41,736 nucleotides of DNA from a virus (IMGVR_UViG_3300022937_002035:1-41736); one strand, 5' to 3'; counted from the first letter of the stretch, positions 1-41,736 are shown. Program-made: numbers and translations. Notes: a model not told the origin generated them from the letters alone.

Positions 1-1
1 C

Positions 2-565
2 CTGAAGAAGCAAATCTACATGACGGTTATTAGTATCAATATTCTTGAGGCTATCCGGTTTTATGTCAGCTTTGTCTGTAGCTTTGCGTTTGCAGAGAAC
101 AAGAAGATGGTCGGCAACGCAGATATTATCAAGCTCATCAAACGCGATGAGGCTTTGCACCTAACCAATACTCAGCAGATCCTAAAGATTCTCCATACGG
201 AAGAGTCAGAAGGATTTGTTAGTACAGCCGCCAAGTGTCAAGATACCGCCGTTGAAATGTTTGATAGAGCAGCGGCAGAAGAAAAAGAATGGGCATCGTA
301 CCTATTCCAAAACGGATCAATCATTGGACTCAACGAGACCGTACTACACCAATATATTGATTGGTTGTGCATGTCTCGAAGGAAAGCTATTGGGCTTCCA
401 TACGAAAACGTTGGAAAAAACCCAATCGCAGGTTGGACACAGGCTTGGATGCAGAGCGAAAGCGTTCAGGTGGCTCCACAGGAACATGAAATTACTAGCT
501 ACAAAATCGGTGCTAGTAAAAATGATTTAGATGATATGGACTTAGGAGGATTTACTTATGAGTGA
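2..565 (+). CDS. nrdB: Ribonucleotide reductase class I beta subunit, C-terminal part (5' end outside window)
   Basis: The reading frame is open to the left edge, so this is the C-terminal ~188 residues of a longer protein. It contains the helix LEAIRFYVSFVCSFAFAE followed by RDEALHLTNTQQILKIL, the conserved NrdB segment whose Glu and His bind the di-iron centre. The tail DDMDLGGFTYE is acidic and aromatic, as expected for the flexible C-terminus that docks on NrdA. The enzyme makes deoxynucleotides for phage replication. Its stop overlaps the start of the MazG-like gene, suggesting translational coupling. The family call is firm; the N-terminal half cannot be seen, and the first ATG in the window (position 20) is internal. 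Confidence 0.93.
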   Translation: MKKQIYMTVISINILEAIRFYVSFVCSFAFAENKKMVGNADIIKLIKRDEALHLTNTQQILKILHTEESEGFVSTAAKCQDTAVEMFDRAAAEEKEWASYLFQNGSIIGLNETVLHQYIDWLCMSRRKAIGLPYENVGKNPIAGWTQAWMQSESVQVAPQEHEITSYKIGASKNDLDDMDLGGFTYE

Positions 566-932
566 AGAATGTAAAGATTATCTAGTAAGACATGCAATGC
601 TCGAAAGCGTAAATAACATTCCACGCAATATGGGAACTAAGACCTACATTGAGAAGATTACGCAGTGGCATCACGACCGTAATCTGATTGAAGGTTCTAC
701 AGATAAAGATCAGTTTTGCAAACTAATGCAGGAAGCTGGTGAGCTTTCTGACAGCATTTGCAAAGGTAAAGATGTCTCTGACGATATTGGCGACATGATT
801 GTTGTGCTAATCAATATTGCAGAGAGGAACAAATTGAGCATCTCTAAGTGTCTTAGGAAGGCATGGGATGACATTAAAGATAGGAAAGGAAAGATGGTTG
901 ACGGCGTGTTCGTTAAGGAGACCGATCTATAA
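558..932 (+). CDS. mazG: MazG-like nucleotide pyrophosphohydrolase
   Basis: A 124-residue all-alpha protein with the MazG signature: ExxE at residues 59-62 (QEAGELSDSI) and a second metal-binding motif DIGD at 76-79, where the usual first Glu is Asp. The family hydrolyses (d)NTPs to monophosphates. Phage MazG proteins have been proposed to adjust (p)ppGpp or the nucleotide pool, but the substrate cannot be read from sequence. The gene overlaps the end of nrdB by 8 nt, and the preceding AGGAGG lies close to its ATG. It sits among nucleotide-metabolism genes, which fits the call. Confidence 0.85.
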   Translation: MSEECKDYLVRHAMLESVNNIPRNMGTKTYIEKITQWHHDRNLIEGSTDKDQFCKLMQEAGELSDSICKGKDVSDDIGDMIVVLINIAERNKLSISKCLRKAWDDIKDRKGKMVDGVFVKETDL

Positions 933-955
933 ACTTTCCCACATAAGGGTTTTAC

Positions 956-1627
956 ATGAGAACTAAACGACAAAGACGAGAAGACAACAAGAAACCTAAT
1001 CACAAAATTAAGCCTTTAGAAGCAAAAACAGATAATCAAAGAGACTATATCAGGGCAATCGTAGAGAACGATATTATACTTTGTTCTGGCCCAGCGGGTT
1101 CTGGTAAGTCTTTTATAGCAGCAGGAATCGCCGCTCAACACCTACATCAGAATAGGATTGGGCAAATCATTGTAACTAGACCATTAGTTTGTACTGGTAA
1201 AGACATCGGGTCTTTGCCGGGAGAGATGGGTGAAAAAATCGCACCCTATCTTTTGCCAATGAAAGAAAACTTAAAACACTTTCTTGGTCAAGCATACTAC
1301 GGACTTTATTCCAATGAAGGTCAGATCCAATACAAACCTCTAGAAGTCATGAGAGGGTCTACATTCCACAACTCTTACATGATTTTAGATGAGGCACAAA
1401 ATTGTACAGAAGATCAGATCAAAATGTTTGTCTCTCGTATGGGCGAAAATAGTAAAGTCATTATCAATGGAGACATTGAGCAGAACGACCTCCGAGGTCG
1501 GAGTGGTCTTGAGTTTTGCATGAATAGACTAGACCGTATTGACGGAATTGGAATTTGCAAACTAGGCTACGAAGATATTCAGAGGAATGGGATTATAGGA
1601 AGATTTTTAAGAGCATTGGAGAATTAA
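956..1627 (+). CDS. phoH: PhoH-like P-loop ATPase
   Basis: A 223-residue protein with Walker A GPAGSGKS at residues 45-52, the PhoH-type segment VTRPLVCTGKDIGSLPGEM, and a Walker B strand MILDEAQN near residue 142. A basic N-terminus (about 20 residues) precedes the ATPase core. PhoH-like proteins are very common in marine phages and are predicted ATPases possibly linked to RNA metabolism or phosphate stress; the exact role is unsettled. A 23-nt gap separates it from mazG, and it abuts the FmdB-like gene without a gap. Confidence 0.93.
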   Translation: MRTKRQRREDNKKPNHKIKPLEAKTDNQRDYIRAIVENDIILCSGPAGSGKSFIAAGIAAQHLHQNRIGQIIVTRPLVCTGKDIGSLPGEMGEKIAPYLLPMKENLKHFLGQAYYGLYSNEGQIQYKPLEVMRGSTFHNSYMILDEAQNCTEDQIKMFVSRMGENSKVIINGDIEQNDLRGRSGLEFCMNRLDRIDGIGICKLGYEDIQRNGIIGRFLRALEN

Positions 1628-1981
1628 ATGCCAACATATATTTACGAGTGTAGTGCATGTGAACACTCTTTTGAAGAGTGGCAAAAAATGACTGACGACC
1701 CACTCAAGAAATGTCCTGAGTGTGGTAAGAAGAAACTGTTTAAAGTTTTGACTGGTGGTCTTCACGGATTTGTTTCTGGAAGCGAAACTATTGGTGGTCT
1801 TGCGGATAAAAACGCTAGAGAAAACAAAAACAAAATTGCAGAAGCAGAAGCAAAAAAACGTGAGTCAACACCAGAAGCACCAAAGGCTTGGTACGACAAG
1901 TATGGAACCGCTACACCAAAAGAAATTAATAAAATGACACCACAACAAAAAACTAGATATATAATGGAGGGCCGTAAATGA
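1628..1981 (+). CDS. FmdB-type zinc-ribbon protein
   Basis: The N-terminus MPTYIYECSACEHSFE is the hallmark of the FmdB/CxxC_CxxC_SSSS zinc-ribbon family. C8/C11 and C29/C32 form the zinc knuckle. After residue ~45 it becomes a charged, Lys/Glu/Ala-rich tail, probably helical or disordered, ending in QQKTRYIMEGRK. Many phages carry this family next to DNA-processing or structural genes, but the function is not known. It begins right after the phoH stop, and its own stop overlaps the next gene (ATGA). Confidence 0.75.
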   Translation: MPTYIYECSACEHSFEEWQKMTDDPLKKCPECGKKKLFKVLTGGLHGFVSGSETIGGLADKNARENKNKIAEAEAKKRESTPEAPKAWYDKYGTATPKEINKMTPQQKTRYIMEGRK

Positions 1982-2310
1982 GATTTGTTGACGGAAAATT
2001 TTTACCACAAGAAGACAAGACTGTATTCCTATTTGGGAAAACTGGAGAAGTATTAGACAAAGATGAGCAGCATAAATTGCCTCACTATGCTAAAATTGTG
2101 CAGAACTCAGAAGGTAAAGAAACTTGCTATATCAGAACTTATCAAAGTACACCATTCGATCCAATGGGTCCATATGGTAGAAGAGAGAGAAATCTAGATA
2201 CGCAAATTAAAAAGGTTTCCAGAAGCACCTTTGATTTTTATGTTACATATTTAAAAACTAACAATTCAATTTACTTAACCAAGGCTCAACGAGGATTTTT
2301 AAATGACTAA
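1978..2310 (+). CDS. Hypothetical phage protein (110 aa)
   Basis: I do not recognise the family. The start overlaps the upstream stop as ATGA, and GGAGG lies a few bases upstream. The protein is soluble-looking, with alternating charged and aromatic residues, no membrane segment and no cysteine pairs. A proline/glycine-rich middle (STPFDPMGPYGRRERN) is followed by a positively charged C-terminal half with several Tyr residues. Gene geometry argues that it is real. Confidence 0.6.
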   Translation: MRFVDGKFLPQEDKTVFLFGKTGEVLDKDEQHKLPHYAKIVQNSEGKETCYIRTYQSTPFDPMGPYGRRERNLDTQIKKVSRSTFDFYVTYLKTNNSIYLTKAQRGFLND

Positions 2311-2608
2311 GAAGGGACCGCTCAGTAAGGCAGAGAAGTTTTACATTGAAAGCCATCTGGAAAAACCGATGGAAGACTTGTGCAAGGATTTAGACAGAGC
2401 TAAGTCTAGCATTGAGAAATACATTAAGACCATTCCAGTTGACGATAAGCAGAAGGCAGAGACTTTGCTGCTACAGCAGTTTGCTAGAAATGGAAAAGGG
2501 TCTACGGTTATGACTCAAAATGCAGCAGAAATGTCAGATGCAAAACGTGCTAAGTTTACAAATAATGGAACTAGGAGAAGTTCCAAGTGTACCACGAATA
2601 TCAGGTGA
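2303..2608 (+). CDS. Small basic protein with HTH-like N-terminus
   Basis: 101 residues. The segment from residue 5 to about 45 (LSKAEKFYIES, then CKDLDRAKSSIEKYIKTI) reads like the 'sigma-70 region 4/Myb-like' short HTH seen in small phage proteins, with a potential recognition helix at about 28-42. The rest is polar and basic with a C-terminal Ser/Thr/Arg-rich tail, consistent with nucleic-acid binding. It overlaps the upstream ORF by 8 nt and is followed 3 nt later by the next gene. A DNA-binding or regulatory role is inference only. Confidence 0.55.
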   Translation: MTKKGPLSKAEKFYIESHLEKPMEDLCKDLDRAKSSIEKYIKTIPVDDKQKAETLLLQQFARNGKGSTVMTQNAAEMSDAKRAKFTNNGTRRSSKCTTNIR

Positions 2609-2611
2609 CAA

Positions 2612-3046
2612 ATGGACGATAAGAAATGGGGCGAGTTTTACTCGTCGGACAGAAAAAATATAAGCAAAATCTTCGTTAAGGTTATGACAACCGATAAAAA
2701 GCATTGGTTCTTTTCTGATTACGATGTGTGGTACGAAGTAAAAGACTATTGCGAGAAAAATTCTGTGTTTATTGAGGATTTGCACTTGCAATTTAGGTCT
2801 AACAAATGTATAATAGATATAGGAGAGTGTGAGGCACTGTATTTAGTGAGATCCGCTCTCGGTGCTATCGGTCAACCAACAAAAAATTACTTCACTGTGG
2901 GAACATTAAACGATGGAGTGGTTCACAAGCAAATGTGGTTGACTCCAGAATTAATTTTAGACAAGCAGTACGATGATGATTTATCTGGATGTTTTAGCGA
3001 GGCTATAATCTACAATGAACAAAAGGAAAAGAAGCGAAAAGAGTAA
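2612..3046 (+). CDS. Hypothetical phage protein (144 aa)
   Basis: No family recognised. It is a mixed alpha/beta soluble protein rich in Asp and aromatic residues (KHWFFSDYDVWYEVKDYC), with a highly charged C-terminus (NEQKEKKRKE) that overlaps the start of the next ORF by 32 nt. It lies between HTH-like and recombination genes. A strong sigma-70-like promoter is embedded in its coding sequence (2786-2814), so it may share its DNA with the control region for downstream recombination genes. Confidence 0.6.
   Translation: MDDKKWGEFYSSDRKNISKIFVKVMTTDKKHWFFSDYDVWYEVKDYCEKNSVFIEDLHLQFRSNKCIIDIGECEALYLVRSALGAIGQPTKNYFTVGTLNDGVVHKQMWLTPELILDKQYDDDLSGCFSEAIIYNEQKEKKRKE
2786..2814 (+). promoter_or_regulatory. 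Sigma-70-like promoter, family member 1
   Basis: TTGCAA (2786-2791), a 17-bp spacer, then TATAAT (2809-2814) followed by AG. The -35 hexamer and spacing are identical to the sites at 8764 and 17047. It lies inside the preceding hypothetical gene and would transcribe toward the 3015 ORF and uvsX. Confidence 0.55.
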
Positions 3047-3470
3047 ATACAAACACTTAACAACAGGAGACTATTGCACTTGTGCCCAATATGTTGCTGC
3101 GATCATGTGCCAACGTAACGCAGAAAACAAGAATGAGGGATCTCTACCCTACAAATTCTGGAACAAAAAACCTTGGGACTGGACTTATAAGAAACAACTT
3201 TTTAAAGCCAACAGTATACTAAAGAACTACAGTGAAGAAGCACTTGTCAAAGCAATTGAGTCACCAGAGTTCAAAGGTATCTTTTCCCTAAACCATCCAA
3301 AGGTTGTTGGGATTATTAAGAAATACGAGCTACAGATTGAAGATCAGAAGTCAAAACCGAAGCAAGAAATTGAAGTGAAGAAAAACGCCAAGACTAGAAA
3401 AAAGAGTTATGGCGGAAAGAACCTTTTAAACAAACTTAGGAAACTAGAGAATGGCGAAAAAGAAAAGTAA
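3015..3470 (+). CDS. Hypothetical basic protein upstream of uvsX
   Basis: 151 residues with no assigned family. The N-terminal half has a Cys pair (DYCTCAQYVAAIMC) and Trp-rich segments (FWNKKPWDWTYKKQLF) compatible with a small helical domain. The C-terminal 50 residues are very Lys-rich (KSKPKQEIEVKKNAKTRKKS) and probably disordered and nucleic-acid binding. It overlaps uvsX by 20 nt, so the two are probably translated together; a role in recombination or replication is only suggested by position. Confidence 0.6.
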   Translation: MNKRKRSEKSKYKHLTTGDYCTCAQYVAAIMCQRNAENKNEGSLPYKFWNKKPWDWTYKKQLFKANSILKNYSEEALVKAIESPEFKGIFSLNHPKVVGIIKKYELQIEDQKSKPKQEIEVKKNAKTRKKSYGGKNLLNKLRKLENGEKEK

Positions 3471-4560
3471 AGCTGTTGAGTACGACGATCCTACTGTCGC
3501 AACATTGTGTAAGAAGTATGGTAATGTAATTGAGTCTGGCACTAAAGTGTTGGAGTCATTAGAAACGTATGACACCATCAGCGTTAGTCCAGCACTGGAC
3601 ATGGCACTTGGTGGTGGATTGCGTGAGGGTCAGGTTGTTGTAATGACCGGCGACCCAAAGACCGGAAAGACAACGACCGCTCTGTATGCTGCTGCCAAGG
3701 CACAAGCCAAAGGTAAGAAAGTATACTATCTAAATACCGAAGGTCGTCTGACCAAACAAAACTTTCGTGGCATCAAAGGTTTAGATGTTGATGCTATCCA
3801 AATTGTCCAAGCTACAGACGACACACCCATCGTCTCTGCTGAGACATATCTTAATATTATGGAGCGACTTCTTAAAGAAGAAGAGAACCTGTTCTTGATC
3901 TGTGACTCTACATCCAATATGGTTCCACAGGACGAGATTGATGGAGAGATCCGCACAGGTGTGCGTAACGCTCTACCACGTTTGTTGTCTATGTTCTTCA
4001 AACGTATCAGCGGTGACGTATCACGCATGAAAGCTATCGCTGTGTTCATCACTCATAATATCGCCAATACTGGTGGATCACGTTTTGCACCCAGCAAGAT
4101 GGCAGACTGCGGTAACATGCTACAGTTCCAAGCTGGAACCAATATGGTCATCACGCACCGTGGCAAATGGGAAGTACCCAAAGAGTCAGGCAATCACGTT
4201 GGTCAAGTTGCTAACTGGGTAATCAAGACTTCTGCTGCTGGTGGCACACCTATGAGTACAGCCGCAAGCTGGATTCGTTACGGCATTGGTATTGATGAAT
4301 CGCAAGAGATTGCACAGATCGCTATAGACTTCGCCCTTATTCAAGCAAAAGGTGCTTGGTTTACTATTCAATGTCTGGTAGATAATAAAGATCAGATCCT
4401 TGTTACAAATTATCTTAAAGACAATGAGGTTGATGTAGATGACCTAGAAGCTGTAACCAAGGCATTTAAGTTTCAGGGCATGGAAAAGCTGGTAAACTTT
4501 CTAAATGACAACCAAGACCTTAGAGATATCGTTATCGAGGAAGTAAGAGACTTGTTCTAA
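3451..4560 (+). CDS. uvsX: UvsX/RecA-like recombinase
   Basis: 369 residues with a RecA-fold core: Walker A GDPKTGKTT at residues 67-75 and Walker B LFLICD ending at D153. The segment FITHNIANTGG resembles the L2/motif-3 region of T4 UvsX. Length is close to T4 UvsX (about 390). It catalyses strand exchange for recombination-dependent replication and repair. The 3' end overlaps the next gene by 1 nt (TAATG). A UvsY-like gene follows one gene later, as expected for a T4-type recombination module, with a nuclease gene wedged between them. Confidence 0.93.
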   Translation: MAKKKSKAVEYDDPTVATLCKKYGNVIESGTKVLESLETYDTISVSPALDMALGGGLREGQVVVMTGDPKTGKTTTALYAAAKAQAKGKKVYYLNTEGRLTKQNFRGIKGLDVDAIQIVQATDDTPIVSAETYLNIMERLLKEEENLFLICDSTSNMVPQDEIDGEIRTGVRNALPRLLSMFFKRISGDVSRMKAIAVFITHNIANTGGSRFAPSKMADCGNMLQFQAGTNMVITHRGKWEVPKESGNHVGQVANWVIKTSAAGGTPMSTAASWIRYGIGIDESQEIAQIAIDFALIQAKGAWFTIQCLVDNKDQILVTNYLKDNEVDVDDLEAVTKAFKFQGMEKLVNFLNDNQDLRDIVIEEVRDLF

Positions 4561-4973
4561 TGAAAGTCACAGGCTTAAATGGTAGAGAGTATAATCTCGA
4601 TACCAAAAAATATTTAGTGAACAATCGGAGTAAGCGTAGCTTCTATCACTTACAAGCTAGGGAAATTATAGTGGAGCTTTTTCATCCCTATCAGGTACTT
4701 GAAGAAGTTACGCTTCCCGGTTCTTCTACAAAAAAATCCAAATTAGCCCTTGACTTTTTGATTCCATCGTGTACAATAGGTATTGAGGTGCATGGCGAAC
4801 AACACTTTAAGTATGTGCCATACTTTCATAAGTCTAGGATTGGTTTTGCACAAGCAAAGAAGAGAGACTTGGATAAGAAAGAGTGGTGCAGAATTAACGA
4901 CATCACACTTGTAGAGCTACGTTGGGACGAAGACCCAGAATACTGGAGAGAGAAAATTGAACGCAGCAGATAG
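4560..4973 (+). CDS. VSR-like PD-(D/E)XK endonuclease (possible homing enzyme)
   Basis: 137 residues. The core is ALDFLIP (D65), GIEVHGEQHF (E76, E80, H82), then a basic helix KKRDLDKKEW and strand ITLVELRW. This is the pattern of very-short-patch-repair-like restriction-fold nucleases, which often occur as free-standing mobile nucleases in phages. It sits between uvsX and the UvsY-like gene and overlaps both, so it has been inserted without disrupting translation. It could nick DNA for homing or act in repair. The nuclease fold call is fairly firm; the mobile role is inference. Confidence 0.7.
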   Translation: MKVTGLNGREYNLDTKKYLVNNRSKRSFYHLQAREIIVELFHPYQVLEEVTLPGSSTKKSKLALDFLIPSCTIGIEVHGEQHFKYVPYFHKSRIGFAQAKKRDLDKKEWCRINDITLVELRWDEDPEYWREKIERSR

Positions 4974-5418
4974 ACTACAGAAGTTTTTGGATGGCATACA
5001 GCAGTATATTACTGGAGCTAATATTGCACCAACAAACTTTACTCCAGAGTTTGCTATTGCAGAAACTCTAACATTAGACAAGATGGAGAAGTTGACTCAG
5101 GACGACTGTTTCAACTATGCTTATCAATTATACCAGTATGCAGATCACATAGCTTGGTGTAGATCACAGAGCGAGAATGTTGTAAGGTGGTGTAAAGAGA
5201 ACCTTGGTAGTATCGTGGCTAGTGAAGTGACACAAATTGAAGTGCAGTTCATGAAGTACGAAACAAAGGTCGATTTGATTAAAAGAGAAAATGATATAGC
5301 AAGAAACATTAACGAGTGGTTGATGACAGCAGAGAGTAGACTAGAACTATTAAAAAGTAGAGAATACAACGTTCGCCGCAAGGCTGATATCTTAATTGAA
5401 AAAGGGAAGAGAAAATGA
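4957..5418 (+). CDS. UvsY-like recombination mediator (tentative)
   Basis: 153 residues, largely helical. The layout matches T4 UvsY: central Lys-rich helices around EVQFMKYETKVDLIKREN, and a C-terminal helix with LLKSREYNVRRKADIL, comparable to the UvsY 'IKSRGFAIKH' helix. UvsY loads UvsX on SSB-coated ssDNA. The likely start is TTG at 4957, with GGAGAG six bases upstream, overlapping the nuclease gene by 17 nt. Position right after uvsX plus nuclease supports the call, but residue identity to UvsY is low. Confidence 0.5.
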   Translation: MNAADRLQKFLDGIQQYITGANIAPTNFTPEFAIAETLTLDKMEKLTQDDCFNYAYQLYQYADHIAWCRSQSENVVRWCKENLGSIVASEVTQIEVQFMKYETKVDLIKRENDIARNINEWLMTAESRLELLKSREYNVRRKADILIEKGKRK

Positions 5419-5855
5419 GTGAAGATATTGTAAAAACATTGTTAGAATCATTAACGGATGAGCAAAAGGCTCAGTTAGTACAAGGTTTAATGTCTAACAT
5501 GAATCAAACTATTTCTAAACCTCCAGCTAGAGAAACACAAATAGAACAAGAGGAAACGGTTTCCTCGCAAACTCGGTCAAATGTGACAGAGGATTTTAGA
5601 GTAGTTCAGAACGATAAGTTAGAAAAAAGGAAAACTCCGGTGAGAGCCAGAAAAAACCAGTGGGTAGATGAGGGTGAGGATCGTGATCCCGAATTTGACC
5701 CCGCTAAGTTTGAGAGTATGGGTAAAGTAGCACGCAACCGTAGCAAAGTAAGAAAGAAGACTATTGAGTGCCACGTTTGCGGTCGCAGCTTTGCTGTAAA
5801 TCCCGCCTATATCTACGGCGAAAACATTAGATGCAACCGATGCACAGGAAGGTAA
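5415..5855 (+). CDS. Protein with C-terminal zinc ribbon
   Basis: 146 residues. The N-terminus (VKTLLESLTDEQKAQLVQGL) is an amphipathic helix. The middle is long, polar and probably disordered, rich in Gln/Arg/Glu. The C-terminus carries a clean zinc ribbon, CHVC at about residue 119 and CNRC 18 residues later. It starts as ATGA over the stop of the UvsY-like gene and ends 1 nt before the helicase gene. It may be a replisome adaptor, but no family was recognised. Confidence 0.6.
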   Translation: MSEDIVKTLLESLTDEQKAQLVQGLMSNMNQTISKPPARETQIEQEETVSSQTRSNVTEDFRVVQNDKLEKRKTPVRARKNQWVDEGEDRDPEFDPAKFESMGKVARNRSKVRKKTIECHVCGRSFAVNPAYIYGENIRCNRCTGR

Positions 5856-5856
5856 C

Positions 5857-7320
5857 ATGGATCAGCTTGCTGATGTCGGTGCAGAGAGGGCAGTTCTAGC
5901 TGGACTCTTTGCATATGGCTTTGAATCTTACGTTGAAATCAGTGACTTCCTTACGCATAGCAGCTTCGCTAACCGTAACAACCAAGTCATTTACAAGTGC
6001 ATTGAGAAGGTGCTGGAGAATGATGCTGTAGCTGACATTCCAGCGATTCTTTCTGCTGCCGAACAACTTAACCTCACAGAAGTAGTCAAGACTGAACATG
6101 AGCTAGACTATATTCGTGACCTTATGGACTATCCCGTAAAGAGGGATAACGTCCTGCATTTTGCTGCACAGGTTAAAAAGTTTGAGTTTGCCCGTAACGC
6201 AAAACGTATTGCTAAAAAGATAGATAAAGATATTGACTCCATAGTTGGTGATGAGAGCATTGATGATATTATCAATCTCGTAGAAATGCCACTTATGGAT
6301 TTCTTGCGTGACGATGAGTCAGGTCAAAAACCAGAAATGCTTGGCGATGATCTGGACGAATACATCGAATTTCTAATCGAAAACAAATGTGACCAAATAG
6401 GACTGTCCAGTGGATTTCCCAGATTTGATTCCGTCATTGGTGGTGGCTTACGTCGCAAGTGTGTAGATCTCGTATCCGCAAGGCCCGGAGTGGGCAAGTC
6501 TGTCTTTGCAGATAATGTGGCTCTGCATAACGCTAGGAATGGAATTCCTGTACTTATGCTCGATACTGAGATGAGCAAAGAGGATCATCTCAACAGAGTC
6601 CTCGCTAATATCAGTGGTGTTCCTATTCAGGATATTGCAACCGGCAAGTTCTCAGAAGATGATGAGAAAGCTATTGCCGTTAAAAATGCGGCAGAAGAAA
6701 TTAGAGATATCCCCTACACCTATGTCAGTGTAGCTGGTGCCCAGTTTGAAACCATTATGAATATCATCAAGCGATGGATTCTTCGTGAGGTGGGTCAGGA
6801 CGAGAACGGCAGAACCAACGACTGTCTTGTTGTGTACGATTATCTCAAACTCATGTCGTCGTCCGGTATTACAAACAATCTCCAAGAGTATCAGGCTCTT
6901 GGTTTTCAAATCACAGAATTACATAACTTAACAGTCAAGTATGACTTCCCATGTTTATCATTTGTTCAGTTGAACCGTGATGGTATCACAAAGGAATCTA
7001 CGGACGCTGTGAGCGGTTCTGACCGCATCATTTGGTTGTGTACGTCTTTCTCTATATTTAAATTAAAGTCCGCAGAGGAACTAGCAGAGGACGGTCCAAA
7101 CGGTGGTAACAGGAAAGTTGTAACGTTAAAAGCTCGTCACGGTGCTGGATTGCTTGACGGTAATTATATTAACATGAACATGGTTGGCGAACATGCACAA
7201 CTGCTTGAGTTGCGAACCAGAGATGAAATGAGATCCTCACCCGATGGTGATGTGATCGAAGGGGCAGACGCACCCTTCGATGAAGACGAAGATTACGAAG
7301 TACCTTTTTATACCGAATAG
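5857..7320 (+). CDS. DnaB/gp41-type replicative helicase
   Basis: 487 residues. An N-terminal helical domain (ERAVLAGLFAYGFESYVEI, DnaB-N-like, with VIYKCIEKVLEN) leads to a RecA-type motor: Walker A ARPGVGKS near residue 210 and Walker B CLVVYDYLKLM near 325. SFVQLNRDG and a late DGNYINMNM segment follow the DnaB C-terminal pattern. It unwinds the fork 5'-3' as a hexamer and should pair with the primase encoded downstream at 8834. The ATG is 1 nt after the zinc-ribbon gene. The tail is strongly acidic. Confidence 0.92.
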   Translation: MDQLADVGAERAVLAGLFAYGFESYVEISDFLTHSSFANRNNQVIYKCIEKVLENDAVADIPAILSAAEQLNLTEVVKTEHELDYIRDLMDYPVKRDNVLHFAAQVKKFEFARNAKRIAKKIDKDIDSIVGDESIDDIINLVEMPLMDFLRDDESGQKPEMLGDDLDEYIEFLIENKCDQIGLSSGFPRFDSVIGGGLRRKCVDLVSARPGVGKSVFADNVALHNARNGIPVLMLDTEMSKEDHLNRVLANISGVPIQDIATGKFSEDDEKAIAVKNAAEEIRDIPYTYVSVAGAQFETIMNIIKRWILREVGQDENGRTNDCLVVYDYLKLMSSSGITNNLQEYQALGFQITELHNLTVKYDFPCLSFVQLNRDGITKESTDAVSGSDRIIWLCTSFSIFKLKSAEELAEDGPNGGNRKVVTLKARHGAGLLDGNYINMNMVGEHAQLLELRTRDEMRSSPDGDVIEGADAPFDEDEDYEVPFYTE

Positions 7321-7329
7321 AGGCTAAAA

Positions 7330-8406
7330 ATGCTCAAGATTGATCCAGAACCAAAGTTAGATTTCGATGATGTCTTACTCGTACCACAAAGATCGAGAGC
7401 GGCAAGTAGAAAAGAAGTAGACTTAACTAGGAGGTTTAAGTTTTACTGGTCTCCAAAAGAGTGGCATGGTGTACCGTTGGTAGCTGCCAACATGGACACT
7501 ACTGGCACATTTAAAATGGGAACTGCCCTTAACAATCATGAGATGGTGACTTGTTTACATAAACATTATGCCGCTGATGTGATTGATGACTACTACAAAT
7601 ATTATAATGTAGAGCATAATGTCTGGGTTAGTATTGGTATGGATCTTGAGCATGAGTTGGAGCGATTATTCTATATCGAAGACAATTCATCTATTCAACC
7701 TAACATCTGTATTGATATTGCTAATGGTTACACAGAGAGGTTTGTTGACTACTGTGGTAAAATCAGATTAGAATTTCCTGATTCAATTATCATGGCGGGT
7801 AATGTTTGCACACCAGAGATGGTATCAGAACTTATCCTACATGGCGAAGTTGACATTGTAAAGATCGGGATTGGTCCCGGCTCTGCATGTACGACCCGAC
7901 TAAAGACAGGCGTTGGATACCCACAGCTTTCAGCTATTGCAGAGTGTGCCCACGTAGCTCATGGTTTAAGGTCTGATGCTGGTAGACTTGGCCTCATCTG
8001 TGCAGATGGTGGCTGTAGGACTGCTGGTGATGTAGCTAAAGCCTACGCTGCTGGGGCAGACTTTGTGATGCTGGGCGGTATGTTCGCTGGCACAGACGAG
8101 TGTGAAGGATCATGGGAATACGAAGTAGACGATAAGGGCTTGGAACATAAAACTGGTCTTATTTTTTATGGCATGTCATCAGAAACAGCACAGAACAAAC
8201 ATAACGATGGTATGAATGATTATGCTACCAGCGAAGGTAGAATTAAAGTTGTTCCATATAAGGGGAAGGTAGATGGAGTGGTTCGAGATATTTGTGGCGG
8301 TGTTCGGAGTGCTTGTGCTTATACGGGAGCTACTTCATTAAAGGACTTTAGTAAAACGGCACGTTTTGTTCGTGTCAATCGTACTCATAACGATCAGAGT
8401 ATATAA
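7330..8406 (+). CDS. guaC: GMP reductase
   Basis: 358 residues, full length compared with E. coli GuaC (347). The diagnostic loop GPGSACTTRLKTGVGYPQL holds the catalytic Cys at residue 187. Other family segments are LDFDDVLLVPQRS, VAANMDTTGTF, CIDIANGYTE, MAGNVCT, CADGGCRTAGDVAKAY and FYGMSSETAQ. There is no CBS insertion, and the sequence tracks GMP reductase rather than IMP dehydrogenase. It converts GMP to IMP with NADPH, feeding guanine nucleotides back toward adenine nucleotides. It is 9 nt after the helicase gene and overlaps the GNAT gene by 1 nt. This is an unusual enzyme for a phage. Confidence 0.92.
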   Translation: MLKIDPEPKLDFDDVLLVPQRSRAASRKEVDLTRRFKFYWSPKEWHGVPLVAANMDTTGTFKMGTALNNHEMVTCLHKHYAADVIDDYYKYYNVEHNVWVSIGMDLEHELERLFYIEDNSSIQPNICIDIANGYTERFVDYCGKIRLEFPDSIIMAGNVCTPEMVSELILHGEVDIVKIGIGPGSACTTRLKTGVGYPQLSAIAECAHVAHGLRSDAGRLGLICADGGCRTAGDVAKAYAAGADFVMLGGMFAGTDECEGSWEYEVDDKGLEHKTGLIFYGMSSETAQNKHNDGMNDYATSEGRIKVVPYKGKVDGVVRDICGGVRSACAYTGATSLKDFSKTARFVRVNRTHNDQSI

Positions 8407-8870
8407 TGATTAAATATGCAGCGATACCCAGTCCGCTGTTTGGTTACAAACAAATGTTCGACGCAGTTGAACTTGTAGATGAAGCGTTTGCTGCTGGGTA
8501 CTTTAAGAACCATCTAGAAGAAATTGACTGTGCATGGATAGCACTTGATGGTGACAAGGTTATAGGATGGGCAGCGGTTGGAGACTGTATGTTACGCTGT
8601 ATCGCAGTACATCCAGACTATCGAGGTCAAGGTATCGGCAAAAGATTAACAGAAGAAAGATTAAAATATTTAGGAGACTGCGAACAAGTAGTCTCTTACG
8701 CTTGGGTTAGGCCAGATGGTCGATGCATGTCGTGTAAAAACCTAGAAAATTTCGGTTTTGAACTTGCAAAAGAGCTTCCTGAATACTATAATAATACTAG
8801 AAGCAACTGTAAATACTGTGGGAGTAATTGTACATGTGTAGCAAGGCTGTACGTCAAAACACAACCTTAG
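8406..8870 (+). CDS. GNAT acetyltransferase with C-terminal Cys cluster
   Basis: 154 residues. The acetyl-CoA loop RGQGIG is at 73-78, in VHPDYRGQGIGKRL, after strands DCAWIALDGDKVIGWAAV. The C-terminus adds an unusual Cys-rich end, C135-x2-C138-x3-C142-x-C144, which could bind zinc. The substrate is unknown; phage GNATs acetylate small molecules, tRNA or proteins. Its 3' end contains the promoter at 8764-8792 and overlaps the primase gene by 37 nt, so this short stretch carries coding, promoter and ribosome-binding information together. Confidence 0.8.
   Translation: MIKYAAIPSPLFGYKQMFDAVELVDEAFAAGYFKNHLEEIDCAWIALDGDKVIGWAAVGDCMLRCIAVHPDYRGQGIGKRLTEERLKYLGDCEQVVSYAWVRPDGRCMSCKNLENFGFELAKELPEYYNNTRSNCKYCGSNCTCVARLYVKTQP
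8764..8792 (+). promoter_or_regulatory. Sigma-70-like promoter, family member 2 (primase)
   Basis: TTGCAA (8764-8769), a 17-bp spacer, then TATAAT (8787-8792) followed by A. It is inside the 3' end of the GNAT gene and about 40 bp upstream of the primase ATG, so it is well placed to drive the primase and the genes after it. Same -35 and spacing as the sites at 2786 and 17047. Confidence 0.6.
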
Positions 8871-9907
8871 ACCTGAACAAAGTACGAGAGATTATCTTCC
8901 AAGATATTTATAAGTTGTTGGATAGTTTTAATCTAGAGTACACTCAGGACGCAGAAAACATTTTTATGAAGTGTCCTATTCATGAGGGCAGCGACAACCC
9001 ATTCGGTGTATCTATCGCACTTGACAAACAGGTGTGGCGTTGCTGGACTCGTGGGTGTCACGATCACTATAGTTGTAATATTTGGGGGTTCATCAAAGGT
9101 TGTCTGCAAACAGACTCATTCTCTGATGCACTCAAATATGTTTGTAAATTGTATGATGTAAACGGAGCATCCAAAAATGGTAGCAGTGGAAATACTAATA
9201 ATCCTAAGCGTGATAATGATTTTAGCGAGCTTGTACGCCAAATCAAAGGATCTAGAAGAACAGATAGAAGCTCATGTGAAGTGGAGCATGTTACAAGACC
9301 AAAAACTGAGTCGTGCCCTTCACCGTATTTCATTGCTAGAGGATACGAACCGGAAACGTTGCGATTTTTTGGAGTTCGAGAAACACCAAGTGATACCAGA
9401 GGCATCCTTCGACGTAGGGCAATCATACCCATCTGGGACAATGTCGGAATATACTGCGGGTATATCGGGCGAGCTACCGTTCCATATATCGAACCCAAAT
9501 ACATTTTCAGTAAAGGAATCAGGAAGTCAGATTACTTATACAACTACCACAACGCTATCTCCGAATTGGCTAGACCATCAATGGATACACATCTCACACT
9601 CTTCTTAGTTGAGGGGCAGGGCGATGTTTGGAGACTATGGGAGTGCGGAGTTAAAAATGCAGTCGGATTATTTGGTAAAGACGTATCATCACAACAGCGT
9701 AAGCTATTGCTTAACAGTGGTGCGACCAGACTTGTTGTCCTCACTGACAACGACCAAGCAGGGCGAGAGTCGAAGATCAAGATCAAACGGGAACTAGGAA
9801 GATTATTTAAGTTGGTGTTTCCCAAGATGCACACAAAAGACTTGGGAAGTATGATGTGTGAACAAATTGATAAGAATATTTTACAGGATTTAAGAGGGTA
9901 TTATTAA
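8834..9907 (+). CDS. DnaG-type DNA primase
   Basis: 357 residues from ATG 8834. I prefer this start to the TTG at 8828 because GGGAG lies about 9 nt upstream of the ATG. The zinc-binding domain is C47-x2-H50-x19-C70-x4-C75. A low-complexity linker follows (about 112-155). Then comes the catalytic part: YFIARGYEPETLRFFGV, a TOPRIM glutamate at E260 (FLVEGQGD), and D305/D307 (LTDNDQAGRES). It makes RNA primers for the DnaB-type helicase. It is shorter than bacterial DnaG and has no obvious helicase-binding C-terminal domain. The linker DNA carries a second plausible ORF in another frame (9177-9608). Confidence 0.88.
   Translation: MCSKAVRQNTTLDLNKVREIIFQDIYKLLDSFNLEYTQDAENIFMKCPIHEGSDNPFGVSIALDKQVWRCWTRGCHDHYSCNIWGFIKGCLQTDSFSDALKYVCKLYDVNGASKNGSSGNTNNPKRDNDFSELVRQIKGSRRTDRSSCEVEHVTRPKTESCPSPYFIARGYEPETLRFFGVRETPSDTRGILRRRAIIPIWDNVGIYCGYIGRATVPYIEPKYIFSKGIRKSDYLYNYHNAISELARPSMDTHLTLFLVEGQGDVWRLWECGVKNAVGLFGKDVSSQQRKLLLNSGATRLVVLTDNDQAGRESKIKIKRELGRLFKLVFPKMHTKDLGSMMCEQIDKNILQDLRGYY
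9177..9608 (+). CDS. Candidate overlapping gene inside primase: membrane-anchored coiled-coil protein
   Basis: 143 codons in the +1 frame relative to the primase. The ATG has GGAG at 9164-9167, nine bases upstream, a good ribosome-binding site. The predicted protein has a clean N-terminal membrane helix (VAVEILIILSVIMILASLYA), then an amphipathic coiled-coil-like segment (KSKDLEEQIEAHVKWSMLQD) and a polar Ser/Thr-rich tail. The membrane and coiled-coil part lies over the primase's non-conserved linker, where overprinting is easiest. It has the general layout of an inner-membrane spanin or anchor, but there is no partner gene, so the function is open. It may still be a chance ORF. Confidence 0.4.
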   Translation: MVAVEILIILSVIMILASLYAKSKDLEEQIEAHVKWSMLQDQKLSRALHRISLLEDTNRKRCDFLEFEKHQVIPEASFDVGQSYPSGTMSEYTAGISGELPFHISNPNTFSVKESGSQITYTTTTTLSPNWLDHQWIHISHSS

Positions 9908-10686
9908 TGATTCTAGGAATCTCAGGACGCAAACAAGCAGGCAAGAATACTACTGCAAACATTCTACATGGCATTGTGCTTAAACGAGAAGGTTTTATCA
10001 AAGATTGGAACATCGGTTCTAATGGTGAACTTCTTGTAGATAGCGATGGTTGGGGCGAATTTGACGTTACAAGAAAAGATCCTGAGTTTGTAACTTGGGC
10101 AGACAATAATATGTGGCCCTTTGTAAAGATCTACAGCTTTGCAGATGAGCTTAAACGTATTTGTATTGAATTGTTTGATATTCCATTTGAGTGTGTGTAC
10201 GGAACAGATGAGCAGAAGAATCAAGTGCAAAAGCATCTGCTGTGGGAAAACATGCCGGGAGTAGTAACAGATGAAGATGACTGGAAGGGTCTATGGCAGG
10301 AGGAAAATCTTTACTATCACGCCGCAGGCCCAATGACCGCCCGTGAATTTATGCAGTATTTTGGTACAGAAGTTATGCGTAAAATGTACGAACCAATCTG
10401 GGTTAATTCCTGCATTAAAAAAATACAAAGAGAACAATCAGCACTGGCAATTATTGCAGACGTTCGCTTCCCTAACGAGGCGAAAGCTATTGAACAAGCC
10501 GGTGGCAAGGTTGTGAGATTAACACGCGAGGTTCACGAGGATAACCATCCGAGCGAAGTAGCTCTGGATGACTACCCCTTCACAGATTATATTGACAATA
10601 AAATTGAAAGCATCGACGTTCTGATGGTGAAGGTTAAACAATTTTACCGTAGCCTAAAGGAACAAAATGTTAGTAACCTATGTTAG
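9907..10686 (+). CDS. Deoxynucleoside monophosphate kinase
   Basis: 259 residues resembling T4 gp1. The P-loop GRKQAGKNT (7-15, K13) starts the protein. Core segments are YSFADELKRICIELF, MTAREFMQYFGTEVMRKM and LAIIADVRFPNEAKAI, all typical of the dNMP kinase family that phosphorylates dTMP, dGMP and modified dCMP. It overlaps the primase stop by 1 nt and the nuclease gene by 20 nt. With NrdB, MazG and GMP reductase it completes a phage-controlled dNTP supply set. Substrate range cannot be read; the family's link to modified bases is worth noting. Confidence 0.88.
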   Translation: MILGISGRKQAGKNTTANILHGIVLKREGFIKDWNIGSNGELLVDSDGWGEFDVTRKDPEFVTWADNNMWPFVKIYSFADELKRICIELFDIPFECVYGTDEQKNQVQKHLLWENMPGVVTDEDDWKGLWQEENLYYHAAGPMTAREFMQYFGTEVMRKMYEPIWVNSCIKKIQREQSALAIIADVRFPNEAKAIEQAGGKVVRLTREVHEDNHPSEVALDDYPFTDYIDNKIESIDVLMVKVKQFYRSLKEQNVSNLC

Positions 10687-11707
10687 AAGTTCATCATATA
10701 ACAATTATGATTTTTGCCAAATGCAGTATTTCCTGACCTACAATCTAGGTTGGAGAGGTTCTAGCGGTAAACGAGCAGATATGGGAACTATGGCCCACAA
10801 GGTCATGGAGATTCTTGCTGGACTTAAAAAGTTTCAGCAGGACAATCCTCGTAGAAAATGGCTAGAAATTGAAGATGATAAGTGTGGAAAAGTCAGAGTT
10901 AGCAAGGATGATCTCTACACTGACGCTTTTGTAGACGAATTGATCTCCAGATCCATCAAGGATTACGGCGAAACATCTGCCCATAAATTCTACCGTAAAG
11001 AGCGAAAGGAGGTTAGAGACACGGTTTATACGTTTCTTACCCATAATGGCGGTCAATTTGACCCTAGACAAAGAAATGTATACTATCCAGAGCCGCATTT
11101 CGACCTGCCAATCGAGGAAGATTGGGCAAAGTTCGACTTCGTAGACGCAAACGGCAATACCCAAAAAGGGCAGTTGGCTATCAAGGGCACGATTGACCTC
11201 GTTACACTTCTCGACGAAGATACGATTGAGGTAGTTGACTGGAAAAGCGGTCGTCGCCTGAATTGGGCAAGTGGTGAAGAAAAAACATACGAAAAAATGA
11301 TGAATGACCCACAATTATTGCTCTATTTCTACGCCATGTCCAAGATGTTTCCCGATTTCCCCAATAGAATTATGAGTATTTTCTTCTATAAAGATACTGA
11401 AGGGGAACCAGATCCTACACCGTATAGCTTCTGTTTTACCAAGGAAGATGAAGATAGATTTCTAGGTATGCTGAAAAAGCGGGTAGAAGAAATTAGACAG
11501 AATACCAAGCCATCCGTACTAGATCCTACGAGAACTGACTTTAGATGTAAATATCTGTGTCATTTTTGTAAGAACAGCTTTGAAGGCGAGACGGATAATA
11601 TGTGTATAACTATAGAGAAGGAGTTAGTTCAGCTTGGGATGGACGAGGTGGTGAAGAAACGCACTGCACCCGACTTTAATATTGGATTCTACGAGGCACC
11701 CGGATAA
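10667..11707 (+). CDS. RecB/Cas4-like PD-(D/E)XK exonuclease with iron-sulfur-type cysteines
   Basis: 346 residues. The N-terminal SSYNNYDFCQMQYFL carries C17, and four more cysteines cluster near the end (C294, C298, C301, C313). One Cys at the N-terminus plus a C-terminal cluster is the AddB/Cas4-type Fe-S arrangement that clasps the nuclease domain. The catalytic core is GTIDLVTLLDEDTIEVVDWKSG with the GxxD...DxK motif, followed by the QxxxY-like helix DPQLLLYFYAM. Such enzymes resect or trim DNA during recombination. It overlaps the dNMP kinase gene by 20 nt. Confidence 0.85.
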   Translation: MLVTYVRSSSYNNYDFCQMQYFLTYNLGWRGSSGKRADMGTMAHKVMEILAGLKKFQQDNPRRKWLEIEDDKCGKVRVSKDDLYTDAFVDELISRSIKDYGETSAHKFYRKERKEVRDTVYTFLTHNGGQFDPRQRNVYYPEPHFDLPIEEDWAKFDFVDANGNTQKGQLAIKGTIDLVTLLDEDTIEVVDWKSGRRLNWASGEEKTYEKMMNDPQLLLYFYAMSKMFPDFPNRIMSIFFYKDTEGEPDPTPYSFCFTKEDEDRFLGMLKKRVEEIRQNTKPSVLDPTRTDFRCKYLCHFCKNSFEGETDNMCITIEKELVQLGMDEVVKKRTAPDFNIGFYEAPG

Positions 11708-11837
11708 TGAAAAGAAAGAATTCTTAAAGATTTCTGTCGCTGCGAGTCTAGCCGCAGTAGCGGGTTCGCAGCCTGAACGTGTCTCTAATTACAAAAATCA
11801 CATAATGATGACCATAACGGTCGTGGGAGGCGAATAA
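11682..11837 (+). CDS. Small ORF with Tat-signal-like sequence, possibly frameshifted
   Basis: Between the RecB-like gene and DUF1501 one frame reads EKKEFLKISVAASLAAVAGS, which looks like a secretion (Tat-type) signal, and continues to a TAA at 11835. The only in-frame starts are weak (TTG 11682). A well-placed ATG at 11707 (TAATG overlap with the upstream stop) instead reads MKRKNS and stops. A single -1 shift in its A-rich run would give MKRKEFLK..., a textbook Tat leader. So this is either a small secreted peptide, a decayed leader of a former gene, or a sequence error. There is no SD for the TTG. Confidence 0.35.
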   Translation: MDSTRHPDNEKKEFLKISVAASLAAVAGSQPERVSNYKNHIMMTITVVGGE

Positions 11838-11838
11838 G

Positions 11839-13101
11839 ATGAAAAGGCGAGATTTTTTAACTTACGGAACTAGTTTTCTTGGTGGAGCATATCTAGCGAG
11901 CGACAATATCGCTGTTTCTTATGCTGATGAATATTCCCCCAAAATTACTAAAAACGACAAAAGCGTAATCTTTCTGTGGATGGGTGGAGGAGCGACTCAC
12001 ATCGAGACATTTAATCCCATCCCAAATTCCACAGTAGAAAGACGGTCTGCCACTGGTCATATAGAGACTAAAATTCCAACGGTAAAGATAGGTGGACTCT
12101 TCAAGGAAGTAGCTAAAAGATCTGATAAAATTAACATTGTCAGAAGTTTCGCTCATAAAGATTCTAACCATCAAACTGCTACTCATTGGGTTGTTGGTGG
12201 CGAGAGAAACCAAGGCGGTACTGTTCAGAATTATCCTAGTTACGGAGCTATGATTGCTGGCTATTACGGGCCAGTATCTCAACCTCATGGTCTACCCACC
12301 TATATTAAGATGAACAAAATTGATGGGGATGGAGCAGCTTTTCTTGGTCAGAAATATATGGGCTACGAAGCCAATAGAGAAGGCGTAGGCGATCTCCAGT
12401 TAAAGATGTCTAAGGAAAAATTCATGGAGAGAAAAGGTCTGCTAGACTTAGTAGAGAAACATTCTCCCTTCAAAGGACGAGGAGAAGACTGGAGAGAGTT
12501 CCAAAATCAAGCTCTCACGGCTATAACCGGCAAAGCGGCTGAAACTTTTAGAATTGAAGAAGATTCTAAATACGGTACATTTAAGGATGATCAGTTAGGC
12601 AAGGATGCCTTAGCCGCAGTTAGAGCTATACAGAACGGTGCTAAGTTTGTAAATATTCAGTATGGTGGCTGGGATATGCACACCGGAATGGTTAACGCAC
12701 TAAACAGCAGACAGGTAACGCTAGACAAATATATTGGCTTGCTGATGGACGAGTTGCAAGCTAGGGACTTGTTTGAGAACACCCTTCTGGTTGTCGCCAC
12801 AGAGTTTGGAAGAACACCTAAAATCAACGGTAACGCTGGACGTGATCACTGGAGTGGAAACGTACCACTAATGTTTGCTGGTGGCGGCTACGACTTGGGC
12901 CGTGTAATTGGAACCTCTAACGCAAACGCTGAATTTCCAGAAGATGGTGAGTGCGGCCCTCTAGATTTAAGATGGACTGTGTTAAACCATATGGGAATCC
13001 AAAGAAACAACACTTGGATGGGTATCAATGGAAGACCAATGCCGATTACTGGTAATGAAGAGAAGAATATATTAACAGATATCCACGTAGGCGTAGGATA
13101 A
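11839..13101 (+). CDS. DUF1501 family protein with Tat signal
   Basis: 420 residues, full length for the family. The twin-arginine leader MKRRDFLTYGTSFLGGAYLA predicts export in folded form. Conserved DUF1501 segments appear in order: GGATHIETFNP (50-60), HWVVGG, GGWDMHTGM (about 276), EFGRTPKINGNAGRDHW (about 323-339). The family has an alkaline phosphatase/sulfatase-like fold and is abundant in Planctomycetes and relatives; its substrate is unknown. GGGAGG 8 nt upstream is a strong ribosome-binding site. It is most likely captured from a host. Not recognised as a virion gene type. Confidence 0.9.
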   Translation: MKRRDFLTYGTSFLGGAYLASDNIAVSYADEYSPKITKNDKSVIFLWMGGGATHIETFNPIPNSTVERRSATGHIETKIPTVKIGGLFKEVAKRSDKINIVRSFAHKDSNHQTATHWVVGGERNQGGTVQNYPSYGAMIAGYYGPVSQPHGLPTYIKMNKIDGDGAAFLGQKYMGYEANREGVGDLQLKMSKEKFMERKGLLDLVEKHSPFKGRGEDWREFQNQALTAITGKAAETFRIEEDSKYGTFKDDQLGKDALAAVRAIQNGAKFVNIQYGGWDMHTGMVNALNSRQVTLDKYIGLLMDELQARDLFENTLLVVATEFGRTPKINGNAGRDHWSGNVPLMFAGGGYDLGRVIGTSNANAEFPEDGECGPLDLRWTVLNHMGIQRNNTWMGINGRPMPITGNEEKNILTDIHVGVG

Positions 13102-13198
13102 TAAAAAGAAGAAAATTTTATTATTATTAGTTAGAGTCGCAACACTTACCAATACGGTATAAATTATTTCCTCGATTACAACCTTATAGGAGTTAAAA
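13102..13198 (+). other. Intergenic control region, AT-rich inverted repeat and TATAAA
   Basis: This 97-bp gap is among the longest non-coding stretches in the window. It holds an AT-only inverted repeat (ATAATAAAA at 13098-13106 with TTTTATTAT at 13116-13124), a TATAAA at 13158-13163 without a recognisable -35, and AGGAG (13188-13192) serving the next gene. It may be a late-type promoter region, but the evidence is weak. Confidence 0.3.
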
Positions 13199-14158
13199 AT
13201 GCCCCTACCAGAAAAGCGTGACGGTGAAAAGCCCGTAGAATTTATTGCTCGCTGTATGAGTGATCCAAAAATTAACAAAGAATATCCAGATCAGAAGCAG
13301 CGTACAGCGGTCTGTATGAGCAAAGCCTGTGATGGGATGTCTCATATCGAAGCTGCTGACTTCCAGATCAACTTTGAAGAATATGGATTTACAGAAGAGC
13401 TTACAGAAGATAACTGGTACTGCCCTGCGGAAGCAGAGTACGAAACAGATATTGACTGGAATGAGCCTACAGAAGAGTGGGACATCTCAGAAGCCAAGCC
13501 CGGACTCTGGGAAAATATTCGTAAGAAAAAAGAACGCGAAGGTAAAAACTACAAGCCAGCAAAGAAGGGCGACAAAGATCGACCTGATCCAGAGGCTTGG
13601 AAGAAAGCCCAGTCGCTATGGAAGCAGACCGTTGCTGAATACGAAGAAGGTCAAATGCAACGTGAGCAACTGATGAAGATGCACCATCAGCTTATGGAAA
13701 TCGAAGAATACCTAGAAGGCGTAAAGTTTGAAGATTGGACTAAAGATATGATCTCTAAAGCAGAGATTTATATTCAGAACATTTATGATTTTGTTGAAGC
13801 TAATAAAGCAGAGGCCAACTTTAAATACGAAGATCCTAAGACCGGTGAAGTTTATACCTATAAACGTAAAGGTATCTACAAGAAAGATGGTCGCGTTCTT
13901 GTTCCTGCTCGTGCTGCGGAATATCAAGGTCGCAAGGTTCAGCTTGGTAAACCTTTCCGTACACCGAAAGGACCAAAGAAGTTCAGTGTCTACGTAAAGA
14001 ATGACAAAGGCAACGTTGTGAAAGTCAACTTTGGCGATCCTAACATGAAGATCAAGAAGTCTGATCCTGCTCGTCGCAAATCGTTCCGAGCTAGACATAA
14101 CTGTGATAATCCCGGTCCTCGTCACAAAGCTCGATACTGGAGTTGCCGCAAATGGTAA
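13199..14158 (+). CDS. Modular conserved phage protein (three short conserved modules)
   Basis: 319 residues built from short modules joined by acidic linkers. The N-terminus has RDGEKPVEFIARCMSD and QRTAVCMSKA, a Cys-containing motif often found at the ends of phage proteins. The middle has GLWENIRKKKEREG and KKGDKDRPDPEAWKKAQ, which I associate with DUF5872. Helical segments with acidic residues follow. The C-terminus has FGDPNMKIKKSDPARRKSF and CDNPGPRHKARYWSCRKW, which I associate with DUF6321. DUF names are from memory. Similar modules accompany head or assembly genes in other phages. Preceded by a strong SD (AGGAG). Confidence 0.6.
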   Translation: MPLPEKRDGEKPVEFIARCMSDPKINKEYPDQKQRTAVCMSKACDGMSHIEAADFQINFEEYGFTEELTEDNWYCPAEAEYETDIDWNEPTEEWDISEAKPGLWENIRKKKEREGKNYKPAKKGDKDRPDPEAWKKAQSLWKQTVAEYEEGQMQREQLMKMHHQLMEIEEYLEGVKFEDWTKDMISKAEIYIQNIYDFVEANKAEANFKYEDPKTGEVYTYKRKGIYKKDGRVLVPARAAEYQGRKVQLGKPFRTPKGPKKFSVYVKNDKGNVVKVNFGDPNMKIKKSDPARRKSFRARHNCDNPGPRHKARYWSCRKW

Positions 14159-14712
14159 GGTACACAAGGAACTTTACAGATCATTCATCAAAGGATTTTA
14201 TCAAAGTATTTCCAAAGCTGCTTGAGAAAAGGGAGCACCCTATCAACTTCCTAGAAATTGGATGCTTTGAAGGTAGAACATCTAGGTGGATCATAGAGAA
14301 TATGTTAACCCATCCTGACGACACACTTGTTTGTGTCGATTGGTGGAAAGATCAAAAACTCTACGATCTTTTCCTAGAAAACATGAGTGGTCTTGAAAGT
14401 AAATTTCTTTCGCTTAGAGGAAAATCAGAAGATATTCTTCCAACCTTAGAAAGCAACTCCTTTCATGGTATCTATGTGGATGGTAGTCATGAAGCGGTAG
14501 ATGTAATGAGTGACGCCATCCAATCATTCAGGCTTATTAAAAAGGGTTGTGTAATTTTGTTTGACGATTACCTATGGGAGAATAATAATGGTGGCCAAAG
14601 GCACAAGATGCCAAAAGTGGCAATTGATTGTTTTGTTGAAATGACTAAAGGGTGGGCTACAGAAGTTGTTTTTAAAAATTATAGGCTTGCAGTGAGGAAA
14701 AATGGAAGATAA
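14152..14712 (+). CDS. SAM-dependent methyltransferase (Methyltransf_24-like)
   Basis: 186 residues from ATG 14152, which overlaps the upstream stop; an upstream TTG at 14143 is less likely. Motif I is FLEIGCFEGRTSRWI, the acidic end of strand 2 is VCVDWW, and GIYVDGSHEAVDVMSD plus VILFDDY follow. This is the class I fold of small methyltransferases usually encoded with glycosyltransferases. The probable substrate is a sugar or glycoconjugate. Together with the next gene it starts a small glycan island ahead of dnaE; a second relative lies at 27153. Confidence 0.78.
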   Translation: MVRYTRNFTDHSSKDFIKVFPKLLEKREHPINFLEIGCFEGRTSRWIIENMLTHPDDTLVCVDWWKDQKLYDLFLENMSGLESKFLSLRGKSEDILPTLESNSFHGIYVDGSHEAVDVMSDAIQSFRLIKKGCVILFDDYLWENNNGGQRHKMPKVAIDCFVEMTKGWATEVVFKNYRLAVRKNGR

Positions 14713-16663
14713 GGATTTTTCTAAATGTCAATGTCCACAGGCGGGATGGTGCGATCTTCTTAAAAAAGAAATGACCGCCACCCCTCCTAATTGGCAGTGG
14801 TGTCAAGGACTGACAGAAGAAGAAAGAAAAAAATATCACGACAAGGTTAACGGCAAAGTGAGAACTATACGTAAAGCTATAAAAGCAGGTTCAGTAGACG
14901 TTGTAAACTTTGTTGATGATATTCCTACCCCAAAAAGCGATTACGCAGTTTGTGTAATTCCAGCAAATGACTCAGCAATGAATCTCTTGGAAGCTACACG
15001 TAGTAATATTCAAAACTATGCAAAAAAATGCAATGCCGATTACGTTGAATTGATAGGAGATCAAGTACCAGAGTTTCCCATATCAAATAAATTTAGATTA
15101 CAACAAGTCACTCAAAGATATAAGAAGACACTCTTCGTTGATTGTGACATTGTAATAAAAGAGTCTGCACCCGATATATTCAAAATAACGCCAAATAATA
15201 AGATTTCTGCTTTTGATGAATTTGAAGTCTATCTAAAAAACCATAGGGGTGTTGACTGGATCAATGAAACCATGCATTTGATCTCTAAGAAACTTGGGGT
15301 TTCATATAGAAAAAACACAATGCTAAACAGTGGGTTTATGGTTATCCCCAAATCTTGCTCTCATTATTATTCTCAGCCTGAGATTCCCTACCCACGCCAT
15401 TGGTGCTTTGACCAAATGTGGTTGACACTAAACACTCCCGCAAAAAAAATTAATAAATTGGGCAGAGAATGGAATAATGTTTTTGATGGGGCAGATTTTT
15501 GGAAACGATTTGAAGAAAGTTATGTTACACATTTTAACAATATGCAGGATGAGGAATCATTTCATCCAGAGTCTAGAAAAACTGTACTGTCTTCACTTTC
15601 AAAAAACACAGATATTACAGAGTTTGAATTAAAGACTAGATCAATTCAAAAAGTAGAAGAGTATGATCTTCCAGAAAACATGGACGAAGTAGAAATTGTA
15701 TCTGTTCATTTCAATCCTACTAAGTCCGACAGTCTAAGAAGAACAAACGATTTATTTTTAAAGGGATTAAAGAATGTCGCCCCGTTCGTCAAGTGTTATG
15801 AAATTTTATTTGACGATCAGGAGCAAGAAATAGAAGGCTCAATAATCATCAGAGGCTCCCTAGAAAAAAATTGTTTGTGGCAAAAAGAAGCATTACTTAA
15901 TGTTGCAATAAATAGCGTTGGCGAATCAAAAAAATATTTTATTTGGCTAGACCATGATATAATGTTTCTGAAAAAGGATTGGCTCAAGGAAGCTATAAAT
16001 AAACTTAGTTCAGGATTTGATTTCTGCCAATTATTTTCAGAACTTGGTTGGGCCGATAAAACTGGAGACGTGCATCTTTCTAAAGTCGGAAGACTTGCGA
16101 AATTGAGAGATTGCGAGAGGTATGATGAATGGGATAATGAGGACATTCACTTCAATGCTCATGGGAACCCCGGACTTTGTTGGGCCGCTAGGGTTGACTC
16201 TCTAAAAAGAATGGGAGACAATCCATTTCCAAACGCTGTTGTTGGCAGTGGAGACGAATACTTTTGTATGGGCGTAACCAGAACAACAAAAGAAGGTATG
16301 AGTATGATGAGTGGACTCATGAGGAATCTTATAGCGAGTGCTTACCTCAGAGAAAACAAACTCAAATCGTTGGAAGGTGTAACCCAGCTTCAAAAATATA
16401 TAGATTTCATGACTGAAAAAGTAAATGATATGTCTAAGTATTTGTTTAATTCGACGTTTATTGATGGGGCAGTTTACCATTTCTGGCATGGTGACAACAA
16501 AAACAGGCAATATGCATCAAGACACAGCATCATACAAAAGTGTGATCTAAACTTATACGAGGATGTTTTCATAAACGAAGATGGTATCTTTGAGTTGGTA
16601 GAGAATAAATATGAAGCATCAAAAAGATTTTATAAGTTTTTCCTAGATAGAAAAGAGGATTAG
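14702..16663 (+). CDS. Large two-domain glycosyltransferase-like protein with N-terminal Cys motif
   Basis: 653 residues. It begins with a Cys motif (CQCPQAGWCDLLKKEM, then C34) that looks metal-binding. A first GT-A-like domain follows (about 80-300) with the DxD-type KTLFVDCDIV and NSGFMVIPKS. A second GT-A-like domain (about 325-560) starts VEIVSVHFNPTKSD, contains YFIWLDHDIMFL, and later GDEYFCMG. The two domains may add successive sugars. The C-terminal 90 residues (YHFWHGDNKNRQYASRH) resemble the end of phage DUF-type glycosyltransferases. Overlaps the methyltransferase gene by 11 nt. Confidence 0.7.
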   Translation: MEDKDFSKCQCPQAGWCDLLKKEMTATPPNWQWCQGLTEEERKKYHDKVNGKVRTIRKAIKAGSVDVVNFVDDIPTPKSDYAVCVIPANDSAMNLLEATRSNIQNYAKKCNADYVELIGDQVPEFPISNKFRLQQVTQRYKKTLFVDCDIVIKESAPDIFKITPNNKISAFDEFEVYLKNHRGVDWINETMHLISKKLGVSYRKNTMLNSGFMVIPKSCSHYYSQPEIPYPRHWCFDQMWLTLNTPAKKINKLGREWNNVFDGADFWKRFEESYVTHFNNMQDEESFHPESRKTVLSSLSKNTDITEFELKTRSIQKVEEYDLPENMDEVEIVSVHFNPTKSDSLRRTNDLFLKGLKNVAPFVKCYEILFDDQEQEIEGSIIIRGSLEKNCLWQKEALLNVAINSVGESKKYFIWLDHDIMFLKKDWLKEAINKLSSGFDFCQLFSELGWADKTGDVHLSKVGRLAKLRDCERYDEWDNEDIHFNAHGNPGLCWAARVDSLKRMGDNPFPNAVVGSGDEYFCMGVTRTTKEGMSMMSGLMRNLIASAYLRENKLKSLEGVTQLQKYIDFMTEKVNDMSKYLFNSTFIDGAVYHFWHGDNKNRQYASRHSIIQKCDLNLYEDVFINEDGIFELVENKYEASKRFYKFFLDRKED

Positions 16664-16712
16664 TAATGAAGATCAGTGCGTATGTTTTAAATACAATGCC
16701 AAAGACGTATTA

Positions 16713-17057
16713 GTGGAGTTTGTGGTGTCGCTAAACACAGACGAGTTTGTTTCTGAGTTTAAGCGTCCACCAATCATGTCTTATGGTGAGCGAGAACGTA
16801 GTTTACTTGGTTGTCAGTATGTAGATAGAGTAATACCTAACGTCGGAGGCTCTGACAGTAAGCCCGCCATTTTATCAGTGAACCCAGATATTATAGCGAT
16901 TGGTGACGACTGGGCGAGGAAAGATTACATGGATCAAATGCAATTTACTCAAGAGTGGTTGACAGAAAATGAAATACTTTTAGTGTACCTTCCCTACACC
17001 AAAGAGATATCAACCACAGAAATTTTGAAAAGAATTGAAAAAAGACTTGCAAAATAG
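16713..17057 (+). CDS. N-terminally truncated cytidylyltransferase-like protein (possible pseudogene)
   Basis: The ORF reads VVSLNTDEFVSEFKRPPIM then SYGERERSLLGCQYVDRVIP and IIAIGDDWARKDY, the C-terminal two thirds of glycerol-3-phosphate/FAD-type cytidylyltransferases. The first ~20 residues with the catalytic HxGH are absent. The only ORF start is GTG 16713 without a good SD. A well-placed ATG at 16666 (GAGG 8 nt upstream) reads MKISAYVLNTMPKTY and stops. The in-frame codons before 16713 (CFKYNAKDVLVEF) still look like the family, so a 5' deletion or frame change is likely. Probably inactive. Confidence 0.6.
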   Translation: MEFVVSLNTDEFVSEFKRPPIMSYGERERSLLGCQYVDRVIPNVGGSDSKPAILSVNPDIIAIGDDWARKDYMDQMQFTQEWLTENEILLVYLPYTKEISTTEILKRIEKRLAK

Positions 17058-17075
17058 CCTTTCGTAGACTATAAT
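17047..17075 (+). promoter_or_regulatory. Sigma-70-like promoter, family member 3 (dnaE N-half)
   Basis: TTGCAA (17047-17052), a 17-bp spacer, then TATAAT (17070-17075), within the 13-mer GTAGACTATAATA (17064-17076) that recurs before ssb. It spans the end of the cytidylyltransferase remnant and is about 45 bp ahead of the dnaE start, in one of the few true intergenic gaps. Best supported promoter in the window. Confidence 0.72.
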
Positions 17076-17118
17076 AGGGTGAAGGACGATTGAATGACAA
17101 ATATTGAAAGGAAAAACA

Positions 17119-18750
17119 ATGAAGTGGTTCCCGCTACTGAACTACACCCACTATTCGCTACAATACGGCTTTTCCAAGCCAAATGAGCTTGCTAAGAAAT
17201 GTAAGCAGAATTCTTACCCTGCATGTGGCATCGCTGATTACAAAACAATCAGTGGTGCTGTATCTTTCTACAAAGCCTGCATCGACAATGATATCAAACC
17301 TATCATTGGCTGTTCTTTCGATGGCTTTTCTCTCTTTGCCAAAAACCATGCAGGATGGCTGAACCTCATCGAGATTGTTTCTACAATTGATGCAGATGGT
17401 AATGAGGATCGAGGCACTATGGTTCGCCTAGCAGGACAGGGCAACCTTATTTGCGTTGCCAAGTCTGAGGCTCTGTCTCCCGTCACAGGTGATGACTTCT
17501 ACATATGGTCTGACTCTTTTGCTAAGAGTCATTATACAAACAAAGACCAAGCAGAGTTGCACAGGATTGTACTTTGCGGTAAGCTAAAAACCACACTGAA
17601 CAAAGTAAGAAAGAACGGACTATCAGAAACAGATAGTCAGTTTGGTGTATTCTTTGATTCAGATGATTTCTATATTAAAGACAAACTAGAGTCATCCAAG
17701 CTGGTTGTAGACGATCCACGCATGGAAGACTTTGAGGGAATATTTAATAAGTGTGATAACTATAACATCCTGAGCAAGCCAATGTTGCCAGTCTTTGAGA
17801 CTCCAAATGGACAGTCAGAAAAGGACTACTTGCGGGAACTAGCAAGAGATGGCTGGAAAAAACTTCTTGGTGATAAAGTCACCGGCCAAGAGGAACGTCA
17901 GGTATACGGTGACCGTTTTCAAAAAGAGTTTTCCGTTATTGAAAAAGCAAATCTCTTTGGGTATTTCCTCATCGTTTGGGACATTTTAAATTGGTGTCGC
18001 GAGCAGGGCTGGATGGTTGGACCCGGACGAGGCTCTGCTGCTGGATGTCTCATTTCTTATCTAATTGGTATCACACAGATTGACCCTATTGAATTTGATC
18101 TACTATTTGAACGTTTCTACAATGAGGGTCGTAATACAGATGACCACATCTCTTTACCTGATATTGATATGGATGTTCCGGGCAATAAACGTGATGAGAT
18201 TATCGCTAGACTCAAAGAGAAGTACGGTGCTGACAACGTTAGTCAGATGCTCACGTTTGGTAGACTGCAAGGGCGAAGTGCGATGAAAGAGGTTCTTCGC
18301 GTGAATGATGCTTGTGGCTTTGCCGAAATGAACGAGATCACCAAGTACATTCCAGACGAAGCTGCCATCTCTGACCAGCTAAGTGCTATGGACGAAGAAG
18401 ATCGCTCTATCATCCGCTGGACACTACAGAATCGTGCAGACGACCTTATGGACTACTGTCATCTCGATGATGAGGGTAGGTTGCAGGGAGACTTTGCAGA
18501 ATACTTCCAGCAGGCTATTGATATTGAAGGCACATTTAAGACACAGGGAAAACACGCTGCTGGAGTTGTTATCTCTGCCGAACCACTATACAAAGTTTGC
18601 CCTATGGTAAACCAAAAGAGTGGCGGCGAGAAGATTGCAGGATTGGAAATGAACGACCTAGAAGCACTAGGTCACGTTAAGTTTGACCTTCTTGGGTTAA
18701 ACCTTTTGGACAAGTTGATGTTTATCAAGGAGCTAATTAATGAATCGTGA
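17119..18750 (+). CDS. dnaE: DNA polymerase III alpha, N-terminal half (PHP + palm), split gene
   Basis: 543 residues from ATG 17119, preferred to TTG 17104 because AAGGA lies upstream. The first 65 residues are a PHP domain (THYSLQYGFSKPNELAKK) whose metal-binding His pair and TDH motif are lost (now NYTHY and ADY), so it is probably inactive. The palm holds GPGRGSAAG, the catalytic PDIDMD (D348, D350) and D523 in HVKFDLLGL. All three catalytic aspartates are thus in this half. It stops 20 residues after D523, inside what is one chain in bacteria. Fingers, beta-binding and OB parts are on the ORF at 20046. Overlaps the exonuclease gene by 11 nt. Confidence 0.92.
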   Translation: MKWFPLLNYTHYSLQYGFSKPNELAKKCKQNSYPACGIADYKTISGAVSFYKACIDNDIKPIIGCSFDGFSLFAKNHAGWLNLIEIVSTIDADGNEDRGTMVRLAGQGNLICVAKSEALSPVTGDDFYIWSDSFAKSHYTNKDQAELHRIVLCGKLKTTLNKVRKNGLSETDSQFGVFFDSDDFYIKDKLESSKLVVDDPRMEDFEGIFNKCDNYNILSKPMLPVFETPNGQSEKDYLRELARDGWKKLLGDKVTGQEERQVYGDRFQKEFSVIEKANLFGYFLIVWDILNWCREQGWMVGPGRGSAAGCLISYLIGITQIDPIEFDLLFERFYNEGRNTDDHISLPDIDMDVPGNKRDEIIARLKEKYGADNVSQMLTFGRLQGRSAMKEVLRVNDACGFAEMNEITKYIPDEAAISDQLSAMDEEDRSIIRWTLQNRADDLMDYCHLDDEGRLQGDFAEYFQQAIDIEGTFKTQGKHAAGVVISAEPLYKVCPMVNQKSGGEKIAGLEMNDLEALGHVKFDLLGLNLLDKLMFIKELINES

Positions 18751-19414
18751 TATTATTGTATTTGACTTTGAGACTGGTGGGCGTAATCCCCATAAGTGTC
18801 AACCTACACAGATTGCTGCTATCGCACTTGACGGTAGGAACTTTAGACTCAAGGGACAATTCAATAGTCTCATGCGTCCCATTATCGACGACGACAAAGC
18901 AATCAAAGCTGGCGTTGACCCGCTAGAAGAAGGTGCTCTGAAAGTAACCGGTCAGACCAGAGAGAAACTTGCCAAGGCACCACTTCCAAAAGGTGTGTGG
19001 AAAAAGTTCTGTGCGTTTGTAGATAAATATAATTGGAAAGGTACATCATTCTTTGCACCTATTCCATGTGGATTTAATATCCTTGGTTATGATATGCACA
19101 TCGTAAATAGATTGTGTAAAGAATACGGCCCATACGATGATAAACGTCAGTGCCAGAAACTCTTTCATCAAATTTATAAAATTGACGTAATGGACGATGT
19201 GTGGCTATGGACAGAAGGAGACCCAAATGTTAAGTCTATTAGTATGGATAGCTTGCGAGAAAGAATGGGACTGTCCAGTGAAAACGCTCACGACGCTCTC
19301 CAAGACGTTAAGGATACAGCAAACATCTGGATCAAACTACAAAAGTCCAGACGGGCAGTCTACCGGAACATGAAGTTTGAAAAGGCGTTTGCTGATGGAA
19401 AACTCTTCGTATAA
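18740..19414 (+). CDS. DnaQ-like 3'-5' exonuclease (proofreading)
   Basis: 224 residues of the DEDDh superfamily. Exo I is FDFETGG (D9, E11), Exo II is NILGYDMHIVNRL, and Exo III is ENAHDALQDVKDT with the His and Asp. It starts within the last codons of the dnaE N-half, so the two are translationally coupled. With the polymerase PHP domain apparently dead, this protein is the natural proofreader, equivalent to bacterial epsilon. There is no clear clamp- or polymerase-binding tail beyond the basic C-terminus. Confidence 0.87.
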   Translation: MNRDIIVFDFETGGRNPHKCQPTQIAAIALDGRNFRLKGQFNSLMRPIIDDDKAIKAGVDPLEEGALKVTGQTREKLAKAPLPKGVWKKFCAFVDKYNWKGTSFFAPIPCGFNILGYDMHIVNRLCKEYGPYDDKRQCQKLFHQIYKIDVMDDVWLWTEGDPNVKSISMDSLRERMGLSSENAHDALQDVKDTANIWIKLQKSRRAVYRNMKFEKAFADGKLFV

Positions 19415-19784
19415 AGTTTGCAAGACTTGCAAACAAAAGAAACGGGATGATGAATTTGTAAAAGCTGATGGTAAACATCGCTCAACTAGAAATAGGTGCA
19501 AAGTTTGTCATAAAGAGCAAGCAGATATAAGAAGAAAACTCCGTAAAGAAAATCCACCTCCAGAAGCCGGTATTTGCCAGATCTGTCAAAATCATACTGA
19601 TAAGTGGGTTTTAGATCACTGCCATACAAACATGTCTTTTAGGGGTTATATTTGTGCTTCATGCAATTCTGGAATCGGACTACTGCACGATGATCCAGAG
19701 GTATTAGAAAAAGCAGTGAAATATTTAAATAGAGACAAACATAAGTCATTACTTAGGAGGTTATTATCATTTTTAGAAAAGTAG
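19395..19784 (+). CDS. Endonuclease VII-like HNH nuclease
   Basis: 129 residues from ATG 19395, inside the exonuclease 3' end (20-nt overlap). The N-terminal zinc ribbon has C9/C12 and C35/C38. The catalytic part has C61/C64, DHCH at 74-77, RGYICASCNSGIG (C87, C90, N91) and LLHDDPEVLEKAVKYL, matching T4 endonuclease VII-type proteins. Free-standing versions are often mobile in phages. It lies between the two halves of the split dnaE, the classic setting for nuclease-driven gene splitting, but it could also resolve DNA branches. The family is firm; the role is inferred. Confidence 0.85.
   Translation: MENSSYKVCKTCKQKKRDDEFVKADGKHRSTRNRCKVCHKEQADIRRKLRKENPPPEAGICQICQNHTDKWVLDHCHTNMSFRGYICASCNSGIGLLHDDPEVLEKAVKYLNRDKHKSLLRRLLSFLEK
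19755..19771 (+). promoter_or_regulatory. Ribosome binding site deciding an AUU start
   Basis: A perfect AGGAGG (19755-19760) is followed 8 nt later by ATT at 19769. No ATG, GTG or TTG occurs in that frame nearby, and the frame downstream encodes a convincing small protein. This makes ATT the most likely start codon. Confidence 0.55.
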
Positions 19785-20023
19785 AAAACAAAGGGCGGTA
19801 CAAAACCGCACAGGGGTATTATTGGCACATTCGAAACAAGGAAATTGACTACTTGTTTACTGACAGTGCTTTGCAAGAAGCGGGGAAGCGTGCCCAGAAA
19901 AATCCAGAAGATATTCCAGAACCAGAACAAAACCTAGATGGTAGCACATTTTTTAGTATGGGCTTTCTTACCGGAGTAACCCTATCTGTTGCAGGTTATT
20001 TTGTAACAAAACTTTTTTGGTAA
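19769..20023 (+). CDS. Small protein with C-terminal membrane helix, AUU start
   Basis: 84 codons, missed by standard start codon rules. The product begins (M)FRKVENKGRYKTAQGYYWHI, a polar head with RNKEIDYLFTDSALQEAGKR, then a Pro/Glu/Gln-rich linker, and ends in a clear membrane helix (FFSMGFLTGVTLSVAGYFV) with TKLFW at the end. I recall short proteins of this shape in cyanophages, function unknown. It overlaps the endonuclease by 16 nt and ends 22 nt before the dnaE C-half. The ATT start is rare in bacteria (infC is the known example) and normally keeps expression low. Confidence 0.68.
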   Translation: MFRKVENKGRYKTAQGYYWHIRNKEIDYLFTDSALQEAGKRAQKNPEDIPEPEQNLDGSTFFSMGFLTGVTLSVAGYFVTKLFW

Positions 20024-20045
20024 ACCTATTATTATTGAGATTTAA

Positions 20046-21611
20046 ATGATTGACAGAAATGACCCAAAGGCTTGGGCCTTGTACAAAGATGGATTGACAA
20101 AAGGACTATTTCAGCTTGAGAGTAACCTTGGTCGTGCATGGTCCAAAAGAGTTGCACCGGAAAACCTTGAAGAACTAGCGGCATTGATCGCTATCATCAG
20201 GCCCGGAACGTTGAAAGCGGTTAGCGAAGGCAAGTCTATGACTCAGCACTTCGTAGACCGTAAACATAAGAGAGAAGATGTTGTCTATCTTGATCCTAGT
20301 CTAGAAGAAATTCTAAAGACTACACATGGCGTACTTGTATACCAAGAACAAGCTATGCTCATCGCGGTGAAAGCTGCGGGATTCAACGAAATGGAAGCAG
20401 ACAATCTTCGTAAGGCTATTGGTAAAAAGAAAGCGGCTCTCATGGCTGAGATTCGTGGACAATTCATCGAGGGCTGTAAAAGGGTTGGACTTGTAGATGA
20501 AGACACTGCAAACCAGATTTTTGACTGGATTGAAAAATCGTCTCGTTATTCGTTCAACAAGTCCCATGCCGTTGCCTATGCACTGGATTCGTACTGGTCT
20601 GCGTACTACAAGGCGAATTACACAAAAGAGTTCTTCTTGTCCTACCTATACTATGCGAATGAAAAGCAAGATCCTCATCAGGAAATCTATGAGCTAGTAA
20701 ACGAAGCTAAACTATTCAATATACTAGTAAAGACTCCTAAACTAAGTAGGTTCTCTGAGAAGTTTGCCATCTTTGGTGATGACATTCAGTTTGGAGTTCG
20801 GGACGTTAAAGGTCTTACAGGTGTCACTGGCGAGAAGGTCTTGAAGGCTATTGGTGATGCGACAGAAGAATTGGAAAAACCTGCCGACGAGTTTACTTGG
20901 ATGGATGTGCTTATTTACATCGCTCCCAAGATTACATCTACGGCTTTCAAGGCACTTGCTGGCATTGGATTCTTTTCCACAAAGAAAACTGGTGTCACCA
21001 GAAATCAAGCCCTGTACGAATATCTCATCTGGCGTGAACTAACAAAGGCAGAAGTTAAATGGGTAACAGAGAATTACCCTAAAAAGAAGTGGTCAAAACT
21101 ACAGGATTGTTTCGAAGATCTGTCTCCTACCAAGAAGATGGGCGGTGGTTGCAGTAATGCCAATCGTAGTCAGATTGTGTACGGTGAGATTGAGATGCTA
21201 AAAAATCCACCATACGATATGTCTGATGAGCCGCAATGGGTTATCGCAGAAGAAGTCAAACTCTTGGGTTGCCCAGTGTCGTATCAGTATACAGATGCTA
21301 TCGACGCATCAATCGCCAATACTACATGTCAAGAAGTAGCCAACGGTAAGTTTGGTAAGGATATTTGCATTGTAGCCAATGTCCAACGTGTAGCTAATCA
21401 CAAGATCAATAAGAAGGATAGCAAGCAAAAGGGCCGGATCATGTCGTTCCTGACAATCGAAGATGCCACTTGCTCTCTAGACAATGTTATCGTTTTCCCA
21501 GACGCAAGAGATAAGTACCAGTTTGTTTTGTATGAAGGTGCCAACCTTATGCTCTGCGGTGAGATTGAAAAAGATAATTCATTTATTGTCGATAAAATTC
21601 ACGAAATCTAA
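20046..21611 (+). CDS. dnaE: DNA polymerase III alpha, C-terminal half (fingers to OB fold), split gene
   Basis: 521 residues. It resumes exactly where the N-half stops: DDPKAWALYKDG-type text appears as NDPKAWALYKDGLTKGLFQL, then ALIAIIRPGTLKA, GVLVYQEQAMLIAVKAAGF and FNKSHAVAYALDSYWSAYYK, all conserved Pol III alpha fingers. A helix-hairpin-helix and beta-binding region follows, then an OB-like end. It has no catalytic Asp of its own. Halves of 543 and 521 residues give a total close to bacterial DnaE (about 1160). Neither half carries intein motifs, so the chains must assemble without splicing. Confidence 0.92.
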   Translation: MIDRNDPKAWALYKDGLTKGLFQLESNLGRAWSKRVAPENLEELAALIAIIRPGTLKAVSEGKSMTQHFVDRKHKREDVVYLDPSLEEILKTTHGVLVYQEQAMLIAVKAAGFNEMEADNLRKAIGKKKAALMAEIRGQFIEGCKRVGLVDEDTANQIFDWIEKSSRYSFNKSHAVAYALDSYWSAYYKANYTKEFFLSYLYYANEKQDPHQEIYELVNEAKLFNILVKTPKLSRFSEKFAIFGDDIQFGVRDVKGLTGVTGEKVLKAIGDATEELEKPADEFTWMDVLIYIAPKITSTAFKALAGIGFFSTKKTGVTRNQALYEYLIWRELTKAEVKWVTENYPKKKWSKLQDCFEDLSPTKKMGGGCSNANRSQIVYGEIEMLKNPPYDMSDEPQWVIAEEVKLLGCPVSYQYTDAIDASIANTTCQEVANGKFGKDICIVANVQRVANHKINKKDSKQKGRIMSFLTIEDATCSLDNVIVFPDARDKYQFVLYEGANLMLCGEIEKDNSFIVDKIHEI

Positions 21612-21629
21612 TTGGAAAAACCCAATTAG
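21608..21629. repeat. Perfect 8-bp inverted repeat over the ssb promoter -35
   Basis: CTAATTGG (21608-21615), six-base loop, CCAATTAG (21622-21629). It starts at the dnaE C-half stop codon and contains the ssb promoter -35 hexamer TTGGAA. No T-run follows, so it is not a standard terminator. It could be an operator or an RNA hairpin. Confidence 0.6.
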
Positions 21630-21640
21630 TAGACTATAAT
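21612..21640 (+). promoter_or_regulatory. Sigma-70-like promoter, family member 4 (ssb)
   Basis: TTGGAA (21612-21617), a 17-bp spacer, then TATAAT (21635-21640), within the same GTAGACTATAATA 13-mer (21629-21641) as the dnaE promoter. AAGGAG then precedes the ssb ATG. It lets ssb be expressed apart from dnaE. Confidence 0.7.
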
Positions 21641-21651
21641 AAGGAGTACAC

Positions 21652-21969
21652 ATGAATCACTGTATATTTACAGGATATTTACTGTTTGACCCAAACGTGG
21701 GTTACGAATCAAGTCCATCGGTTTGCACTTTTAAGCTGGTGACATACGAGTACACAAGAAACAGACGTGGTGAAAAGAAGCGTTACCCAACGACTGTAAC
21801 CTTCCAAGCCTTTGATAGTGGTGCAGATGCCATCGCTAAACTAGGAAAGAAGGGGATGAAAATGACCGTACACGCTTCTGCCAGAAACGGTGTTATGAAA
21901 ACCGAATCTGCGGACGATATTATTTTTAGAGTTAATCAATTCGACTTTGGATGTTTGGACAAGGAATAA
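21652..21969 (+). CDS. ssb: Single-stranded DNA-binding protein (OB fold)
   Basis: 105 residues. MNHCIFTGYLLFDPNVGY, CTFKLVTYEYTRNRRGEK then YPTTVTFQAFDSGADAIAKL and MKMTVHASARNG follow the strand order of bacterial-type SSB OB folds. It lacks the usual long acidic C-terminal tail and ends FDFGCLDKE, so it may not recruit partners the way E. coli SSB does. It coats ssDNA at the phage fork. It has its own promoter and SD directly upstream and is 1 nt ahead of the first gene of the large glycan cassette. Confidence 0.82.
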   Translation: MNHCIFTGYLLFDPNVGYESSPSVCTFKLVTYEYTRNRRGEKKRYPTTVTFQAFDSGADAIAKLGKKGMKMTVHASARNGVMKTESADDIIFRVNQFDFGCLDKE

Positions 21970-21970
21970 A

Positions 21971-23659
21971 ATGAGAAAGAAACGAATTCTGTTCTGTAGC
22001 GAAGCTACTTTCCTGAACACTGGATACGCGACTTATACTCGTGAAATTTTGAATTACTTGCACTCTACTGGAAAGTATGAGCTTGCAGAACTGGCAGCTT
22101 ACGGTCAACGAAATGACCCAAGGGCAGCAAATATTCCTTGGAAGTTTTACGGTGTTCAGCCAAACACAGACTGCGAACCAAAAGCCAGTCAGGAAGAACT
22201 TCAGGCATTTGGGGCATCTGCTACAAATCAATTTGGAGAATGGATCTTTGAGCATGTTTGCTTGGATTTCTTGCCTGACATCGTATGCGATATTCGAGAC
22301 TTTTGGATGCTAGACTTTGCAGAGAGAAGTCCTTTTCGGCCCTATTTCGATTGGGTAATCATGCCAACGGTCGATGCTAGACCACAAGCACGACAGTGGA
22401 TTTCAACATATGCTGGTGCTGATGCTTGTCTGACATACTCTGATTGGGCCGGAACTGTACTTGCAGATCAGTCTGGTGGTAAGATCAAGTATCATGGATC
22501 TTCACCACCTTCTGCCCATCCAGCATATCACCCCATTGAGGACAAGAAAGCACACAAGCTATCTATGGGGATTGACCCAGAATATAAAATCATTGGAACT
22601 GTTATGCGTAATCAACGACGTAAACTGTATCCAGATTTGTTTGAAGCATTTAGGAAATTCTTAGATAAGTCGGAAAGCAAGAAGTATTATCTTTATTGTC
22701 ATACTTCTTATCCTGATCTTGGTTGGGATATTCCAGAGTTGATCTTGCAAAACAACCTGTCTTCACATGTCTTGTTTACCTATATCTGTCCTGAGACAAA
22801 AAAGCCATTCCCATCATTGTTTAAGGGTGCCGTGGCACAGTCTCCATATACTGGAAAATGGGGCTCTACTCTATCAAACGTAAAGAATGGTGCATCTTAC
22901 GAGGATCTTTCTCGAATCCAGAACCTCTTTGACCTTTACACTCAATATGCCAACTGTGAAGGTTTTGGACTGCCCTATGTAGAAGCTGCCGCCTGTGGTG
23001 TCCCAGTGTGCGGAACTGACTACTCTGCTATGGAGAGTGAGATTCGTAAACTGCAAGGTCATCCTATTAAACCGGCTGCACTTTATAAAGAATTAGAGAC
23101 TGGTTGTCTTCGTGCTGTTCCAGATAATGATGCAGCAGCGGAATATTTCCGTCACTTCTTTGAAGATAAAACTGATGAGGAACGTGCCGCAGAAGGTGAG
23201 CGGACAAGGAAGAACTTTGAAAAGCACTTTCAGTGGCACCTTAGTGGAAACAAGTGGGAGCGAATCTTTGACGCTACTCCTATTAGACCTATTGAGCAAA
23301 CTTGGGCTTCGCCTCCAAGGATTCTAGACCCCGCAGGTAAGATTCCAGATGACCAACTGGAGAATGTAAGTCCAACTATGCAGGCTCAGTACCTTATCCA
23401 AAATGTTCTGAGAGACCCATCAAGGTTAGGAACATTTTTTGAATCTAGAATGATTAGAGACTTAACTTACAAATCGTCTACGGGTTCAACTGGCGGTATG
23501 TATTTTAATGAATCTAGTCAGGCATTTGACGGTACAAATCAGAGACAAGGTTTTGATTTTCATGTTGCTTACAATTCTATGGTAGCACAAAGGCACAGAA
23601 TCAATAGCTGGGAACAAAAACGAATCGAGGTGTTGAAAAATAAAGGAGTTATTAAATGA
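21971..23659 (+). CDS. Glycosyltransferase, GT4/GT-B type, large
   Basis: 562 residues from ATG 21971. The N-terminal Rossmann part starts RILFCSEATFLNTGYATYTR. The C-terminal part has IIGTVMRNQRRKLYPDLFEA and the donor-binding GT4 motif CEGFGLPYVEAAACGVPV. A C-terminal extension of about 130 residues (after WERIFDATP) is unlike standard GT4 enzymes. It transfers a sugar from a nucleotide donor; acceptor unknown. It opens the glycan cassette and overlaps the epimerase gene by 4 nt. Confidence 0.85.
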   Translation: MRKKRILFCSEATFLNTGYATYTREILNYLHSTGKYELAELAAYGQRNDPRAANIPWKFYGVQPNTDCEPKASQEELQAFGASATNQFGEWIFEHVCLDFLPDIVCDIRDFWMLDFAERSPFRPYFDWVIMPTVDARPQARQWISTYAGADACLTYSDWAGTVLADQSGGKIKYHGSSPPSAHPAYHPIEDKKAHKLSMGIDPEYKIIGTVMRNQRRKLYPDLFEAFRKFLDKSESKKYYLYCHTSYPDLGWDIPELILQNNLSSHVLFTYICPETKKPFPSLFKGAVAQSPYTGKWGSTLSNVKNGASYEDLSRIQNLFDLYTQYANCEGFGLPYVEAAACGVPVCGTDYSAMESEIRKLQGHPIKPAALYKELETGCLRAVPDNDAAAEYFRHFFEDKTDEERAAEGERTRKNFEKHFQWHLSGNKWERIFDATPIRPIEQTWASPPRILDPAGKIPDDQLENVSPTMQAQYLIQNVLRDPSRLGTFFESRMIRDLTYKSSTGSTGGMYFNESSQAFDGTNQRQGFDFHVAYNSMVAQRHRINSWEQKRIEVLKNKGVIK

Positions 23660-24669
23660 GAACAGTCGTAGTGACAGGATGTGCGGGATTACTGGGTTCG
23701 CACTTTAGCCGACATCTTTTAAGTAAAGGTTATAAGGTTATTGGAATTGATGACCTTAGCGGTGGATACTCAGACTATTTACCACAAGCACCTCCAGAGC
23801 AATTTGAATTCTGGCCCATTGATCTTTCTGATAAGGTCATGACAAAGACACTCTCTCATATCTTTTCAACCAATAAACCAGTGGCCTGCTTTCATTTTGC
23901 CGCATACGCAGCAGAGGGATTGTCGCCCTTTATTAGACATTATAATTATACAAATAACATTTTATCAAGTGTTAATATTATTAATCAATGTATCGAGCAT
24001 GATACGAAGATGATCTTTACATCTTCTATGGCTGTATACGGAAATCAATTTCCTCCATTCACAGAAAGAATGGGTCCAGCACCAATCGACCCCTACGGCG
24101 TTGCAAAGTATGCTACTGAACTGGACATTAAAATTGCCCACGAGCAACACGGTCTACAGTACACTATTATTCGCCCACATAATATTGTTGGCATTTATCA
24201 GAATATATGGGACAAGTACCGCAACGTTGCAGGCATTTTTATTCGTCGCGTCCTCGCTGGCGAACCGATGTTGATTTATGGCGATGGATACCAAACTCGT
24301 GCGTTCTCAGACGTTAAGTATTACATGAAGCCGTTTGAAACCCTGATTGACAGATGTAATGGTTACACATTTAATCTTGGTGCAGACAAGGCGTACACCA
24401 TCAACGAGCTTGCAGACACAGTTCAGCGTATAGCTTGGAGGCATGGGTTTGAAGCAGAGAAGCAACATGTAGAGGGTCGTCACGAAGCTAAACATGCACA
24501 CTGCGACCATACGTTGGCAAAAGATCCTAGAAACCTTAATTTTCACGATGGTACAAATCTTGAGAAATTGATTGACGAAATGTTCCACTGGGCCATGCGT
24601 CAACCAGAACGAGAGCAAAAGAGAATGGAATACGAAGTCGAGAAGGGAATTTATGACTACTGGAAATGA
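23656..24669 (+). CDS. NAD-dependent sugar-nucleotide epimerase/dehydratase (GalE-like)
   Basis: 337 residues of the extended SDR family. The NAD loop is VTGCAGLLGSH (7-17), the catalytic Ser/Tyr/Lys region is FTSSMAVYGNQ and DPYGVAKYATEL, and RPHNIVGIYQNIWDK plus RAFSDVKYYMKPF are typical of UDP-hexose 4-epimerases. It probably interconverts a nucleotide sugar for the neighbouring glycosyltransferases. The precise substrate is unknown. Overlaps the next gene by 17 nt. Confidence 0.85.
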   Translation: MRTVVVTGCAGLLGSHFSRHLLSKGYKVIGIDDLSGGYSDYLPQAPPEQFEFWPIDLSDKVMTKTLSHIFSTNKPVACFHFAAYAAEGLSPFIRHYNYTNNILSSVNIINQCIEHDTKMIFTSSMAVYGNQFPPFTERMGPAPIDPYGVAKYATELDIKIAHEQHGLQYTIIRPHNIVGIYQNIWDKYRNVAGIFIRRVLAGEPMLIYGDGYQTRAFSDVKYYMKPFETLIDRCNGYTFNLGADKAYTINELADTVQRIAWRHGFEAEKQHVEGRHEAKHAHCDHTLAKDPRNLNFHDGTNLEKLIDEMFHWAMRQPEREQKRMEYEVEKGIYDYWK

Positions 24670-25297
24670 TTTTGGATTTATTCTACTTCCGGGTCCACAC
24701 CTAGCAGAAGTAGATTTGTCCACAATTAAAGATTCGACCGTAATATTTATTTCAAGAGCTATCAAGGCTTTTGATCAGGTTTGCCCTAGTAATCACAAGT
24801 ATTTTGCCTGTGGTGACTTGCATACGGTAAACCAAATCCTTCCCGATGTTCGTAAAGTAGATAAGGATAAAGTATACCTTGCATCTTGTACGCCAGAGAA
24901 AGAATTTGATGGACACTATGTCTGGAGTATGAATATGGAAAATAAGCTAAAAGATTCGAGTCAATTATCTCTCAATATGTTAGATAATGATCCGATCCCT
25001 TGGGGATATGGATCTGTGAACGACATGGGTTTTCCACTGGCTCTCAAACTGGGACTCAGGACTATATTTTTAGTTGGTGCTAATCATGATACAGGAGGTC
25101 AGTTCTTTGACCCTAATTTTAGAACAAGGTCTGGACCTGACGCTCAGAATATCATAGACAGAATAGGTAATTCATTTCATATTTACAAAGATTTCTTTGA
25201 TCAGCAAGGAATCAAGGTTTACAACACTTGTACTTACAGTAAAGAAACAGCTTTTGAAAAGGTGAGCTTTGAAGAACTTAGCAATTATACCGGTTAG
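24653..25297 (+). CDS. DUF115/sialyltransferase-like protein
   Basis: 214 residues from ATG 24653, which overlaps the epimerase end; the longer ORF from 24572 is unlikely. The N-terminus GFILLPGPHLAEVDLSTIKD, the strand STVIFISRAIKAF, KYFACGDLHTVNQ, and GFPLALKLGLRTIFLVGANH follow the plan of the DUF115/MAF and GT42-type proteins that glycosylate flagella or lipooligosaccharide with sialic-like acids. The next gene is a CMP-acid synthetase, which supports this. It lacks close match to a named family. Confidence 0.55.
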   Translation: MTTGNDFGFILLPGPHLAEVDLSTIKDSTVIFISRAIKAFDQVCPSNHKYFACGDLHTVNQILPDVRKVDKDKVYLASCTPEKEFDGHYVWSMNMENKLKDSSQLSLNMLDNDPIPWGYGSVNDMGFPLALKLGLRTIFLVGANHDTGGQFFDPNFRTRSGPDAQNIIDRIGNSFHIYKDFFDQQGIKVYNTCTYSKETAFEKVSFEELSNYTG

Positions 25298-25955
25298 AAA
25301 AGGTAGTGTTAGAGTAAAAAACAAAGGCGTAAGACCCTTTGCTGGATCTAGCTTGTTGGAGGTAAAGATAAACCAACTGCTAGATTGTGACCTTGTTGAC
25401 GAAGTGATGGTTGGAACAAATGACCCAGTAGCAAAAGAGATAGCTAAAAAGTACCCAGTAATTATTGCAGACAGAGATGAAATAGTTTGTGATGAGAAAC
25501 GGTCTACAGCAAATGACATGATATTTGACTTGGCTAGTAGGGCACACTCATCGGTTACAAATATTGTATGGGCACACTGTACAAATCCACTTATTGATGC
25601 AAAAATTTATGATGAAGCAATCGACATTTTTATCAAAGGGCCGTTCGATTCGTTGGTGTCCGTAACCGAACTACGCAGTCATGTTTGGCGAAAATACGGG
25701 TTATTTTATGAACCTCTTAACTTTAACCCATACGGTGATCGTCATCCATTAGCTTCAGAGCTTGAACCATACTGGTATCAGAACGGTGGTATTTTCATTC
25801 AACCCAGAGAACAAATGGTGGATAATAGATATTTCTATGGGGATATGCCATACGTATTTTTAATCGACGAATACGACGCAATCGACGTAGACACACCAAA
25901 AGATTTTAAAATAGCTGAACTTTTATATGAAGAAAAATATGGAAACGCAAGATAA
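25269..25955 (+). CDS. CMP-N-acylneuraminate cytidylyltransferase (NeuA-like)
   Basis: 228 residues. The start is TTG 25269, because the product begins at the conserved edge, MKNLAIIPVRKGSVRVKNKG (NeuA: IPARGGSKRI-type loop). TNDPVAKEIAKKYPV, ADRDE, CTNPLIDAKIYDEAID and NGGIFIQPRE follow family positions. The enzyme activates a nonulosonic acid with CTP. The loop reads RKGSVRV rather than the common ARGGSKRI, so the sugar may differ. No NeuB or NeuC is in the window. Overlaps its upstream neighbour by 29 nt. Confidence 0.82.
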   Translation: MKNLAIIPVRKGSVRVKNKGVRPFAGSSLLEVKINQLLDCDLVDEVMVGTNDPVAKEIAKKYPVIIADRDEIVCDEKRSTANDMIFDLASRAHSSVTNIVWAHCTNPLIDAKIYDEAIDIFIKGPFDSLVSVTELRSHVWRKYGLFYEPLNFNPYGDRHPLASELEPYWYQNGGIFIQPREQMVDNRYFYGDMPYVFLIDEYDAIDVDTPKDFKIAELLYEEKYGNAR

Positions 25956-26307
25956 AACTTGGGGCAAAAACACGGTAATCCACAATAGTGAGTATTCTAT
26001 TGTTTGTTTTGCAGAAATAGATCCGGGAGGATTTTGTTCAGTTCACATTCATGAGAACAGGCATAATTGGTTTCAGGTGGCAGAAGGCTCTGTTACCATC
26101 TATATGTGGGGTCATACCGATCAAGATGCAGAAGCTACACCACTAGAATATGAACTAACACCAGATAGTGATCCGTACTGTATTGAGGCCAGAATACCAC
26201 ATCAATTTTACAGTGAAAAAGGATGCAAACTGGTTGAAGTTTACACGCCTGCTTCTGATAACCCTATTAATTTCGACGACATAATTAGATTGAGGTTAAC
26301 TTTATGA
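25927..26307 (+). CDS. Cupin-fold protein, mannose-6-phosphate isomerase type
   Basis: 126 residues with a cupin barrel. Motif 1 is GGFCSVHIHENRHNWFQVAEG, motif 2 RIPHQFYSEKGCKLVEVYTP. The layout resembles the cupin domain of phosphomannose isomerase and sugar-nucleotide isomerases, in keeping with the cassette. The start may be ATG 25927 or ATG 25939; neither has a strong SD. Overlaps the NeuA-like gene by 29 nt and the small ORF by 4 nt. Confidence 0.75.
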   Translation: MKKNMETQDKTWGKNTVIHNSEYSIVCFAEIDPGGFCSVHIHENRHNWFQVAEGSVTIYMWGHTDQDAEATPLEYELTPDSDPYCIEARIPHQFYSEKGCKLVEVYTPASDNPINFDDIIRLRLTL

Positions 26308-26402
26308 GTGTAGACGAATTTTTAGAAGAGAACAAGAACTGGTCTGTTTACCAGTGGCATACAAATAATAATGGTTTGGGAGTCCTAAAAAGAAATGACT
26401 AA
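26304..26402 (+). CDS. Tiny conserved-looking ORF (32 aa)
   Basis: MSVDEFLEENKNWSVYQWHT followed by a short basic end. ATGA overlap with the cupin stop and an 8-nt overlap with the next gene give it the same coupling geometry as its neighbours. It has no signal or membrane segment, and the function is unknown. Too short for routine gene calling; it may be a leader for the next gene. Confidence 0.5.
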   Translation: MSVDEFLEENKNWSVYQWHTNNNGLGVLKRND

Positions 26403-27156
26403 GTTGCAATTACCAGATGTAACAGTTTTTAGCTTTTGTTGGGGAACAGAGCATGTAGAGAAATCTCTCAGAGCCATGCTGATTGCGATGGATCAGGTAG
26501 ACTTCAAACGCAGCGTTCTTATTACAGATAGTAGTAAAACAGATTTGTCGTTATTCGGTCAAGTCATTGATAGACACAAGATCGAAGTATGTGATATGAG
26601 TGTCGATCTCAATGACAACATGTCGAATGATGATAAGAATCGAGTAGGTTTTAATCAATCTTTTATTCAACAGACAAATAAGTACATTTTTGACGATTTC
26701 TGTTTGAATGTTCAGCATGATTCGACTATAATAGATATAGAGAAGTGGGACAACCGCTTTATGGACTATGACTATATCGGTGCTCCTTGGCCGATGCACA
26801 TCATTCAAGCGAGCGATATGGTTGCTGGACGCATAGAAGAAATCCCGAACGTTGTTGGCAACGGAGGGTTTTCTTTGAGAACACGAGCATTTGTAGAGGA
26901 ATCAGCAAAACTAGGATGGGAACACAAAAACGAAGACCTCAATATTTGTGTTTTCAATTATGACACTATGACCTCCGCAGGAATTAAGTTTGCACCACCA
27001 GAACTAGCAGCACAATTTTCTAAAGAACACCCAACACCATATGGTGGATTCAATAGAGACTTACTGTTTACTTACAATTCATTTGGTTTCCACGGTGAGT
27101 TTAATTCGGCGGGTATGGAATTCATTCAAGACTACGATTTAAAAGGAATGGTATGA
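26395..27156 (+). CDS. DUF5672-like glycosyltransferase
   Basis: 253 residues. The pattern DFCLNVQHDSTIIDIEKWD, then DYIGAPWP, VGNGGFSLRTRAFV, IKFAPPELAAQFSKE and SFGFHGEF, matches the DUF5672 family, found with capsule and glycan genes and regarded as GT-A-like. VQHDS would be its DxD-type metal site. Substrate unknown. Contains the promoter at 26704-26732 within its coding sequence. Overlaps the following methyltransferase by 4 nt. Confidence 0.8.
   Translation: MTKLQLPDVTVFSFCWGTEHVEKSLRAMLIAMDQVDFKRSVLITDSSKTDLSLFGQVIDRHKIEVCDMSVDLNDNMSNDDKNRVGFNQSFIQQTNKYIFDDFCLNVQHDSTIIDIEKWDNRFMDYDYIGAPWPMHIIQASDMVAGRIEEIPNVVGNGGFSLRTRAFVEESAKLGWEHKNEDLNICVFNYDTMTSAGIKFAPPELAAQFSKEHPTPYGGFNRDLLFTYNSFGFHGEFNSAGMEFIQDYDLKGMV
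26704..26732 (+). promoter_or_regulatory. Sigma-70-like promoter, family member 5 (internal)
   Basis: TTGAAT (26704-26709), 17-bp spacer, TATAAT (26727-26732), in CGACTATAATAG, which shares ACTATAATA with the dnaE and ssb promoters. It lies inside the DUF5672-like gene and would start transcripts for the methyltransferase at 27153 and the glycosyltransferases after it. Confidence 0.5.
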
Positions 27157-27782
27157 AAGTTTTAGATACGAGAGATGACTATCTAGACTACATCAAAACA
27201 CTGCTTCCAAAAAACCCGAAAGTTCTGGAGATTGGTGTAGAGCATGGGCATTTTTCAGAGAAGATTATGAAAGTTCTGGAACCATCAGAGCTTCACTTAT
27301 TAGACCCTTGGGAGTGGAATCCCGATAATGGGCTGGTATATCAAGAAGGTCACATGAGAAATGTACCTACTGCTCACAGTAATGTGAACATGCAGATTGT
27401 ACTGGAGAGAAAGTACGAAAAAGAAATCGCAGAAGGAAGAGTTCATATCCACAGAGGATACTCTCACGAACTAGTCGATGAATTTGAAACAGCATACTTT
27501 GACTTTATTTATTTAGATGGCTGTCATTTGTACGAGTCTGTAAAGAAAGACATCGAGTGCTATGTGCGTAAGGTACAACCCGAAGGCGTTTTGGGTGGGC
27601 ACGATTACATTAGTCAGGAAACGTTCTTTGTTCAAGAGGGCGTTACTTATACCAATCAACTTGGATACGGAATTAAACAGGCCGTAGACGAATATTTAGA
27701 GGCCACTCCGGTAGTTGAGATGTGTGCCCTAGTTAGTAGTGATATGCCATTTCCTGATTGGGCAATTAGGAGGAGAAAATAA
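27153..27782 (+). CDS. SAM-dependent methyltransferase (Methyltransf_24-like)
   Basis: 209 residues. Motif I KVLEIGVEHGHFSEKIMKVL, acidic residue after strand 2 (LHLLDPWEW), then DFIYLDGCHLYESVKKDIE and VLGGHDY. Related in plan to the protein at 14152. Probably methylates a sugar or glycan end. GGAG precedes the next gene at its stop; both ends overlap neighbours by 1-4 nt. Confidence 0.8.
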   Translation: MKVLDTRDDYLDYIKTLLPKNPKVLEIGVEHGHFSEKIMKVLEPSELHLLDPWEWNPDNGLVYQEGHMRNVPTAHSNVNMQIVLERKYEKEIAEGRVHIHRGYSHELVDEFETAYFDFIYLDGCHLYESVKKDIECYVRKVQPEGVLGGHDYISQETFFVQEGVTYTNQLGYGIKQAVDEYLEATPVVEMCALVSSDMPFPDWAIRRRK

Positions 27783-28882
27783 TGAAAGTTTTATACATTG
27801 GGTATTACAAAGAACATAGCGACTGGGGTAGAACTGCTAGGAACAATATTCTAGCCCTAGATTCTGCTGGTGTAGATGTAGCATGTCGGTCAGTTGTATT
27901 TGGCGTCGATCATACTCCAGAGGAAATGAGAAGATTTGAAGAAAAAGACATTGAAGATTGCGATGTATGTATACAGCACGTATTCCCAGACCATATGCTT
28001 CCATCGTCTAAATTTAAGAAAAACATCGCTATTTTAGCAAATGAATTTGTTGAAGCTAAACACTCTACTATTATAGAAAAGCTAGATCGTTTCGATCAGG
28101 TTTGGGTTCCAAGTCCGTGGGCTGAAATTGCTTTTAAAAATACGCCTATCGAAGATAAGATCAAGCGAGTCCCATACGCATTTAATAAAGATAACTACAA
28201 AGCCACTACTAGTCCAGTAAATGGGGGAATTGAAACAAGAGATAAGTTCAAATTCTATACTATTATCAATAATGAGGGCGATGGAGTAGAAAGAGTATTG
28301 CGATGTTTCCATTCTGAGTTTGATGACACAGATAACGTTGTACTCTTGTTAGGTGTGGATGAATCGTGTAACAAGCAACTTATCGACCAGAAGATTGAAA
28401 AGGTAAAAACAGACTTAGGACTCAAGCCACAAGCATCCGATTACAGGAAAGACGTATTCGTTCCAAGATTAAGCGGGTCTCATGAGCCACTTCATGTTTT
28501 TGCAGATTGTTATGTTAGCTGTGGAACTCAAAGAACTTTGAACCTAGAAGAGTTTGATGCCTTCGCCTTTGGCAACACACCAATTATACCAAATGTAACA
28601 GACGCAGAGGCATACTTTGATGACCATGAATGTGTTGTATCATCTATCTATCAAACAAATACAAACCGATCAAAAATGTGGCCGGATTTGAACAATGGTA
28701 AGGACTACATTATCATACCTTGTGAAAAAGAAATGAAAGAGACGATGAGAAAATTGTACAGTGCTTGGTCAGAAAACCCAGTAATTTATAGTGTAAATAG
28801 AAAAAGAGAAGCATTTGAACGATTGGAAGTAATGTCGCTAGAAAGTGTAGGAAATTATATGAAGGAGAATCTAAATGCTTAA
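27782..28882 (+). CDS. Glycosyltransferase, GT-B (GT4-like)
   Basis: 366 residues. The Rossmann start is VLYIGYYKEHSDWGRTARNN. Later, FDQVWVPSPWAEIAFKN with the spacing of GT4 enzymes is followed by VPYAFNKDNYK, FYTIINNEGDG, ADCYVSCGTQRTLNLEEFDAF and AFGNTPIIPNVTDAEAYF. It is more divergent than the copy at 28875, without a clean EGFG motif. Likely acts in sequence with its neighbour. Overlaps the next gene by 8 nt. Confidence 0.75.
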   Translation: MKVLYIGYYKEHSDWGRTARNNILALDSAGVDVACRSVVFGVDHTPEEMRRFEEKDIEDCDVCIQHVFPDHMLPSSKFKKNIAILANEFVEAKHSTIIEKLDRFDQVWVPSPWAEIAFKNTPIEDKIKRVPYAFNKDNYKATTSPVNGGIETRDKFKFYTIINNEGDGVERVLRCFHSEFDDTDNVVLLLGVDESCNKQLIDQKIEKVKTDLGLKPQASDYRKDVFVPRLSGSHEPLHVFADCYVSCGTQRTLNLEEFDAFAFGNTPIIPNVTDAEAYFDDHECVVSSIYQTNTNRSKMWPDLNNGKDYIIIPCEKEMKETMRKLYSAWSENPVIYSVNRKREAFERLEVMSLESVGNYMKENLNA

Positions 28883-29855
28883 AGTTCACTCTTTGATTCA
28901 AAAAGTGCAAAGGCCAAAAGACAAGCCTTATAACATCTTAACATTCAATACTCATGAGCGTTACCAGACTCAAGTCGCAAAGACTGGTCATAATTTTTAC
29001 GCATTTAATTTTGATGGCGGGAAAGATTGGTTTACTGAACATGCACCAATGCCAAGTAATTACTATCAACTTCCCAAAAATTCTGTTTTTCCGGGTGTAA
29101 CCTTTGACTTTATTTTTGTCAATAGTAAATTCGGACAATATCAAATTGCTTCACAAATTAACTCTTCTTTACAGTTGCCAGTATTGTGCTTGGAGCATAC
29201 GTTGCCACATCTTAACTGGCCTGCGGAGCATCTTCGGCAATTTCAGCAAATGCGTGGTGATATCAATGTATTTATCACGGAATATTCTAAAAGTAAATGG
29301 GGTATTCCCGGTGAAGTGATTTACCACTCTATTGATGCAGAGTTATTTAAACCGTCTGACGTTGAACGTAAACCTCAAGTCCTAACCGTTGCTCACGACT
29401 TTATCAATCGTGACTATGCTTTAAATTTTAATGGTTGGAATAGGATTACAGATGGAATGAATAGAGTTGTAGTTGGAGAGACAGAAGGATTATCCAAAGC
29501 AGCAGCATCGGTGGATGAGTTGGTGAAACAGTATCAAGAGTCTTTGGTTTATATTAATCCAAGCACTCTCAGTCCTGTGCCTACGTCCATGTTAGAGGCC
29601 ATGTCATGCGGCTGTGCGGTCGTTTCTACAAATACGTGTGATATTCCAAATATTATTAAACACGGCGAGAACGGCTTCCTGAGCAACGATGAGGGCGAAT
29701 TGAGAGGCTATATCGAAAAACTATTAGCTGATCCAGAACTAGCAAAGAAAATGGGCGAATCTGCCAGACAAACTATTCTAGAAAAGTTCTCAGAAGATAG
29801 GTTTATTAATGAGTGGAACACTATTTTTGACAAAACATATGGAGTAATTAGATGA
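28875..29855 (+). CDS. Glycosyltransferase, GT4 family
   Basis: 326 residues with the clearest GT4 C-terminal domain in the cassette: VYINPSTLSPVPTSMLEAMS, CGCAVVSTNTCDIPNIIKHG and ENGFLSNDEGELRGYIEKLL. The N-terminus starts with KDKPYNILTFNTHERYQTQV. The EX7E position is altered (SPVPTSMLEAM in place of EGFGLPxLEAM), yet the donor pocket pattern is retained. Acceptor unknown. Confidence 0.85.
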   Translation: MLKVHSLIQKVQRPKDKPYNILTFNTHERYQTQVAKTGHNFYAFNFDGGKDWFTEHAPMPSNYYQLPKNSVFPGVTFDFIFVNSKFGQYQIASQINSSLQLPVLCLEHTLPHLNWPAEHLRQFQQMRGDINVFITEYSKSKWGIPGEVIYHSIDAELFKPSDVERKPQVLTVAHDFINRDYALNFNGWNRITDGMNRVVVGETEGLSKAAASVDELVKQYQESLVYINPSTLSPVPTSMLEAMSCGCAVVSTNTCDIPNIIKHGENGFLSNDEGELRGYIEKLLADPELAKKMGESARQTILEKFSEDRFINEWNTIFDKTYGVIR

Positions 29856-30271
29856 AACTACAAATTATCAGACCAGAGCAAGACTCGATTGGTGGCTACG
29901 AGGTAGTAAAGATTACACAGCCTAACTCGCTTGAGTTGTCCCATGTTGTAGACAACTCTTGTGAATCTATTCTAGCAGCAGATTTAATGGATTCTTTCAG
30001 TTCTAATTCTGTGCAGCAGGTCTGTCAGGCGTTAGTATCCAAACTTAGGCTTGGCGGTGAAGTTTCTGTTGGTGGAACAGACGTTAGATTTTTCTCTAAA
30101 TTTCTGGTGAACGGTCTTCTTGATGTAGAGAGTGCGTGTCAAATTATTACCGCTGCATATTCCATGTCTACTTCTGATATGGTTGTAGAGGCACTGAAAA
30201 GTCTAGGGTTAGAAATTCTCACTGTGCATATGGATGGACTACACTATGAAGTCAAAGCAGTGAGGAAATAA
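29852..30271 (+). CDS. Degenerate methyltransferase-fold protein (139 aa)
   Basis: The second half of a class I methyltransferase can be recognised: SCESILAADLMDSF (motif II/III region, like 'DVLEHF') and LVSKLRLGGEVSVGG (LkpGG). The GxGxG SAM motif I is missing at the N-terminus, and the protein is short. It may be a remnant or a non-catalytic partner. ATGA overlap with the upstream gene and 1-nt overlap with the next. Confidence 0.55.
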   Translation: MKLQIIRPEQDSIGGYEVVKITQPNSLELSHVVDNSCESILAADLMDSFSSNSVQQVCQALVSKLRLGGEVSVGGTDVRFFSKFLVNGLLDVESACQIITAAYSMSTSDMVVEALKSLGLEILTVHMDGLHYEVKAVRK

Positions 30272-31002
30272 TGGATTGTAGCAAATGCGTATTTAACATC
30301 ATGGACGATGGACCTCCCATGAGCGGTGGTCCCTTCGGTGGTGGTCAGGTTGGATGTAAAGTAGGTAGATTACAAAAGTTTATTGACAAAGGTAAAGCAA
30401 AAAGAAGAGGGATTGTATCGACTTCGTATGAATTGACCCAGTTTTGCAATATGTATAGGGAAGAAGAATGTGATGCAGATAAGCAAAGATACAATGTAAT
30501 GCCTCTGTTTGGAATCGTTGTGTCTATTACGCCTGAAGATACACTTGAGGAACTCACTGAATTCTGTAGACATCTTGACTCCCTCGAATATCCAAAAGAG
30601 AAGTTGAAGATCGTGCTGTCAGTACCCTCTGGTCTAAAGTATGCAGAAGGCGTACTGCATCTCTTTAATATGTTGAAGGTGAATTTTATCGCAGCAGAAT
30701 TGGTGCTTCACTTGCATAACGAAGGTAATGTAAAAGACAATGAAACGTTTAAAAAATTGTTAGAAGCTACCTATTTTGTTAAGGTGGGTGTGAAAGACAG
30801 GTTTAACCTAGACGTTTTTCAGGTAATAGACGATCTACTTAATGACGAACTGAAACAATTGTGTTTTGTAGAAAATAATTCAATATGCATTGTGTTAAGG
30901 AGCGTTATTCAGCAAATATATTACAATTATGAGAGCTATGAAAAAGCTGTGGAGGGCTTGAAAACAATCTCTATGGAGCAGAATAAATATGAAAAAATCT
31001 AA
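30271..31002 (+). CDS. GT2-like protein with N-terminal Cys motif
   Basis: 243 residues. The N-terminal MDCSKCVFNIMDDGPPMSGG, then C29 and later Cys residues resemble a metal-binding head, as in the protein at 14702. From about residue 76 it reads MPLFGIVVSITPEDTLEELT and EKLKIVLSVPSG, like the first strand-helix of GT-A (GT2) enzymes, but no DxD is clear. Probably a divergent glycosyltransferase. Overlaps the next gene by 14 nt. Confidence 0.5.
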   Translation: MDCSKCVFNIMDDGPPMSGGPFGGGQVGCKVGRLQKFIDKGKAKRRGIVSTSYELTQFCNMYREEECDADKQRYNVMPLFGIVVSITPEDTLEELTEFCRHLDSLEYPKEKLKIVLSVPSGLKYAEGVLHLFNMLKVNFIAAELVLHLHNEGNVKDNETFKKLLEATYFVKVGVKDRFNLDVFQVIDDLLNDELKQLCFVENNSICIVLRSVIQQIYYNYESYEKAVEGLKTISMEQNKYEKI

Positions 31003-31756
31003 TCGCTTCATCACAAACGCTAAATCTAATAATTCTGGGGTACTTAGAGATGAGAAGATAACTGTAATACTTCTAGCTGAAAATTATGGCTACAGGATGA
31101 AGTCTTACGGCCCTATCTCTTTGATAGAGTTTGAAGGTAAAACGTTATTAGAAAGACAAGTAGATGCGATTAGGTCTGTTTTTTTAGACTCCGAAATAAT
31201 TTTATGTTCAGGCTTTGAAACAAATAAAGTTTACCATTTTGTAAATTCTAAATTCCCAAGCAGTTATAATATTAGAATAGTAGAAAATCAAGTTTATTAT
31301 CATTCGAATTGTTGTGAGGGTCTGAGATTATGTATGAACAATACGACCAATAACAAGATATTGGTATGCGGTGGCGGTGTAGTGCTGACACCAAGATTCT
31401 TAAAAAGTCTTAATCTTAGAAAGCCATCAATATTCACTCAGGCGGGAAAGAAAGAGGATACATTTGAGATAGGAGTTATACCAAACGAAAACGATTCAAG
31501 ATTAGAAAATATGTCTCTAGCGATTAAAGACAATGTGTGGACCGAACTTCTGTACTTGACAGGAGAGCCACTCGTAAAATCTTTCTACAACTTAATATCC
31601 AAAGCAGAACTTAAAAACAAATTTCTGTTTGAGGCTATAAATTCATGGAAGGGCAGAAGACAACTAAGCATTTTTGAAAACGATTCTGACCCAATATTTA
31701 AAATTGACAACATAAAAACTCTCAAAAGGATAAACAATGAAAATTTTGTTCCATAA
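30989..31756 (+). CDS. Sugar nucleotidyltransferase-like protein
   Basis: 255 residues. ITVILLAENYGYRMKSYGP then PISLIEFEGKTLLERQVDAI matches the start of NTP-transferase (RmlA/GlmU) proteins, where the loop is normally GxGxRxxP; here it is altered (ENYGYRMKSYG). KILVCGGGVVL matches the strand before the metal Asp, but no Asp is there. So the fold is likely, and catalysis doubtful. Overlaps the next gene by 20 nt. Confidence 0.6.
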   Translation: MKKSNRFITNAKSNNSGVLRDEKITVILLAENYGYRMKSYGPISLIEFEGKTLLERQVDAIRSVFLDSEIILCSGFETNKVYHFVNSKFPSSYNIRIVENQVYYHSNCCEGLRLCMNNTTNNKILVCGGGVVLTPRFLKSLNLRKPSIFTQAGKKEDTFEIGVIPNENDSRLENMSLAIKDNVWTELLYLTGEPLVKSFYNLISKAELKNKFLFEAINSWKGRRQLSIFENDSDPIFKIDNIKTLKRINNENFVP

Positions 31757-32630
31757 TTACTCAAGTTCAACCTCTACAGAGCCTCTTTACCTTCATAACG
31801 CACTGCAAAAGTGCGGAGTGGAGAGCGTTATTTGGGGCGATCCCAATATGAGTGCTTACGATGTTTTTGACACTACAAAGCCGGATGTATTTGTAACGCA
31901 CTTCAAGACATTCAGTCAAGATATTTTTCAATACATGAAGCAGAATAGTGGCTGCTCTTTGGTGTTGAATGTAACTGGTGCATCTCAGTCGCAAATTGAA
32001 TCTATCGAGAAAGAGTTAGAGAAGGCGGGCATCAAGGTAGCTTTCTTGTTCACGAACAGTTTTGAGAATAAACTAAAAACAAAACTCAAGCTACACAACC
32101 TTCTGCCTGCGGCAGACCTGTTTAATCTTCCACCTCAACAAAATGTTAAGTCTGTTTTGCCAGAAGCTGTGGTTTCTAATAAATTTGACGAAAATGTTGA
32201 GAATTATATTGGTGAAAAGGACGTTTTCAATCTATTATATATTACGGACGGAGACAAGGACAGCAACTTCGACATAAGGGTAAATGTCAGAAACCTTTCC
32301 CAGCTTTACAAAGTGTATGACAAGATGTCTTTAGTTGGAGATAATGACTTGTGTTGCTCTCAGTTGTTCTTTGATATGGTGATGTATTGTAACAATCCAG
32401 TTATTAGAAGTTCGGACCAAGAAGTTTTCAATAAATTTTTGGGTAGTGTCTTCCAAGACACAGGTCAGTATGAAGACGATTTACTGGGTGAAATTAGAAA
32501 CCAAATCAAAGATAGGCATACGCCATTTCATAGAGCTTGGAGATTAATGAAATTCTTGGGTGACAAAGATGCGATGTCTAAAATTGACAACGTAAAAAAT
32601 CAACTACCAACATTAATTAAGGATATGTAA
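31737..32630 (+). CDS. GT-B-like protein, possible glycosyltransferase
   Basis: 297 residues. MKILFHNYSSSTSTEPLYLH, VESVIWGDPN and KPDVFVTHF are a Rossmann-like N-terminal half. SCSLVLNVTGASQSQIESI-type text and FNLLYITDGDKDS suggest a second domain. The C-terminus (HTPFHRAWRLMKFLGD) resembles GT4 ends. No canonical donor motif is visible. Position in the cassette is the main support. Confidence 0.5.
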   Translation: MKILFHNYSSSTSTEPLYLHNALQKCGVESVIWGDPNMSAYDVFDTTKPDVFVTHFKTFSQDIFQYMKQNSGCSLVLNVTGASQSQIESIEKELEKAGIKVAFLFTNSFENKLKTKLKLHNLLPAADLFNLPPQQNVKSVLPEAVVSNKFDENVENYIGEKDVFNLLYITDGDKDSNFDIRVNVRNLSQLYKVYDKMSLVGDNDLCCSQLFFDMVMYCNNPVIRSSDQEVFNKFLGSVFQDTGQYEDDLLGEIRNQIKDRHTPFHRAWRLMKFLGDKDAMSKIDNVKNQLPTLIKDM

Positions 32631-33340
32631 TGAAACTATTGGTACAATTTCCAACATACGGAAGAGCGGAGAAGTTCCTCCGTGTGTTGAATCAATACGT
32701 CGAGACGGTCAGTCCGCATCATGACGTATTTTTTAATATTAATTGTGATTTGGTAGATTTGACTATGACAAATGCTTACGTTCAAGAGAGGATAAAATAC
32801 CTCCTTTCTAAGATGCCGAATGTAGAAGGCGTAGTCAATTACGATCAGAACACAGACAAGATCAGTGCGATTAATGACCATATTGATGGTCGTGAATTTG
32901 ATATTGTAATCTGTGCTAGTGACGATATGGTTCCAAAGGCTTGGGGTTGGGACAACGAGATTGCGATTGCCATGCAGGAGCACTTTCCAGATCTAGATGG
33001 TTGTGTTCATTTCAACGATGGGAACACAGATGGGGAACTTATCACTTTTTCTATTCTTGGTAAAGCATTGTATGACCACTTTGGTTATATTTATCACCCA
33101 GACTACAAAAGCCTTTACTGCGATGATGAGTTCACGCAAGAGGTAAGACGTATGGGTAAAGAGAAGTATATCAATAAAGTCATTATCTCTCATGAGCATT
33201 GGAGTATTGAAGGTTCTGAGAATCATAATCAAGAAGACATCGCCGTTCAAAAAACTCTGCACTACTCTGGGCGAGATCGGCTTGTATTTAATAGGCGTAA
33301 AGAGATGGGCTTCCCTAAACAAAGGATAACAAATGACTAA
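32630..33340 (+). CDS. GT-A glycosyltransferase (GT2-like)
   Basis: 236 residues. The start MKLLVQFPTYGRAEKFLRVL is typical for GT2. The metal site is in FDIVICASDDMVPKAWGWDN (SDDM), followed by CDDEFTQEVRRMG, the acceptor-side acidic motif. One compact domain, no membrane helices, so a soluble transferase. 1-nt overlap with the upstream gene, 8-nt with the next. Confidence 0.72.
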   Translation: MKLLVQFPTYGRAEKFLRVLNQYVETVSPHHDVFFNINCDLVDLTMTNAYVQERIKYLLSKMPNVEGVVNYDQNTDKISAINDHIDGREFDIVICASDDMVPKAWGWDNEIAIAMQEHFPDLDGCVHFNDGNTDGELITFSILGKALYDHFGYIYHPDYKSLYCDDEFTQEVRRMGKEKYINKVIISHEHWSIEGSENHNQEDIAVQKTLHYSGRDRLVFNRRKEMGFPKQRITND

Positions 33341-33959
33341 AGTTATTGGTTTCTCTCTATGGGGAGACAATCCAAAATATACTGTAGGTGCAATAAGAAA
33401 CGCACAACTCGCACCTGAGATTTATCCGGGTTGGGAGTGCCACTTTTATGTTGGTGATGGTGTGCCGCAAGATGTCATTGATACACTATCCATTGATAAC
33501 ACTGTTATTCTAATGGATGGATCAGGCTGGAACGCTACCTTTTGGCGTTTCTTGTCTGCTGAGAAAGCTGATGTTTTTATTTCAAGAGATACAGATTCTC
33601 GGCTAAACCCAAGAGAAAAAGCCGCAGTAGACGAGTGGCTTGCTAGTGATAAAGACTTTCACATCATGCGTGACCATCCATATCACCAAACAGAGATTCT
33701 TGCGGGAATGTGGGGTTGTAGAAATGGCATCCTTAGTGGTATTAGAGATATGGTATTTAACTATGATATGAGAGACTACGACCAGACATACCAAAACGAT
33801 CAGAATTTTTTAAGAGAAGTTGTTTGGCCTATAGTCCGAGATAAATCATTTGTTCATGATCCATATTTTAGCGTGGGGCATGAATTTCCAACCATGAGAG
33901 AGGATATGCAAGACTTTGTTGGACAAGTATTTGATGAAAATGAGGTGCCACAATTTTGA
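33333..33959 (+). CDS. GT-A-like glycosyltransferase
   Basis: 208 residues. KVIGFSLWGDNPKYTVGAIR and IYPGWECHFYVGDG, then the metal site VFISRDTDSRLNPREKAAVD and HIMRDHPYHQTEILAGMWG. This block is a conserved family in phage and bacterial glycan clusters. Its stop overlaps the TTG start of the next gene. Substrate unknown. Confidence 0.72.
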   Translation: MTKVIGFSLWGDNPKYTVGAIRNAQLAPEIYPGWECHFYVGDGVPQDVIDTLSIDNTVILMDGSGWNATFWRFLSAEKADVFISRDTDSRLNPREKAAVDEWLASDKDFHIMRDHPYHQTEILAGMWGCRNGILSGIRDMVFNYDMRDYDQTYQNDQNFLREVVWPIVRDKSFVHDPYFSVGHEFPTMREDMQDFVGQVFDENEVPQF

Positions 33960-34795
33960 AAATCTTAATTATACAAGAAAACGGTCATCATGACCTAAAC
34001 AGAAACTTTAGAGAGTGCTTTTGTCTCAAGCGTGGATTTGAGCATCATGGTGCTGAAGTAGAAATTTGGGGAAAGGGTCACGATGATTTCGATCCAAATC
34101 CAGACCAGCGAATGTACGACCAATACTTCAGTCACTTTGATTTGGTGTTCGCGATTGAAAACTGGGACTGGATGCCAGACATGAGTAAAGTACACACCAA
34201 GAAATTTATCTGGGCAATTGACGCACACTGCAAAGGCCCACGAGTCTACGAGCGATATGGATTTGACAAGGTTCTACATGCCTCATCGCAATTTGCAGAA
34301 AAAGACTGCTGGCTTCCAAACTGCTACGACGACACTATTATTTATCCACTAGAAAATTTATACTACAAAAGTTGCGGAATTGGTTTCTGCGGTAATGTAG
34401 TCAACAGACAGTCATACATTGATATATTGAAGGCTAACTTCCCACAGTTTAGATTTGACGAATTTGTTATTGGGCCGGATATGGTCGAGGCAGTCAATTC
34501 ATACCTTGTACATTGGAACGCTAATATTGGAGTTGATGTAAATTACAGAAACTTCGAAACAATGGGTTGTCAAACAATGCTTTTAACCTCTGCACATCCA
34601 GCATATGGATCACTTGGAATTAAAGACGGAGTAAACTGTCTTACTTATAGCAATACAATAGAAATGATTGGAAAAGCAAAATATGCTCTTGAAAATGATA
34701 ATTTTCGACATGATATTGCTAAAGAAGGATACGAACTAGTAAAGAAACATCATACATACAAAAACAGGGCACAACAAATATTGGAGATGCTATGA
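33956..34795 (+). CDS. GT-B-like glycosyltransferase, TTG start
   Basis: 279 residues. The TTG at 33956 overlaps the upstream TGA, and the product begins with a proper Rossmann strand (MKILIIQENGHHDLNRNFRE). CGIGFCGNVVNRQSYIDIL, NANIGVDVNYRNFETMGCQT and TYSNTIEMIGKAKYALEN follow the CgeB/GT4-type C-terminal plan. Probable spore-maturation-like (CgeB) glycosyltransferase. Overlaps the next gene by 4 nt. Confidence 0.7.
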   Translation: MKILIIQENGHHDLNRNFRECFCLKRGFEHHGAEVEIWGKGHDDFDPNPDQRMYDQYFSHFDLVFAIENWDWMPDMSKVHTKKFIWAIDAHCKGPRVYERYGFDKVLHASSQFAEKDCWLPNCYDDTIIYPLENLYYKSCGIGFCGNVVNRQSYIDILKANFPQFRFDEFVIGPDMVEAVNSYLVHWNANIGVDVNYRNFETMGCQTMLLTSAHPAYGSLGIKDGVNCLTYSNTIEMIGKAKYALENDNFRHDIAKEGYELVKKHHTYKNRAQQILEML

Positions 34796-35502
34796 AAGTA
34801 GTCGGGCTTATGCTCGCCTCGAACAATGAGGAAAATGGCCGTTCTTACATGGATATGGTAACTGCCTGTAAAGAAACATGGATCGCAAACAGACACCCTA
34901 ATGTAGAAGTTATCGCTACTTGGGGTAAAACATACCAACCTTACATTACAGAAAAAGTAAAGGAAGGAGAATGGATACTCACTCAAGAAAATGATCTTCT
35001 GATAAATACAGAGGAACATAGAGCGAATCTACTTATCAAGACAATTAAGGGTATGGAATGTGCCCTATTGAAATACCCAGATTTGGACTATATTTTTAGA
35101 CCAAACTGTGGTAGCTACGTAAAAACAGATTTGCTGTATGAATTTTTACAGGATAAACCAAGAGAAAAGTATTTCGGAGGTATACTTGGTGAGCACAAGG
35201 GTATTCCATTCATCTCTGGTGCATGTATGTTATTCAGTAGAGATGTTGTAGAATTGATAGTAAAAAATCAAGATAAAATCAACTTAGATGGTTGGAAAAT
35301 GATGGACGATGTAAGTCTCGCCCAGTATCTTTCTTCAGAAGATATTGAACCAACAGGAGATGGACATAGAGTCCAAGCTGGTAATGAACAGGAACTAAAA
35401 GATTCTTGGGATAGGAAATGTTACCACTATTATTTCTGCCACACAATTAATCCAGAGTTAGTTCGTAAGACACACTTATTGTTTAGAGGATCTGCTAAAT
35501 GA
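34792..35502 (+). CDS. Fringe/GT31-like glycosyltransferase
   Basis: 236 residues. ACKETWIANRHPNVEVIATW, YPDLDYIFRPNCGSYVKTDL, GIPFISGACMLFSRDVVELI and MMDDVSLAQYL are arranged as in Fringe-type GT31 enzymes: the metal/donor region, the GAC-type acceptor segment, and the DDV motif. In place of DxD it has FRPNC, so metal use is uncertain. ATGA coupling at both ends. Confidence 0.6.
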   Translation: MKVVGLMLASNNEENGRSYMDMVTACKETWIANRHPNVEVIATWGKTYQPYITEKVKEGEWILTQENDLLINTEEHRANLLIKTIKGMECALLKYPDLDYIFRPNCGSYVKTDLLYEFLQDKPREKYFGGILGEHKGIPFISGACMLFSRDVVELIVKNQDKINLDGWKMMDDVSLAQYLSSEDIEPTGDGHRVQAGNEQELKDSWDRKCYHYYFCHTINPELVRKTHLLFRGSAK

Positions 35503-36281
35503 AGATTGACAGAATCATTACATCAATAAATGATAACCCAGATTATGTCTCTTTTGCACAATTTACGTGTTGGGCATGGCATAAACTAGGTTATAATGTA
35601 ACGTTGAACATTGTTGGAGACCACACCGTTGACGTAGGAGAGACTGCTGACGTTGTAAACTGGGAAAATCTACCATATGTAGAGAGTAAAAAGCAATCCC
35701 AGTTTATTAGGATGTATAATGCAAGCACATATGGCGACGAAGTGTGCATGATTGCAGATATTGATATGGTCCCCTTGAGTGACGCACCTCTTGTAGCTTA
35801 TGGTTGGGTTCCAGAAGATCATCTGGCTCAATTTGGCTATGAGCATCCGGCCTTCCAAAGACATCCAGATATTGGAAAATGGCCCATGCATGGCACTGCT
35901 GGAAAGGGCAGTACGTTCAAGGAAATTATTAACCCAAACGATAAGAGTTTGGCATCTTGTGTTTCGGAATGGAACATTTCCATGCCAGACTATCGAGCGA
36001 GACCTATGATGAGTGGATATTTTTGCGATGAGTCGCTAATTAAATGTCTTCTAGATCAATGGTCTGGAAAAGATAGCAGGGTAAGCAAAATACGAAGAGA
36101 AGAATCTGGAGATTTTAAACAGCACGCAGATGGAGGTTATACTGTTTACGGAAGAATCGACAGAGAGAAATGGGCAACCTTAGAGGATGAAGATTTACAA
36201 GATTATTTTGAAATTCATGGGCCAAGACCTTTTACGCAACAATGGTACAAGGCTGCCATACAACATTTAGGAGATAAATAG
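35499..36281 (+). CDS. GT-A-like glycosyltransferase with DxD
   Basis: 260 residues. SQFIRMYNASTYGDEVCMIA leads into DIDMVPLS, a good DxD metal site. Next come MHGTAGKGSTFKEIINPND and RPMMSGYFCDESLIKCLLDQ. The C-terminal part (FEIHGPRPFTQQWYK) looks like an acceptor-binding lid. It overlaps the upstream gene by 4 nt. Sugar unknown. Confidence 0.65.
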   Translation: MKIDRIITSINDNPDYVSFAQFTCWAWHKLGYNVTLNIVGDHTVDVGETADVVNWENLPYVESKKQSQFIRMYNASTYGDEVCMIADIDMVPLSDAPLVAYGWVPEDHLAQFGYEHPAFQRHPDIGKWPMHGTAGKGSTFKEIINPNDKSLASCVSEWNISMPDYRARPMMSGYFCDESLIKCLLDQWSGKDSRVSKIRREESGDFKQHADGGYTVYGRIDREKWATLEDEDLQDYFEIHGPRPFTQQWYKAAIQHLGDK

Positions 36282-36784
36282 TGAGTGATGATTGGAATAG
36301 CCATAAACCAGTTTTGCACGCACTTTTAAAAACGTGTAACATAGAAAGTGTATTTGAGTTTGGTAGTGGGTTTGGCAGCACGCCCATCTTTGTCGAAGGT
36401 TGCAAATCTGTGCATAGCGTAGAAATGCAAAGCGAGGAATGGTTTGTTAAGGTTAAAGAAAAACTTAGCAGTTATGAAAATTTCAAATATGATATGATGC
36501 TTGGACCAATTGATGCTATCGTATACTTTGCTGGTATAGATAAAAAATACGATCTAGTATTCGTTGACGGTCATGGCCTGTCAAGACCTGAGTGTATCAA
36601 TGCTGCGTTCAGCAAAACGGACATTGTTGTTACGCATGATACTGATGTACATTCATACCACTGGGAAAGAATCAATCTACCAGAAGGTTGGTCTAAAATT
36701 AATTATAAGGTAGTGCCTTGGACCACAGTTTTTCATAAGAATACTGTAGATATTTCTGAATTAAAAAAGGAGCTTGAATTATGA
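36281..36784 (+). CDS. Methyltransferase-fold protein, GTG start
   Basis: 167 residues from GTG 36281, overlapping the upstream TAG by 1 nt. ESVFEFGSGFGSTPIFVEG is a class I motif I, HSVEMQSEEWF carries the acidic ribose-binding Glu, and YDLVFVDGHGLSRPECINAA and VVTHDTDVHSYH complete the fold. Overall like the small methyltransferases at 14152 and 27153. Overlaps the fucose synthase-like gene by 4 nt. Confidence 0.68.
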   Translation: MSDDWNSHKPVLHALLKTCNIESVFEFGSGFGSTPIFVEGCKSVHSVEMQSEEWFVKVKEKLSSYENFKYDMMLGPIDAIVYFAGIDKKYDLVFVDGHGLSRPECINAAFSKTDIVVTHDTDVHSYHWERINLPEGWSKINYKVVPWTTVFHKNTVDISELKKELEL

Positions 36785-37791
36785 AAATATTATTAACTGG
36801 TGGTTCGGGATTTCTAGGAAAGAACATCGTAGGTCATTTCAATGTGGTGAATATCTGTGACGGTTCTTCGTGGAACTCACTTAGTGATGGTCCGGGCGGC
36901 ACTGTATTAGAAGACAAATCTGAACTAAGCTACAATGTAATACCTATGAGTAGCAAGGTCTACGACCTTAGAGACAGCTATGCTTGTAAGAAAGCATTAG
37001 AATATTATACCCCCGATGTTGTTGTTCATGCTGCTGGTAGTGTTGGTGGTATTCTAGCTAACCGTGAAAATCCCGGCAAGTTTATGTACGACAATCTTGC
37101 TATGGGTATGAACATGATGGAGCGTACTCGACAGTACCGAGACAGAACTCAAAAAGATGTAAAGTTTATCATGTTGGGTACAGTTTGTGCATATCCAAAG
37201 CACACACCGACACCATTCTTGGAAAGCTACTTATGGGAAGGTTATCCAGAGGAAACTAACGCACCTTATGGTATCGCTAAGAAGACTTTGATGAAGATGG
37301 GCGAGACTTATCATGAACAATATGGGATGAATATTGTTAATCTCATTCCTGTAAACATGTACGGCCCATACGATCATTTTAATCTCACAAGTAGCCATGT
37401 AATACCTGCCCTTATTTTGAAGTTTTATAACGCCATTAAAAACGGTGAACAAGAAGTCAGAGTGTGGGGCACTGGTAAAGCATCAAGAGAGTTTTTGTAT
37501 GCTGGCGATTGTGCCGAAGCGATTCGTTTGGCTATTCATAACGACGTTGGGCCAGAACCAATCAATATTGGAACTGGCAAAGAGATCACAATTCATGACC
37601 TAGTGACTGAGATTGGCGATCAGATGGGTTATGAAGGAACGATCAAGTGGGAAACAGACAAACCTGATGGGCAACCTCGTCGTTGCCTAAACACTCATCA
37701 GGCTACAGAGAAGCTGGGCTTTAGTGCCTCAACAGATTTACAAACTGGACTTAAACATACTATCGAATGGTTTTTGAAGGAGAACAAATAA
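36781..37791 (+). CDS. GDP-L-fucose synthase-like epimerase/reductase
   Basis: 336 residues. The NADP loop is LLTGGSGFLGKN. PDVVVHAAGSVGGILANREN, MLGTVCAYPKHTPTPFLE, the catalytic APYGIAKKTLMKMGETY and LIPVNMYGPYDHFNLTSSHV, then VWGTGKASREFLYAGDCAEA, follow GDP-fucose synthase (WcaG/Fcl) along its length. It makes GDP-L-fucose from GDP-4-keto-6-deoxymannose. No GDP-mannose 4,6-dehydratase is in the window, so its substrate must come from the host or another phage locus. Confidence 0.88.
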   Translation: MKILLTGGSGFLGKNIVGHFNVVNICDGSSWNSLSDGPGGTVLEDKSELSYNVIPMSSKVYDLRDSYACKKALEYYTPDVVVHAAGSVGGILANRENPGKFMYDNLAMGMNMMERTRQYRDRTQKDVKFIMLGTVCAYPKHTPTPFLESYLWEGYPEETNAPYGIAKKTLMKMGETYHEQYGMNIVNLIPVNMYGPYDHFNLTSSHVIPALILKFYNAIKNGEQEVRVWGTGKASREFLYAGDCAEAIRLAIHNDVGPEPINIGTGKEITIHDLVTEIGDQMGYEGTIKWETDKPDGQPRRCLNTHQATEKLGFSASTDLQTGLKHTIEWFLKENK

Positions 37792-38231
37792 TGAACTTAG
37801 GATTTTTTGTACCTACTAGTGCTGGCACCCCACAAAATACAAAGATTTACAATTTTCTAAACAATTCAGTGGAAGACCTCACCTCTGCTTCTGTATTCTT
37901 CAACGACACTGGGTTTAATCCAGTAGCTCCTAGATTTGGAATGTTTGACTCTGCTGATATGTGGAGCTTTAGTGGCAACCTAATTTGTACCACAATAGAT
38001 AACTTAAGAAGGGCAGTGTCAACTGTCAATAATATTAAACTTGCATATCTCTTTAGTTCCAGTGAAGATATAGAAAGAAACTTGTTTGACTTTGTTGGTA
38101 TAGCACAGACATACAAGGTACTCGTAGATAACCTAGTAGACTATAACACGTTTTATAGACTAACAGGGCACAAGCCGGTTCTCGTAGAGGATTGGTCAGT
38201 CGATAAATTAAAGGAGGTTTTTAATGGCTAG
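37791..38231 (+). CDS. Hypothetical protein at the end of the glycan cassette
   Basis: 146 residues from ATG 37791, which overlaps the fucose synthase stop; a longer ORF from 37767 is less likely. The sequence is Asn/Phe/Ser-rich and soluble. MNLGFFVPTSAGTPQNTKIY could be the first strand-helix of a Rossmann domain; VFFNDTGFNPVAPRFGMFDS and CTTIDNLRRAVSTVNNIKLA follow. No family recognised; may be a partial GT-B-like fold. Confidence 0.5.
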   Translation: MNLGFFVPTSAGTPQNTKIYNFLNNSVEDLTSASVFFNDTGFNPVAPRFGMFDSADMWSFSGNLICTTIDNLRRAVSTVNNIKLAYLFSSSEDIERNLFDFVGIAQTYKVLVDNLVDYNTFYRLTGHKPVLVEDWSVDKLKEVFNG

Positions 38232-38988
38232 TTTTGACGATAAAGTTATTGACTTGTATAATGAGCAAAATAAAAGTACGTATGAGATTGCGAAACAACT
38301 GAACACTTACCCAAATAAGATTAGGCGAACACTAATTAAGCATGGGTATGAGTTGAAGGACAAGAGTGCGGCACAAAAAGCTGCACTAAAATCTGGTCGC
38401 AGTTCTCATCCTACTGCCGGTAAAAAAAGAACTGACGCTGAGAAGATCGCAATTAGTCAGAGTCTTGTAAACTACTGGGAGGAAATGAGCGACAAAGAGA
38501 AAGCTCGAAGAGTCAAGCAGGCAAAATATAATTGGAAAAACATGTCTGCAAAACAAAAAGAAGAGATGAGATCTAAGGGTATTGCTGCAATCAGAACTGC
38601 CGCAAAAGAAGGCTCTAAAATGGAGCGATGGGTAAAAGAGAAGCTAGAAGAGGCTGGTTTCTCGGTCAGGATGCATGTTTTAATAATTCCGGCAGAAAAT
38701 CTGGAAATTGACTTGTATATTCCTGATTTGAAGACTATAATAGAGGTAGACGGGCCAAGTCATTTCTTGCCTATCTGGGGAGAGGAAAAGCTCCAGAAAC
38801 AGGTAAATGCAGACTTGAGAAAGTCAGGTGCCCTGTTGAGTAAAGGATATGCAGTGATCCGTTTGAAGTCACTGGGACAGGAAAGTTTGGCAAAGCGTGA
38901 AGAGATGTTGTCGTCCGTAGTAGATGAAGTAACCAAGATCTCTAAAAAGTTTCCGCCAAAGAGTAAACGTTTTATTGAGGTTGAATAA
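38224..38988 (+). CDS. HTH plus VSR-like nuclease, probable homing endonuclease
   Basis: 254 residues in three parts. The HTH at 10-45 is YEIAKQLNTYPNKIRRTLIK. The middle (60-125), with SSHPTAGKKRTDAEKIAIS, resembles NUMOD-type DNA-binding repeats of homing nucleases. The C-terminal nuclease has IDLYIPD (D163), IIEVDGPSH (E174, D176, H180), QKQVNADLRKSG and YAVIRLK, like the protein at 4560 and Vsr. The combination fits a mobile endonuclease at the end of the cassette. Contains the promoter at 38713-38741. Confidence 0.75.
   Translation: MASFDDKVIDLYNEQNKSTYEIAKQLNTYPNKIRRTLIKHGYELKDKSAAQKAALKSGRSSHPTAGKKRTDAEKIAISQSLVNYWEEMSDKEKARRVKQAKYNWKNMSAKQKEEMRSKGIAAIRTAAKEGSKMERWVKEKLEEAGFSVRMHVLIIPAENLEIDLYIPDLKTIIEVDGPSHFLPIWGEEKLQKQVNADLRKSGALLSKGYAVIRLKSLGQESLAKREEMLSSVVDEVTKISKKFPPKSKRFIEVE
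38713..38741 (+). promoter_or_regulatory. Sigma-70-like promoter, family member 6 (internal)
   Basis: TTGTAT (38713-38718), 17-bp spacer, TATAAT (38736-38741) in AGACTATAATAG. Weakest -35 of the six (TTG only) but the same GACTATAATA core. It lies in the nuclease gene and would serve the Rad52-like and zinc-ribbon genes that follow. Confidence 0.4.
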
Positions 38989-39746
38989 TGAATGATGATT
39001 TGTTTGAGGGCGTTGCTCTTGAGACTCCACAAAATGTTGATACTAGTGTAAAGGATGAGATTGTGACAGAAGGACCAAGCCCTACTGATGTAGAGTGGAA
39101 TGACTATGTTTTAGGGTTGTTTGACGAGAAGGAACTGTACGATGGGCGACCATTGTGTGCAGGATTAAGGAGAGTGGCAGAACTTCTGCTAGGAAGGATT
39201 GTCAGTAGTAGACCAACTCAAGTATTTCCCCCCGCAGAGGGGGATTCTATTGGTAGAGCTACTGTTATCTGGGAAGTAGTGTTTGAAGATGGTAGTGTAT
39301 TTAGTGATGTGGCTGATTGCTGGGAAGGCAACACAGACGACACATTTTGCGTGTTTAACACCGCTACAGCAGCAACGAGGGCTGAAGGGCGTGCTTTAAG
39401 AAAGGCTCTTAGACTCAAGACTGTGGCCGCTGAAGAGATGACCAAGAAGAATACTGCTAGTATTGTACGTAGTATTAGCCAAACTAAAGCTATGGCGAAT
39501 ACAGATGGTGAGTACGATGACTCATCAAGAATGACTGATCCACAAGCTAGATTTATTGATGGTAAGTGTAAACAGTTAAATATAGATGTGGAAGCATTTT
39601 TTAAGGAGGTACTCGATACGAATGTAAAGCGTAAAGTAACGAAGAGTCAGGCCAGCGATGCTATTAAGTTGTTGGGCGGTGATTATCAAAAAGACAAAAG
39701 TCTAATTACTAATTTCATGGGTTACAAGTCCGATTGGAGAGACTAA
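38988..39746 (+). CDS. Rad52/Sak-like single-strand annealing protein candidate
   Basis: 252 residues. The core has RATVIWEVVFEDGSVFSDVA (beta hairpin), CWEGNTDDTFCVFNTATAA and TRAEGRALRKALRLKTVAAE. The 'ETRAxGRALR' helix-like segment is common to Rad52, Erf and related phage annealing proteins. The C-terminal third (DPQARFIDGKCKQLN, then VKRKVTKSQASDAIKLL) looks like a separate small DNA-binding domain. It could anneal ssDNA next to the UvsX system. The family call is uncertain. Confidence 0.45.
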   Translation: MNDDLFEGVALETPQNVDTSVKDEIVTEGPSPTDVEWNDYVLGLFDEKELYDGRPLCAGLRRVAELLLGRIVSSRPTQVFPPAEGDSIGRATVIWEVVFEDGSVFSDVADCWEGNTDDTFCVFNTATAATRAEGRALRKALRLKTVAAEEMTKKNTASIVRSISQTKAMANTDGEYDDSSRMTDPQARFIDGKCKQLNIDVEAFFKEVLDTNVKRKVTKSQASDAIKLLGGDYQKDKSLITNFMGYKSDWRD

Positions 39747-39749
39747 ATA

Positions 39750-40082
39750 ATGAAAGTAAACTACCAAACTAAAAATGGTCGTCTTAGCGTTGAGCTTGAG
39801 GGCGACTCTCAAAAAGAGATTTTCGAGCAAATTTCGCGTTTCCAAGAGGTATTTGAGGAAACTGCGTGCGGTAAATGTGGCTCTGAGAATATCCGCTTCG
39901 TTGTTAGAAATGTAGATGATAATCTATATTACGAGCTTCGTTGTGGAGATTGTGGAGCAAGGTTGTCCTTTGGTTCTCACAAGAAGGGGGGTGGATTGTT
40001 TCCGAAACGTAAAGATGGTGACAATTGGTTGCCCGACCGTGGTTGGGTAAAATGGAATCCCAAAACTGAAAAGAACGAATAA
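39750..40082 (+). CDS. Zinc-ribbon protein
   Basis: 110 residues. After VEVELEG-like N-terminal strands (SVELEGDSQKEIFEQISRFQ), a zinc ribbon has CGKCGSENIRFVVRN and CGDCGARLSFG, i.e. CxxC pairs about 23 residues apart. The C-terminus is basic (HKKGGGLFPKRKDGD). The function is unknown; probably binds nucleic acid or a replication protein. Last gene on the + strand before the terminator. Confidence 0.7.
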   Translation: MKVNYQTKNGRLSVELEGDSQKEIFEQISRFQEVFEETACGKCGSENIRFVVRNVDDNLYYELRCGDCGARLSFGSHKKGGGLFPKRKDGDNWLPDRGWVKWNPKTEKNE

Positions 40083-40093
40083 AGGAGATCTAA

Positions 40094-40177
40094 ATGAAGA
40101 AGGGTAGGCCGAAACCTACCCTTTTTCTTTTTACTTTACAAGGATCTGCTCCTTATAGGTACTCTAGAGTGAAATAA
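40094..40177 (+). CDS. Mini-ORF spanning the terminator (27 aa)
   Basis: ATG 40094 with a perfect AAAGGAG six bases upstream. It reads MKKGRPKPTLFLF... and ends at TAA 40175. Its first codons are the terminator stem itself, so it may be chance, or a leader coupled to termination. GRPKP resembles an AT-hook core. Weak support. Confidence 0.2.
   Translation: MKKGRPKPTLFLFTLQGSAPYRYSRVK
40101..40132 (+). terminator. Intrinsic terminator at end of + strand gene block
   Basis: Stem AGGGTAGG (40101-40108), loop CCGAAA, stem CCTACCCT (40115-40122), T-run TTTTTCTTTTT. An 8-bp stem with a GC-rich base and long U-tract, right after the zinc-ribbon gene and before the convergent - strand genes. Confidence 0.9.
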
Positions 40178-40902
40178 AGTCCGAAATCTGTTTTGCTCCC
40201 AATACTGTTTGGCGATGCACTCAAAGCAACATACCAGTCGTGACGATTAGCACGACAAGATTCACCAGATTGAGAAATGTAATTAAAGTGTGTGCCATCA
40301 CCAGTTGCCAGAGGGTCATCTGACGATGTATTTAAACCACTGGGTCCGGGTCCGGGTGTCATCACGTAATCTGCCATAGCAAACCCGTCAGTAAACTGTG
40401 TCCACTGGTGATCGTCTGCAACACCTCTAAATTTGAGTGGCCCGTTGTTTGCACCAAAATCTACACCAATAACTGGATGCGGGTGTCTAATTTCGTAAAC
40501 TTGAGTTACAACACCGCTCGCGTGGTTATCAATGCTCTGACGGTCAAAAATTCTTAATTTGCAGTTCTGGACACGTACTGCGTCCGCATTTTCAAACCTA
40601 ATATTCAGTGGTGCAGCAATATTTGGAATACCAGAAACTACACTGGATGATGCCTCGCCCTGAATATAGGCAGTTGTGTCAGTCGAATACTTTAAATTAG
40701 AACATTTGATGCCAGAAGTGGTGCCATTTGCATCAGTAACATACGTAGAATCCTGATACTGGCTAACTGGGACAGAAATACCAAAACCTCCACCAAAGAA
40801 CCCTAGACCCGATCCAGCGTCACTATTGATAAGGTCTGGCTGATTTCCAGTGCCCTCTGTATAGATATTTTCGTTATTTGCGTGAAATGTTATTGTCGCC
40901 AT
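40153..40902 (-). CDS. Virion-like structural protein (249 aa)
   Basis: Gly/Ser/Asn/Thr-rich beta protein without a membrane segment, in a style typical of phage tail or decoration proteins. It starts MATITFHANNENIYTEGTGN, contains GSGLGFFGGGFGISVPVSQY and IFDRQSIDNHASGVVTQVYE, and ends with aromatic strands (FGLYFTLEYL). GGAG precedes the ATG at 40902. It is opposite in strand to the genes on the left, starting a structural block. A neck/tail or fibre-related role is likely but not specific. Confidence 0.6.
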   Translation of the reverse strand: MATITFHANNENIYTEGTGNQPDLINSDAGSGLGFFGGGFGISVPVSQYQDSTYVTDANGTTSGIKCSNLKYSTDTTAYIQGEASSSVVSGIPNIAAPLNIRFENADAVRVQNCKLRIFDRQSIDNHASGVVTQVYEIRHPHPVIGVDFGANNGPLKFRGVADDHQWTQFTDGFAMADYVMTPGPGPSGLNTSSDDPLATGDGTHFNYISQSGESCRANRHDWYVALSASPNSIGSKTDFGLYFTLEYL

Positions 40903-40934
40903 AGTTTTAATCTCCTTGTAAAGATTTACAATGT

Positions 40935-40940
40935 ATTATA
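40935..40940 (-). promoter_or_regulatory. Candidate -10 for the - strand structural gene
   Basis: On the - strand this reads TATAAT, about 32 bp ahead of the ATG at 40902. The hexamer 17 bp upstream is TTACTC, not a TTG, so it does not belong to the + strand promoter family. May reflect a different (late) promoter type. Confidence 0.3.
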
Positions 40941-40954
40941 CACATAAAATTGGT

Positions 40955-41736
40955 TTAGAGTAAGTTTATATTTTCAATTGAAATATACTGCTCGTTGGCT
41001 TCTGTCGCATTTTGAATATTGCCCCACGGGACGGCATCGGAACCGCAAGCAAACCAAGTCATAGATATATCATTATGAAAATGGAAGAAAATGTCATATG
41101 AGCCATCGTCAGACTTGAGCAAATCAGGAATGACATATTGGACGGTCGCAGTATCCTCAATAAACGCCAGTGGTTCTGTCGCATTACTGAACCCAGTAGA
41201 AATGTGTTTTGGTCCGGGTTCGTTGGCAGCGATCCTGTTTATTTCCTCACCATTTCTTTTTATAAGGAATGGTTTGTCATCATATTGAATACTATTTTGT
41301 AGTCCGGCACAAACAAAATATCCATTGAAACCTTCGCCAGCACCAACAATAGGAGATATTATAAAACTAGGATTAAAGCTACCAATTAGATCTCCACTAG
41401 ATGCTGTTTTGTTGACCGGAATACCAGATCCAAATCTTTCCACGCTTAATGCCGCGACAGAACCCTCATCGCCTGTTGCTGTAACTCTCAAAATGATATC
41501 ATTTTCAAATATGCCAACTGCGTCGCCGGAGGAAAACCCTGTGCCATAATTGGTCACAATTAATGATGATGCGTAGTCCCAAGCTGGCTGACCTTCAGCC
41601 TCTTCTTCTGCAACCATTTGGACACTATTAACGGGAGGTATATTAGCAATAGGAATACCTAGTGTTTTTGCGTAGTACCTATAGGGCAATAATTTACCAT
41701 TTCTTTTTGTGTCTACCAACCAATATTCTTCACCCA
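40955..41736 (-). CDS. Virion-like structural protein, C-terminal part (5' end outside window)
   Basis: The frame is open to the right edge: codons before the ORF start read GEEYWLVDTKRNGK, so the true start is beyond 41736. At least 259 residues are visible. Gly/Asn/Ser-rich with beta-strand text such as SSLIVTNYGTGFSSGDAVGI and LRVTATGDEGSVAALSVERF, which resembles the repeat-like beta domains of phage tail or baseplate proteins. No enzyme motif. It ends 53 bp before the next - strand gene start, in the same operon direction. Confidence 0.55.
   Translation of the reverse strand, partial: GEEYWLVDTKRNGKLLPYRYYAKTLGIPIANIPPVNSVQMVAEEEAEGQPAWDYASSLIVTNYGTGFSSGDAVGIFENDIILRVTATGDEGSVAALSVERFGSGIPVNKTASSGDLIGSFNPSFIISPIVGAGEGFNGYFVCAGLQNSIQYDDKPFLIKRNGEEINRIAANEPGPKHISTGFSNATEPLAFIEDTATVQYVIPDLLKSDDGSYDIFFHFHNDISMTWFACGSDAVPWGNIQNATEANEQYISIENINLL

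What the first reader, a model, noticed from the sequence alone, without database searches (positions are those of the whole stretch)
17119..21611. Pol III alpha split into two ORFs with three genes in the gap
Seen: N-half (PHP and palm with D348, D350, D523) ends 20 residues after the last catalytic Asp; C-half resumes with the adjoining fingers text. Between them are an exonuclease, an endonuclease VII-like nuclease and a small membrane protein. No intein motifs are present. Established: some T4-like phages have gene 43 split in association with homing nucleases, and cyanobacterial DnaE is split at a different site with inteins. Inference: nuclease-driven splitting produced a two-chain family C polymerase with its proofreader encoded inside the split.
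Basis: partly seen in the sequence, partly recalled or inferred. Interest (0 to 1): 0.75.

Follow-up and report, generated by a model that had tools for sequence, protein, structure and literature searches.

The report
Phage DNA polymerase naturally in two pieces
A large group of uncultured viruses of bacteria makes its DNA-copying enzyme as two separate proteins, cut at the joint between the enzyme's palm and fingers, with the gene for its error-correcting nuclease sitting between the two halves; this arrangement is conserved and old, not an assembly error.

Summary
A full-size Pol III alpha (DnaE) is encoded as an N-half (17119-18750: PHP, palm, thumb, all three catalytic Asp) and a C-half (20046-21611: fingers, OB), cut in the palm-fingers linker (E. 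coli residues ~574/588). A DnaQ-like exonuclease, an endonuclease VII-like gene and a small membrane ORF lie between. It is neither artefact nor recent: 118 of 120 distinct related phage loci show the same cut and the order N-exo-C. There is no intein, intron or read-through at the cut; both halves and exo are under strong purifying selection, and each half is predicted to fold as the matching part of Pol III alpha. Twelve relatives of 119-173 kb carry no family A or B polymerase. The only unsplit relatives have exo upstream of whole dnaE. Best reading: an obligate two-chain C-family replicase translated in series with its proofreader. An independent split at the same joint occurs in cultured mycobacteriophages (Fowlmouth, MrMiyagi, Cuke). 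Association and activity of the halves are untested.

The parts
17119..18750 (+). dnaE-N: PHP (metal ligands partly lost), palm, thumb; 543 aa; catalytic D348, D350, D523 (codons at 18160, 18166, 18685)
   Evidence: Pfam PHP and PF07733; catalytic Asp verified and invariant in 33 relatives; AF2 pLDDT 90.4, matches E. coli/Taq Pol III alpha with TMq 0.77/0.75
18740..19414 (+). exo: DnaQ-like DEDDh 3'-5' exonuclease, likely proofreader; overlaps the end of dnaE-N by 11 nt
   Evidence: RNase_T, PHROG 'DNA polymerase exonuclease subunit'; D-x-E, D, H-x4-D residues invariant in 8 relatives; between N and C in 118 of 118 split loci
19395..19784 (+). endonuclease VII-like gene, optional resident of the exo|C gap
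   Evidence: PF02945 E 1e-14; present in 20 of 118 split loci
19769..20023 (+). small ORF with C-terminal hydrophobic stretch; AGGAGG upstream of an ATT codon (ATG in relative L003); optional
   Evidence: no Pfam hit
20046..21611 (+). dnaE-C: fingers, following region and OB; 521 aa
   Evidence: PF17657 E 7e-42; AF2 pLDDT 90.8, matches Pol III alpha chains
21652..21969 (+). SSB-like gene following dnaE-C
   Evidence: PF00436; follows dnaE-C in most relatives
10667..11707 (+). RecB-like exonuclease, the upstream neighbour of dnaE-N in relatives; here separated from it by other genes
   Evidence: PHROG 69 exonuclease; recB-N-small-exo-C-ssb order in relatives
5857..7320 (+). DnaB-like replicative helicase, replication context
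   Evidence: PHROG 19
8828..9907 (+). DNA primase, replication context
   Evidence: PHROG 47

Best explanation
dnaE-N, exo and dnaE-C encode the core replicase of this phage: two chains of a C-family polymerase that must come together non-covalently at the palm-fingers joint, plus the 3'-5' proofreader. Shown: the cut lies in a short linker, nothing catalytic is lost, the same cut and gene order are conserved across a diverse clade, all three genes are under purifying selection, and no other replicative polymerase was detected in large relatives. Inferred: the palm chain (metal ions, nucleotide) and the fingers/OB chain (template, nascent base pair) dock into one active site, and translating N, exo and C in series from overlapping or abutting ORFs keeps them near 1:1:1 and favours assembly. 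Origin, inferred: from an ancestor with exo-dnaE (as in L018/L125), tandem duplication of that unit and complementary loss (first copy keeps N, second keeps exo and C) gives N-exo-C without any homing event; insertion of a small-exo cassette into dnaE is an alternative that cannot yet be told apart.
For: 118 distinct split loci, all N-exo-C, against 2 distinct unsplit loci, both exo-dnaE. C is in any of the three frames relative to N (44/42/32) and is stop-separated from N in 118/118, which argues against read-through or a fixed frameshift. Catalytic and fingers residues invariant. dN/dS 0.05-0.14 for N, 0.02-0.08 for exo, 0.04-0.09 for C against close relatives. N and C pairwise distances correlate at r=0.90. 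Both halves give confident models that match Pol III alpha. No family A or B polymerase and a single PF07733 match in each of 12 records of 119-173 kb, 10 of which have a terminase hit. Unsplit relatives keep small-exo upstream of whole dnaE. A single origin of the split is not rejected (p-AU 0.18). Independent split at the same joint in Fowlmouth/MrMiyagi/Cuke.
Against: No biochemical evidence; no complex of the two halves could be modelled with these tools. The trees leave the base unresolved, and their best topology places the unsplit pair among early split lineages, so re-fusion is not excluded. No trace of the second copies expected from a duplication was sought systematically. Only about half of the C-half starts have a Shine-Dalgarno 4-mer (58 of 115, 40 expected by shuffling). 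Completeness of the large records is not known.
Confidence: 0.85

Rival explanations
1. Nuclease-driven splitting: a homing endonuclease inserted at the palm-fingers joint and broke the gene; exo came with it or later.
For: Endonuclease VII-like, NaeI-like and T5orf172-like genes do occupy the gaps of some loci; relatives carry inteins and a split intein with a free-standing endonuclease elsewhere in dnaE; splits of phage genes with homing endonucleases are known.
Against: Endonuclease VII in 20 of 118 only and always between exo and C; many loci, the early-branching L103 included, have no nuclease gene other than exo in the gap. The constant content is exo, an operon neighbour in unsplit relatives.
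Confidence: 0.15
2. The halves are rejoined: protein trans-splicing, a spliced intron, or programmed frameshifting yields one chain.
For: Split and full inteins occur in dnaE of relatives at other sites; MrMiyagi has a GGGAAAA sequence at its own dnaE junction.
Against: No intein domain on either half; no Rfam match at gathering thresholds in the window or 8 loci; a whole exo gene lies between and C is in any frame relative to N; the C-half opens with its own start codon; Cuke keeps the mycobacteriophage split without the slippery heptamer.
Confidence: 0.03
3. The split state is ancestral in this clade and the unsplit L018/L125 lineage arose by re-fusion.
For: The trees leave L103 and L195 (split) at the base together with L018/L125.
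Against: All outgroup C-family polymerases used are unsplit; a single split clade is not rejected (p-AU 0.18); the fusion would have to be in frame and move exo.
Confidence: 0.2
4. A decaying or non-functional polymerase; the phage uses the host replicase.
For: PHP metal ligands are partly lost in the window lineage.
Against: Strong purifying selection and invariant catalytic residues on both halves; conserved across a diverse clade, with helicase, primase and SSB in the window.
Confidence: 0.02

Closest known systems
Bacterial DnaE / Pol III alpha with DnaQ (epsilon)
   Same: Same domains in the same order, same catalytic residues, separate DEDDh proofreader
   Different: One chain in bacteria; here cut in the palm-fingers linker with the proofreader gene inside
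Minimal split Pol III alpha of group 2.2 jumbo phages (Iyer et al. 2021, PMC7824862)
   Same: A Pol III catalytic module in two proteins in phages
   Different: There minimal, without the other Pol III domains, encoded by distant genes, described as NTP-binding versus Mg/DNA-binding parts, and beside a family B polymerase; here full-size, one operon, cut after the Mg-binding palm, no family B polymerase found
Cyanobacterial split DnaE (trans-splicing split inteins)
   Same: dnaE in two genes
   Different: Joined by inteins at another site; here no intein. Relatives L018 and L092 do have a split intein at a SFN(R/K) site in the fingers
Mycobacteriophages Fowlmouth, MrMiyagi, Cuke DnaE
   Same: Two ORFs cut at the same palm-fingers linker, no intein seen
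   Different: 4-nt ATGA overlap with nothing in between; independent origin (unsplit in relative Indlulamithi)
Split family A polymerase of OM43 phages MEP401/402 (PMC10580990) and split T4-type gene 43 (from memory)
   Same: Phage replicative polymerase in two ORFs with a gene between
   Different: Other polymerase families and cut sites; the inserted gene is not the proofreader
PolC
   Same: DEDDh exonuclease placed inside the polymerase
   Different: A domain of one chain, inserted in PHP (from own knowledge); here a separate gene between palm and fingers

Membership tests
C-family DNA polymerase (DnaE type) | PF07733 catalytic domain with three catalytic Asp | tested here: met
   E 2e-69; D348, D350, D523 invariant
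C-family DNA polymerase (DnaE type) | Fingers domain | tested here: met
   PF17657 E 7e-42 in the second chain
C-family DNA polymerase (DnaE type) | N-terminal PHP domain | tested here: met
   PF02811 E 4e-15; ligands partly lost in the window, HLHSHYS and DHGT kept in L195
C-family DNA polymerase (DnaE type) | Single polypeptide | tested here: not met
   118 of 120 distinct loci split
C-family DNA polymerase (DnaE type) | Polymerase activity | not testable with these tools
   needs biochemistry
DnaQ-like proofreader | RNase_T fold family with DEDDh residues | tested here: met
DnaQ-like proofreader | Physical association with alpha | not testable with these tools
   inferred from gene order only
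Split-intein (trans-spliced) gene | Intein halves at the junction | tested here: not met
   no Hint/intein domain on either half
Homing-endonuclease-split gene | Endonuclease gene consistently at the breakpoint | tested here: not met
   endonuclease VII-like gene in 20 of 118 loci
Jumbo group 2.2 minimal split Pol III alpha | Distant genes, no other Pol III domains, family B polymerase present | tested here: not met
   one operon, PHP and OB present, no PF00136 match in 12 large relatives

The most novel reading that the evidence does not exclude
The core enzyme is an obligate three-chain machine in which the exonuclease, made between the two polymerase chains, bridges or scaffolds them, so that polymerisation and proofreading are assembled (and could be regulated) as one unit in a large, so far uncultured phage clade.
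Probability: 0.2. Interest if true: 0.8.

Novelty: new variant of a known kind. Interest (0 to 1): 0.64.

Why it matters
It is a natural demonstration, kept over large divergence, that a replicative C-family polymerase can be cut between palm and fingers without an intein. It gives ready-made split points for engineering and for trapping assembly intermediates, and makes it testable whether the proofreader helps hold the halves together. It also offers an evolutionary route (duplication and complementary loss around a neighbouring gene) by which an essential enzyme becomes two-chain. No description of this arrangement was found in the paper library searched.

Tried and rejected
Assembly error or pseudogene: rejected by 118 distinct loci and dN/dS. 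Intein, intron or read-through at the junction: rejected. Endonuclease VII as the constant agent: rejected by its patchy presence. A second DnaE in L104 (14110-14622): its reading frame joins a glycosyltransferase-like start to a DnaE fragment at the contig end, probably a chimera; left out. Exo in isolates: only distant hits (Bacteroides phages DAC16-23 and SJC03, ~30%, and Chryseobacterium phage MA9V-3, 24%). Searches of PF02916 (T4 clamp) and PF07068 (gp23) rang in no control genome, so they say nothing. PF00712 (beta clamp) was found in none of the 12 large records although the controls ring. Host assignment: two MAG contigs only (Flavobacteriales, SAR202), too weak. Terminase and UvsX-like proteins gave only distant hits in isolates, so no genus could be named.

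Full report
What is there. The window is a 41.7-kb viral record. 17119-18750 encodes PHP, palm and thumb of a DnaE polymerase with all three catalytic aspartates; 20046-21611 encodes the fingers and a C-terminal OB region. In E. coli numbering the N chain ends at ~574 and the C chain begins at ~588-591; only part of a linker is missing. The gap holds exo (18740-19414, overlapping dnaE-N by 11 nt), an endonuclease VII-like gene (19395-19784) and a small ORF with a hydrophobic tail (19769-20023).

Is it real and how common. Among 120 loci with distinct sequences holding N, exo and C, 118 are split in the order N-exo-C and 2 (L018, L125) have exo upstream of a dnaE that is unsplit at this joint. 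L114 and L126, cut short by contig ends, also show exo before dnaE. The N-exo gap ranges from -13 to 2491 nt and the exo-C gap from -5 to 1276 nt; in 24 loci both gaps are at most 100 nt, so exo is the constant insert. A further small gene (~77-96 aa) lies in the N|exo gap in 55 loci and upstream of exo in the unsplit loci. The endonuclease VII-like gene occurs in 20 loci, all in exo|C; other gaps hold a NaeI-like enzyme, a T5orf172 protein, methyltransferase-like and other genes.

Is it functional. Catalytic residues and fingers motifs are invariant across 33 N and 30 C halves. dN/dS against L002-L005 is 0.05-0.14 (N), 0.02-0.08 (exo) and 0.04-0.09 (C). AlphaFold2 models are confident (mean pLDDT 90.4 and 90.8) and match Pol III alpha structures. 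In 12 relatives of 119-173 kb there is no family A or B polymerase and one PF07733 match each; 10 have a terminase hit. No beta clamp was detected by PF00712.

Can the halves be joined covalently. No intein domain lies on either half, Rfam has no match in the window or in eight loci, the C frame relative to N is 44/42/32 and C is always stop-separated from N. Inteins do occur elsewhere in dnaE of relatives: a full intein at RPG|C in L012 and L092, and a split intein with a free-standing endonuclease at SFN(R/K)|C in L018 and L092. So this family tolerates trans-splicing, but the palm-fingers break does not use it.

Origin. Unsplit order: recB-like - small - exo - (in L114 and L125 a further stretch) - dnaE - ssb. 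Early split order (L103): recB-like - dnaE-N - small - exo - dnaE-C - ssb. Tandem duplication of small-exo-dnaE with complementary loss gives the second order from the first without transposition; insertion of small-exo into dnaE gives the same result. The careful tree leaves the base open, and a single split clade is not rejected (p-AU 0.18).

Independent parallel. In 60 records sampled down the ranking of 1336 phage records with DnaE, one (MrMiyagi) was in two pieces. It, Fowlmouth and Cuke have dnaE in two ORFs cut at the same linker with a 4-nt overlap; Indlulamithi, 69.5% identical in DNA, is unsplit. MrMiyagi has a GGGAAAA sequence at the stop that could allow frameshifting; Cuke lacks it. 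The same joint has thus been cut at least twice, and one case is cultured.

Literature. A minimal Pol III alpha split over two distant genes is described in group 2.2 jumbo phages (PMC7824862) and a split family A polymerase in OM43 phages (PMC10580990). PMC3919608 names intein-split cyanobacterial DnaE and fragmented sequences with frameshifts, no phage case. I found no description of the present arrangement in the papers searched; most subscription papers are not held.

Noticed in passing
L018:8001-12687 and L092:10479-14112: dnaE interrupted at a SFN(R/K) site in the fingers by a split intein with a free-standing 295-aa endonuclease between the halves (NUMOD3 motif in L018), like the 'fractured gene' arrangement; L092's polymerase is therefore in three ORFs.
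   Followed up: partly
L012:10331-12679 and L092:10479-12062: Full intein inserted at RPG|C in the fingers half (HNH_2 match in L012).
   Followed up: partly
L203:2334-5524 (MrMiyagi), L204:484-3719 (Cuke): Cultured mycobacteriophages with DnaE in two ORFs cut at the same palm-fingers linker, 4-nt ATGA overlap; GGGAAAA slippery-like heptamer at the stop in MrMiyagi, absent in Cuke.
   Followed up: yes
window 19755-20023: Strong AGGAGG before an ATT codon that starts the small membrane ORF; relative L003 has ATG there, so either an ATT start or a point change.
   Followed up: partly
window 17119-17420: PHP metal ligands (HLHSHYS, DHGT in L195) are replaced (NYTHYS, DYKT) in the window lineage: likely inactive PHP.
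   Followed up: partly
window 14143-16663 and 21947-39746: Glycosyltransferases, nucleotide-sugar epimerases and methyltransferase-like genes surround the replication genes: probably a glycan-modification island.
   Followed up: no
L202 (VFHP01000007.1, 152,655 bases): A contig binned as a SAR202 MAG carries N-exo-endo-C-ssb (exo 90% identical to the window): probably a phage genome, possible host hint.
   Followed up: no
L104:13900-14622: Reading frame that joins a glycosyltransferase-like start to a DnaE fragment at the contig end; probably an assembly chimera.
   Followed up: partly
L003:7466-7987: NaeI-like restriction endonuclease gene in the exo|C gap.
   Followed up: no
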